Source: Tillus elongatus
Taxonomy: Eukaryota > Arthropoda > Insecta > Coleoptera > Cleridae
Reading direction: 5' to 3'
Assembly: GCA_964006375.1 (NCBI GenBank)
Contig: OZ023267.1
Span: forward strand, 80,795,682-80,859,681
DNA: 64,000 nt
In this document: positions 1 to 64,000 of the stretch, piece after piece
Layout of the letters: each line of letters opens with the position of its first letter
Position numbering within the stretch: the first letter of the stretch is position 1
The notes under the pieces: model-generated
Told to the model about the DNA's origin: nothing
The model's database searches: none
What the model saw: only the letters and a program-made list of their open reading frames with translations
Program-made: the position numbers and the translations under genes

Positions 1-78
1 CTGCAAAACTTAAAAAGAAAACCATGTTTAGCCGAAAATCTAATTATGCGAAAATATTGTATATATTATTATTTATCT

Positions 79-350
79 ACGTAAAAAACATTATTTTATT
101 ACGACCTGCGTACAGGGTGTTTTTAGCACTTTAAATATAAAATTTTAGTCGCTGGCCTAAAACCTGATTAAAAAATGTTTCACCAAAATTCCATTTGTAC
201 CAAATTTTGTCTATATTAGTGCTTTTACGTACGAAATATTATTTTATTCAGGGCGTTTTTATCACTTTAAAGTATAAAATTCTAGTCGCTGGCCTAAAAC
301 CTGATTAAAAAAAATTTTTGCCAAACTTTCATTTGTACCAAAATATTGGT
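79..350. repeat. Degenerate tandem duplication (~140 bp x 2)
   Basis: Two adjacent blocks, about 79-217 and 228-350, share a 'gtcgctggcctaaaacctga' core followed by a similar tail. They look like a diverged tandem duplication of non-coding repeat DNA. No coding potential was seen in 1-545. Confidence 0.6.
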
Positions 351-564
351 AAACTTTTTTTCAGTACTGACTACCTGTCCAATATTTTTTTTTTTCAACG
401 GAGAATTTGTTAATGGAAAATTGAGTTTGTTATATCAGGTTAACCCGTAAAGTATACATTTATGTTTACAAAAGTCAAGAGGTTTTAAATAAATTTACCA
501 AATTTTAACTGTGACTTTCAATACTTAAATAAGTACTAATGTAATGGATACATCACTAAGTGAA

Positions 565-880
565 GATTATAACCTGTGATGAGCACTGGTAAGTACACTT
601 AGGGAACCAAAATCACTACAGCACATTTTTAAAGGCCTGATGATTGTTTCGCCAAAAAAGTTAGCGTCATCAGAGGGATGAATAAACAAAAATTGTACTT
701 ATTATTATTGTAGTCGACTCAACCTAAATGGCTTATACGTCTTTTCAAAGAGGACCATTCACCTACATTAATTGTTGTTGCCCTTACTTGGTGAACTAAC
801 GTTAACTTGGTTAGCAAACAATCGTCAGGCCTTTAAAAATGTTTTCTGGTGCTTTGGATTCTCCAAGTATACTTATTAGT
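565..880. repeat. Foldback (MITE-like) element, copy 1
   Basis: A left arm at about 586-655 is the reverse complement, with roughly 80-85% identity, of a right arm at about 810-879. Both arms contain 'tttttaaaggcctga'. The inner part has 'gttagcgtcatca', which recurs in the foldback at 37.5-37.7 kb, so the two are probably one non-autonomous family. No protein is encoded. Confidence 0.7.
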
Positions 881-1047
881 CTATTAATGTTATAATAAAT
901 ACCTACTACAGTAATATTTAGCATATTGTTTAAAGTTTTTCAATGCCTACAATACCCTCTCAATTTTAAATAAAAAGCAAAATAGCAGGAGCTAATTATG
1001 CAATTCAACAAGCATTTGCTTTCTTTTACATAGGTATTTTTTTACAG

Positions 1048-1281
1048 CGGACAGTAGTTTCCTGTTGGCGAACGCTCAGATCGTGGATTATCCAATTGTA
1101 TACTGCAACGAGTCTTTCTGCAAGATTTCTGGTTACAACAGAGCAGAGGTCATGCAGAAGTCCTGCAGGTGTGCCTTTATGTTCGGCGAGCTCACTGACA
1201 AGGAAACCATCTCCAGAATAGACCACGTTTTGGAACATCAGCTTCACGACCAATTTGAAATACTCCTTTATAAAAAGAATA
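1048..1281 (+). CDS. eag: Internal exon of Eag-type voltage-gated K+ channel (PAS/eag domain)
   Basis: The exon encodes 78 codons of the N-terminal PAS (eag) domain of an ether-a-go-go (KCNH) channel, which in the full protein regulates gating from the cytoplasmic side. Residues such as [36 protein letters not shown] and FEILLYKKN are diagnostic of Eag rather than Erg or Elk. It begins after a polypyrimidine tract and AG (1046-1047; exon from 1048) and ends at a consensus GTGAGT donor at 1282. The exon starts with two bases of a split codon and ends with the first base of the next. There is no stop or frameshift, so it is likely functional. The next expected exon, completing the PAS domain, was not found in the window. 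An open frame continues past 1281 but reads intron. Confidence 0.9.
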
Positions 1282-1603
1282 GTGAGTATCTAACTTTTCT
1301 GTGTATGCTTTTCTTGTATCAGTGTCGCCAATGTCATAGTCAACATAATGTAGTAAATATTTTCAGAATTTGCCATAGGTATTACACTTTCAATACAAAA
1401 TATACATTATTTTTCACGTGTTTTAAGCGCTACATCATACTTTTCCTACAGTTTTCAATTATAATAAGAAACGTTACATAATAAGATTTAAACACTGGTA
1501 TACAAAATTTTTTCCAAACAGTTGGCTAAAACAAATAAGCGGGAGAAGTCAAGTTCTTTTAGCAAATTTTTGCAAAAAAGTGTCTCTCCATAGAAAAGTA
1601 TTA
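1282..1603. other. Intron-like sequence, nothing recognised
   Basis: This is AT-rich sequence directly after the exon donor site. No ORF, repeat arm or RNA motif was recognised. Confidence 0.5.
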
Positions 1604-1735
1604 ATTGTCAACTTAGGTAAATGAACAAATTGATTTACACTACTTTATTTAATGTATAACTGCTGCAGTTTCGCTGAAGTTATACTTACAATAAAATAGT
1701 GTAAATCAACTTGTTCATTTGCCTAAGCTGACAAT
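1604..1735. repeat. Near-perfect hairpin (foldback element)
   Basis: Arms 1604-1649 and 1690-1735 are 46 bp each and differ at about four positions. The 40-nt spacer carries its own small inverted repeat around a 'ctgctgcag' core. It is a MITE-like foldback; whether it moves is unknown. Confidence 0.8.
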
Positions 1736-1815
1736 GGATTTACCTCAAGTATTGGCTTCAACAATATCATATTATTTGTTACATTTAAATTAATTTTAAT
1801 ATTTTTACTACTTCT

Positions 1816-1905
<90 letters not shown>
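1816..1905. repeat. (AT)n microsatellite followed by a short (GT)n
   Basis: About 45 dinucleotide repeats of AT, then a (GT)7 tract at 1919-1932. Apparent Ile/Tyr-repeat ORFs through it are artefacts. Confidence 0.95.
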
Positions 1906-1910
<5 letters not shown>

Positions 1911-1932
1911 ATTAAAAATGTGTGTGTGTGTG

Positions 1933-2627
1933 TTCAGTGGAGAATAGCGCAAAGTGCCATCTCTGGCTTTGTGACGCTGCTACATTTCCACCTACCCATA
2001 GTACAACAAAACGGAAGCTGTGAGAAAAAAACAATAGCGAGCAAAAACAACTAATCCCCTGGCTAATAATACCATGACAGGCACTGTATTACATCGCTCG
2101 CTAGCCATCATTACTTAAGTCCGCCCGGGACTACTAGTAAGCTGTATAGCACGGGATACAGGCTGGTTTCGTCCTCCTTTGGGCACTTCAATCTGCCATA
2201 CCTACGCTCCAACAGTACACCTCACCGCAAGTCCCGGCAGGACTAAAAGGATGGAAATTAGTTTGTCATCGCTTGTTCGACTCTGTTTTGCATTCTCTAT
2301 TGCGGCCATCTGTGCCTGAAATATTTTTTCGTGTTTTTTAGGCTTATTGGAATTTCGACTCTCGGCTTTATTCAATAAATTTGTAATCCAATGCCTATTT
2401 CCGTCTTGAATTTGTCAATATACCAAAGTATTTGTGCTGTCCCGAAGGTTCATTTATCTATATTTTCCTCCAACATTTCAATATTAAAATTGTGATTTTT
2501 AAGCTATATCTTTGCTGACAGGTCACAAGGAGTCTATCTACTAAAGCTGACAACAATATGGGAAATAACACTCCCCTAAAAGCAGCCTTTATCAAAAATA
2601 ACCGTGACTGTGGCGTGGCCTACTTGC
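1933..2627. other. Unassigned non-coding sequence
   Basis: A moderately GC-rich block at about 2080-2300 looks like part of an interspersed repeat, but I could not place it in a family. No convincing gene was seen. Confidence 0.4.
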
Positions 2628-2649
2628 AAAAAAATATATATATATATTT

Positions 2650-2992
2650 TTTTGTTTCTTTAACGTCGGCCTATTTCCGCGACTATGGCCAATCACCGAC
2701 GCCAGGGAGCAGTTTCACCTCACTATCCTGGAAATTTTGCCGAACCCCTGTCTTTCTGTAAGGAGGGTAGGGATCTTTAACGTGCCCAACATCGCATGGA
2801 CACGGGACCGACGACTTAACGCCCCCTCCGAAGGGCGGAACGTGCAGACATTCAACTTGCTCAAATACAATGCCAGAACCTCGGTTGATGTTAATTTTAC
2901 AGTTTGTACTGAAAAAGTGAAAGGAGTACGCCGGGATCGAACCCAGTACCCTTCGGTTCAAAGGCACACGTTCTTACCTCTGAACCACCGAC
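2650..2992 (-). mobile_element. tRNA-derived SINE with MetaSINE-like central domain
   Basis: Read on the minus strand, the element begins at 2992 with a tRNA-like head. It has an A box (TGGTTCAGAGG, plus positions 2977-2987) and a B box (GGTTCGATCCC, 2933-2943) about 33 nt apart, the normal spacing for an RNA polymerase III promoter. The body contains blocks resembling the conserved MetaSINE domain, for example 'ggtcccgtgtccatgc' and 'gttaaagatcc'. It ends in an A-rich, TA-repeat tail near 2628-2650. It encodes no protein and would depend on a LINE for mobility. A 17-19 bp oligo-A tract at 2993-3011 abuts the head. Confidence 0.8.
2933..2987 (-). promoter_or_regulatory. RNA polymerase III type 2 internal promoter (A and B boxes)
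   Basis: A box at 2977-2987 and B box at 2933-2943, both close to consensus and correctly ordered on the minus strand. Together they form the internal promoter of the SINE. Confidence 0.75.
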
Positions 2993-3011
2993 AAAAAAAA
3001 AAAAAAAAAAA

Positions 3012-3804
3012 TATTCCTTTCTTTGAGATAACCTCAGTCCGCTGGTAGAACGTTGTCGGTACTGCCCTGATGCGGCAACGCATTTGTAATTTAATGGGTT
3101 TTTGCATTGTTAAATACTTAATATATATTTTTCTGGCTGTTATGGGTGTGGACGATTATTATGGGGATTTTCACTTAGCATTTCGTCGTGAACACATGTC
3201 ATATAATTTTTCTAGCGCTGTAACTAGAAGCGAATGCAGGTATCTTGGTATAAGACTTACTAGATAGGTCTAGCGCCCCCACCTATTTTCTGTAGGATAA
3301 TTACTTCTCTGGTTATTTGCTCGTTTGCTAAATATCGTCGTTTAGCAAATGAAAGATGTAGAGTTGTGATAAAGATATCCATATCTATTAACGCGCAAGC
3401 ACCAGAGCATTTCGAAACAAATGTTTGACTAACTGCGAAATACATAAAACATTTATGAATACAATAATAATCGAAAATTGATTTTAAAATACAAAACTAC
3501 CAACATTATGAGCAAACGCATTATTTTTCGTAGTTTACTATAATTCCTAGGAACATAGAAAAAATTAAAACCCGCGTGGCCATTTTAAAATAGTTTTTTC
3601 AGCTCACTTTTAGTAATTCATAATACATTCACCATTCCCCCAATTTTACTTTTTTGTGTGTTTTGTTTCATTTATTATAAAAATATGAAGATAGATAAAG
3701 AAAGAAATATTGTGAAAATCATCTGCGGGTCGATTTTCCTTCCAATTTCCATTTCTAATGAAAAACTGCACATAGTAATGATATATTTTTATATAGTTGA
3801 ATAT
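3012..3804. other. Unassigned AT-rich sequence
   Basis: Only short, compositionally driven ORFs are present. No domain, RNA or terminal repeat was recognised. Confidence 0.4.
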
Positions 3805-4095
3805 TGCCCTTTTGGCTTCTTGATAAAAAATAATTTATTTAAAACCAAAAGTACATCAAAATAATCAAGTGGTTAATTACAAGTCAATATTAACGAAAAA
3901 TGTTGCTAATACATGAACAAGTAAAGAATGCATCTTAGGCTAACATTACTGATACTTATAAAGTAGGATTGATTACATTTGCTGTTTCCAAATGAACTTC
4001 GTAATTGCTGGAGGTCTATATCTTGCTGCGTGGACATATCGGAATAGATATCGTGGTAATAGTCTTCTGGTCATCGGCTATTAGGTTACGTAATT
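3805..4095. repeat. Dispersed repeat, copy 1 of 2 (~290 bp)
   Basis: This block matches 16371-16657 in the same orientation at roughly 88-90% by eye. Both start at 'tgcccttttggcttcttga' and end at 'acgtaatt'. Clean shared ends suggest a mobile-element terminus or LTR fragment, but no TG...CA boundaries or coding sequence identify the class. Confidence 0.7.
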
Positions 4096-6331
4096 GTTTC
4101 ATCCCTAATGTGAAGAACGTCCTCGTTCTTTTTGGTGAGCTATTCTGGTGTAGCTTGGTTTTTGACCTTGTACCGCATGGCTCTCTACTTAATTGTCGGC
4201 GTGAAAATGTAGCACAGGATGACCAACACGATGCTATTGACTATGCTGGTTATTTCCATATGCGCCAAATATACCAAAGGGTGTAGTACATTATGATGAT
4301 TGAATTTCTCCATATGAATTTCTTAACTTGTTGACTTCTCTGGGATGTCTCGAATTGAACTTGATAACAGGTTGAGGCTGTTGATGTATCAGCTGTATCA
4401 GCTCAGGTACCCATGAAATGTTTGGACTTGTTTTTCATAAGTTTCGCTGTTCATGGATATTTTGCATTTTTGTTGGTTGGCTATGTGGGTGTTGTTGTGG
4501 TGGTCCATCTATCTGATCTTGATGGCATTCTTTAAAGATACTGTTTTTTTGGTGGTGATGACCACAATATTTCCATTTCGTAGTTGAACGGATGCTGCAT
4601 AAGGGTTGGTTGTAGTAGCAAGGAGACATGTCAAGATGTTGTATGTATCTTTTTATGTGGTTGGTAGATACATTTTGTGGCTTCTTAATCAGATTTGTCT
4701 TAGTTCTGCTGTCTACAGACTTTTCAGTGGTGTTTTCAGGTAGAGCGAAGCAGGTGACATAAGGACTTTATTGTTTTGGGTTGTTGAAACAATTCGAAAA
4801 TAAGATCTTGGAATATGGTGTAGAATAGGAAGTTTAAGAGGTAACAATTGTGTCTCTTATAGTTAAAACATTAAATTTGGTAACTCCAAAAAAAATTAAA
4901 GTTGTAATTCCGATCAAAGCAATTTAATTTATTTTTATTATAAATAAGCTTGAAATGTTCCTTAATGACATTTAAGTCCTTAGCGGTAATTATTTGTGTA
5001 TTAGTTAATTGATTAAAATTAAGAAAATTTGTTCTTTGTAATATCTTAATTTTTCTATTTATTTTAAACTTAATGTTACTTGAAACACTACAAGTGCCTT
5101 ATAATCTGTTTTATTTTGCATCGCACCTAAGGTGATTTTAATGAATCTAGATTTTTGTTAATTGCCTCTTTATCTTTTTATAATCTGTGAGTCATTATAT
5201 TACCGAATGATTTTAAGTTATTGAACGAAACTATAATTTCATTCTCATTTGCATATAATAAATCTATGTTTTTTTTAAAATTTGTGTCTTTTAGATTATC
5301 TTGTTCTAAATTTGCCAGCGCTTATTATTATAATTAGTCTTGCGCCATCTATGAGGTTTCCTTAGTCCCTAATATGTGTTAGCTTTTGTAATTCAATTTT
5401 TGTGACTTTTAATTGACTGTTTTAAATCTTTTAGAATATTTATTAATTGAATTTGACTTAATTTTGATAAGCTGATAAGTATTGGTTACTAATTAATAGT
5501 AATAATAGTAATTATAACAACATTAACACTTAATTATAGTTTTCCTCTATAAATGTGAGATTGAATTAAAAGTAGAACCTATTATATAATTTAAAATTTT
5601 GGAAAGTCTCTCATAATCTTGAAATAACTATTAGTTTAAATTGGTTAGAGTTAACGGGGTTGAATTGTCCTTAGACAAAAGCGCAGTATGCTGAAAAGAA
5701 ATAAATATATTTTCTTTGCTCTTTTGTTTGTATTTAGATGAGCTGGTTGCCCACGCGAATGAAGAAGTATTTTATTTCATTGCGAGAGTTAAATTGAGTC
5801 AAAATGTATTTTATAATAGGGAAGAAGTACTTTATTGCTAGACGGTTGAATTGGGTAGGCATATTTTTTATAAAGGGAATCTGTCTTTCGGACTGGACTA
5901 TTACTGCACCGTTTTCCTCGTTTATCTGAATATTTTGTCCTCGAGTTTTTGTTTTTCGAAAATACACTTAGAAAATGAAAGTATTTCTTTTAGCAGTTTA
6001 TTGTTGTATTTTTTTCGAGAACTGTCTGATGAAGATCGATAGGTAGTATATAGTCATATGGCCATAAAGAAATTGAAGGGAGAATGGCCTGTTGGAGAGT
6101 GTATCGACTAATTAGAGATCAGTACACTTATGATCATAAGATATTGATGGCTTTTGGTTATATTTTAAATTTTGACGACACGTGATTTTCCTCTGAGTGT
6201 GGAATGTAATTGTTCTAAGGCGAATTTGAATTAGGGTTTGGAGGGGTAGTAGTAGTAGAAGTAATCTTCAAATGGATTTTAAACGAAGAACTCCTTGAGT
6301 TCCGAATTGTTTGACTTTGCGTCTAGAGTCT
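4096..6331. other. Unassigned; possible decayed minus-strand coding remnant at 4100-4800
   Basis: On the minus strand around 4435-4629 there is a 64-codon frame with clustered Cys and His (for example KWKYCGHHH). A hydrophobic stretch is encoded just downstream, near 4200-4260. This could be the remnant of a retroelement glycoprotein, but I do not recognise a family. The rest, 4800-6331, is AT-rich with no supported feature. Confidence 0.25.
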
Positions 6332-6378
6332 GGTAATATTTTGAAAGATAATTATGGTGAGAGAAGAAGTGACGCAGT
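6332..6378 (+). repeat. Left 47 bp of 0.7-kb repeat (copy B), cut off by a LINE
   Basis: This segment, beginning 'ggtaatattttgaaagat', matches 13126-13172. The rest of the repeat resumes at about 9168, after the LINE. Copies A and B start at the same base, so this is a true element end. Confidence 0.8.
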
Positions 6379-9167
6379 TTTTTTTTTCAACAACACACCA
6401 CGAGGGCTTACAGCCTAAATACTATCGTACCGTGGGTGTCGACAAGGAGGAAAGAGGCAACTTGTTGATTATGGACTTGAAGGTTTGGAGGTTCGGGGGA
6501 GAAGGAAAAAAGGAAAAACATGTGCCGGCAAGGAATTCCACACCTTGGAAATCCTCGGGACAAAAGAGCGAGCATAACAAGATGTTCTATGTCTGGTGAC
6601 CTGGACAGTAAAAGGATGCATTCGCTCTGTTCCCCTGGTAGATCTGTTGGGGGCAGCAGGTGAAGGAACTATGGAAGAAAGCACCTCTGAGCAGTGCCCG
6701 TGCAGATACCTATAAATAAGAGAGAGGTCACCAACGGCACCTCGGTGGGCAAGGGATGGCAGCCTTTGGGTGAGGGTAGGGTCACCGATGAGACGTATAG
6801 TTCTCTTTTGAATAGAGTCCAGGATAGCGAGTGTAGAAGCGGAAGCAGCACCCCAGACGTGGGAGCAGTATTCGAGGTTTGGTCTTCTTTGTGAAGTATA
6901 TAAAGTATAGATGTTAGCTGGTGAAAAGTATTTGCGGGCCCGGAAGAGGAAACCTAATTTCTTAGCAGCAGCTTCTGCTATTGATGTGACATGTTGGTGC
7001 CAATTGAGATTTCGATCCACAGAGATGCCAACAAGTGAAAAGGACTCATTACTTTGAATAACTTGGTTGTTTATTGTGATGAGTCTAGGGCTGGTGTATC
7101 TCTTATGAGAAAGAAAGCAAGACTGTGATTTGGTGGGGTTGAATTGTACAAGATTTCTACTTCCCCAGTCTAATATTTTTTGGAGATCCACGGAGACAGA
7201 GCCCTCAATGAGTCTGCGATCCTCATTTAATTGGGCTAAAGAGACAGGCCTAGAATGTTGTATATTTGATGGATGTGCTAGAGAGGAGGTCATTGATGTG
7301 GAGAAGGGGCTAAAGCTGAACCTTGAGGGATTCCTGCATTAATTGGATACAGCTTAGAGGAATGGCCATCCACGACAACAGAAATGCTCCGGTTGGAGAG
7401 GAAATTTGCTGTCCACGTACAGAGTTTTGGTGGTAGGCCATAGGCCGGAAGTTTATTAAGCAGCGCTGCGTGCCAGACCTGGTCGAATGCTTGGATATGT
7501 CTAGAGCGACAATCTGGGATTCACCGTGTAGTTCCATAGACTTGTTCCAAGAATGGGTGACAAAGAAAAGGAGGTCGGCAGTTGATCTGCGCTGACGGAA
7601 TCCATACTGCCTGTCGTGGATTAGACTGTGTTTTTCAAGAAAGTTTAGTAATTCGGTGTTTATATACTTTTCCATCACTTTAGAGATGACTAAAAGGAGA
7701 GAAATAGGCCTGTAGTTGCTAGGAAGCGCTTTCGATCCTTTATTGGGGACGGGTTGTACTCGAGCAGTTTTCCAGTTACTAGGGAATATGCCTCTATTGT
7801 AAGATGTCTGAAACAGACGAGTCAGGACAGAAGCAAGTTCTGGTGCGCATTTTTTTGAGAACAATTGCTGGGATCTCGTCAAGGCCAGAGGCTTTCCTGG
7901 TATTAAGAGAAGAGAGCATCTTTCGTACCTTTCTAGTTTTGAAAGTGATATCCGTCATTTTATGCGCGACATTGGAGACTGTTGTTGGTAGTTGAACATT
8001 TGGAGGTGGGTTGAGAGTAGAATTGTCAGCCTTGCCCAGGGCGGTAGAAACAATTTCATCCCCTGAGACAATAGGTGGGAATGTGCTCTTGCAGAAATTA
8101 TTCCCAATAGATTTAGCAAGAGTCCAGAGGGATTTGCTGCCGCTGGAGCTTAAGAGGACTTTGTTTTTGATGTGGTTATTAAACGAGTTTTTTGCCTCAG
8201 AAAAAATGCGGACATAGCGGATTCTTGCGTCGTTAAATGCTTGACGGTTTTCTTGACTGGGATTGTGTAGAAGCTTTTTGTGAGCTTTGACCTTTTCAAG
8301 TCTGACCTTGTCACAGGATTTAGAAAACCAGGGCCTTTGAGTGGTTGCAGAGGTTTTCTGTGTACGTGGGATAAATAATTCTATGCCAGCTTGGATAATT
8401 TCGGTGACGTTTTGTGAGATATCAGAGGGGTCAGGATGTGAGAAGCAGACAGACGCCCATGGAAATGAGGAAAAGTAATCTCGCATTTCGTCCCAGTTCG
8501 CGGAGTTGTAGTGCCAAACGATACGTGGGTGTGATGACTGTGTGACCTCGGGTTGCATTGCGCAGGAAGCAGTGACCATGCCGTGGTATAAGCGACCCAG
8601 TGGGGCGGTGACTGATATCTTATAGCAGTCAGGATTTGTAGTAAGAAGGAGATCCAAGGGATTTGAGCTGTGTGTTGGGATGCGAGGAAAGTAAGTAGGT
8701 TGCTGAACCATATTCGTTAAAGAATTGCTGACTGCAAAGGCCTCCGCTGCTCTTCCTTGTGGATCAGTTTTTGAAGATCCTAGTCATTCCTTATTATGGA
8801 CATTGAAGTCACCAAGAATGGTGACCTCGGAGGAAGGATATTCAGAAATCAGATAGTCGGTTTTTTCAGAAAGGCAGTCAAAGAGCTGGACAAAGTTGTT
8901 GTCAGAAGGTGACCGGTAAATGCAACAGATGAATTTAGTTGCAGCCCTGAGAGAGAGTTTTATCCATAGTATGTCTTTTCTTCCAGCTTCTAAATTGGGG
9001 AGTCTGGTGCAGGGTTGATTGCTTTGATGCAAGGGGTGGTACCTCCTCGGGCGTAAAAAAAATCATTTACTGCCACGTAAAAGAAAATTCCACTACCACC
9101 TACCATATTACAAGTATACCACACCAGCCAACTATTAAAGAGCTGAACAGCTTTAGAACTTGCTTGT
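6379..9167 (-). mobile_element. Non-LTR retrotransposon (jockey/CR1-like LINE), copy 1
   Basis: A minus-strand LINE with its 3' end at about 6379, marked by a short A-run that reads as T on the plus strand. In order it has an APE-type endonuclease remnant (8560-9060), a linker (7890-8560), reverse transcriptase (about 7000-7890) and a C-terminal domain (6470-7000). Related copies lie at 29.4-31.1 kb and 35.65-37.4 kb. It sits inside the repeat whose uninterrupted copy is at 13126-13855, so it inserted after that repeat. I found no clean target-site duplication. The exact 5' end lies somewhere in 9060-9167. Confidence 0.85.
6469..9060 (-). pseudogene. LINE ORF2 pseudogene (endonuclease + reverse transcriptase)
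   Basis: The gene would encode target-primed reverse transcription machinery. Endonuclease signatures GDFNVHN and SNPLDLLLTT are visible, then RT motifs NRGIFPSNWKTARVQP, NYRPISLL and YGFRQRRSTADLL. The C-terminal part has SFSLVGISVDRNLNWHQHV and ARSFVPRISKVWNSLP. The frame is broken at least at about 8711/8784, 7882/7794 and 7310/7293. Compared with copy 2, small deletions near 7285-7330 and at 7489 remove the segment carrying the YADD catalytic box and part of the SKAFDQVW motif, so this copy cannot be active. Confidence 0.85.
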
Positions 9168-9842
9168 TTGTTGGGTATGGTCAGGACTGTAATATTTTAT
9201 GACGTAATATACCTGTGCATATTTACTAAAAACCGACAATTGTTAAGAACTTTCAGCTATCGAAACTAATTACATCAAGGTGTATAACTTCGAAGAGTTT
9301 AGAAGAGATTAATGCTCTTTAAAATTAGGGCTTATATCAGTTAGGACCATTTCTGCCTGGAGACATCACATTTACTAATAAAATTGATCATTTTAATTTC
9401 CGTGTTTGGTTAACAAAATTTTGTTTTTAACTGTACGTACGTCTCATTATTATGGTTAGGATTTTGTTTGTGAAATTTCTGAAAAAAACTTGTTCGTCAA
9501 ATTTTGTGACATCTTTTAAGTGTTTTCTGAACTTAATTATTTTAACAAAATTTTTAAAGGGTGGGTGCTTTTGTTTGAAACTAATGCCAAAGCTATGGCT
9601 CAAAATAATATTTTTCCAATAATTTTGGCATATTAAGAATTAAAAAATTCAGTTTCTTTTAATTTGTGTTGTCTTCTAATATACACTCTGTATCATTTAT
9701 TTTGATACAATATCTGCCTTTCCTTTGTTAAAAACGCTATAATACATACCTATTTCAAATTCAAATTGGTGTTTCAACTTTAAAAATTTTGTCAAAGAGA
9801 TACGACCTAAAAGTTTGACATTCGCAGTAATTGACAAAAGTT
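9168..9842 (+). repeat. Right part of 0.7-kb repeat (copy B)
   Basis: Matches 13173-13855 at roughly 95% by eye, from 'tttgttgggtatggtcagg' to 'cgcagtaattgacaaa'. Together with 6332-6378 it makes a unit of about 720 bp. No coding capacity or terminal inverted repeat was found, so its class is unknown. Confidence 0.85.
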
Positions 9843-10680
9843 TACCACAGGATAAAATATCAATTTATTGTTAAAGGAACATTCTAACACCAACGAGTTA
9901 AAAAAAAACATGCAATAATCATTGTCCTGAAATGAAAAGCATAAAATCTCTACACATCAGTTCAATAAATCTAGCTCTCTAAATCTTCAAATAGTTATTA
10001 TCAATTTTACAGTGGCTCAGTAGCCTACGATCTCACTAATTATATCAACAATGAAAGATTACCAGCCGTGCACACGCTAAGCTCACATATCTAACATTCA
10101 TATACTCAGAGTAAGTAGCCAATAACTTAAAATAATATCAAAATGTAATTCTGAGTCAATAAAATAACGTTATGTTCAGTTTTATAGTAATTAATCTCAC
10201 ACAGTATCACAGCTCCTTCTAATACAAAGGATAGGAATGTGAAGCATTCATCAACCTACTTGAGAGCTTTATCTGTTTCTTTGCAATAAAAGTTATCAAT
10301 TTACACAAATAAAAATAATGAATAAAATTCCTATATTAGCTAAAGATGTTAAGCATTTAATTTATCAAAATGTCTTTATCCAGCTCCTATCTGCTAGAAC
10401 TTATCTAAACAAATATGATTCCCTGTCTTGATCTTTCTCAACTTCCTCCTTAAATTCTGAATTCCATTTACTATCCATAACCATGCCAGCCGTTTTGGGA
10501 CACCTATACAGTCTGGAAACCTGCTACTACGGTTTATGGCCACCACGTAATATACTGCAACTACGAATTTGAACTGCCACCATACTACTCCAGAGGCTTA
10601 AAAGTGACTAATAACCAACTACTGGCTCACCTGATGCTAACAAGCCAGTACAAAGGCCACCATATACCAATAAAATAATA
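9843..10680. other. Unassigned AT-rich sequence
   Basis: No ORF, repeat arm or RNA motif was recognised. Confidence 0.4.
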
Positions 10681-10689
10681 TCATATAAT

Positions 10690-10990
10690 AATCTCCATAT
10701 AATTTCCAAACAACACTCCATATAATTTCCAAACAACACTGGGATATTGAATTTCCAGCCTACACTGCGCTAGTCTCTACCCTATACAGGAATAATTTGC
10801 CTCTTACTACTAGGGTAACATCCACCCTACATAGGGATATTCTGTCTCCCCTACACTGGGAATATTTATTTTACAACCATACACGGGAATATTTTCACCT
10901 ATACTGGAATAACTTCTACCCTATACTACGATAAATAATTTCCAGTACTAGGGTAACTTCCACCCTACATTGCGACCCTAAAAAACACAA
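10690..10990. repeat. Degenerate short tandem repeats
   Basis: Many diverged copies of a motif like 'ccctacactgggaatat' occur every 35-50 bp. They appear to be an old, scrambled minisatellite. No coding function is apparent. Confidence 0.5.
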
Positions 10991-11060
10991 AAAACACGAA
11001 TGTAACTAGTGGTAAAGCAACTACATAATTACCCCTTTTACCTTCTATCTGGGGGCACAA

Positions 11061-11758
11061 TGTAATTGATTCATACGTTGACCAGTGTGCGATCTCTGTT
11101 TCCGGCTCTGCGCTTCCTGAAGCTTTCTTCGAAAACGTGGCGTACCAAGACGGCGTATTGAACCCCCCACTCGCGGGTATTTGTTGTGTCTTCCTTTACG
11201 TCGCACGGACACACAATCATAAATCAAGCGTGGACAAATCCCCAAACTCTCAGGGTAGATACGACTTATCTGTCCGTCTAGCTTCCAACAATTAATTTTC
11301 ACCAGCTCTCCGGTACGACCACCTGCTTCTCCATAGGCTCTTTAACCCCACACCCTCCTCTCTCTACCGTTACGTTCTCCGTCGTCTGCGATCATCTTTC
11401 CGCAGGGCCTGCGCCGGCGATATATCTCTCTCTCTCTCTGTGTTTCACCTAGTCTTCCGACATCTATCCAACACTTTTCCTCCTTCCGTGATAGTATCGA
11501 TACGTGCCACTAGTTGTCGCTATCCAACCTCGTTTCACAGTGCTGGTTCTAATTACGTCGCATGCGGCCATATACAGTCTGTTGCATAAAAAGCAAACAG
11601 GCAACAAGTGAACAATTCAACAAGCCAAGTCGCAAATCATGCCAAGCAAGCATAAATGAAGCCATAAAAAATCATTAAATTGAGAAAGGCTGTTTTCAAT
11701 TGATGAAAATCATAGTAAATATACCAAAAGTTATAGCCAACGATTTTATATCCTTACA
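11061..11758 (-). mobile_element. Probable 3' LTR of a truncated Ty3/gypsy element
   Basis: On the minus strand the block starts TGTAAGGATATAAAA and ends ATCAATTACA, so it has TG...CA ends and is about 698 bp long. A purine tract rich in G (plus 11759-11785, read as Cs) lies immediately before it. The C-terminal end of a gypsy integrase lies just beyond that tract. This is the expected gene, polypurine tract and LTR order. A second LTR was not found in the window. It also contains a (CT)n run near 11425-11440. Confidence 0.55.
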
Positions 11759-11798
11759 ATATCCCCCCCCCCCACACTTTAAAAGATTTTGCCCAAAA

Positions 11799-12134
11799 TC
11801 TTTATGGCAACTCCTCATCGGGTGGATGAGCTTCCAAGTCCTTCGCATGCAAAACACCTCTGTTCTTCGCAGTGGAATCCTTCAGTTCATATGTCCAAGG
11901 TGATACACGTTTTGCTATTGAAAGTGGTCCAACAAACCGCGGTGCTAATTTAGCTGCAAAATATTTGCTGGCATCAGAAAGGACATAATTCTTCCGCCAC
12001 ACTAAATGATTAGGCAAGAACTCTTCGTCTCGACGACGCAAATCATAAAACTTCTTGTTCTGTTCATACGGCCTAATCAGTCTAGCTCGAACATTTTTAT
12101 AGACCTTTTGCAACGCTGACTCTGTACCTGTCAA
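11799..12134 (-). pseudogene. Ty3/gypsy integrase C-terminal domain remnant
   Basis: About 110 codons encode the post-catalytic tail of a gypsy-type integrase. Visible segments are FYDLRRRDEEF, NHLVWRK, FAAKLAPRFVGP and WTYELKD, followed by the C-terminus and then a polypurine tract and LTR. The catalytic core is absent. Upstream sequence jumps directly to a reverse-transcriptase fragment, so an internal deletion has removed RNase H and most of the integrase. Confidence 0.75.
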
Positions 12135-12199
12135 CTATTCCCGCTCGATGTCAATGGAACCATGTGACAACGCACACGACCCATGATCTGAGTCTTTCC

Positions 12200-12378
12200 T
12201 ACCAACTTCGACAAATTCGAAGCAAATTACTTAACGGGGCTATCAAAGATGAAAAATTCGGCCAGAATCTCCGATACCAACTGGCAACCCCAAGAAAGCG
12301 TCTCACTTCCGTAACACTCGATGGATTGGGGATATTTAAAATGGCATTCACCTTCTTCGGATCGACATGCAAACCCTA
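12200..12378 (-). pseudogene. Ty3/gypsy reverse transcriptase connection fragment
   Basis: A minus-strand frame reads GLHVDPKKVNAILNIPNPSS then RRFLGVASWYRRFWP, the thumb/connection region of a gypsy RT. It joins a Polinton protease remnant at about 12378 and the integrase tail at about 12140. It is part of the same truncated gypsy element as the integrase tail. Confidence 0.75.
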
Positions 12379-12615
12379 GTTTGCTTATTATATAGAAATC
12401 GCAAGGATAGGTGTCCACAGTTGAAGGATTTAACAATTTGCTGTTTCCAGTAATTATAAGTAATTGTATTATCAACTCCATCACTTAAAAAATAATTAAT
12501 CAGTTCTTGCGGCGGTCGCAAATTGCCATAACTATCGAAGTAATCGACATTTAGTTTTATATAAGTTGTCCCGTGCGTACCTTCATTTGCTTTAGCGTCT
12601 AGATTAACAATTCCA
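12379..12615 (-). pseudogene. Polinton/Maverick adenovirus-type cysteine protease (PRO), fragment
   Basis: The minus-strand frame reads ECGIVNLDA, a GTH motif (plus 12570-12581), YFDSYGNLRPPQELINYF, and FNCGHLSLRFLY near its end (NCGH, plus 12411-12422). These match the His, Asp/Asn and Cys regions of the adenain-like maturation protease of Polintons/adintoviruses, which processes capsid proteins. The residue after the catalytic His is Gly, where Trp is usual. The N-terminus is lost in A-rich sequence near 12620. The C-terminus is cut by the gypsy fragment. The ATPase of the same element type lies 0.25 kb away on the opposite strand, which supports the call. Confidence 0.75.
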
Positions 12616-12704
12616 CACTCCGAATATTATTTTTTTTTTGGCATCCCATTGTAAAAAAACGAATGCTATGGTTTCAATTTTGGAACGTGCAAACGGTCTT
12701 AGAT

Positions 12705-12838
<134 letters not shown>

Positions 12839-12849
12839 GTGTGTGTGTG

Positions 12850-13125
12850 TATTCTAAGTCCTTGAATCAACCCAAATATCAATATCTGAGATCTCTTTTC
12901 CAACGTATGAAAGAGATCGGCTATTCTGAATTTGATGACGGAAATCTGATAATCACCCCTGATCAGATTAAACCGAACTCAGTAGTTATATTCGATGATA
13001 TAGTTTGTTGTAATCAAAGCATCATCAGGGACTATTTTTGTTCCGGGCGCCACAATAAAGCTGATTGCTTTTATTTGTGTCAGACTTCTTCAATACCGAA
13101 ACAGCTGATTCGAGATAATGCAAAT
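12850..13125 (+). pseudogene. Polinton/Maverick A32-like packaging ATPase, C-terminal fragment
   Basis: About 92 codons of an FtsK/HerA-superfamily genome-packaging ATPase. A Walker B-like stretch SVVIFDD lies at 12979-12999. It is followed by the characteristic run IIRDYFCSGRH, DCFYLCQT and PKQLIRDNAN. The Walker A half is missing upstream, where the (AT)n array begins. The C-terminus is cut at 13126 by insertion of a 0.7-kb repeat. In Polintons the ATPase and protease genes are often neighbours, as here. The fragment is not functional. Confidence 0.8.
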
Positions 13126-13855
13126 GGTAATATTTTGAAAGATAATTATGGTGAGAGAAGAAGTGAGGCAGTTTGTTGGGTATGGTCAGGACTGTAATAT
13201 TTTATGACGTAATATGCCTGTGCATATTCACTAAAAACCGACAATTGTTAAGAACTTGCAGCTATCGAAACTAATTACATCAAGGTGTATAACTTCGAAG
13301 AGTTTAGAAGAGACTAAGGCTCTTTAAAATTAGGGCTTATATCAGTTACGACCATTTCTGCCTAGAGACATCACATTTACTAATAAAATTGATCATTTTA
13401 ATTTCCGTGTTTGGTAACCAAAATTTTGTTTTTAACTGTACGTACGTCTCATTATTATGGTTATGATTTTGTTTGTGAAATTTCTGAAAAAAATTTGTTC
13501 GTCAAAATTTGTGACATCTTTTAAGTGTTTTTTGAACTTAATTATTTTAACAAAAAGTTTTAAAGAGTGGATGCTTTTGTTTGAAACTAATGCCAAAGTT
13601 ATGGCTCAAAATAATATTTTTCTAATAATTTTGGCATATTAAGAATTAAAAAATTTAGTTTCTTTTAATTTGTGTTGTTTTCTAATATACACTCTGTATC
13701 ATTTATTTTGATACAATATCTGTCTTTCCTTTGTTAAAAACGCTATAATACATACCTATTTCAAATTCAAATTGGTGTTTCAACTTGAAACATTTTCTCA
13801 AAGAAATACGACCTAAAAGTTTTACATTCGCAGTAATTGACAAAGTTCTTTCCGT
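13126..13855 (+). repeat. 0.7-kb repeat, uninterrupted copy A
   Basis: This intact copy matches 6332-6378 plus 9168-9842. It interrupts the Polinton ATPase frame exactly after the Asn-Ala-Asn codons, showing that it is a mobile insertion. It has no TIR, poly-A or recognisable coding sequence; a 61-codon frame at 13457-13642 is Lys/Phe/Leu-rich and unconvincing. Confidence 0.8.
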
Positions 13856-14519
13856 TTTTTATTTGTTCAGTGAGTTCTTTTTCTGCAGATTTTAGTGTAT
13901 GATTACAATAATAAAATATTGATTTGTGATATGGTTAATGGAACTAAAATTTTTGCAACATTTTTAATAACTTCTGAAAATGTATTTATCAAATCAAAAA
14001 TAATTTTCTTTCTTTTGAAATTTGGTATGAGATAATTTTGTATTGACTTAGTTTTACTTGTGCTAGGTCTAATGGCGTGTAAAATGACTAAGTTCACCTG
14101 TTAAAACACGACTCAAAATTTTAGTAGAAAAAATGTATTTAAACTCAACATTTGGATATAAATAGAAATCATTATTGTTTCAACACTAATATTAGAACTA
14201 GCTCTTATGAGACAATTAATAGTATAAGAATTTTGGAAAATACAAGAAAGGTAAAAAAAACTTTTTTAAGATTTTGTTTTAAGTGACATTTTACAAGAAT
14301 TATTTGACAATTCACGGATTAAAAACATCGAGTAGTTAAATTTCGTTTTATGGATGTATAAGTTTTTTAAATTTGTGTATGTAACGAACTGTATCGGCTT
14401 TTAGTAATTAATAAGTAATCAAAAATAACTTTAAAAGATAAATCAATAAATTTACTCAACTTCCTCACGAAGGAATTTCGATTTATCGAGCTGTACTTTA
14501 AAACTAACTTCTTATTATT
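13856..14519. other. Unassigned AT-rich sequence
   Basis: A 64-codon minus-strand frame at 13903-14097 could be a further Polinton scrap because of its position, but nothing in it identifies a family. Confidence 0.3.
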
Positions 14520-14900
14520 TAAAAATTATTTGGTCAAATGTATTAAATGCTTTTTGTAAAGTTTTAGCAATTATTTGTTTAAATGTAAAAAATATTTGAT
14601 TCAAATGTGTTAGATGCTTTTGTAAATTTTTTGAAAGTATTTGTTTTTAAGTGTATTAAATGTTATTGTAAAATATTAGCAATTATTTGTTTAATTGTAT
14701 TAAATGGCCTTATAAACTTAAATTTGGGATTTATTTATTTTAAATATATTAATTGTTCTTACAAAAATTAAGAAAACTTCGTTTAAAAATGTATAAATTC
14801 TTTTTTTGTATTGTATGTTTTAAAATTCAGATAAGACTTGTTTTAAATGTACTTAATATTCTTGTAAGGGCTTGAACAATTTTTGTTTGAAACGTATGCA
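14520..14900. repeat. Degenerate tandem repeat, ~50-60 bp unit
   Basis: Six or so diverged copies of a motif like 'tgtattaaatgctttttgta' recur at about 14538, 14605, 14655, 14697, 14745 and 14845. The array is AT-rich and non-coding. Confidence 0.55.
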
Positions 14901-16370
14901 CTTGTTTAGAAAATAGACAAATTCTCTTTGACCACACTGGTATTTAATAAGTACTGTAACAAATGCTTGGTAAATAGGTGCAATGGATGTCTCTGACATT
15001 TTGTGGTAATTTAAAATTTTTGGTGAAATTGAAAGAAAGTTATTAAATCGAAAAATATTGTGTCTGAAGTTGTGCGGGGATCTTATGGGAGAATCGTTGA
15101 CGAAACTCGTATGACGTATTTTGAATTTAATTGTCAAGTAGTGATAAAGGTAGCTTAATAACCACTAAATGTGTAAAAATAATCAGATCCTAAAATAAAT
15201 CAAATGCTTAACTGTAAAGCAATCAATAAATATCGTTAGATTAAAAATTAAGGTTAGACAATATGCATATTTAAGTAATTGATTTTATCGAATAATTAAA
15301 AATATACGTTAAAGGTAATTTCGAGTGTTTTCTTCCCTTTGTAATAATGCATTTCTTTACTCTAGTTAACTGTTAGTTCTCTTTTTGAATTTAATTATAG
15401 GGTAATAGAGGTAGTTTTTATAGGTAAACAGATGGATAAAAATATGTAAACAATAGAATAATAATCAGCTCTTAAAATAAATACTTAACTATAAGAATAA
15501 CCAATAATCTATTAAAAGAATAAACACAGCGGATATAAATTCCTAGAATTGCATTAAATGTTTAAGTTTCTACGCTATAAACTACTTGTTTATTATAATA
15601 TGTATGTAAGGTGGTCTAATTACAATGAATATCATGCGATTTGGTTTAAATTAAAGATTGTAATTATAGCACGTCCAGGCGATTTTAATTTGTCATCAAG
15701 TTCGCGTACAATGACTGGTATATCCGTTAAACAAGGCAATAGAATTTTTTAACATGAGGATTTGTAATTCTATTATAAAATCACTAAATTATTATGTTGC
15801 AATATTAAATTACTTGTAGCGAGTTTTCCTTAAAAAAATAAAATAAAATGTTTTGTACAAAATGATTATTACACAATGCTCGGAATTTGCTGACTTGTTG
15901 ATTTTTAATTACAATACGTACTATTAAAAACGGTTTTTAATATTGTCAATTTGCATTTACGAAATTCAAACTTTGTAAACCGCAGTGGAACAAAAGGAAA
16001 AATTTGTGAATCCTTTTAACTAGATATTTTGCATTTACGAAAAATAAAGTTTGTAAAATGGCGTGAAATACACGTATTGCTAAAGAGAAACTTTGTGAAT
16101 ACTGCTAATAAAATAATTTGTATATGCGAAAAATGAATTTTGTAGACAAAAAAGACACAATTGCATTGGAAATAAAAGAAAAATGGATTGACTCACAGAA
16201 GGGAAACTTCCTTGTTGGTCATCTGTGGTTTTTGCATCGCGTTGATCTGTCTTCTTGGATTTTGGTTTTTGGTTCCAGCACAAACGTTCAAAAACGACTG
16301 ACAATTTAGTGAACTCTTACTGTTGCCAAAAAGTCGTTACCGGATACGGTTCGCAGCGTCACTTAAATAA
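14901..16370. other. Unassigned AT-rich sequence
   Basis: Short frames (for example 14853-15137 minus and 15558-15752 plus) have no domain signature and biased composition. No feature is supported. Confidence 0.4.
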
Positions 16371-16657
16371 TGCCCTTTTGGCTTCTTGATAAGAAATAGT
16401 TTATTTAAAACCAAAAGTACATCAAAATAATCAAGTGATTAATTACAAATCAATATATACCAACAATGAATGTTGCTAATACATGACCAAGTAAAGAATG
16501 AATCTTAGTCTAACATTAGTGATACTTACAAACTAGGATTTGCTGTTTCCAAATGAACTTCGTAATCGCTGGAGGTCGATGTCTTGCTGAGTGGACGATA
16601 TCGGAATAGATATCGTAGTAATTGTCTTCTGGCAATTGGATATTAAGTTACGTAATT
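16371..16657. repeat. Dispersed repeat, copy 2 of 2 (~290 bp)
   Basis: Same family and orientation as 3805-4095, with the same start and end. The flanking sequences differ, so the two are independent insertions or segmental copies of one terminus. Confidence 0.7.
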
Positions 16658-17139
16658 ATATATAATTTTATTACAATAGTTCTTATTTAGCGCAGTGATA
16701 TGCTGTTTCTCTTTAAATCGTTGGTTTCTTATCTTCAAAATATATTTTACCATGAAAATTTTGACCGATTTGGTCAATCCTAAATATACCCACATATAAG
16801 AAATTAATAAAATATCAGTTTTCTGTAATATTGGGAAATTAAAAAAATGTTAGGTCCATTCATTTCTCTGTTACTTTTTTTTCTCTTTTTAAGTTAATTA
16901 AATACTGAAATTCGTTTTATTAAAATGCGTTTAACGATAGATATAAATTTTGCTACATGACACTTGCATTGAATTATTTGTATATTTCAATAATTAAAGG
17001 ATCGACATGGTTGCCTTTTAAAAAATAGTGCTGCAAATTGCATCATAACTTCCCCATCGCTGTGATATTATACTCTCCTCAAGGAGATTAATTTGAGGGC
17101 AATGACGTGATTACCAATAAAATTAATATTTAATCCTTC

Positions 17140-17620
17140 CATAATTAACCCAGACTTGGATTTTATGAGGAAATGTCAAATGTTTAGTAGTATCTTTATT
17201 TCTGTACCCATAAACTTCTGAAACGATATATTACTCGATATTAACCCCCTGGTTCCTCCCTTTCTTTTGAAGCGATTTAACTCACAAATAATCCAGACTG
17301 TCCGCTTGTGAACAGCTACCTTTGTACCAAATATAATGTTTATGGCTCAATAATAAATCAGTTTAATATTTTATCCCTACATGATCAACCCCTACTTGAA
17401 TTTCATAAGAAAATGCCAGCTCCGTCGCAATATTTGGATTTAGGTTCTCAAAAAATCTCATAAAGCTACACATTCCTTCATATGTAATATAAAAGTGGAT
17501 ATTTTAATTAATCAACCCCTATATATAATCCTTCTGTGGCGATGTCGCTTAAGAACAATCCAAAAAGTCGGTGGACTGCTACCTGTGTACAAAATCGATG
17601 GCTCAATACCCTCGACAGTT
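17140..17620. repeat. Two diverged tandem units (~230 bp)
   Basis: Units containing 'gaacagctacctttgtacca' (17310 region) and a similar 'gactgctacctgtgtac' segment (17575 region) share flanking 'atggctcaata' and 'atcaacccct' motifs. It is an old non-coding tandem duplication. The surrounding 16658-17140 and 17620-18056 show nothing recognisable. Confidence 0.5.
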
Positions 17621-18056
17621 ACCACGAGAACTAACAAAGAGACCAACAGACTAACAGATCGACGGACCTGACAATTTTTCTCCTTAGAAAATCAGGTTTT
17701 TTGCGTTTTGAGACTTTTTATTACGACGTTTAAGGTAGATTTTGTTTTCGATTTTCCGTACCAGTTACCAAACCTCCAAACGTTTAAGATAGCGTGGAAG
17801 TCATAAGTTGTAGACATTCCTTCAATTAAAATAAAACTGATTTCCTGATCACCTGTAAACTAAAAATATATATTTTTTGTTAACTCACCGAGAAGGTTAC
17901 CTAATAAATTGTTACAATTTTAAATTATCAGTTGTTGGCCAGTAAAATCAGTTTAAAACATAGGCCTTAGCTGTCATTTTCAACATGTAATGTTAAATAT
18001 ATCCAAACTGCTAGATTTTGAGTATAATATTGTAATAAACAATTTTACCCTAGACT

Positions 18057-18254
18057 AATGCCCAGTCTCACAAAGTGCGATTAATTATTTAACTGCCGGT
18101 TAGTTAATCAAGGCTTAATACAACCAATCACAGCTTCAAATTATTTGATTGTTTTAGTAAAAATTGAATGACAGTCTGTGATTGGTCGTCTAAAGCCTTG
18201 AATAACTAAACGCCCGTTAAATGTTTAATCAAGCTTTGTGAAACTGGTCATTAG
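18057..18254. mobile_element. MITE with ~80-bp terminal inverted repeats
   Basis: The left end TAATGCCCAGTCTCACAAAG and the right end (reverse complement TAATGACCAGTTTCACAAAG) begin inverted repeats of about 80 bp. The repeats include 'accaatcacag' near the centre. Total length is about 198 bp with no coding capacity. It is flanked by CTAA/TTAG-like sequence, suggesting a short TA-rich target duplication. Confidence 0.8.
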
Positions 18255-18329
18255 ATGTAAAAATGAGAAAAGAATACAATGAGGCAGTAAAAACTACCCA
18301 CTTCATATAAAAGACAGAAAACAAAATTT

Positions 18330-19290
18330 TATATATTCATTATAATCTCCTCTAAGACTCATACATATGCATTTAATAAAACGCCCATAAAGCAATTCTA
18401 TACATTTAAAACAGGCTTGTTTTTTAACCACTTCTCAGCCGCAGATGTTACTTTGTTGTTTGTCGGAAATCCTCTACCTTTCAAACGTTTTTTGAGATTT
18501 GGGAATAACTAATAGTCTAATGGTACTAAATCCGGAGAATATGGCAGGTTGATAACTATTTCATAATTGACTTTATCAATTGTTTGCAGGGAAATCAGTG
18601 ACTTTTGAGCAGCAGCGTTGTTTTGCAAAGGGACCACACCTTTTATTTTTGCGTAATTTAGTTAACAACTAATCAGAGTAGTCCCGTAGCAGTTCGATCT
18701 TTTCTCAGGAAATTCAACACAATTATCCCGCCTTTTTCAAGAAAACTGGAGCAAGAACCTTGACTGCCAACTTTTGAACACGGAATTTTTTTAGTCGCAG
18801 AGAACTGGAATGCTTCTTTATGCTTTTTAGTCTTTGGAACACCCTGCTGGACACATGTTAAGTTTGTAGTTACAAGGCGACCCAAAAAGGTTAAAGACTC
18901 TTATTCAAAACGGTTGTTTATTTCTTTGGACATTGTCAAACTAGCGCCCTTTTGATCACCGTTCAAGCATTTTGGAATCACTTCCACCAGAAGCTTTCTC
19001 GTTCATAGGTCACGATGAAGAATCTAAAACGCAGGTTTGTAAGGATTGTGGAGTGTTTCTTCTAATTCCCTTACCTCAATTAGTTGATCAATATTTGCTT
19101 CAATGGTCCTAGATATTGGTTTTCCAATATCTGCTTATATTTGACATTTAAGCGTCCTCTTTTAAATTTTGCAATCCAGTATTGAATAGTAGCATACAAA
19201 GGTCATTGATCTACTTATATTTTTACGATGTCACCAAAAACTTGTTCAGCTTCTTCAGCTTATCGTAAAACACCATAGTTGCTACTATAT
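18330..19290 (-). pseudogene. mariner-family transposase pseudogene
   Basis: Minus-strand reading, with several frame changes, recovers the C-terminal half of a mariner D,D34D transposase. Visible are an NNAAAQKS segment at the second catalytic region, LPYSPDLVPLDY followed by a stop, then LFPNLKKRLKGRGFPTNNKV and EKWLKNKP. The Asp at the second catalytic position reads Asn here. N-terminal sequence toward 19290 is too decayed to align confidently. Stops and frameshifts make it inactive. Confidence 0.75.
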
Positions 19291-20490
19291 CAACTAAATT
19301 TAATCTTGCTTACGAAACGTTTCCAGGTTAAATAGCTACCAATACACCCTTTTATGCACATTGTTTTATCTAAGATAACAAAGATGACAACGATTTGTTA
19401 TAGAACCGGTAGTTCTAAAAAAATGAAGTATCGTTCTTTAGTTCGTTAGTTTTGCTGCTGATACTCCAAAAGGTATACAACAAATATGTCCATTATCCCC
19501 ATATTTATTCATCTCGTAGCAAATACAATTAATTATCTGGAAAAGAGACCAAACGAACGAAAATAAATGGTCAACAGTTTCATTGCATAAGGTACGCAGA
19601 TCATGGAAAATGAAGAAAGATATACTGGATGGTGTGTTGAGTAGAATTAAAGAAAAATTAACATAGCGAAAGAAAGAAAGGTAATATAGATAAACAAAAA
19701 AATATATCGAAAATGGATGTAAAACTAAACGAACAGCTACCTGAACAAGTGGATATATTTGCGAATCTTGGCAGTATTATGCATGTAATGTAATAGCGTA
19801 TAAGGCGGCAAGCTTTACTTCGGATAAGTGAAACATTAAGAGAATATAAGCTTCAAAATTGTTGACATGTATAATAAGGACAAGTACAAGTTAAACCGAT
19901 ATAAAAACGAACAGAAGGTGCTAGAAGCGGTAAAACGTGAAAGATACTCGCTGAAAAAAATTGAGAGAAGGAAAGCAAAATTTGTAATGCATATTCTAAG
20001 ACATAAAATTTGTCATAATATTATTTAAGACATGCGACGGTGTACTTCCGACTCGAGCACCACCACTTTACTTGGAATGTTAACATTTTGGAAGAAAGTG
20101 GAAGCGCCAAACAACGGAAGATAAAGGTAATAGACCACCCTATGAAATTATGTTGTCCAGGAAAACTCTAGTGGATTTCCCAGAGGTCGAATATTTACAA
20201 GGTTAAAATGGGAAGTGTATAAATCAGAAAATATGTATATAAAAATAAGTAGGTACATAATGAAAATACTTATTACCCTTTATCTAAAATAGATTCGGAC
20301 TAGTGGATTACCTGTCTAATAAAAATTTGCCACGGCTTTTCTGTAGGCACTACAGTACACAATTAAACGGATTTTTCAGAAGGCCAAATGAACAGTACTA
20401 TACTGAATTCGGATTTTTAATTGCTTTGCTCGTCCGGCGGGTCGGCTTATCTATCATACAAAATATCTGTCCGTGTTTACTTGTAGGAGC
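19291..20490. other. Mostly unassigned; possible LINE C-terminal remnant at 19640-20290
   Basis: On the plus strand near 19950-20030 a frame reads ERRKAKFVMHILRHK, which resembles the C-terminus of some LINE ORF2 proteins. There is no RT core to confirm this. The rest shows nothing. Confidence 0.25.
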
Positions 20491-20491
20491 T

Positions 20492-20597
20492 TAAACAAAA
20501 AGCATAATCACTCTAAAAACCACAAAAATACGTACCTAGCGTATAACTCCCTGTTATTATTTGTGTGGTTTTTGGGGTGATTCTGCTTTTTGTTTCA
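20492..20597. repeat. Hairpin / foldback
   Basis: Arms at about 20492-20529 and 20559-20597 are complementary over ~38 bp ('aaccacaaa' against 'tttgtgtggtt') with a 29-nt loop. A small foldback element or transcript hairpin. Confidence 0.65.
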
Positions 20598-21550
20598 GTT
20601 TCTAACTACAGTGTCCAACCTTATTCTTTTACCCAGAAGCTTGAGCTTTTTTAGTGCCGGTCAAAATTTTAAAATAGCAAATTTACAAATTTACATTTTT
20701 TCACGCAGCGTTATTAAGGCCATAACATTCCGGTGTTTGTTTCATTTGCCTTGCTCACATTGTGAATATATTTGAAAAAGCTTTTTCATCATATACAGGT
20801 CTTCAAAAAATTATTTAATCAATAATATAAATTATGAAGATTGTCAGAGTTTATTTTAAAGAAAAAAAAGTTTTATTGAAACGAAACCTAAGTTTAGTTT
20901 CATACTCATACTTAGGAAATAGAAAGATGTAGACCCAGCGAAAACTTCTAGAAAACCTGTCCCAATTGATGCTGTGTGGGAACTACAGTGAATTGGAAAG
21001 AGCTGCTGGAGGCAGAGAGTCATGATTGCGACGACAAGGCGACATCGCCTTTATGCTGTAAATATGATGACATTTATCATTTATCAACTATGTAACCAAT
21101 TACCTTAAAGCAAAAGTTTTTATAAATATTCGTTACCATAACGCACTTGCTGCGTCTGCACTTTTCTTGCTTATTAGTGTCAAATTCAGGATAATTTATA
21201 AGCGTTAATAAATTGATATTATTTTAGTTAAGGAAAATTAATTCTATCTGGAAACATATGACTGTTAATTTTTGCTCCTTTACCCTTCCGAAATGAACTT
21301 CCTCATCGGCGTAGAGATAAAAACCATAGGCCCCAAAGTAAGTATTTACCATCCTGATACTAAGAAGATACTTTAATATAAATCGATATCATAAAATCCT
21401 TGGGGAATATGGAAATCATCCTGCAAGGACATTACGATTCTAACCAGTACATCAAGTTTATTTTACGCTTCGTTTTTCTACGATTTGGGGGTATTGTTAA
21501 ATTATATAAATACAAACTGGTCCGTAATAATGTGGTCATGAAATAACTAT
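20598..21550. other. Unassigned sequence
   Basis: The only recognisable item is one copy of a dispersed motif, 'taccataacgcacttgctgc', near 21134. It also marks the (AT)n-bearing element family described at 41872-43303. Nothing else is supported. Confidence 0.35.
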
Positions 21551-22029
21551 ACAGGTGTGCCAATTAAAGCTTCCCACCTAGAAACTATCGGAATTAAAAA
21601 AAAACAAGACACGTCAACTTTGTTTTCAAGGGGGCGTAAGTTCTGGTGTCCTGGAACCTACCCCTTAGGCAAAGGCGTAAAGTACCGTTAAATTTTAAAT
21701 GACCCCATATGTTGTTTGACACCTCATTTTAGAGCCTCCTCGATTCTGCCCACGACAGCATGCAACTTTTTAAATTTTGGTTTGGATATAGCAATAAAAT
21801 CATCAATTAAAGAAGGAGACAAAATATCAATGAATTGCTCCACCTCTAAACGAACATTTTGGAGAATTTTGGGCGTTATCTGACGACTTTTTTTTTAACA
21901 ATTTCTCGATAAAAATATTTTATTTTCTGATGTTTCGTTTATCTCTTAATAAATGTTATCAATTCAACTTTCTTACTTGTTTTACTTTAAATGTGACAAG
22001 TCAATATCCCGTGGAATCGTTACAAAGTC

Positions 22030-22400
22030 GATTGAATTCCAATTTGTAAGAATGGTTTATTACAATTGGTGGAAAATTGAAAATAATTAGTTTGTTCTAC
22101 AAGAATGACAAATCTGTACGACGGGCAGCACAGATTTTTAATTATCGTTATCCTGAAAAAACACTTTGCATCGCTATATCCTGGATTTAGTGCATACATT
22201 TTGGGAAACTGGATCGGTTGCAAGCAGAAAACATCAAGGTAAGCAGGTCGTACGTAATGAGGGTAATCAGGTAGCTGCCCTAGGTCACATCGCAATGGAA
22301 CTAAATTTCTCAGGAAACTTGCAAGTACTTTACGAATTTCTGTAGCTAGTTGCCGCCAAATCTTAAAAAGTAATAAGTATCATCCTTACAAAATTAATTT
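22030..22400 (+). pseudogene. Mariner-like transposase, N-terminal piece
   Basis: Plus-strand frames, with stops and shifts, encode the DNA-binding half of an IS630/Tc1-mariner transposase of the DUF4817 type. Segments are YILDLVHTFWETGSV and HQGKQVVRNEGNQVAALGHI, then ISVASCRQILKSNKYHPYKI, the end of the second helix-turn-helix. Translation runs into the virus-like element at about 22401. The next residues of the protein are found at 26620. Confidence 0.8.
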
Positions 22401-22439
22401 AAGTAGATAGGAGGCCTCCCTGGCCCACCCCCTCCACTT

Positions 22440-22800
22440 TTTTCTGCGCATGCTTTGACAGATGACGTCACGGCGGCGGGAGTCAGCTTACAGCTGTCAC
22501 TATCTGTCAGCGGGTGGCGGGTAACCTGTCGGCTGACATCACATGTTCCAAACCTGTCAGCTGTCATCTGTCAGCTGACGTCACATGTTCCAAGATGGCG
22601 GGAGTCAGCTGTTATCTGTTAGCTGACGTCACATGTTCCAAGATGCTCGCTGTCACTATCTGTCAGCGAGTGCCAGATGGCGGAAGTCAGCTTTTATCTG
22701 TTAGCTGACGTCACATGTTCCAATATGGCCGCCGCTGTCAGGTCTTAAGATGGCCGCTGTCACTATCTGTCAGTGGGTACCAGATGGAGGGAGTTAGCTG
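22440..22800. repeat. Left subterminal repeat array of virus-like element
   Basis: At least four copies of a module built from 'gtcagctgacgtcacatgtt' and 'ccaagatgg', interleaved with 'gctgtcactatctgtcag'. The segment 22640-22741 is the reverse complement, about 90%, of 26320-26425. Palindromic CAGCTG and TGACGTCA sites recur and could bind host or viral factors. A 64-codon frame through the array is an artefact. Confidence 0.85.
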
Positions 22801-22849
22801 TTCGGTTCCAAGTTCCCGCTTGCCGCCATGTGGTCATACACACGTGTTA

Positions 22850-23140
22850 TTGGTTAAACAGGTACCGGCTGTCCGCTAGCCGAGAATGTTAGGTTAAGGC
22901 AGCATATGTGTGTTTGTTAGGTTATGTCGGCTGCCCGCTAGCCGAATATGAGATTAGGACTTCCAATTCCCCATGCTGAATGTTATAGGTTAAGTCTTGT
23001 ATGGCATAGGCTATGTTTGTTGACATATAAGATCAAGCATGTGTTGTCTCTGTGACGTATAGGACTCTGATTCCCGCTACCTGAATGCTTTCTTAGGTTA
23101 AGATTACACACGTTTGTTAGGCTATGTTTGTTATGAGTTT
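22850..23140 (+). promoter_or_regulatory. Upstream repeat region of the KilA-N gene
   Basis: Degenerate direct repeats carrying 'gttaggttaag', 'gcccgctagccgaa' and 'ggctatgtttgtt' fill the space between the subterminal array and the KilA-N promoter. Repeated short motifs in this position look like a regulatory or replication region. This is inference from position only. Confidence 0.45.
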
Positions 23141-23268
23141 ACCACGTGTTGGTTATCACATGTGTCGCAAACGTGTTTGCTAATACAAACTGAACACATG
23201 TGGTTTATTATTCAAGTCCTATGTGAAAACAAATACAGTTTACAAAAAACAGAGATGGTGTCAACATG

Positions 23269-23275
23269 TATAAAT
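23269..23275 (+). promoter_or_regulatory. TATA box of the KilA-N gene
   Basis: TATAAAT lies 98 nt before the likely ATG at 23367. A (CA)n stretch and possible initiator sequences ('tcagtt' near 23342) follow. Confidence 0.5.
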
Positions 23276-23366
23276 TGGGGTGCACACACACACACTCCTA
23301 AGCTCATTCACAATTGAGTTGTTACAGAGAGAGGACGTGCTTCAGTTTGCTCTATCTGTTTCAAAA

Positions 23367-24239
23367 ATGGCTACATTAAGTGATGTGTGCTATGAGCAAA
23401 TTAAAGACAACTTCTGGTATGGTCTATTTGGAGACTTTCAGTTAGTTATCGATAAGAACACTGGTTATTTTAATGCAACAAAATTGCGCAAAAATGGTGA
23501 AAAAAGCTTGTATTATTGGTTGGAAAATAAGAAAATCAAAGAGTTAATTGCCTATTACAACAAGCTGGCGGAAAATTTTGATCAACGGAATTCCCTTGGT
23601 CTAAATGTTCCAGCAGAAGGATGTGGCTTAGTACCTACAACTGCTACATACTTGGTAAAAATGGGTGCAGCTCAGACTGTAAACGACTCGATATCTGGTA
23701 CATATGTGTATAAGGATTTGATACCAAATTTGGCCTGTTGGATATCCAATCAGTTCTATTGCAAATGCAACCAAATTATTTTTGATTTTTTCCTAAGCGA
23801 ATTTGATTCGAAACACAGGGACAACCTTGAGGAGATGGAAGTGAAATTAATGGAGATAGATGATGAAGTGCAGCGTATGCGAGAAACAAATGCTTAACTC
23901 ACAGAACATATTGAAGATATATCCCCAAAGCCTAGTAACTCAGGAAAAATAAGTGTGTTTGGTTTACTTGCAAGAAACGAGAAAGACGCCAGCTATCCAT
24001 ATCATTCTACAAGAACGCAAAAGAAAAGTTTTCGAAGAGCTGTCAGGAACTTTAAAAATAAACATCCCGATGCCAAAGTGATCCTAAACATGTTGTATGA
24101 TCCAAATTCAGTAAATCTCTTTAACAGAATAAAGACCAAAGTGAAATACCTCACGGTGCATAGAAACAACTTACAGATAGCAGATGTACCGCAGAAAAAG
24201 TTTATTCAAGATATTTTTGATTTACATCATAATTTTTAA
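23367..24239 (+). pseudogene. KilA-N domain protein with DUF3627-like C-terminus, one in-frame stop
   Basis: The ATG at 23367 is the first good start. The frame runs 176 codons, meets a TAA at 23895-23897, and stays open in the same frame to 24239, another 113 codons. The N-terminal part shows the KilA-N DNA-binding fold: YGLFGDFQLVIDKNTGYFNA and ATKLRKNGEKSLYYWLENKK, then SGTYVYKDLIPNLACWIS. An acidic coiled linker follows. The C-terminal part has STRTQKKSFRRAVRNFK and YDPNSVNLFNRIKTKV, resembling the DUF3627 domain that accompanies KilA-N in insect DNA viruses. Such proteins bind nucleic acid; the exact role is unknown. The single stop suggests a recently inactivated gene or, less likely, a shortened product. 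Confidence 0.8.
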
Positions 24240-24250
24240 TTGTATTATAA

Positions 24251-24286
24251 AATAAAAACACATTAATTTTAACAAAGACTTTTATT
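24251..24286. terminator. Back-to-back polyadenylation signals of two convergent genes
   Basis: AATAAA on the plus strand at 24251-24256 follows the KilA-N stop. AATAAA on the minus strand (plus 24281-24286) follows the convergent gene. Only 71 bp separate the two stop codons, a compact viral-style arrangement. Confidence 0.65.
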
Positions 24287-24310
24287 TGAATCAAAGTACA
24301 AGTGTCTAAA

Positions 24311-24929
24311 CTAGGGCAAATCAACCTGCCACAAGCCATTCCAACCTTTAAGTATGGGACACCTACGTTCTACGATTCCGGCCGGTTGCCGGAATTCATT
24401 TATAGAATTCTTAACATCAGATGGTTCATCGTTACGTTGCTGTTGTCGTCGGCGACGCTTCATGGCGATGTTGGATTTAAAAGTATCCACCTGTCGTGCA
24501 AATCTTTTAGATTTTTGTCTATTTTTCAAACTTCTTCTTCAGCTTATGGCTCTTTGACAGATCTATATCTTTTGAAACTGGAACTGTTATGGTCTTGGTT
24601 AAATTTTTCAATTTCTGTTCAAATTCGTTTTTCAAACGTTCCAACTCTGGTTTGTGCACAGCCCCTAGCACTATGGCTATTAGTCTTTGTGTCACTTCAT
24701 CTTTATTTTTCAGATACTCAGCTTTATGTTTCTGATAGTCGTCCACCCACGTATTAACAAATGGCTTAGTTACTCCATCTGTGGAGTCGATAAGGTCGAC
24801 GACGTTACACAATTTACGGCGTTGCACATCGAAATCACCACTTTCTGTTCTTGGGAATGTCTCTCTTTCGATAATTTTAAACTTTACACGTTTATTGGAC
24901 GGAGAACGTCCAAACTTATCGGTAGACAT
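24311..24929 (-). pseudogene. Unknown gene of the virus-like element, probably frameshifted
   Basis: The likely start is the ATG at 24929 (MSTDKFGRSPSNKRVKF); an upstream in-frame ATG at 25028 looks less natural. The first frame gives 136 codons to a stop at 24519-24521. It contains TWVDDYQKHKAEYLKNKDEV and a Lys/Glu-rich, probably helical stretch. A frame shifted by one base overlaps that stop and runs to 24311. That extension is coding-like, with a basic cluster MKRRRRQQQR and an end just before the polyadenylation signal. I infer one gene of about 205 codons with a frameshift near 24520-24530. I do not recognise the family. The basic C-terminus could be nuclear-targeting or nucleic-acid binding. 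Confidence 0.5.
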
Positions 24930-25253
24930 TTTTATACTAAGCAATAGATAGGCATATATGACCTTATGTAGGTTTACTAAACGGCATTTAAATACATGTA
25001 AATTTTGTAGTCTAGTATGGACAGTCAAATCTATCTCTGGACATTTAAGTCAACACTGGACATAATTATAACGGTGTTTAAATGCAAATAGATTGAATTA
25101 TTTTGCGGGGAGTCACGTATGGATAAGGAATTATTAATAATAAGAAACAGTGGTAAAATATAAAAATGTAATATATTTACTCATGTGTACACTACAACAG
25201 GTTAACTAATTTAAAAATGGTCTCTCTTTGCAATTAGGCTTTTTTATTTATAC

Positions 25254-25431
25254 CAGAACCCCTGAGCTTCCGGGTCAGCTCGGAGGTGGGTGGAACGGTC
25301 GGGTCAGCTAGTTGGCGGGTCTGTTCGGGTCCGCCACTTGGGGTGACTGACCCGACCCATCACCAGACACCTTGCTGACCTGACCGTTCCACCTCCCGCC
25401 TCCGAGCTGACCAGGAAGCTCAGGGGTTCTG
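25254..25431. repeat. GC-rich long hairpin inside the virus-like element
   Basis: Arms 25254-25308 and 25374-25431 are complementary over about 55 bp with few mismatches and one 3-bp indel. The 65-nt loop has further self-complementarity ('cgggtctg', 'gacccgaccc'). It is much more GC-rich than its surroundings and resembles a viral terminal or origin hairpin. Its internal position suggests a replication origin, a fused terminus, or a separate foldback insertion. Confidence 0.75.
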
Positions 25432-25509
25432 AGTCTGAGACCGGAAAGCTTAGGGGTTTAACTTGAGCACCTGCACCGCCGTTTCTTATGACGTCACTCG
25501 CCTCCAAAA

Positions 25510-25625
25510 CATATGTTAGACAGCTGTTAGACAGCTGTCTGCCCTGTTATACAGCTTGTTAGACAGCTGTTAGACAGATATCTGTTCTGTTAGACTGCTG
25601 TCTCTCCTGTCTGTGCTGTCTGTCG
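25510..25625. repeat. Tandem 'gttagacagctgt' repeats
   Basis: Five or more diverged direct copies of 'gttagacagctgtc' precede the promoter region of the 135-codon gene. CAGCTG palindromes also occur in the subterminal arrays. Confidence 0.65.
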
Positions 25626-25811
25626 AATATTAAGACGAGTTGACTGGTTGTTTGCCTGATGCGAACAACACCGATGTTTTGTCCGGTTCGAACAACACGG
25701 ATGTTTGACGACAATATGCGATCATTAAAGATGCACCATATAATGGAATAGTCTAGGTGTATACGGCTAGTATTTTTTGGATATTCATTCTGTTAACATC
25801 GTTCTTACAAG

Positions 25812-26219
25812 ATGGCTTCCATATCAAAAGCTGATTTTCTGAGTTTACTAAATGGTAATGACATGAAGGCGATTTCCCCACAAGAAATGGCCAAAGATTA
25901 TGAAGCGTGTGTTACGCAGTGGTTTCATCTTCTCTTAAATGGACAAGATTTTAATTTGTTAATTTGTGTACCAAATATTAAGTGGTATTCAATTTGTCGA
26001 TGTAATTTAAAAGCAGATGATGGAAGTGTGGCGCATGAATACATGAACGCTTTGATACATTTTACAAATGGGTATACGGTTCAGGGATTTAAAAAGAAGC
26101 TGCAACGTGTAGTGCAACGTTTGCATCCTAAAACAACTTTCAAGAATATAATTTGTCTAGATCATGCTGTTCGAGTATTAAGGTATATTGCTTATGCAGA
26201 TATGAATTATCAAGTTTAG
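25812..26219 (+). CDS. 135-residue protein of the virus-like element, function unknown
   Basis: An intact frame from ATG 25812 to TAG 26217-26219, placed just inside the right subterminal array and reading outward. It has an acidic N-terminus, a hydrophobic core around FHLLLNGQDFNLLICV, a WYSICRCNL segment, then HEYMNALIHFTNG and a basic C-terminal half (KKKLQRVVQRLHPKTTFK). HEYMNALIHF resembles the second motif of HUH replication nucleases in spacing, but the two metal-binding His are not both present. No Tyr-containing third motif is clear. It may be a truncated Rep-like domain or something unrelated. Intact status and outward orientation suggest it was recently functional. Confidence 0.55.
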   Translation: MASISKADFLSLLNGNDMKAISPQEMAKDYEACVTQWFHLLLNGQDFNLLICVPNIKWYSICRCNLKADDGSVAHEYMNALIHFTNGYTVQGFKKKLQRVVQRLHPKTTFKNIICLDHAVRVLRYIAYADMNYQV

Positions 26220-26284
26220 CATCAAAAGAAGTTGAAAACGTATCAGTTTACGCATCAGTAAAAAAAATTCACAACAAAGAGACT

Positions 26285-26520
26285 TGCTGCCAGATGGCAG
26301 ATTGCTGCAGCGGAACCTGACAGCGGCGGCCATCTTGGAACATGCGACGTCAGCTGACAGATGACAGCTGACTCCGGCCATCTGGCACTCGCTGACAGAT
26401 AGTGACAGCGACCATCTTGGAACATGTAACGTCAGCTGACAGCTGACAGGCTTGAAACATGTGACGCCAGCTGACAGATGACAGGCCAGGTGACAGCTGA
26501 CAGGTCAGCTGACACCGCGT
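26285..26520. repeat. Right subterminal repeat array of virus-like element
   Basis: An inverted counterpart of the left array, with 'ccatcttggaacatg', 'gtcagctgacag' and 'agatagtgacagcg' modules. The outermost 26520-26619 differs from the left end apart from the terminal 9 bp and a shared TGACGTCA site. Confidence 0.85.
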
Positions 26521-26619
26521 AAGCACATAGAAAGGGGATTATCCCCACTCCTCCCAGCTCTGACGTCACAACCAATCAGAAGGCTCAGACCGGCGGACCC
26601 AGGTGTCGCTCTATCTACT

Positions 26620-27332
26620 AATTTGGTACAGGAACCTAATGAAGACGATCCATATCGCTGCGTGCAGTTCAGTGAATAAATCAGTGATCGTGCAAGAATA
26701 AATACAACCTTTTACTATACGCAATCTGTTTTTTGATGATTGTACGCTCCAACTGGATGGCCAAGTCAACCGCCATAAATGCCGCTACTGGAGTAAGGAA
26801 AATACAAAAATTGTCCATGAAACTCAAACGCAGCATCCGGGGAAACTGAACGTTTGCGGGGCATATTGGGAGACCACCTTTTAGGGCCTCTCTTCCAACC
26901 AGGTAATCTGGATGGAAACATGTATCTGCATCTACTGGAAATGAATATCTACCCGACGCGTGCGGAAGTATTGGAAAATGGCAACGTTTTGGCAGTAGAT
27001 GATGTATGGTTTCAGCAGGATGGAGTTCCACCACATGATGCCGCCGTTGTGAGTGATTTTCTTAATCAGAACTTTCCAAATCACTTGATAGGACACAGTG
27101 GTTCAATTGAGTGGCCTCCAGATCGCCAGATTTGACACCCTTAGACTTTTTTCTATGGGGACACTACACGTCGAAAATGTATGCAACACGACCACACTAA
27201 CTTGAGGAGCTTTGTCGACGAATTGTTGAAAAATATCAGATAACGCCCGATGAGCTTCGAAATATTTGTTCGGAAGTGGAGCAAAGATTTTATTATTGTA
27301 TGGAAGTGGAGGGAAAACAATTTGAACAATAA
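26620..27332 (+). pseudogene. Mariner-like transposase, catalytic piece
   Basis: The frame resumes immediately after the virus-like element with LVQEPNEDDPYRCVQFSE, then a stop. It continues with FFDDCTLQLDGQVNRHKCRY (first catalytic Asp), GNLDGNMYLHLLE, WFQQDGVPPHDAAVV (second Asp) and, after a 1-base deletion near 27122, SPDLTPLDFFLWG (third Asp). The gene ends at TAA 27330-27332 inside the right TIR. Two or more lesions make it inactive. Together with 22030-22400 it shows the insertion split a single gene. Confidence 0.85.
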
Positions 27333-28634
27333 ATTAAATAACACTCTTTCATTCATTCACATTTTGTCGTATTCTTTAATTTATGATTTTGTTGCCATAT
27401 CCAAACCAAAATTAAAAAGTCGTATGTTGTCGTGAGCAGAATTGAGAAAGCTTTAAAATGAAGCGTCACTCAACATTTCAAATGTGTCATTTTAAATGTA
27501 TGGGTACTTTACGCCTTTGCCTAGGGGGTAGGTTTCAAGACACCAAAACTTACAGCATGTGTCCGCTTTGAAAACGAAGTCGATGTGTCTCGGTTTTCTT
27601 TTTGGTCAATTCCGATATTTTCTAGGAGGGAAGTTTTAATTGACACACATGTATAATGAACGAATAATAAATAAATAAATTATAACTAAGTAATACATAC
27701 GATTATAAGTACTAATACCAATACATTACAGAAATCAACAATAATATTTGTAATTTTTGGCTAACAAAATTTTAAACGGAGATGTTTTATATACAGGTCT
27801 CCAGCTGGAAACTTACATGATACAGACTGCAGGATACCCTTAACGTTTTTTTCTGAAACTTTTTACATGTAATAAACAGAATGCGGTCTATTTAAGCAAA
27901 ATATTTTGACAGTTCTGCCACTTCGGGTGAAACCGGAAGTTGACAAAATCTTCGTTATTTTAAATAGAATACACACTTTTTTATTTTTGCAGTCCATAGC
28001 ATATGAAATTTTAATGTGACTTTATTTAACGTACCATATGCCTAAATATTAAGGCTTTCTAGATATTTATAATTTTATGGAAAAAATGACAGTTGCAAAC
28101 CCCTAAAACGATTAGCCACCGCAATAACTAATCAGAAAAATAGATTATTGAATGCTCTGGCGTTCCTAAGCGAAGACTTAGTAGATAATCAGAGAAATCT
28201 TTAGAATTATACAGGTGACTACAAAATTCGTCAAAAGTTTGGATCCAAAAATATAGAATATCTTTTTTTTAAATATAACCAGGCATTTTTGAATATCTTT
28301 TTTTTAAATATAACCAGGCATTTTTTTTATTTCGTTGGACTGCCCGACTAAAAACAGTGCAACTTGTGTTTACAATCCTATACCTAAATGTGACAGTTTT
28401 TATGTTGTTGACGATTTTTTGTAAAATCGATATTTTCTGAGATTTCTGCAATTAATAAGTTGGCCATCAGAATAAATTGTAAAAAAATTATCACAGAGTT
28501 GTCAAAACAACCATGTAAGTATTTTTGCCTGAAACACAATTTGTAATTGTTAGATTATATTAATTGAATAGTTGTCTAACCTGACATGCCTATGAACGAT
28601 AAAACGAAAAAAAAACCTTACAATTGGAAAAAAA

Positions 28635-29157
28635 CTATATTAAGTGTTTAACTGTAGCACCCAAACACTTTTTACATCTGCGAAGCACTGTATCTGTTAG
28701 TGCTCTTCGGATACTCCTCGGTGGTAAGGATTGAAAAGCAACACGAACTTTTTCTTGGCAATCCTGTTTTGTCGTGGGAGGTGTGGAATATACATCATTT
28801 TTTGTGTAACCCCATATGTAAAAATCCACTGGTATCAAATTTTTGGCGATCCACTGCTCCTCAAATTGCTTTTCCAAGTAATTATTTACAGTGCCGCTTT
28901 CATGGGGTGGTGCTCCATCATGTTGGTACCAAAGTTGACGTCTCTCTACATTTGGCAAAGTGTTAATATACATACTTCTAAACTCATTTAATATGTGCAT
29001 ATAAGTTGTACCTAGTAACCATTTTAGGTGTAATTATAAAATCGGTAAAGTAAAGTTAGATCAATGTACCAGCCAAATTGTTATCATCAATTTTTAACAT
29101 CATGTCGAAGTGTTCCGAATTGGACAAAAAAACATTTAGTTGCCATCTGGTTTGGAA

Positions 29158-29237
<80 letters not shown>

Positions 29238-29395
29238 GGCACTATAAGGATTCGAATCAGACCAATAATGTGAGCTATGCCGGTTAAATAATCAATTTTT
29301 GTGAACCTTGATTCTTCTGTCCAAATTACATTATTGAGAAAATCTTTATTCTCTTAGCTCTTAATTAACATAAACTCACAGTACCATATCCTTTT
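28635..29395 (-). pseudogene. Mariner-like transposase 2, catalytic segment
   Basis: From about 29395 down, frames read NKDFLNNVIWTEESRF (first catalytic region, with Glu where Asp is usual), RHSSHYWSDSNPY, then the (AT)n array. They continue with LWYQHDGAPPHESGTVNNYL (second Asp), NLIPVDFYIWGY (third Asp) and a C-terminal LRRCKKCLGA region. The second half is one open frame of 121 codons (28635-29000). Frameshifts and the microsatellite inactivate it. Confidence 0.8.
29158..29235. repeat. (AT)n microsatellite inside transposase 2
   Basis: About 39 AT repeats expanded within the transposase reading region. Confidence 0.95.
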
Positions 29396-31130
29396 TTTTT
29401 GGGCAAGGCCTTTTTGCCTCGTTGTTCGCCGGCAATCCTACTCTCTACCTCCAAATGTTCAACGACCAACAGTCCCCAATGTCGCGCATAAAATGACGGA
29501 TATCATTTTCAAAACTAAAAAGGTACGCAAGTTGCTCTCTTCTCTTAATACCAGGAAAGCCTCTGGGCTTGAGGAGATCCCAGCAATTGTTCTCAAGAAA
29601 TGGGCACCAGAACTTGCTCCTGTTCTGACTCGTATGTTTCAGACATCTTACAATAGAGGCATATTCCCTAGTAACTGAAAAACTGCTCGAGTACAACCCG
29701 TCCCCAAGAAAGGATCCAAAGCGCTTCCTAGCAACTACAGGCCTATTTATATCCTTTCAGTCGTCTCTAAAGTGATGGAAAAGTATATAAACACCGAATT
29801 ACTGAAATTTCTTGAAAAACACAGTCTAATCCACGACAGCCAGTATGGATTTCGTCAGCGCAGATCAACTGCCCACCTCCTTTCATTTGTCATCCATTAT
29901 TGGAACAAGTCTATGGAACTACACGGTGAAACCCAGATTGTCGCTCTAGACACATCCAAAGCATTCGACCAGGTCTGGCACGCAGCGCTGCTTAATAAAC
30001 TTCCGGCCTATGGCCTACCGACAAAACTCTGTACCTGGATAGCAAATGTCCTCTCCAACCGGAGCATTACTGTTGTGGATGGCCATTCCTCTAAACTGTA
30101 TCCAATTAATGCAGGAGTTCCTCAAGGTCCAGCTTTAGCCCCTACTTTGTTTCTTCTCCACATCAATGACCTCCTCTCTAGCACATCCAACCCAGTTCAC
30201 AGTTACGCGGACGACAGCACCCTCCACTCAAATATACAACATTCTAGGCCTGTCTCTTTAGCCCAATTAAATGAGGATCGCAGACTCATTGAGGGTTCTG
30301 TCTCTGTGGATCTCCAAAAAATATTAGACTGGGGAAGTAGAAATCTTGTACAATTCAACCCCACCAAATCACAGTCTTGCTTTCTTTCTCATAAGAGATA
30401 CACCAGCCCTAGACCCATCACAATGAACAACCAAGTTATTCAAAGTAATGAGTCCTTTTCACTTGTTGGCATTTCTCTGGATCGAAATCTCAATCGGCAC
30501 CAACATGTCACATCAATTGCAGAAGCGGCTGCTAAGAAATTAGGTTTCCTTTTCCGGGCTTGCAAATACTTTTCACTAGCTAATCTGTATACCTTATATA
30601 CTTCACAAATAAGACCAAACCTCGAATACTACTCCCATATCTGGGGTCCTGCTGCCGCTTCTGCACTCGATATCCTGGACTCCATACAGAAGAGAGCTAT
30701 ACGTCTCATCGGTGACTCTACCCTCACCCAAAGACTGCCATCCCTTGCCCACCGACGTGATGTTGGTGACCTCTCTCTCTCTCTCTTTTATAGATATCTG
30801 CACGGGCACTGCTTAGAGGAGCTTTATTCCATAGTTCCTCCACCTGCTGCCCCCAACAGATCTACCAGGGGAACAGAGCGAATGCACCCTTTTACTGTCC
30901 AGGTCACCAGACATAGAACATCTTGTTATGTCCGCTCTTTTGTCCCGAGGACTTCCAAGTTGTGGAATTCCTTGCCAGGACATGTTTTTCCTTCTCCCCC
31001 GAACCTCCAAACCTTCAAGTCCAGAATTAACAAGTTGCCTCTTTCCTCCTTGTCGACACCCACGGTACAATAGTATTTAGGCTGTAATCCCTCGTGATGT
31101 GTTGTTGAAATTAAAAAAAATCTGCGTCAA
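29396..31130 (+). mobile_element. LINE copy 2 (5'-truncated), RT largely intact
   Basis: Same family as the LINE at 6.4-9.1 kb, in plus orientation. Homology begins near 29401 ('gggcaaggc'), so the endonuclease is missing. It ends in an A-rich tail at about 31120-31128. It lies inside the transposase 2 gene: coding sequence on the minus strand continues on both sides. Confidence 0.85.
29493..31073 (+). pseudogene. LINE reverse transcriptase (5'-truncated ORF2)
   Basis: An open frame of 433 codons (29772-31073) carries RT motifs ESLIHDSQYG-type finger residues, FRQRRSTAHLL, DTSKAFDQVW, NAGVPQGPALAPTLFL and the catalytic HSYADDSTLH near 30200. The C-terminal domain follows. An upstream piece (29493-29678) in another frame ends at a TGA (29676-29678) replacing the Trp codon of the NWK motif. 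With no endonuclease and a broken N-terminus it is not autonomous, but it is the best preserved RT of its family here. Confidence 0.85.
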
Positions 31131-31291
31131 TCTGTTCTAAATGTTTAATCAAATGTGTGGCATACGATTTGTAATTATGTTTTTTCACGACTGTGTGCAT
31201 TGAAGTTTCGGAAAACCAGTTTCTCTTTCGATGTCTCTTAACGATTCCTGTAAATTGTCGCTGAAGAAAGCAATATGGTTATTTCATTTTA
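31131..31291 (-). pseudogene. Mariner-like transposase 2, middle segment
   Basis: Minus-strand reading gives a DNA-binding-domain segment (ETSMHTVVKKHNYKSYATHL). It directly precedes the LINE insertion and follows the (AT)n-bearing element, bridging the other two transposase pieces. Confidence 0.65.
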
Positions 31292-32247
<956 letters not shown>

Positions 32248-32249
32248 AC

Positions 32250-32460
32250 TATTTCCTTGTTGTTCACAAACGGTTTGTTTTATACTGGTTTCGATTTGCT
32301 TTTGCAATTCTCAATTAATCTCTTCAACATATCTCTGGTTGGCTTGCTTTTATCTTGACGCAAAAATATCACACGTTCTTGTTGCAACTTTATTGCGATC
32401 TCCATAAAAAATTTACAAATTTAAGTAGTCTTCATTGGTACAACCCAAACGTGCCATAAT
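32250..32460 (-). pseudogene. Mariner-like transposase 2, N-terminal segment
   Basis: Minus-strand frames give GCTNEDYLNL, FYGDRNKVATRTCDIFASR and NCELQKQIETSIK, with a stop and a frameshift. This corresponds to the first helix-turn-helix of DUF4817-type transposases. It lies just inside the right TIR, where the gene start is expected. Confidence 0.65.
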
Positions 32461-33145
32461 AAATTGAAAATACACAAATATACACAGGAAACTCTCAGAA
32501 CTATAGGACTTAGCAAGTTTGACCACTCTGTGATAATTTTGCTGTGACATTTATTCTCATGGCCAACCTATTAATTGGAGAAATATCAGAAAACCGCAAT
32601 TTTCCAAAAAAATCGTCAATAACATAAAAACTGTCACGTTTAGGTATAGGGATGTAAACACAAACTTGCCCTTTTTTTAATTGGGCAGTACAACAAAATT
32701 TTTAAAAATGGCTGGTTCTATTTTAAAAAAATGAGAAATTCTATATTTTTGGATTCAAATTTTTGACGATTTTTGTAGTCATCCTGTATAATTTTGAAGA
32801 TTTTCTGATTATTTACTGAATACCTGCAAAGGCTTATGAACGCCAGAACTCTCAATACTGCATTTTCCTAATAGTTTATTTGGGGGCTAATCGTTTTGTC
32901 ACTGTAATTTTTTCCATACAATTTTCAATATCTAGAAAACCGTAACATTTAGGCCTATGGTATGTCACACATAAATTTAATAGGCTATCGATTGCATATA
33001 TTCCGGTTTAACCAGAAGTGACGGATCTGTCAAAATATTTCCCTTAAACAAACCGCATTGTGTTTGTTACATTCGCAAAGTTTCAGAAAAAAAACGTTGA
33101 GTGGTTCCTAAAATATGTACCGTGTAAGTTCCGGCTGCACACCTG

Positions 33146-33867
33146 TATGTAAAATAGAGATTGAATAATGTGGATCTAGCAGAAGTATTGGTGGAAAGAA
33201 TAAGTGTGTTTTTCTAATTAATTTCCTTAAGAAAATTTTAAGGTGACAGGTTCAAATACTTTTAGCGTTATTATTGGGCATTTATATTGAAATTGTATTT
33301 ATCACATGCACAAGGAAAGTTTGTATGTATAATCTATTGTATGATTCATTTGCAAAATAAAAATTGCTATTACTATTACTAGTACTGAAGCGTAGCTTGT
33401 ATGTGCCACATATTTAAACAAAATATAAGTATATGGGTATCTATCAACCAATTGATGAATTACATTTGTAAGAAACCTAGGTGTCATGCATTATTCCTTT
33501 ACATCCATATCGACTTTATGGGTACTTCGAACCACATTCTGCAAACCAGTAATCTGGATGACTACAAACGCTACCTAGGATATTTCATTTTAAATTTCAA
33601 ATTGTAGACGATTGCACTCGGTAGAGTAGTTTATATTTTACTGACACCAGCCCTAAATTTACAAACCCACAAATACCTACACATACACGTACACGTGCAA
33701 CCTTATCCACACGCACGTCTAACTTTACGCCCACAGGCTCATCCACACATTTTCTCGAATTCTTCTACAAGCATATGAAACTAGTCAAGGTGAAATGAAA
33801 CATATTTTGAGACAATTCATCACACTACCCAAATCTCTGCATCATATACACTGCTTTTTGTGCTGTT
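33146..33867. other. Unassigned AT-rich sequence
   Basis: Only short ORFs; a (CACACGTACACGTG)-like low-complexity patch near 33670-33720. No feature is supported. Confidence 0.4.
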
Positions 33868-35000
33868 CACGTATTTTAATTTAGACACTAGATATTATTT
33901 TTCTCATTTTGTGAAAGTTTTGCATTACATGATTTTTAGCCTTTTTCTTAAACCTATAATTCTGTTTTATACGCCGTATTTCCAATGGTATTTCATTATA
34001 AAATGTAGGTTTAAAGACGCCTGTGTCATTTGTAATGATAAAATAACACTATCGCATGCAGACCCCCAGACACAATTTCATATATAAGCACAGTCTACTA
34101 AAGGGTGGTAAACCATCATCAAATTTTGTTCATCCATGTTGTTTCCAAATTTACTAAATACATGTGTCATCCTTCTCATCCTATTATTTATGTATCGAAC
34201 ATGACTTGACCATTTAAGGTGCTGATCAATATATACACCCAGATATTTGAAATAACTCTCTGCACTAACATATTCATCCCCAACAGTAATGTCTCGATTT
34301 CAAACTGGCAGTCTCACAGTTGTTAGCGAAAAGGGTACGTATTTAGCCTTTTTATAATTTAAGCTTAAATAATTATTTGCCAAATACTTTTTAAATTCGC
34401 AACTAGTTCTTTCCGATTTTACAAAACCTCCTTTTCATTTTGTGTTGTCTATTACTAATACTCTATAATCGGCATATGATATGATCTTGCATTACTTCCC
34501 ATTCCAACCAAGATATCGTTAGCATATATTAAAAAATAGGACCAATTACTGTACCCTGTGGGACACCAGATTGTACATTCATTTTATTTCTAAACACAGA
34601 GACGACTTGAGCCCTTTGTTCTATTTCCTTCAAATAATAAAATACAGTTCTAAACATACTTCCCTTATTCCATAACGCTTTCTTTTTTTTAAGAAGGAGT
34701 TGGTGGTTTACTGTGTCAAATACTTTCTGTAAATCAACAAAAATAGCTAATGTTTTTTTTTTATTTTGATCAAAATTATCTGATATTATTGAGCCTAGTT
34801 CATTAGCTGTCATTCGAGTATCCATCTACGCCTTAAAATCGCACTGAGATTTAAACTTCTTTTTTTTAATCCAAAAACTTTACCAATCTTGCTTTTAAAC
34901 ACTCCTTAAAAATCTTCACCAAGTTGCTAATTATTGGGGTTTGTTTTATCACCAGTTTTATTGACTGGAATTGCTATTGAGTCTTTAAATTGATTTGGAA
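33868..35000 (-). pseudogene. Second LINE type (jockey/CR1-like) reverse transcriptase remnant
   Basis: Minus-strand reading from about 35000 down gives QFKDSIAIPVNKTGDKTNPN, TLAIFVDLQKVFDTVNHQLL, VQSGVPQGTVIGP and LIYANDILVG, where the catalytic YADD box reads YAND. It then gives YFKYLGVYIDQHLKWSSHV. The order and motifs are those of an RT with its C-terminal region. Several stops and frameshifts are present. It is unrelated at sequence level to the LINE family at 6.4, 29.4 and 35.6 kb. Its N-terminal end coincides with the start of a gypsy LTR. Confidence 0.75.
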
Positions 35001-35003
35001 CTA

Positions 35004-35166
35004 TGACATATTGAATTAGATTTAAGAATGACAAGTAAACGTGTGCGCAGAAACGAGCAGTGCAAAAAAGGACAACGGCGTCGAAGTGGAATTTTTAATC
35101 GGTTGTTATCACCTTTACATTGTAAAAGTTGTAGTTCTATTAATCAATAAAGCATCTAAATATAGC
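35004..35166 (+). mobile_element. Gypsy A 5' LTR, left part
   Basis: Aligns with the first ~140 bp of the 3' LTR: shared 'tattgaatta', 'tttaagaatgacaa', 'gtggaatttttaatcggttg' and 'gtagttctattaat'. The match breaks at 'ctaaatata', where the TIR element begins. Confidence 0.8.
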
Positions 35167-35648
35167 CCACACAGCACATGGACGTCCATTAGATTTCCAA
35201 TGGATATCCACGATGGATATCCAGGACATCCAATGGATATACATGGATATCCAATGGATACCTAATGGCAATACAGACGTCCTACCAATATCCATCAATC
35301 TGGATAACCATGTGGATATAGTGGATGTTATATGGATATACATGTGGTCACGAAATGGATATTCATTATATATCTAATAGATATTGTATGGATATACATG
35401 TGGTCATCAGAGGGATATCACTTTTACCTGAAATGGATATTCGATGCTAACCCACCACCATTCTCTTTCTAACCTCATCCCCTCAATGAAACACTAATAT
35501 TTCTTGATCTATGATCTGGCTCAGGTCTGCATTCTTGCTGTAAAGGAAAAATACACTGCTTACTATCAAACTGATAAGACAATCCAATAAATACTATATA
35601 ATGAACAAATGTTTATAAATATTACTTTAATTATTTAAGCTATAACTT

Positions 35649-37402
35649 TTTTTATTTCAACAACACACCACGAGGGCTTACAGCCTAAATACTTTCGTAC
35701 CGTGGGTGTCGACAAGGAGAAAAGAGGCAACTTGTCAATTCTGGACTTGAATGTTTGGAGGAGAAGGAAAAACATGTGCCAGCAAGGAATTCCACAACTT
35801 GGAAGTCCTCGGGGCAAAAGAGCGGGCATAACAAGAGGTTCTATGTCTGGTGACCTGGACAGTAAAAGGGTGCATTTGCTCTGTTCCCCTGGTAGATCTG
35901 TTGGGTGCAGCAGGTGGAGGAACTATGGAAGAAAGCTCCTCTGAGCAGTGCCTGTGCATATATCTATAAAAGAGAGAGAGAGAGAGAGGTCACCAACAGC
36001 ACGTCGGTGGGCAAGGGATGGCAGCCTTTGGGTGAGGGTAGGGTCACCGATGATACCCATAGCTCTCTTCAGAATGGAGTCCAGGATAGCGGGTGTAAAA
36101 GCGGCAGCGGCACCCCAGATATGTTAGCAGTATTCGAGGTTTGGCTTTATTTGTGAAGTATATAAGGTATAGAGATTAGCTGGTGAAAAGAATTTGCGAG
36201 CCCGGAAGAGGAAATCTAATTTCTTAGCAGCCGCTTCTGCAATTTATGTAACATCACAGAAATGCCAACAAGTGAAAAGGACTCATTACTTTGAATAACT
36301 TGGTTTTTCGTTGTGATGGGTCTAATGCTGGTGTATCTATTATGAGAAAGAAAGCAAGACTGAGATTTGGTGGGGTTGAATTGTACAAGATTTCTACTTC
36401 CCCAGTCTAATATTTTTTGGAGATCTACGGAGACAGAACCCTCCGTGAGTCTGCGATCCTCATCTAATTGGGCTAAATTAACAGGCTTAGAATATTGTAT
36501 ATTTGAGTGGAGGGTGCTGTCGTCCGCGTAACTGTGACTGGGTTGGAAGTAGGGGCTAAAGCTGAACCTTGAGGAACTCCTGCATTAATTGGATACAGTT
36601 TAGAGAAATGGTCATCCACGACAACAGAAATGCTCCGGTTGGAGAGGAAATTTGCTGTGTGCCAGACCTGGTCGAATGCTCTAGAGCGACAATCTGGGAT
36701 TCACCGTGTAGTTTCATAAACTTGTTCCAAGAATGAGTGACATTTAATTGGGCTAAAGAGACAGGCTTAGAATGTTGTATATTTGAGTGGAGGGTACTGT
36801 CGTCCGCGTAACTGTGAACTGGGTTGGATGTGCTAGAGGGGAGGTCATTGATGTGGAGAAGAAACAAAGTAGGGGCTAAAGCTGGACCTTGAGGAACTCC
36901 TGCATTAATTGGATACAGTTTAGAGGAATGGCCATCAACAACAGTAATGCTCCGGTTGGAGAGGAAATTTGCTATCCAGGTACAGAGTTTTGCTGGTAGG
37001 CCATAGGCCGGAAGTTTATTAAGCAGCGCTGCGTGCCAGACCTGGTCGAATGCTTTGGATATCTCTAGAGCGACAATCTGGGATTCACCGTGTAGTTCCA
37101 TAGACTTGTTCCAATAATGGATGACAAATGAAAGGAGGTCGGCAGTCGATCTGTGCTGACGGAATCCATACTGCCTGTCGTGAATTAGACTGTGTTTTTC
37201 AAGAAAATTTTGTAATTCGGTGTTTATATACTTTTCCATCACTTTAGAGACGACTGAAAGGAAAGAAATAGGCTTGTAGTTGTTAGGAAGCACTTTGGAT
37301 CCTTTCTTGAGGACGGGTTGTACTCGAGCAGTTTTCCAGTTACTAGGAAATATGCCTCTATTGTAAGATATCTGAAACAGACAAGTCAAGACAGAGGCAA
37401 CT
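35649..37402 (-). mobile_element. LINE copy 3 (5'-truncated, internally duplicated)
   Basis: Minus-strand member of the LINE family of copies 1 and 2, with its 3' A-rich end at 35649-35660 and 5' truncation at about 37402. A segment of the RT (about 36490-36740) repeats sequence also found at 36750-37090, giving two copies of the region carrying the YADD box. This is a local duplication or template switch. Confidence 0.85.
36556..37389 (-). pseudogene. LINE RT, chimeric frame with partial duplication
   Basis: An open frame of 277 codons starts in the RT fingers (NRGIFPSNWKTARVQP, YGFRQHRSTADLL) and passes through EISKAFDQVW, NAGVPQGPALAPTLFL and HSYADDSTLH. It then jumps back to upstream RT sequence (VTHSWNKFMKLHGESQIVAL) because of the duplication. 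The C-terminal LINE domain continues separately at 35650-36180 in other frames. It is not functional. Confidence 0.8.
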
Positions 37403-37528
37403 ACAACAGTTTAGTGGTTATTTCAAAATAATAGCTAATAGTTGTTATCACGACGAAACTGACTATATATCCAATAGTTTTAATTACCCTTAAGTGAATG
37501 ATTGAGGATTGGAACCTGTGAAGAGCAC

Positions 37529-37727
37529 TGATAAGTACAATTTGGAGAACCCAATTCATCACAATACAGTTTTTGACCCAACGATCGTTCCGCTAACATA
37601 GTTAGCGTCATCAAGGGGATCAGTAAACGGTTTACTCATCTCCTTGATGACGCTAACTTTATTAGCGAAACGAGCGTCTGGTCAAAAAACTGTATTGTGA
37701 TGAATTGGGTTCTCCAAATTGTATTTG
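37529..37727. repeat. Foldback element, copy 2 (near-perfect ~97-bp arms)
   Basis: Left arm 37529-37630 and right arm 37631-37727 are complementary almost to the centre. They contain 'gttagcgtcatca' and its complement, shared with the foldback at 565-880. Similarity of the outer 'gagcactgataagtaca' with copy 1 supports one family. The rest of 37736-38560 shows nothing recognisable. Confidence 0.8.
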
Positions 37728-38630
37728 CCCTTAAGTGATCTACTTTCATAATCTACCGGAAGTTATCTGCTTCTAAGTAAAGACGAGGAATATCCAGCAA
37801 TAAATGAACAATTTTACATACACATAAACTTCCGTTTCATAACTACACAATTTTCGCTGATTTCAATACGAAGTAAAAAATATTTACTTAAATCAAGAAG
37901 CTATTTTTTTCTAGTTCACGTTCATTAGCCATGTTATTATTAACCAACGTGCTCTTTACAGCTATAAATAATATTGGTAATTAAGTAAATAAGTATAAAA
38001 TATATTATATTCCGAACTAAAAACTTTAACGTTATGTACTCACTTGTAAATTATTTACTGACTGGAAATCACAACAAAACTTATTAATAAAAACCACACC
38101 CATTTTATTTGGAGAAAGATCTCAACCCTCTACCTCTAGTTGCAGGTTGTTGTTCATTTTTCATTTAGCAGTTGATGCAAAATTGCAAGATGCAATTCTA
38201 AATTTTATAACCTCAACTTTAGGCCAAACTACTTCAAAATAAACAAATGCTAACGGATTTTCGTCATTGAAGCCAATTCAAGCATCCAATGCCCCAAGGT
38301 GAGTTATCAAATGAATAACAATGTGATAATCGATTCTTGTCACGAACTAACAGACATAAACAGTAATGCTCTCTGTATTGAAATAAAAATAATTTTACTA
38401 TAATGCAATAATAATTTGAATTGAAATGTATTGTTGCGCTAGTTTTAATGCTTTCCGGTAATTCTTTTGCTAGAACGGGTTATTTTTCTTCCCTTATCCT
38501 TTACAAACGTGAATAACGGTTTCAATGATTTATCAATGTTATTTCCTGCTAGTGTGAACTTATTAACGGAACATCAACTGGATGTCCAGTGGACATCTAA
38601 TAGATGTCCATGGAATATCCATTGGATGTC

Positions 38631-38736
<106 letters not shown>

Positions 38737-38952
38737 TTGAATAAAGTATATTCACCCAGAAATTCTACTACATTCTTGAATAGATTTTAATGATTAGGAA
38801 ATGCTCATATGTTCACATTATTTAAGTTTCATTAACATTTTAGCTCTAACAATATCCTTTGGATGTCTATATGATATCCGTCATGGTCATGGACGTAAAA
38901 TGGATATTATGTATATCCAATGGATACACATTGGATGTCCTGTGCTGTGTGG

Positions 38953-38993
38953 AAGTGTGTGTATTACTCATGTAGTAGTGAAAATACATTACA
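38953..38993 (+). mobile_element. Gypsy A 5' LTR, right part
   Basis: 'actcatgtagtagtgaaaat' through 'ttaca' matches the last ~40 bp of the 3' LTR. It is followed at once by TGGCGACGAGAAGTGC, in the position of the tRNA primer-binding site. Confidence 0.8.
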
Positions 38994-39065
38994 GTGGCGA
39001 CGAGAAGTGCATTAGAAAGTTTCCAAATTATTATTTTTTTGGCACGCCGTAAAGGAACCCCCAAA

Positions 39066-39848
39066 ATGGCCGACAAAATTTTGTACACTGGTCATCTTCA
39101 AGAGTTTGTTCCAGCAGAATTAGACTGGTCAGTATATAAACGACGGTTGCAAAACTATTTCTCAGTTAATGAAATCGAGAACGAGGATCGCAAACGAGCC
39201 ATATTGCATAGTTTGTTAGATGAAGATGCTTATAAACTAATTTTCAACATGTGTTTGCCAGCAGAATTAGGAGAGAAATCATACAGTGAGATAGTTAACT
39301 TAATGGATAGTCATTTTAAGCCAGTTGTATCGGCGTGTGTTTGCCGCGAGAAATTTTTTGAAGCAAGGAAGTCTACACAGAAATCTCCGAAAGAATTTGC
39401 AGCACGGCTACGAAGTTTAGTAGCGGTTTGTCAATTTGAGGGCAAGGAGAAGATTGAAAAGGCTTTAGTGAACCGTTTTAGTATTGGTTATGAAGATGAT
39501 AGTGTAAAAGATAGGTTATACGAGGAAAATAAATCAACGACTTTCGACAAGGTAGTCGAAATTGCGTCGTCTGAAGCAGTGTCGCAGTCATATGGTCATG
39601 CAGCTGAAAATGTGATTAAGAAGGAACTTGAAATTCATTTTACAAGATCACAGTCAAGAAGATACATATACGGGCAGTCGCATCATTCCGCACATGCGTC
39701 TATTTCACGTGGCGGCTTTAGCAGAATTTCACCACCAGGTGCACCAGCGAAGGTCAAGTGCGCCGTGTGTGGACGCAAAAACCATACTACAAATAAGTAT
39801 TCTTTAGAGATTGTTTTTGTTATGAATGCAATAAAAAGGGTCATTTAG
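39066..39848 (+). pseudogene. gag: Gypsy A gag
   Basis: An ATG-initiated frame of 260 codons encodes a retrotransposon capsid protein. It is mainly alpha-helical, with a SPKEFAARLRSLVAVCQFEG segment typical of gypsy capsid C-terminal domains. A first zinc knuckle (KCAVCGRKNHTTNK) is in frame. A frameshift at about 39800 puts the second knuckle (CYECNKKGHLALMC, near 39820-39860) out of frame. The protein would assemble virus-like particles and bind RNA. Confidence 0.8.
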
Positions 39849-39949
39849 CACTTATGTGCACAAATAAAAAACAAGTAAATAAAACGAAAACATCACGTGT
39901 TAAAAAAATAATTCTAGCAGAAATAACCATCAAAATGTCTTAGAACCTG

Positions 39950-41865
39950 ATGCTGCACTATATAATCTTAGTTGTAGAAAACTATTTCCGCTGGTAATTG
40001 ATTTAATTATTGAAAACTGTGAATATTCATTTAGTTTAGATACGGGGCTAGTTATACTGTAATATCAGAGTCATTTGATTTGCAACAATTTACAAATAAA
40101 ACCTTGCTACCAACAGATATAATTTTTAGTTTCTATCATAGATACAAAACTGTACCATTAGGGTACATTGAATGTCATGTAACTTATCACAATAAGTCAT
40201 GTAATCTATGTTTATATGTAATTAAGAATGAAGGACCGCCATTATTGGGACGTGATTTTTTTAATCTGTTTGATTTAAGCATTTCAAATTTAAATTTTAT
40301 GAATTTACCTAAAGATCTACAATTTATATTTGATAAATATGCATGTTTATTTTTCCCAGGACTATGAACATTTACAAAAGGTGTTATGGCAATCAAACTA
40401 AAATCTGAAAATGTCACACTAAAATTTTGTAGAGCACGACCTTTGTCATTTGCAATTAAATAAAAAGTTGAGAATGAATTAGAAAGCGTAAACAAACTGG
40501 GGGGTTATAGAACCTATAAATTATTTTCCATGGGGTACACCTATAGTTCCAGTTTTAAAAAACGATGGTACGATAAGAATATGTAGGGACTCCAAAGTTA
40601 CATTTAACCCTTTTATTGAAATATATCCTTTTGCGTTACCTAGAATTAAAGATTTGTTTGTTAAATTACAAGGAGGAATTCATTTTACTAAGTTGGATCC
40701 ATCTAATGCTTATCATCAAATTTGTTTAGATGAGATATCAAAGTAACTGGTAACGATCTCAACACATAAAGGTTTATTCAGGTATAACCGGGCACCTTTT
40801 AATATAGCTAGCATTCCTGGAAAATTTCAGAAGATTTTGGAGACATTATTACAGGGTTTAGATGGTGTTGACGGTTTCCTCGACGACATACTAGTTACGG
40901 GCAGAAGTCGAATAGAACATATTGCTAGGTTAAAATCAGTTTTGAGTCGTTTACAGAAAGCAGGTTTAACACTTTTTATAAATAAATGTAATTTTAATAA
41001 GGAAGGTTTGCATATCTCGGAAACCAAAATTTTGGCAATCAATAATGTATCCGTTCCTACCAATGTAACTGCACTTAAATCATTTATTGGTTTAGTTAAC
41101 TATCACGGAAAATTTGTACCTAACCTTGCAGATATTTTACACCCCCTGTACAATTTATTAAAAGCAAATGCAAAATGGGAATGGTCATTGTCATGTGACC
41201 AAGCTTTTAAAAAAAATCAAACTACTGTTAACCTCAGCGGATATTCTAGTCCACTATAACCCCAATTTACCATTGTGTTTGACCACAGACGCAAGTGATT
41301 TTGGAATATCTGCGGTGCTGTCGGATATAATGGGAGATGGTAATGAAAGACCTATTGCGTATGCGTCGCAGACGTTGTCTACCGCATAGGGTATATATTG
41401 TGTAATAGAAGAAGAGGGTTCATATATAATTTTTGGACTATGCACATTTCCGACATATCTACTATATGCCAGAAAGTTCACACTGTTTACTGATAACAAG
41501 CCACTCTCTTACATTTTTCACCCACAGAAAAATATACCCCAGTTTTCAGCAAATCGCTTGCGTAGGTGGGCCGTAATACTGTCAAATTACCATGATAATG
41601 CAGTATGATATTAAATTTATCAGTTCCGAACTAAATCGCGCGGATTAGTTATCTCGTTTACCTTTACCTTTTGAGGAAGGTTGTTGGGCCGATGTAGATA
41701 TTAATTTTTTGATTTATCTTTCTGAAAAGGATGATTTTTCAATTAATTTTCATGAAATTAGAAAAGCGACCTTGAGTGATAAGATTTTATCACAAACTTT
41801 AAGGCATCTAAGTGAGGCTTGGCCACAGAAAGTTGAGGATGATTATAAATCTTACTTAAAAATTA
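39950..41865 (+). pseudogene. pol: Gypsy A protease, reverse transcriptase and RNase H
   Basis: Protease: the FSLDTG active site near 40030-40050 is followed by a 1-base deletion; a later LLGRDFF segment lies near 40240. RT: INYFPWGTPIVPVLKNDGT, FTKLDPSNAYHQI, a stop at 40744, and a catalytic box FLDDILVTG near 40875-40900 in place of YLDD. RNase H: LTTDASDFGISAVLSD near 41278, then LFTDNKPLSY. Several frameshifts and stops separate these. The frame reaches 41865 (EDDYKSYLKIKK), where the (AT)n-bearing element interrupts it. Confidence 0.85.
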
Positions 41866-41871
41866 AAAAAC

Positions 41872-43303
<1,432 letters not shown>

Positions 43304-43309
43304 AAAAAC

Positions 43310-44060
43310 GAGTTAAGTGTCGAATGAGAATGTTTGCTTTGGGATAATCGAATTATACTTCCAAATATTTTAAGAGAAGCTTTAATGCAACAATTACATA
43401 ATACTCATATGGGCATTGTAAAGATGAAAAGCTTGGCACGATCATATTTTTGGTGGGCAGGCTTAGATAAAAACATAGAAAAAAATTGTCATAATTGTGA
43501 AAATTTACATAAAAAAGCACCCAATAAATCAGTTTCGGTAAATTGACCATGGCTTAGTGAACCATGGTATCGATTACATTTAGATTTTATGGGCCCGATT
43601 TTTAATAACAATTTTCAATTTTTGTAGATGCACATAGTAAGTGGATCGAAGTTTTCCCAATGCATTCTGTAACAAGTTTGACGATATAAACTTTAAGAGC
43701 TCGTTTTGCCGGTTTGGTTTGCCGAGACAAGTAGTGACAGATGACGGTGCATCCTTTTGTTCTGAATAATTTGAAAAATTCTTATTGCAAAATAACATTG
43801 AACATAGTACGTCACCGCCGTTTCACCCGTCATCGAATAGGGCGGCAGATAATTCAGTAAAAACTATAAAGTATGCCTTAAAAACGCACTGGGAAAAAGT
43901 AAACTTTTAAATTTAAATAAAGATTTAAATAATTTTCTTTTCGACTACCGTAATACACCTCACTTCACTACAAAGTGTAGCCCGGCTAGTTTATGGTTTG
44001 GTCGAAAGCTACGAACACGTTTTAATGTATTATTACTACAAAATAGTAAAGATATAAAAA
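43310..44060 (+). pseudogene. pol: Gypsy A integrase
   Basis: The pol frame resumes at 43310. HHCC zinc finger: LHNTHMGIVKM, then NCHNCENL. Catalytic core: first Asp in LHLDFMGP near 43580, second Asp in VVTDDGASF near 43735. The expected Glu position reads Asp in RAADNSVKTIK near 43845. A stop occurs in the zinc-finger linker (43544) and several frameshifts follow. The C-terminal region runs to about 44390. Confidence 0.8.
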
Positions 44061-44448
44061 ATTAAATCCAAATAATGCAAACAAGCAGAAGTTATTATAA
44101 GGGCAGAAGATATATAGAATTTGTAATGGTGAGTCCGTTACAGTAAAAACTGTAAACATGTAAATAAGCCAACCTGGATTAAAGCTGTTATTTTAAAAAA
44201 AATAGGCAGAACTACTTATATAGTAAAATTTTCCGAACTATGGAAACGTCATTTAAATCAAATAAAAAAATTCATTTTACTGAATGTAAGTTACCGGATA
44301 GTATAAATAAAGAAGGTAACGGGACTACAATTTCAAATGTAAGTGTTCCCGCCACTTTTTCTAAAAATACAAAAAAAAAACAGAAACATTAGTTTGAAAT
44401 AGACCCAGACGTAATGTTAAAACACCCCAACATCTGGAATATGATTAA

Positions 44449-44549
<101 letters not shown>

Positions 44550-44592
44550 TTCTTTAAGTACATATTCATTTTTTTAAGGAAAGAACTATATG

Positions 44593-44773
44593 TGATATAT
44601 TGAATTATATTTAAGAATGACAACGTATGCGCAGACACGCGCAGAGCCAAAAAGGACAATGGCGTCAAAGTGGAATTTTTAATCGGTTGTTGTCACTTTT
44701 ACAAGTGTAGTTCTATTAATAAGTCAGGAATCTAAATATGGTGTGTACTCATGTAGTAGTGAAATACGTTACA
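44593..44773 (+). mobile_element. Gypsy A 3' LTR (181 bp)
   Basis: Starts TGATATATTG after a purine-rich tract and ends TTACA. It matches both halves of the split 5' LTR and so serves as the uninterrupted reference for the TIR-element insertion site. Confidence 0.8.
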
Positions 44774-45360
44774 GGGACAATATCTTTTTCAAATATGATA
44801 TGAACCAAATGAACAAGAAGCCTCAAGAGATGAGAATGATTTAGCTTTAATAGATAAACATAAATAGTAACTAATTATAACGTAATAAAATATTACTCGT
44901 CCGAGAGATATAGGGTGTTGAACACTGATTTTGATTTATTATTTATTACTAATTTGGACAGTTGTTGAGAAAGTTGAGTAAGTGGTTGAATAAGTTCGTT
45001 AACCTGAAAAATCAGTTAGGTTTTAAGGCTACAATCTTCGGTTCTCTTAAAGAAAAAATTGTATCTCTGAAAATAAAAAAGCTATGGTAACCAGGTTTAT
45101 ATTATAAATTGTAAAATTATACCACGTACCAAAATTTAGAACTCTAAGTTAAGAGAATAAAATTTAATAGACATTTAAAGAAAATAATTGTGGGTGGCAC
45201 TGATGACCAGACAAACGCATGAAACTTAATATTTTGTGTAGATAACAAAATCCGTTGCATATTACAGACAAAGTTTGAGTTTCTTGGCGCAAAAAGGTCA
45301 CAAATACCAGAAAAATTACTTTGAAAGTTTTATAGTTTTTCTTCTTAAAACGACAAAAGC
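44774..45360. other. Unassigned sequence right of gypsy A
   Basis: Nothing recognisable, apart from the possibility that the first ~60 bp continues the LINE at 33868-35000 on the minus strand (a short in-phase IIFEKDIV reading). The evidence is weak. Confidence 0.3.
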
Positions 45361-45540
45361 TCGGGACGCAGCAAGTGCGTTATGGTAGTGAATTTTCATA
45401 GAAATGATCTGGCACAAAATATTTTATTATAACTTTTTTTTCTTGTAACATAGAAATCTAAATTTTGGTGTATAGTTTACTTTTTATATCGTAAACCTAC
45501 CTACCAAATTTGGTTATCATAGATTTTATATTTTTTAAGA

Positions 45541-46110
45541 TAAAAAAATTTTTCAAATGAAAACTCAAAATTTTTCCGGAAAACCTCGTCCAATTTTTCT
45601 AAAAAACGAACTTGTCAAAGCCATTTACAAAAGGAAGGCACATGCCAAATTTTATTAAAATCGGCTTATTACTTTTTGAGATATGAATTTTTTTCAAATG
45701 AAAACTCAAAATTTTCCCGGAAAACCTCGTCCGATTTTCTTGACTAACAAACATGTCAAAGCCATTTACAAAAGTAAGGTATGTGCCCAATTTTATTAAA
45801 ATCGGCTTATTACTTTTTGAGATATGAATTTTTTTCGAATGAAAACTTAAAATTTTCCCGGAAAACCTCGTCAGATTTTCCTGACTAACAAACATGTCAA
45901 AGCCATTTCCAAAAGGAAGGTATGCGCCAAATTTTATTAAAATCGGCTTATTACTTTTTGAGATATGAATTTTTTTCGAATGAAAACTCAAAATTTTCCC
46001 GGAAAACCTCGTCCGATTTTCCTGACTAACGAACTTATCCAAGCTATTAACAAAAGAAAGGTACATGCCAAATTTTATCAAAATCGGCCCATTATTTTTT
46101 GAGTTATCGG
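45541..46110. repeat. 141-bp tandem repeat (~4 copies)
   Basis: The phrase 'ggaaaacctcgtc' recurs near 45578, 45719, 45860 and 46001, a period of 141 bp. Because 141 is divisible by 3, a 173-codon minus-strand frame stays open through it; I regard that frame as an artefact. Confidence 0.9.
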
Positions 46111-46114
46111 TGTG

Positions 46115-46271
<157 letters not shown>

Positions 46272-46507
46272 CATATAAAAATTGAAACTGACCCCGGATA
46301 TGGGTTCTAGAGGTCCTAGTTCGCGCTCATTTGCAAAAAATTTTTCAAAATTCAAAAGTCGGGATCTCCCCATTAGTGAATTTTTTCTACGAAAATTCAC
46401 TAAAATTGGCAACTTTTAGGCAAAGAACCTAAAACTTATACGGGTTATGTGGAGAAAATGTCGCAAGAAGTGTATTTTACAAAGTCTTAAGTTTCAGCTT
46501 CAACAGC

Positions 46508-46705
46508 CATTGTCCTTCATTTTACTTTAACATTTTCAGAAGGTTCAAGCATTGCTAGGAAAGGCTTAATATATTCATTATTATACAAGATTGGAAAAAA
46601 AATTATACGTTATACATTGTCCTTCATTTTACTATAATATTTTCAGAAAATTCAAGCATTTGTAGAAAAGGCTCAATATAGTCATTATTATAAAAGATAT
46701 AAAAA
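46508..46705. repeat. ~108-bp tandem duplication
   Basis: 'cattgtccttcattttact' occurs at about 46508 and 46617 with matching downstream sequence. Related sequence in reverse orientation lies inside copy II at 42330-42560. Another relative lies at 48475-48720. This is a dispersed non-coding repeat family. The rest of 46402-47940 holds no supported gene. Confidence 0.65.
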
Positions 46706-47939
46706 AAATTGTATACGTTATTCACGGGGTGTCTTGAGTTGCATCTTATAAAATCATTTTGACAATCACAGGGTGGCAGAGTCGGTGATATGATTTTTTT
46801 TCAACCAAACACCCCTTATAATATTGCATTCTGTCAAATTATAATGCATGTTTGTGAGGAAACAAAATTTGATAGCGTTCATAAAGTTTTTACATTTTTG
46901 GCACACATCAAAAATTATGGTACGGCGTTCTTACCAATAGAAATCGGAGCCCGATGAAAATGGCAAATTTAGAGAGATTCTTGTTTATATTATTCGTCGA
47001 AAAAATCGAGATGTCCTATACAAGACGCTCTCAAATATAGACTAAATTTCAAAAAATTCACCGTAACTCATTTTTTTTTTCAAATCGAATAACTTGTGTT
47101 TTGTGTTTCAGAAATGAAGGGCATGCCCTCTGCTTTCAGTTTCGTATGACACTCCCTATAACTACAGACTGTAGTTTTGGAATTATTGACATATATAATC
47201 GCATACCATGATTCATGTGGGGATCAGTTTTAAAGAAGTTTTTTCTAATTTGTATTCAATTCTAATAACCGATCAGATGATGTGATTATTTTTCGATTTT
47301 TCGAAGAAAAATATTAAAACATTCAAACAAATTTTGGTTCAAAAAAATGTAAGAAATCATAAATTTAATATAATTAAATTTGGTTACATTTTTATAATAT
47401 ATAAGTAGCTGATAGATAAATTGTTTTTACAAATGTCAAATGAACCTTTATAGTGACGGACTTAAGTAACGTTCTTATTTATGACAGCTTGGGACATGAA
47501 AATATGAGTATTTTTTCGCTTATATTTTTCTTTTATCTCGACTGGTTCAAATTTGCCTGAAAAGCTAAAAAAAGTTTTCTTACTTTTTCTTTTTTTAAAT
47601 TTTAATTAGAGATTAGGTAGGTACATATATAATTTGAATTTTATGGCCCCTTTTAGCCAATTTTTGTGTTTTAGTAGAAATCATTTTTTGTAAGATTTGT
47701 GTAAAATTTTGGTAACTAATAATAAAAGGTTAAGAAGTTATTGCGAAAAAAATGCTTTCGGATTTTCGTAAATATGTTTTGCAAAATTTCCTGAAAATAT
47801 TTTTCTTGGAAGTTTCGTCGAAGAGCCTTTTGTAAATAATTATATCTTGGCAGCTGCGTAAATACTTTAAAGAGATTCGTTGGCCAGGAAAATCGAACCC
47901 GTTTTTTCGGGAACATTCTAAGTTTATTTTTTATAATTT

Positions 47940-48135
47940 ACATGGATACAACGCTAGCTTGTATATGGTCATTAGCGGGGTGAATCGGGATAACGGTATG
48001 AGGTATAAGGATTTGGATTTGTTTCCATACAACTATTTTGCTCCACCTGGGATGCGAACCCGGATCAAAACAGACGTGTCAGAAGTTAACAAGTCTAGCA
48101 GGTTTGCCAGCTGAGTCCAAAGGGCTCTTAAAAAC
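47940..48135 (-). mobile_element. Possible tRNA-derived SINE
   Basis: On the minus strand a tRNA-like head has an A-box-like TGGACTCAGCTGG (near plus 48110-48122) and a B-box-like GGGTTCGCATCCC (near 48053-48066). A non-tRNA body follows toward 47940. The spacing is longer than in a standard tRNA gene and no clean cloverleaf forms, so a SINE is more likely than a tRNA gene. Confidence 0.5.
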
Positions 48136-49243
48136 AGATGCATACAGTGTGAAAGAAAAGTATGGACTGCCCTAATAACTACGTAATTTTTTTAAACGCT
48201 CGAGCACCTCAATTTAGTTTTTAACTGGACTACTTTTTCATCCAATTCATTAGTTTTTAGACCCTCTTTCTGATGTCCTGGCAGTAGTTTCAGCAATAGA
48301 GTTCATGGCTTAATAGTCTATAATGTTAGCAAATTTTCATATAAAAATCTATTGTTGAGAAGTCCGCGATTTATGGATTTTGAAAAGATATGTTCAATGG
48401 GGCGAACTAGAACCCATTAAACCCATATATGGGGTCAGTTTCAGTTTTTGTCTGTTTAGACATATACAGGGTGGCGCAGTTCTACGTTAAAGCTGAATAT
48501 ATTCCTTATTATACAAAATATAAGAAAACATTGTATACGTTAATTATAGGGTGTCGCTAGCTGCACATCTTATAAACTAATTTTGACAATCACGGGATGG
48601 CTCACTGGTCGTTCGTAATACACGCTTTCTTTTTTAATGGAACACCTTTATGTAATTGCATTTTTGCATTTTCCATCGAATTATAACCCATGTTGTGAGA
48701 AAACAGCTGATATCGTTCATCATTTTTGAGTTATTTCAATTGTTTTGCAATTTTTCACGTTTTTGGCATATATCACAATCACATATCACAATTTGTGATA
48801 CGGCGTTTTTACTAATAAATAGCGGAGCCACATGAAAACGACGCCGTATACAGGCGCTCTCAAATAGTGGTTGAATCTGAAAAGTTTTCGCAGAATTTTT
48901 TTAGTGTTTCCGAAAAAATCACTTTTTTTAACATTTATGTGAAACGGGGGTAATTACTAAAAAATGTTTAGTAAGTTATTGTAAAAAAGTTATCGAATTA
49001 TTGTGAAAAATATAATTTAGTGTAATGTTTCTTAAAAGAAATAGTGATTTTTTGTAAAAGAAAATGTTTCCAAATTTTCATATTTTGTTTTCAATTTTGG
49101 TCATAAAGCCGGTGAATAATTATATATTGGTAGGTGTGTAAATAGCTTGAAGAGGTTCGCTAGCCAGGAAAATAGGACCAGTTTTTTTGGACTGTTCAAG
49201 TTTACTTTCGAACTTTTTATACTTTTTGAAACCACAACACTAT
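48136..49243. other. Unassigned, with repeat fragments
   Basis: 48300-48460 contains a decayed piece of the (AT)n-bearing family ('catatatggggtcagtttca'). 48475-48720 is a relative of 46480-46860. No gene is supported. Confidence 0.5.
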
Positions 49244-50620
49244 TGTAACGAGGCCTGACTTGCGGGGTGAATTATGCGGTGGAACAGATTAACGGATTTA
49301 CGAGAACGGTCCTGGGCGCCAGATTTAGATTTTGAAAGGGTTTACTCCCTGCGAGGATGTCTGCGACCTCGTCACAAGGCTCTGGCCATGGTTGTGGTCA
49401 GAGTGCCTGGATAGCTCTGTGGAGAGGGTCCGGTAACCTATGATGTAACAGGCCGTATAGATACCTCCGAGGTTGCGGGCTTCGCTCCCCCGGTATTTCC
49501 CTGACCTTCCGAAAGTTTGTAAGGGCGTAGCAGATTTGTTTGCGGTTATAACATAGACTGAATATAATTTCCACACTTTATTATATTATAAAGCGTTACA
49601 GTCCACTGGTATGCTTACAATATGAAAGGCACTTATCACGCTAATTTATCCTAGAACAGGTTATGTTACTGGTGACGGGCCAACGAAATTAATTATTCCC
49701 CACGAAAAGAAATGCGGGAGACACGCGGACGGAAACTCCGGTTATCCGTGGATGCAGCCGTTAAGTGGGTCGGATCGAGACACGCTCCTCAAATAGTTAA
49801 AATGGCGTCTACCCGTCGAAGTCGGTACCACGAGATCCAACACCACGACGTCAGGGCGTCGGTAAGGAACGGGAGAGTTATGGGGTAACACCCCGTAAAA
49901 GGATATTGTTATATACTAAGTCGACCTTGGCCTGCTTGTGTACTACAGCGTCCAGACCAGAGTCGAATCGGAACGGTCGTACGCAATACCCTTGGGAGAT
50001 CTGTGTTAGCTATAGCATCACCTCCCAGAAGTATTACGACACGCCAACAATAATGGGATAGGGAAATGGAGGGGAATTACGCTAGATCCTGCGATCTCGA
50101 CGTCGACGGACAGGCGCGTAGGAACTGAGAAAAAAATATCCGAAAATTCGCTATAATTAGATTCAATAAGACAAACCTAAAATACTCTTACCTAGACTGC
50201 GTTCAGTAGAATTATTAAGCTACTAAATTGCCTCGCACAACAACGGGACGGACGGTACGGTATTCTGACGTTTTATTGCAATTTTTACGAACAAACTCTA
50301 TATTTACTGAATCTAAATTCCAGTTATAGACTTCAACACGCTACGGCAAACGGTGAACTCTTTTTGCCTTCAGTAGTTATTTTCTCTGCAGTCCCCGGCC
50401 GAAAAATCTTAATCGGTGGAAGATACCTTATGCTTATCTTCTGCAGATATGTTTTTATCTCCGCCGCGATAATTCGAAAATGCGTACTTTTAAGAAATAT
50501 TAATGATAAAAATAATAATTTTTACTGCGTGGCATTTTTACCCGTGGGAATTATATTATATTTATTTTCGAACAGCCGCTTTTAGTATCTACAGCTGTTC
50601 TGAAAATATCTACTTCGTCA
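49244..50620 (-). mobile_element. Gypsy B 3' LTR
   Basis: 1377 bp; plus-strand start TGTAACGAGGCC and end TACTTCGTCA. It differs from the other LTR by scattered substitutions and small indels. Frames inside it are not conserved coding sequence. Confidence 0.9.
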
Positions 50621-50769
50621 CTTACGACAGCGTTTACTGGCAGTTGTGTCCCAAGGTCTGGAATGACGCGGTGCCTTCCGTGTAGTAGACGCCTCGTGGT
50701 GTGTGCCGGGTCGTGTCCTGGACGCCTGGGCTAGAGCGCTCGAGTCACGTTGGGGCACCTGCATTACGT

Positions 50770-51080
50770 AGTTGGCGGACGGGATCCTCCTCATGTCGAC
50801 CGGGAACAGCGGAGACGGCGGGTGGTACGGTTTGTGGTCTTTGATGTGGATGTTGCGATACCTCTTCTCGGTTCGCCTTTCAGGTCGTAGACCACCCGCG
50901 ACACAACTTTGCTCACGGTGTACGGTCCCGTGTATTTCGGCGCCAATTTTGCCGCAAAGCCCCGGGGTGCCGAAGAGAGCGGACGATCTACCCGTAGGAC
51001 GCGGTCACATACGGCACACTGCCACTCGCGACGCCTCAGGTTGTAGTGGCCGCTCTGCTGAGAAAAGGCCCTATCGAGGT
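50770..51080 (-). pseudogene. pol: Gypsy B pol C-terminal tail
   Basis: Minus-strand frames after the integrase core read SQQSGHYNLRRREWQC, FAAKLAPKYTGPYTVSKVVS and RVVYDLKGE, the post-integrase module. The FAAKLAP segment also occurs in the gypsy fragment at 11.8 kb, so the two elements are related. Frameshifts separate it from the core. Confidence 0.75.
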
Positions 51081-51850
51081 TAGGTCTCCCGCAACTTCTC
51101 CACTCGATTCAAATAGCGGTTGATTTGGGGAGCGCCCACGACGGCGTTGTCTCCGTCTGCTGGTTCGGTGGTCGGTATCATGTTCGGTGCCGGCAATTCC
51201 CGCCCAAATTTGAGGAACGCCGGGGAGACGCCGGTCGACTGCTGTTTAGCGGTGTTTATGGCGGACACTAGCTCGGGTAATCTCTCATCCCATCTGGCCT
51301 GTTCGCTGTCATAAAACTGCGATATCATGGTCTTTAGCGTGCGGTTGCTTCTCTCCACGGGATTCGCTTGGGGTGTATACGGGGGTGTTAAACAGTGTTT
51401 GATGCCCATTTTTTTAGCAATCCTTTGAATATGCGACCGGTGAATTGGGGGCCATTGTCGCTAATAACTATTCGTGGGGTCCCGAAGCGCATCATAACCT
51501 GTTCCAAGAGCACGTCGGCTACGGCTTTAGCCGACGATTTTCGCAACGGTTTCGCTTCTACCCACTTAGTGAACCTGTCGTGCATGACAACCAGGTAGCA
51601 ATTACCCTTCTTAGATCGGGGTAGTGGTCCTACCAGATCTATACTCACGACCTCCCAAGGCCCCTTGCTGACAAACCGCTGTATTTTCCCAGGAAGTTGT
51701 TGCTGTGACACCTTGTACCTTCGGCAACGATCACACTGTCGGACATAACGTGCGAGGTCTCGGAACATGCCGGGCCAGTAGTAATTGTGGGTTATGCGCG
51801 CTATGGTCTTGGCGACTCCTAAATGCCCCGCGGTGGGCGCATCATGGTTT
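51080..51850 (-). pseudogene. pol: Gypsy B integrase
   Basis: The zinc finger begins just after an in-frame TAG at 51850-51852 (AGHLGVAKTIARITHNYYWP, then CDRCRRYK). Core: first Asp in VVSIDLVGPLPRSKKGN, second Asp in VISDNGPQFTGR. After a 1-base shift near 51405 the Glu lies in NPVERSNRTLKTMISQF. It would insert the cDNA into the host genome. A stop and a frameshift inactivate it. Confidence 0.85.
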
Positions 51851-52560
51851 TATTCTAGTACACTTGACCTGAAGTTTTTCGGGACGCATATTTTCCACGG
51901 GTTGTATACTTCAGGTTCGGCGAACTCGTTGGAGTCCCAGAAGTGCCTATAGAGCGTCCCCCCTTCCACACGGTAGTCCGGAAACGCATCGGGATTGTTC
52001 TGCACCTCGTTGATTTTGTTTATAAACCACGTGCATTGAGCGTCTTCTCGGCTGAAGAAAGCATGTTCTTCCGGCGTATCCCTAGCCGGTAACGCGTTTC
52101 GCGATAACGCGTCGGCCACTCGGTTCATGGCGCCTTTCCTGTATTTTATGGCAAAACCGTATTGCTGGAAGAACACACTCCAGCGTGCCAACCTTCCTGA
52201 AGGGCTACGGATTGACTGTAGCCATCGGAGGGACATATAGTCGGTTATTACGGTAAAGCTATAGCCTTCCAGATACGGCCTCATCTTTTCTATGCCCCAC
52301 ACTATGGCCAGACATTCTTTTTCTGTTACGGAGTATTTCTTTTCCGGGCCGGTCAGAGTACGACTGGCATACGCTATTACTCGTTCCCCCTCTTCCAGGT
52401 TTTGCGTCAGCGCAGCACCCAGTCCGTCGTTGGAAGCGTCGGTTTGTAACGTAAAGTCTGGGCACACTAACACTGTGGCCTCGGTGAGTCCGGTCTTTAG
52501 GTCGTCGAACGCCTGTTTTGGTGTACGGTCCAACTTCATTTTTCCTTCTTCTTTAGGAGC
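51850..52560 (-). pseudogene. pol: Gypsy B RNase H
   Basis: One frame carries PKQAFDDLKTGL, the catalytic QTDASNDGLGAALTQ, KYSVTEKECLAIVWGIEKMR and VITDYMSLRWLQS, then NRVADALSRN, the usual end of gypsy RNase H. It would degrade RNA in RNA-DNA hybrids. A frameshift near 52545 separates it from RT. Confidence 0.85.
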
Positions 52561-53235
52561 CTGGTTAGTGAGGCTGCTACTCGCGAAAAGTCCTTCAGGA
52601 ACCTTCGGTACCACGAGCACACTCCCAAAAACCTACGTAGGCTACGGGCGTTGTTCGGCGGGGGCATAGCGCGGATCGCCGCCACCTTATCCGGATCGGT
52701 GTGTATTCCCTCCTCGTTCACCACGTGTCCTAAGTATGTGATGGAACGGCGGCAAAAGTGGCACTTGTCTGGGTTTAGCTGTAGGTTAGCGTTACGGAGT
52801 CGGCGAAATACTTCACGGAGGTTGTTCAGTTGCTGTTCGAAGGTCTCTCCAAACACAATTACGTCGTCCAAATAGGCGAACGCGATGTCGTCCATGTCGG
52901 GAGTTATGATCATATCTAGTAGACGTTGGAACGTCGCGCTGGCCGAGTGGAGACCGAAGCACATTACCCTGAACTGGAATAAGCCCCTTCCGGGGACGGT
53001 GAACGCCGTGATCGGTCGACTCTTCGGCGTCAACGGTATCTGCCAGTATCCCAGTATCCCTGCCGCAGGTCGAGGGTGGTGATATACTTAGCTCGCCTCA
53101 GTTTGTCTAATATGGTCGATATGTACGAGAGGGGATACGCGTCCTTAACCGATACTTCATTAACTTTGCGGAAGTCTACGCAGAAGCGTGGGGTACCATC
53201 TTTTTTTGACAATCACGATTGGCGAGCTCCAGGGG
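52540..53235 (-). pseudogene. pol: Gypsy B reverse transcriptase
   Basis: Across frame breaks near 53210 and 53040 (the second caused by a short 'ccagtatc' duplication) the order is SSSPWSSPIVIVKK, DGTPRFCVDFRKVNEVSVKD, FQFRVMCFGLHSASATFQRL, the catalytic FAYLDDVIVFGE, and YLGHVVNEEGIHTDPDKV. It would copy element RNA into DNA. The catalytic box is intact but the gene is split into three frames. Confidence 0.85.
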
Positions 53236-55061
53236 CTAGACGACGGCTCTATGACGCCTTCCTCTTCATTAATTATTTCCTGAATTTTAGGGTTACGGGG
53301 TCTATACATGTGCTTGATAGGCGTGGTCTTAGCAAGCCGTATACGGTGTTGTGCCAGGTGAGTAGGGCCTTTGATATCTGCAAAAGCTGGTAACTCGTCA
53401 GCTAGGAATCGCTGCAGCTCCTGCTGTTCGACTGCAGATAGGTGTGGCAAGGCAGCGCCTTCTGTTGATACTTGTACCCCAGCCGTAAGTTCTGTGCAAT
53501 TTGCGACGGTGGGCGGTATGAATTCTCCATTTAGCCGGCACTGAGCGGTACGGAGGTCTATCTGACACCCGTGTTCCTTCAGGATGTCCATTCCGTAGAG
53601 AATATCGACTGCCAATGTGGGTAAATATAGCATACGGCGCCTGATAGTCCGCGAGCCAATCCTCATCACCAGGTCGTACGCCTCTCTGATGTTTATGGCA
53701 TTGCCGTCGGCGACCCGGGTGGCCATGTCGCCTATGGGGATCGCGGGGATGCCTCTAGAGTGGCAATAATCAGCCACTTTGCCACCCACGAATGATGGCG
53801 TGGCCCCGGTGTCCACCAGCGCTTCGGCGATGCTTATCGCCATAAACGGTCGGTTGTCTGTTATGACGGCTGTTTCCGAGGGTTCGTGTGACGGAAACTG
53901 CGGGGTCCTTGGCCCGGCGCAGTCCCTTAATAGTTTCCCTGATGGGGTAAGCAAGGGCAGTCCCTCGAGAGGGTGTCGGGACGCCCGCAGCGCGAGCAAA
54001 ACAACGTGGCTTACGGCGCTTGACACTGGCCTCTCATGTACCCGGGCTGGCCACATCGCCAGCAAGTAGGGGCAAATCTCACTGCGGGTGTTGTTTCCGC
54101 CGTGTACCTCATTTGGGTTAGCTCTCCTGGAGGCTGGTATAAACGTGCGGCGTTGAATATCGGACGTTGGCGGTGTTACCCTGGCGGTGGGGCTCGGTGG
54201 GGGTGAGTAGTACGGAGCATGGTTTGGCTGTGGCCTCGTCGGTAACCCGCCCAAACGCTGGTTACCACAGGTTTCTTGGACGAGGGATTCGACGGACTTA
54301 ACCTTCTCTATGAACGTTCTGATGTCCGGAATGTCACAATTCCACAGCATTTGGCGGTATTGAGGTAGAAGATTTCTTCTAAGCCATGTTAGCTCCTTTT
54401 CTGTGGAAATATTCCCATATCTCCTGATGAGCGTTTGGAGGTCGGTGGCATACCTTATGACCGGCTCATCCGGTAGCTGGAGCCTCCGGCTTATTTCCGT
54501 TTCTATGTCCACCAAGTAATTAACTGGGAAGTAGAATTGACGGAAATCAGTCAGGAAATCCTCCCATCGACTCCACATGCCCCGGTTGTTGCGGTACCAC
54601 AACAGGGCACGTCCATCTAACCATTGTGGGAGGGCGGATAATAGACAGTCGCTGTTGGCGCCTGAATATATGCGTATTTCCTCCAAACGTTCTAGGAAGG
54701 CAGCTGGGTCGGAATTTCCATCAAACTGTACCTTCCAGTTTGGGACATTTCCGGGCTCGCCTGTATATGTCCGGTTGGGAGTATACCCTCTACCCGGTGC
54801 TATTTCTGGGTGACCCTTTGTGCCCGGCTCGCTATCTTTGCCGTGCGGTGTCGTATCTGGCATGCCTTCCCGTAGGAACTGAGTCAGTCTAATGCGTTGT
54901 TCGTCTACGGTGCCACCGGTCGTGAGGCCAAATTTGGCCAATTCATTTTCTAATTCTGGCCTTATTAGTCTATATACCCACGATACTCGGGCGGCAGACG
55001 GAACGGGATCATTTTCCGTTTCGGAGACGGTAGCTTCGATGTTTTCTTGCGGAGTGGACAT
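53160..55061 (-). pseudogene. gag-pro: Gypsy B gag-protease (633-codon frame with shifted zinc knuckles)
   Basis: Starts at ATG 55061 (MSTPQENIEA). The capsid region contains NWKVQFDGNSDPAAFLERLE and FRQFYFPVNY. The aspartic protease active site is EALVDTGATPSFVG near 53815. Between them, at about 54000-54090, zinc-knuckle sequences (CWRCGQPGYMRGQC and a second CX2C motif) are readable only one frame away. The open frame therefore seems to contain a pair of compensating indels that skip the knuckles. The frame ends at RT start 53160 after another shift. Confidence 0.8.
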
Positions 55062-55269
55062 AACGGTGACGGTTTTCGTTTAATAATATACAACGGAACT
55101 ATATCGGAACGGAACGGTATCAACACAGAACGGTCGGCTTTTTATTTAATAATATGTAACGGAACTATATAGGAACGGGACGGTAATGTAACGGGACGGT
55201 AATGTAACGGGACTGTATTAATACGGAATGGTCAGCTTTTTAGTTACGGCTCCCTGCTCGGCTAACCTG

Positions 55270-55280
55270 CTCTGGCGCCA
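55270..55280 (-). promoter_or_regulatory. Gypsy B primer-binding site
   Basis: Three bases downstream of the 5' LTR (minus strand) is TGGCGCCAGAGCAGG, beginning with the TGG complement of a tRNA CCA end. The priming tRNA cannot be assigned by eye. Confidence 0.65.
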
Positions 55281-55283
55281 TTT

Positions 55284-56654
55284 TGTAACAAGGCCTGACT
55301 TGCGGGGTGAATTATGCGGTGGAACAGATTTGCGGACTTACGGGAACAGTCCCTGGCGCCAGATTTTGAGGGTTTACTCCCTGCGAGGATGTCTGCGACC
55401 TCGTCACAAGGCTCTGGCCACGGTTGTGGTCAGAGTGCCTGGATAGCTCTGTGGAGAGGGTCCGGTAGCCTATGATGTAACAGGCCGTATAGATACCTCC
55501 GATGTTGCGGGCTTTAATCGCTCCCCCGGTATTTTCCTGACCTCCCGAAAGTTTGTAAGGGCGTAGCAGATTTATTTGCGGTTATAACATAGACTGAATA
55601 TAATTTCCACACTATTTATTATATTATAAAGCGTTACAGTCCACTGGTATGCTAATAATATGAAAGGTAGTTATTACGCTAATTTATCCTAGAACAGGTT
55701 ATGTTACTGGTGACGGGCCAACGAAATTAATTATTCCTCACGAAAAGAAATGCGGGAGACACGCGGACGGAAACTCCGGTTATCCGTGGATGCAGCCGTT
55801 AAGTGGGTCGGATGGAGACACGCTCCTCAAATAGTTAAAATGGCGTCTTCCCGTCGAAGTCGGTACCACGAGATCCAACGCCACGACGTCAGGGCGTCGG
55901 TAAGGAACAGGTGGGTTATGGGGTAACATCCTGTAAAAGGATATTGTTATATACTAGGTCGACCTTGGCCTGCTTGTGTACTACAGCGTCCAGACCAGAG
56001 TCGAATCGGAACGGTCGTACGCAATACCCTTGGGAGATCTGTGTTAGCTACAGCATCACCTCCCAGAAGTATTATGACACGCCAACAATAATGGGATAGG
56101 GCAATGGAGGGGAATTACGCTAGATCCTGCGATCTCGACGTCGACGGACAGGCGCGTAGGAACTGAGAAAAATATCCGAAAATTCGCTATAATTAGATTC
56201 AATAAGACAAACCTAAAATACTCTTACCTAGACTGCGTTCAATAGAATTATTAAACTACGAAATTGCCTCTCACAAGAACGGGACGGACGGTACGGTATT
56301 CTAACGTTTTATTGCAATTTTTGCGAACCAACTCTTTATTTACTAAATCTAAATTCCAGTTATAGACTTCATCACGCTACGGCAAACGTGAACTCTTTCT
56401 GCCTTCAGTAGTTATTTTCTCTGCAGTCCCCGGCTGAAAAATCTTAATCGGTGGAAGATACCTTATCCTTATCTTCTGCAGATATGTTTTTACTCCGCCG
56501 CGATAATTCGAAAATGCGTACTTTTAAGAAATATTAATGATAAAAATAATGATTTTTACTGCGTGGAATTTTTATCCGTGGGAATTATATTATATTTATT
56601 TTCGCACAGCCGCTTTTAGTATCTACAGCTGTTCAGAAAATATCTACTTCGTCA
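55284..56654 (-). mobile_element. Gypsy B 5' LTR
   Basis: 1371 bp; plus-strand start TGTAACAAGGCC and end TACTTCGTCA. It is followed by the CACTAT target duplication and then AT-rich flank. Confidence 0.9.
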
Positions 56655-56660
56655 CACTAT

Positions 56661-57000
56661 TTAAATGAAATATGGTACATACATTGTTACTACACTATAT
56701 ATGTTATACTACTAACCAACCAGTCCATCTTTTAAAAACAATAGATATTTGCAATTAAAAACATTTTTATGAAAATCCGCTACCCTAACGCACTTGCTGT
56801 GTCCTGACTTTTAGTTTTCGAAGCAATGACAATAATTGCCCATATACAGTTTTCTATTCACTTTTATTCGGTTTAATTAACTGATTAACTTTCTTTCTTC
56901 TATCATCATAAGAAAAAGATTTTTTTATTTGATCTTGATGATTTCAATTGTAAGATTCCTTACAAACTGTAAAAGCGATATTAAGAAAATATATTAATAT
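56661..57000. other. Unassigned, with one dispersed motif
   Basis: Contains another copy of the motif 'taacgcacttgctgtgtcc' (56777-56795), a fragment of the (AT)n-bearing family. Nothing else is seen. Confidence 0.4.
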
Positions 57001-57250
57001 AACTAATATTATCGATTACCGATAAGCCCCTTTTTAAGCAAATCAGTATTTAGTAACAGAGAACTTTATTTTAAATGTTAACAGTAAATACCCTAATTTC
57101 TAACTTAACCAAAACTTACAGTAATTACATAATGTTACATAATATTTTATGCAAGGTAGGGGAAATGTCTGCGATAATAACAACCATGTCGTGGGAACGC
57201 TGATTAGTACAGTTTTTATATAACGGAATATTATAGTTGGTCATATAACT
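57000..57250 (-). mobile_element. Errantivirus-like 3' LTR (approximate)
   Basis: On the minus strand, right after a G-rich purine tract (AAGGATGGGGG), the sequence begins AGTTATATGACC, the AGTTA start common in insect errantivirus LTRs. A TATATAAAA box (plus 57215-57224) and a later AATAAA-like signal fit an LTR promoter and polyadenylation site. The far end of the LTR was not fixed. Confidence 0.55.
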
Positions 57251-57259
57251 CCCCCATCC

Positions 57260-58101
57260 TTAAAATGAAGCTTCTCCTGGAAGCTGAATTGTTAACCTGC
57301 CGGGTACAGGTTGAATTCCTGGTTTATCAGCTGACACCTGTTTATGTTTGTGAACCTTAAACCACTTCACTAAAAAATAGATCATAAATATTAACAACAC
57401 AAGGTAAAGCGCTATTGTCAATAAAATAGGGATGCAATAATTTGGGTTAAACTCTTCTGAAATTGGTATGATGGGATGTGCCGAAATGTCCTTTAGGTTG
57501 AGGGTCTTCAAGTCGATCTTGAGTATTAGTATATTCTCTTCTTTTAATTTTAATGACAACTCGTTGAACAGTAACGGTTTTCCAAATGTTTTCTCCAGGA
57601 ACGCTAATTCTTGTTTTCTGAGGAATATCTGGCAACTATTTTCTTTCAACAAGTAGATCCCTTTAAGTTTACTGGTAAGTGTTTCTTTTTGACATTTAAG
57701 TTTCAGAGTTTCTTGTGTGGGAAATACTGCTAAATTTTGGATAATTTCAGGAGAGATTTCTATATTGTTGATTTTTATGCCAAGTTTGATGAATTGACAT
57801 TGAGAAGAGTTTCCTATGTTCCATGTTCTTCGCATAAAGCTGGATGGTTAGTTTGTATTTTGTTCGAGCAGTGAAATATTTTACCTTGGGTGCATATGTC
57901 GCTGAGAGCCTTTACAATTTTATTGGGGCTTTTAATTGATTTCAATAAATATTTGACATCAGGAATTATTGTTACGAATTCTGATTCGTATTTTGTTGGA
58001 ATTGGAAGTAAATAGTGAAGTTCACATATTTCTTTATAGTCAGTAGGTACAAAAAGAAAATAGTCTATTATATTACCTTCTAATTTACAAGTAATTTTCA
58101 T
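57260..58101 (-). pseudogene. env: Envelope glycoprotein of an errantivirus-like endogenous retrovirus (C-terminal part)
   Basis: Two overlapping minus-strand frames, 58101-57814 and 57835-57260, with a frameshift at about 57820-57835. They encode the C-terminal part of a membrane fusion envelope protein. Cys residues are spaced through the ectodomain. One strong transmembrane helix (ILLTIALYLVLLIFMIYFLV) is followed by a basic cytoplasmic tail of about 35 residues. The polypurine tract and LTR follow directly, as expected for a third ORF of a gypsy-type errantivirus. Upstream env sequence toward 59000 is too decayed to read. The gene is broken. Confidence 0.7.
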
Positions 58102-59020
58102 AATAGCTTCAAAATTTTATGTTTTCGTATTTTAATTCATAAGGAAATTGTCCATTGAGGATATCTTTGCATTTCTAAATATAAATCATGAGGTTTCATT
58201 ACGCTAGGATGCAAAATTTAATAAGATACTATCATTGGGTATTGAGTTTGCAAAAAGCAAGAGAATTTTCGATATCTTGTAGTAAATTAAATATAGTGTT
58301 GTACAGCATGATTAATTGATTATACAAGTCTTTAGTAAAAATAACATTTTTATTTGTAGCCACACCTTTAGTCATTTTATTTAACTGGAGTACTCTTGAT
58401 TTTATTAAAATTTGATTATGCTCAATATCTCGAACTGTGTTATCGTACTATACTGAATCTTTAACTATTACAAATGCAGCTGACTTTCATGCAAAATGTA
58501 ATAAGATACTATTATTTCTCTGGCCACTTGAGGCACATAAATAGTCTGTTAAATATTTAATTACATACTGCACTTATTTCACCACGTTATTATAAAGCGT
58601 GAAAATATTTGTTAACTTAATACACTGAACTATTTTATCTAATATTCCTAGAATGAGTAAAAATATTTGTCATGTTATTGTTAATATTACTACGGTTATA
58701 TTGATCTATTTTTTATAATTTTCTAATTCTAAATTGTAAACACTATTATTTACGCTAATTCTAATATTACTATATTGGGTCTTTAAACTATTATACTCAT
58801 CGTATAAACGTTATTAAAAATTAACATGCAATATGCCGGTTTTGTGGCTGGCTTGTTATTCAATTTACAATTATCCATTTTACTAATTTCCAACTTTTTC
58901 AAATACATTTGTAGAATGGCACTGAACATTCAATAGAATAAATTTTCAAAATACGGATGGTATTTGACCCTAGGTATTATATAATTAATTGAAAGTATTA
59001 TCGCATCTTTTTTATATTCT
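58102..59020. other. Decayed env N-terminal / pol-env spacer
   Basis: Position between the integrase and the env C-terminus implies lost env sequence. Only short AT-rich frames remain and no motif is readable. Confidence 0.4.
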
Positions 59021-60330
59021 CTTTGGTTATTAAAAAGTCTTATTGTTTAATTAGAGTAGAATTAAATCGTTCAATCAGTCCAATTGGTTCTGGATGCTGT
59101 GAGCTAATAAAATGTAATTTTTGTTTATGCATCTTGAGTAATTCTCTAAGTAAAGAGCTCTTAAATTCACCTGCATTATCCAGTATGTTCTGGTATAGAA
59201 TGGTGTGTAAAGTACTTTATTAAATTATTAACTATTTCTATAGCTTGTGCGTATTTAGAAAAGGAATCAATTATAGTTAAAAACTTTATATTTTTACGTG
59301 ATATGCAATCAATAGATAATATTTGAAAAGGTTGGAGCAGTAGGCGTGACCTTAAATTTTATATTTAACGGTTTTCGATCATATTTTGTTATCTGACAGA
59401 TTTTGAATTTATTGTTAACATGGGTTTGAATACACTTTCTGTGTTTAGGCCAATAGCCTTTATTTTTAATTATAGCACTTAATTTTTCATACAAGGGATC
59501 TTCAAAATATCTGTAATATTAATAATATCTTTCTCAGCAATATTCTTTGAAATGAAAAATGTACTAACATTTTTTGATTATCTTTAAATAATTTTACAAT
59601 TACAGGTACTGGCGGTGAAAGGTTTACTTCTGACATAACTATTTCATTTTTACCAAAAATAACTAGACACTCAACTACTGAGTAGTACTCCAATTACGGG
59701 GCTTTCGTGATTTGTGTGAATAGTTACGTCTTCGTTGACATAATTATCTATAACTTCGGCTTCTACAATTAAAGATTGCGTTTGTTGATTATCGTTGTTT
59801 TTAGCTTGTATTTCTTTACTAAAAATTTCCTTTGTTTTATTAAATTTTTCTACATGGTTTATTGCACTTAAATGTTTTAAAAGAGCACATGAATTTCGTG
59901 TATTATGATTATCTAAGACTTTTAAATTCATTCGCGGTTTTTTAATGTTCCTTCTTCATAAACAATTTCGATTCCATACTTTTCAAGTTTAAAGCTCCAT
60001 CTAAGCAATGTAAAATTTGGCTTGCTAATGAGGATAACAATTGAGGTGGCTTATCGTCAGTTGCTTTTTGAAATCTTCTGCCATAAAGATATAGGCGAAA
60101 ATGTGTTATAGCCCACACAATTGCCAATAATTTTTTCTCAATTATTGAGTAGTTTATTTCTGAAATAATTCGATTTCTTGATGCATCAACGCAAGGTAAC
60201 TCGACACCATTTTTTCCTTGGAACAATACAACAGCAACAGAAAAATTGCTGGCGTCTATAGTCAGTACAAAAGGCTTTGTGAAATAGGGGTACTGAAGAA
60301 TCGGTTCGCCAATTAATCATTCTTTGCATG
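59020..60330 (-). pseudogene. pol: Errantivirus-like RNase H and integrase remnant
   Basis: On the minus strand from 60330: FVLTIDASNFSVAVVLFQG (RNase H first Asp), YSIIEKKLLAIVWAITHFRL (Glu region) and TDDKPPQLL. A spacer follows (59671-59931), then integrase pieces: GYWPKHRKC (zinc finger), NILDNAGEFKSSLLREL (core Asp) and EPIGLIERFNSTLIKQ (core Glu). Many frameshifts and stops. The order and the following env agree with an insect endogenous retrovirus. RT is mostly missing. Confidence 0.75.
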
Positions 60331-60930
60331 TGTTAAAACAATTTAGATAATCGGGATCCTCTCAGGAACAGCCAGTGTGGGATTTATTTTTTTTGAAACC
60401 TTTGTCATCGTATTTCTTTATCCGTTTACTTATTTCGCGTTTCTCTTCCGCGTTTGTAGGTATGATAGGGACAATTTTTGGATATTGTCGATTTGACCTT
60501 TCTGCACTTAATGTGTTAAAATTAAAACTATCTGTCTGCTCGTATTAGTCGAACATTTATACCATTGAAGGTATGCTACAATTGGGACTATCTGTTTGCT
60601 CGTATTCATCGAACATTTTTACCATTAAAGGTTTATTGAAATTTAAAAACACTGTATTTTCCGACGGCTTGAAAATAGTACAACTCGGCTTATAGTTATG
60701 TGCATTAATAATACTCTGTTTTATTTCCAAGTTTATCATTTTTGTATGTGGAATAACTAGTTTGTCCTTTTGCTTATTTCTTATATTAGCTTGTTTGGCT
60801 CTCGGTTGTACTACTATTCAATTAGTAAACTGACAATTATTTCATTCCTGAACGTCACAAGGTCTGGGATAGACATAATTAAGGTACTTAATGAGAGGCT
60901 TCATCCAGACAGCAAAATTTATTGATGAGG
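60331..60930. other. Decayed retroviral or unassigned sequence
   Basis: A short minus-strand frame at 60557-60739 may be more of the endogenous retrovirus, but has no diagnostic motif. A tandem duplication of about 65 bp occurs at 60535-60625 ('actatctgtttgctcgtatt'). Confidence 0.35.
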
Positions 60931-60975
60931 TGCCCTACGAGTTTCGGCTATACAATAGCCATCATCAGGGGCAAA
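60931..60975 (-). ncRNA. Hammerhead-ribozyme-like motif of a Penelope-like element
   Basis: Minus strand: CTGATGA (plus 60962-60968), a 6-bp stem II (GGCTAT/ATAGCC, 60946-60960), GAAA (60942-60945), a minimal stem III (CTCG) and GTA before the predicted cleavage point. The flanks TGCCC and GGGCA form stem I. One extra U separates CTGATGA from stem II. Hammerhead motifs with very short stem III are known from Penelope-like retroelements. A Penelope-like copy lies 0.9 kb upstream on the same strand, so this fits its 3' terminal repeat. Confidence 0.6.
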
Positions 60976-61586
60976 TCTAAAAATTGTAATAAAAGGTCTG
61001 TCAGAAAACATTGTCTTCTGGTAGGCAATTGTGCTAGTTTAAGCACAATGATCTCAAGTTAAACTTTACATACATCATCAAGACTAAAAATCTACAGTCA
61101 CATAGCAAAACATGTCTAAAATAGGTTAAAAAAGCAATGTTACATACCAAATACAAAGTAAAAAACTACAAGTTACAACCAAAAGGTTACTTAATTCACA
61201 TTAAAGTCAAAAAACATGCAGTCAAGGCTAAAGGCCATCATTATCAAAACAGAACATAAGTTAAACGAGTTAAAAAGCTGGTTATTTAGTGCAACAGCTA
61301 AAAAGTCAATCTACAAAGCGAAAAAAGCAGTGGAGTGAACTGACAGAGCAAAACATAACAGGAGGCCACACAGTTAAGCAGAAACCCCATGAGAACTCAT
61401 AAGGAGATTGAAAAATTCTATAAAGAAGTGATACGAGAAAAACAAAATGGCATCAAATACTTACTTTCTAATTCTTGAAAAAATTAGATTCAAACTATAC
61501 ACAAGTTGCCAAGGCTGGAGTCTTCATCTATTGCACGAGCGGTCCAACAACAACATACCCAAATGTGCCGGAAAATCGAATCATGG
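60976..61586 (-). mobile_element. Probable 3' non-coding / terminal repeat region of the left Penelope-like copy
   Basis: Lies between the ribozyme-like motif and the inverted-repeat arm. It is A-rich on the plus strand and non-coding. The assignment is by position only. Confidence 0.4.
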
Positions 61587-62663
61587 TGTCATCAAAACAA
61601 TACAAACGACAACTCAAACACAAGACGAGAGTGAACGTCGGCCATTAATGAAAACTGCAATAAAGCAGATGGCGCTGGTTAGACGGCGAAACGGTGAACC
61701 AAAAGCAAGGACAGAACAGCGGAAATATCAGAGACAAATCGCGGAGAGGAGGGGGAGCCACAGAACAGCCAACTTCGTATACGTTATGATTCAGCCATAG
61801 AGGAACCATAGACTACTGGTAATATTAGTTCACTAAATGATTATACAATGAAGGAAAATTCAAACTGTCTGTGTTGGACAGGTTCAAAACTTCGTTGTTG
61901 GAACATTTGACATGTTTGAAAATTTCCATTTCTTCTAAGATGAATTGTTCCACTCCAAAACTTGAGAGATGTAGAATCCTGGGATCATTTTTCTTATTGA
62001 AGCAGTGGCCACTCTCTCTTAAATGACTACCAAAGACTGACGTGTCATTGTTCACCTGATTTCTGCTCCTGAGATGATCTGACACCCTGGTGCTTAATGA
62101 TCTTCCTGTTCTCCCGATGTAAACAGCATTGCAATCGGGGGCACCACATGTTAAACGATAAACACCTGACTTCTTAAGGTCTGGGATATTGTCCTTGTTG
62201 TGGATGAACATATTACTAACTGTGTTCATGGATTTGAATGAAAACTTCACATTGTCTCGCTTGAAGGCTTTAACTATAGTGTTGGAAACTGGGCCACAAA
62301 ACGTGAAGGGGAAATATGAGACTCCCTCTGGCTGGGTGAGCGGTAAACTAGTGCTGAGTTCTACCAAGAACTGACGGCTCCTTTTCCTGACCATCCTATT
62401 GACGATATTGATTGGATACTCGTTGTTGACTGCGAGCTGCTTGATAAGGTTCAATTCTTTGACGAAATTCGTCCCCGACAGTGGGACTCTGAACAATCTG
62501 TCGACTAGGAATCTGATTGAGGCCAACTTGTGAGAGATGTGGTGGCATGACTTGAACGGGATAAGGTGGTCCGTTTGAGTGGGCTTTCTGTATATGTCTA
62601 AAACAATGGAACTGCTGCTTCTGCTCAGCTTCAAATCAAGGAAAATTATGGAAGAGTTGACTT
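61587..62663 (-). mobile_element. Penelope-like retroelement, left copy (arm of palindrome)
   Basis: The reverse complement of 62909-64000 over about 1.08 kb, at high identity. It contains the GIY-YIG end of a Penelope-like ORF on the minus strand and its 3' flank (61587-61824). It is 5'-truncated where it meets the right copy. Confidence 0.85.
61825..62663 (-). pseudogene. Penelope-like GIY-YIG endonuclease and RT C-terminus (left copy)
   Basis: The minus-strand frame reads SSIVLDIYRKPTQTDHLIPF, SHKLASIRFLVDRLFRVPL and VRKRSRQFLVELSTS. It then has the GIY-YIG nuclease segments GVYRLTCGAPDC and AVYIGRTGRSLSTRV, with GSHLRESGHCFN and a conserved Glu further on. It lacks the catalytic RT part because of truncation. 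The frame is open for about 280 codons and ends at TAA near 61825. Confidence 0.85.
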
Positions 62664-63747
62664 GTCTAGAAGGACGGTCTTCCCATGGGTAACCCGCTGT
62701 CACCTCTTTGTGCAGAGATTTTCATGAGCTTCTTTGAGAGGGACCTGGTCTTCAGAGACTACAACCCTTTTTTAAGTCATATTTCTTTCTGGTCGCGTTA
62801 TGTCGATGACATACTTGTGGTGGGGTCGAGTACCACAGAGCAGCTTCATCTGTTCCTGGGTTGGCTCAACAATCTACATGTCAACATCAATTTCAACATG
62901 GAATTAGAAGTCAACTCTTCCATAAGTGTCCTTGATTTGAAGCTGAGCAGAAGCAGCAGTTCCATTGTTTTCGACATATACAGAAAGCCCACTCAAACGG
63001 ACCACCTTATCCCGTTCAAGTCATGCCACCACATCTCTCACAAGTTGGCCTCAATCAGATTCCTAGTCGACAGATTGTTCAGAGTCCCACTGTTGGGGGA
63101 CGAATTTCGTCAAAGAATTGAACCTTATCAAGCAGCTCGCAGCCAACAACGAGTATCCAATCAATATCGTCGATAGGATGGTCAGGAAAAGAAGCCGTCA
63201 GCTCTTGGTAGAACTCAGCACTAGTTTACCGCTCACCCAGCCAGAGGGAGTCTCATATTTCCCCTTCACGTTTTGTGGCCCAGTTTCCAACACTATAGTT
63301 AAAGCCCTCAAGAGAGACAATCTGAAGTTTTCATTCAAATCCATGAACACAGTTAGTAATATGTTCATCCACAACAAGGACAATATCCCAGACCTTAAGA
63401 AGTCAGGTGTTTATCGTTTAACATGTGGTGCCCCCGATTGCAATGCTGTTTACATCGGGAGAACAGGAAGATCATTAAGCACCAGGGTGTCAGAGCATCT
63501 CAGGAGCAGAAATCAGGTGAACAATGACACGTCAGTCTTTGGTAGTCATTTAAGAGAGAGTGGCCACTGCTTCAATAAGAACAATGATGCCAGGATTCTA
63601 CATCCCTCAAGTTTTGGAGTGGAACAATTCATCTTAGAGGAAATGGAAATTTTCAAACATGTCAAATGTTCCAACAACGAAGTTTTGAACCTGTCCAACA
63701 CAGACATTTCGAATTTTCCTTCATTGTATAATCATTTAGTAAACTAA
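62664..63747 (+). pseudogene. Penelope-like RT plus GIY-YIG (right copy, 5'-truncated, one frameshift)
   Basis: The plus strand starts inside the RT palm: MGNPLSPLCAEIFM and the catalytic RYVDDILVVG near 62800, then FNMELEVNSSISVLDLKLSR. A frameshift near 63105-63120 (RVPLLGDEF against NLIKQLAANNEYPI) leads into the second frame. That frame holds the GIY-YIG nuclease (GVYRLTCGAPDC, AVYIGRTGRSLSTRV) and ends at TAA 63745-63747. The family combines RT with a GIY-YIG nuclease for target-primed insertion. The missing N-terminus and the frameshift inactivate it. Confidence 0.85.
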
Positions 63748-64000
63748 TATTACCAGTAGTCTATGGTTCCTCTATGGCTGAATCATAACGTATACGAAGT
63801 TGGCTGTTCTGTGGCTCCCCCTCCTCTCCACGATTTGTCTCTAACATTTCCGCTGTTCTGTCCTTGTTTTTGGTTCACCGTTTCACCGTCTAACCAGCGC
63901 CATCTGGTTTATTATATCCTTTATTGCAGTTTTCATTAATGGCCGACGTTCACTCTCGTCTTGTGTTTGAGTTGTCGTTTGTATTGTTTTGATGACACCA
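62909..64000 (+). repeat. Right arm of the Penelope-like palindrome (runs off the window)
   Basis: Inverted copy of 61587-62663; the last bases 'gttttgatgacacca' pair with 'tggtgtcatcaaaac' at 61587. The central spacer 62664-62908 is single-copy RT sequence. The palindrome probably continues beyond the window. Confidence 0.85.

Follow-up and report, generated by a model that had tools for sequence, protein, structure and literature searches.

A 4.2-kb insertion carrying a KilA-N/DUF3627 gene in the beetle Tillus elongatus: a possible decayed non-autonomous element with Maverick-type ends

Within the 64,000-nucleotide stretch of the Tillus elongatus genome analysed here (hereafter the window), a reading frame resembling a transposase is broken by some 4.2 kb of other DNA, which raises the question of whether that DNA is a discrete unit and, if so, whether it is a mobile element of a known type, a virus or satellite, or a composite of several insertions. 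The unit spans positions 22402-26619 (4218 bp, unstranded), as placed by its tips and by the continuity of the interrupted gene after its removal. It starts with AGTAGATAG at 22402 and closes with CTATCTACT ending at 26619, the tip hexamers being AGTAGA..TCTACT. The inverted repeat is exact over the outer 9 bp, as the preliminary description had it, with the true start lying one base to the right of the one claimed there. The AATTT previously reported on both sides is present in the left and right flanks (...AAAATT AATTTA| and |AATTTG GTACAG...) as part of a target duplication, AATTTA at 22396-22401 and AATTTG at 26620-26625 (both unstranded), whose copies agree at 5/6 bases. Given the one mismatch, it is possible that the duplication is 5 bp plus an extra base instead of 6 bp.

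When the unit and one 6-bp copy are excised, the interrupted mariner-like frame becomes continuous and the joined flanks translate to KYHPYKINLVQEPNEDDPYR. Its decayed left part lies at 22041-22395 (+ strand, from the joined-flank translation) and its decayed right part at 26620-27300 (+ strand, from frame continuity), and the whole is enclosed by inverted repeats of about 300 bp (21548-21835 and 27351-27655; 79% in blastn). To the eye the interrupted gene looks like a mariner transposase, and the surrounding DNA like an older transposon that hosts the unit. The earlier claim that a transposase gene had been interrupted thus stands as far as the continuous frame is concerned, whereas the transposase identity is a judgement by eye: the decayed flanking pieces give no transposase match in Pfam, and against PDB they give only designed-protein matches over about 25 residues, which were disregarded.

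The two ends are related over far more than 9 bp. A left terminal inverted repeat (TIR) at 22402-22746 (+ strand, 345 bp, GC 54%) is colinear with a right TIR at 26315-26619 (- strand, 305 bp, GC 56%); aligned from the tip inward, 243/301 aligned bases are identical over 349 columns. Immediately inward of the tip the two ends also resemble each other, though weakly (a score reached in 1/500 shuffles). The inner part of the long TIR is made of repeated units such as TGACGTCACATGTTCCAA, and these are the inverted subterminal arrays that had been listed next to the 9-bp repeats; both are present, although they are better described as one colinear 345/305-bp TIR. The TIRs are also distinct in composition (GC 54-56%, against 34-38% for the open reading frames and 38% for the flanks). 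Since the tips lie at the points that a continuous host frame requires, and since the TIR is long and colinear, the unit is a discrete piece of inserted DNA with defined ends.

It should be noted that the outermost signals carry little weight by themselves. Among 5951 pairs of 9-bp inverted repeats lying 1-10 kb apart in the 64-kb window (after removal of pairs made of only one or two different letters), 124 have a flank match of at least 5/6, so that a 9-bp repeat with such a match is, taken alone, weak evidence. Only one of those 124 pairs has an AGT tip, namely the unit's own. When AGT-tipped pairs 1-20 kb apart are counted, 2/125 have the 5/6 flank match, the unit and one pair 18 kb apart. 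Blastn within the window gave four matches outside the unit, all of 18-33 bp (E 0.019-0.79), and thus no other copy there; a subterminal 18-mer had 0 exact matches in viral contigs, and a 20-mer of the unit had 0 in prokaryote genomes.

The gene with recognisable relatives is ORF A (23367-24239, + strand), in which a KilA-N domain and a DUF3627 domain stand in one frame on either side of an in-frame TAA at 23895-23897 (+ strand). The two halves match Pfam separately: the first, 23367-23894 (+ strand), matches KilA-N (PF04383, E 7.3e-21), and the second, 23898-24239 (+ strand, same frame), matches DUF3627 (PF12299, E 3.1e-18) and has 35% identity over 102 aa to the protein P0006. KilA-N proteins are DNA-binding regulators. 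Of 71 candidates in a protein search with the KilA-N part, 45 are homologues at E<=0.001. An organism is named for ten of these: three come from entomopoxviruses (46-49% identity to the first part of ORF A) and seven from spiders (36-44%; Larinioides, Araneus and five from Trichonephila clavipes), the spider sequences lying on contigs 37 kb to 4.6 Mb long. A tree was built from the sequence in the window and 31/45 homologues (14 omitted), each trimmed to 200 residues. There the sequence from the window groups with two unnamed proteins (support 87/79) inside a wider group of eight that includes two spider and three entomopoxvirus sequences (support 92/94); both forks fall short of the strict mark (95 and 80), and its branch is long. 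The kinship with genes of insect large DNA viruses that had been proposed is borne out by the entomopoxvirus homologues. According to a preprint (PMC11071296), KilA-N proteins have undergone extensive duplication in protist megaviruses and in a poxvirus-like contig; it speculates on an arms race with host immunity.

The two other open reading frames are orphans. ORF B (24519-24929, - strand, 136 aa) is helical in a low-confidence model and is probably cut by a frameshift: judging from the translation, it may run on past its stop in another frame that holds an arginine run (24311-24518, - strand, within the frame 24311-24538), a frame for which Pfam gives no match. ORF C lies at 25812-26219 (+ strand, 135 aa). 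Searches of 5.8 billion proteins found nothing at E<=1 for ORF B (from 14 word-sharing candidates) or ORF C (from 28). The best E values across Pfam, PHROGs and NCBIfam, 0.027 for ORF B and 0.056 for ORF C, are taken as chance, and against PDB sequences both show weak matches only (E 0.088 or worse). Scans of viral contigs with ORFs A, B and C and with the KilA-N alignment, which need exact words and are weak for that reason, confirmed no relative. Single-sequence models (pLDDT 51 for ORF B and 49 for ORF C) are too poor to use, and Foldseek with the ORF C model (pLDDT 49) returned no match at E<=0.001. By its look alone, ORF C was at one point considered a degenerate rolling-circle (HUH) Rep; this was dropped for want of support in Pfam, PHROGs and PDB.

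The preliminary description had counted three compact genes. They are beyond chance: the actual sequence of 22831-26260 holds three open reading frames of 176, 136 and 135 aa, whereas in dinucleotide shuffles of this region the longest ATG frame reaches at least 135 aa in 4/300 and the second longest in 0/300. They are not all intact, however, given the TAA in the KilA-N/DUF3627 gene and the probable frameshift in ORF B, and two of the three genes thus look damaged in the present copy, as read from its frames. The convergent polyadenylation signals that had been noted are found as AATAAA at 24251 (+ strand) and 24281 (- strand), between the convergent ORFs A and B, among others.

Genes for mobility, replication or particle formation were looked for with Pfam in every stop-to-stop frame that overlaps the unit and has 60 aa or more (21 frames, three of them scanned from the first ATG). 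The cut-off is reached by the KilA-N and DUF3627 frames alone; none of the 21 gives an rve-type integrase, and none a protein-primed DNA polymerase, ATPase, protease or capsid gene. This agrees with the original observation that the unit has no recognisable transposase, integrase, polymerase or capsid. Elsewhere in the window, fragments at 12351-12626 and 12859-13171 resemble, by eye, a Maverick protease and packaging ATPase; neither fragment has a match in Pfam, PDB or viral contigs, and they speak for a Maverick connection weakly at most.

Taken together, we put at about even the chance that the unit is a decayed non-autonomous element with Maverick/Polinton-type ends and accessory genes, mobilised in trans. 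The suggestion of an unrecognised type or new element class is not favoured, as the tips, the duplication (5/6 bases) and the TIR length resemble those of vertebrate Mavericks (PMC8097293). An integrase acting in trans is inferred because the ends fit (tips 5/6, duplication 5/6, TIR length) but the core genes are absent. For this, an autonomous Maverick in the same genome would have supplied an rve-type integrase able to recognise the tips and to join them across a stagger of 6 bp. The unit itself may go back to a Maverick whose core block was deleted while the accessory regions beside its TIRs remained, or to TIRs that came to enclose virus-derived genes. A core deletion would leave the layout seen here, since most vertebrate Mavericks, according to PMC8097293, carry accessory regions flanking their core modules. 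The KilA-N/DUF3627 protein would be a DNA-binding regulator drawn from a pool of genes that insect large DNA viruses share; together with ORFs B and C it may have served the element or its helper, and the present copy would now be dead or dying. Several points count against the Maverick reading: no Maverick core gene is recognised inside the unit, the duplication has a mismatch, the tip resemblance is short and is to vertebrate elements, and one copy of the unit is seen in the 64-kb window, with neither an autonomous partner nor a sibling there.

Non-autonomous DNA transposons often have TIRs with repeated subterminal motifs, and the duplication could be 5 bp. Both points favour a rival in which the unit is a cut-and-paste DNA transposon, non-autonomous and from a different superfamily, whose duplication measures 5-6 bp and which captured the virus-derived KilA-N gene and the two others. 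We regard this as rather unlikely, as the AGT tips and TIR length fit a Maverick and none of the 21 frames (60 aa or longer) holds a recognisable transposase remnant. The sole superfamily compared, Ginger, has TGTNR tips and 4-bp duplications (PMC2836005).

Two further explanations turn on the centre of the unit. The internal GC hairpin that had been pointed out is present at 25254-25431 (unstranded, 178 nt, between ORFs B and C): folded as DNA, 25240-25440 reaches -81.7 kcal/mol (z -15), a stability attained in 0/200 shuffles. It is followed by 43-bp tandem repeats (25514-25599), and Rfam gave nothing at the gathering score over the window. The hairpin could mark an origin, be a fold-back element nested in the unit, or be left from a deletion. 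As a replication origin, it would suit a distinct type of small virus or satellite that has a KilA-N regulator, is integrated by a helper in the manner of virophages or transpovirons and does not derive from Mavericks. The very stable fold, the three compact frames, the orphan status of ORFs B and C and the sharing of KilA-N with entomopoxviruses are consistent with such a virus or satellite; nevertheless, the ends are Maverick-like, no capsid, polymerase or Rep gene is recognised in the unit (Pfam, PHROGs, PDB, NCBIfam), although an unfamiliar one might be hidden in the relative-less ORFs B and C, and the weak, exact-word scans of viral contigs returned no relative, so that we consider it rather improbable. 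As a fold-back element, the 178-bp hairpin with its 43-bp repeats could instead point to a nested composite, in which one element supplied the ends and the hairpin or genes were inserted later and separately; by eye no duplication flanks the hairpin, and we give this explanation little credence. Finally, large DNA viruses do have KilA-N and PF12299 (DUF3627) proteins (PMC8715426), yet it is very improbable that the unit is a piece of an insect large DNA virus, endogenised and placed in the mariner copy by chance: a random fragment would not be expected to come with a continuous flanking frame, a duplication and TIRs of 0.3 kb where it joins the host DNA, and ORFs B and C have no match.

The most far-reaching proposal, and a rather improbable one, is that the unit represents a class of small mobile element or satellite of arthropods that has not been described so far, in which Maverick-type ends surround a conserved set of three genes (KilA-N/DUF3627, ORF B and ORF C), Maverick enzymes move the element, KilA-N exploits or fights large DNA viruses, and the spider KilA-N/DUF3627 copies are relatives. 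A literature search that covered titles and abstract openings, and these in part, found no report of such a unit. If siblings sharing the three genes exist, animals would have a satellite system like that of virophages, and KilA-N genes of entomopoxvirus/iridovirus type a path into arthropod chromosomes. If the unit is only a deleted Maverick, this suggests that Mavericks carry KilA-N-type genes as accessory cargo and that small mobile derivatives can be left behind.

Transpovirons and virophages are small, helper-dependent and linked to large DNA viruses; the unit is likened to them by description and shares no recognised gene with them. The first part of its ORF A is like the N1R/p28-like KilA-N proteins of entomopoxviruses and the KilA-N/DUF3627 proteins annotated as 006L/313L in spider genomes, but differs from these in being enclosed in a 4.2-kb TIR element and in being split by a stop. 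The comparison with Mavericks relies on PMC8097293, whose motifs and ranges are those of vertebrate elements. These have tips of (AGT)2//(ACT)2, the commonest form, (AG)3//(CT)3 or (AC)3A//T(GT)3; the AGTAGA//TCTACT of the unit fits the first at 5/6 (AGTAGA against AGTAGT), a degree of match that any one hexamer reaches by chance in about 0.5% of cases, with three motif types on offer. Vertebrate Mavericks make 6-bp target duplications, compared with 5/6 matching bases here, and their TIRs measure 46-1,447 bp (mean 402), a range that includes the 345/305 bp of the unit. Their core genes lie in two modules, and non-core genes adjoin the TIRs in the unit as they do in Mavericks. The unit differs in its length (4.2 kb, compared with 12.7-24.6 kb for the vertebrate set) and in that no integrase, protein-primed polymerase, ATPase, protease or capsid gene was found in it. 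Two papers that mention both Polintons and KilA-N draw no link between the two in their passages on KilA-N that were consulted. Non-autonomous Mavericks are recognised elements (PMC6327564).

The element at 49243-56655 is of the LTR type: direct repeats of 1.4 kb (95% identity) enclose domains of the RT, H2C2 and rve integrase families, and matches to gag and protease were found within it, both of them sub-threshold. An apparent LTR retroelement remnant is formed by a second pair of direct repeats, at 9166-9838 and 13171-13844 (674 bp, 96% identity), together with the piece that they enclose, in which there is a sub-threshold match to a Tf2-1-like SH3 domain (2.6e-06).

By eye, the ORF at 57260-57847 (-) resembles an insect retroviral envelope protein, and its comparison with Pfam returned nothing significant. 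Inverted copies of 1.1 kb at 61584-62663 and 62908-64000 (97% identity) were likewise judged by eye to be of the Penelope type with GIY-YIG; one of their ORFs was searched against Pfam, without a match. The exon-like ORF at 996-1481 (+) carries a PAS domain (PF13426, 8e-14) and looks by eye like a potassium-channel (KCNH) exon. It is the sole exon of a host-gene-like kind recognised within the 64-kb window.

Two short coding remnants, at 12351-12626 (-) and 12859-13171 (+), are separated by a (TA)n run and had zero matches in Pfam, PDB and the viral contigs searched; by eye, they resemble the protease and packaging ATPase of Mavericks.
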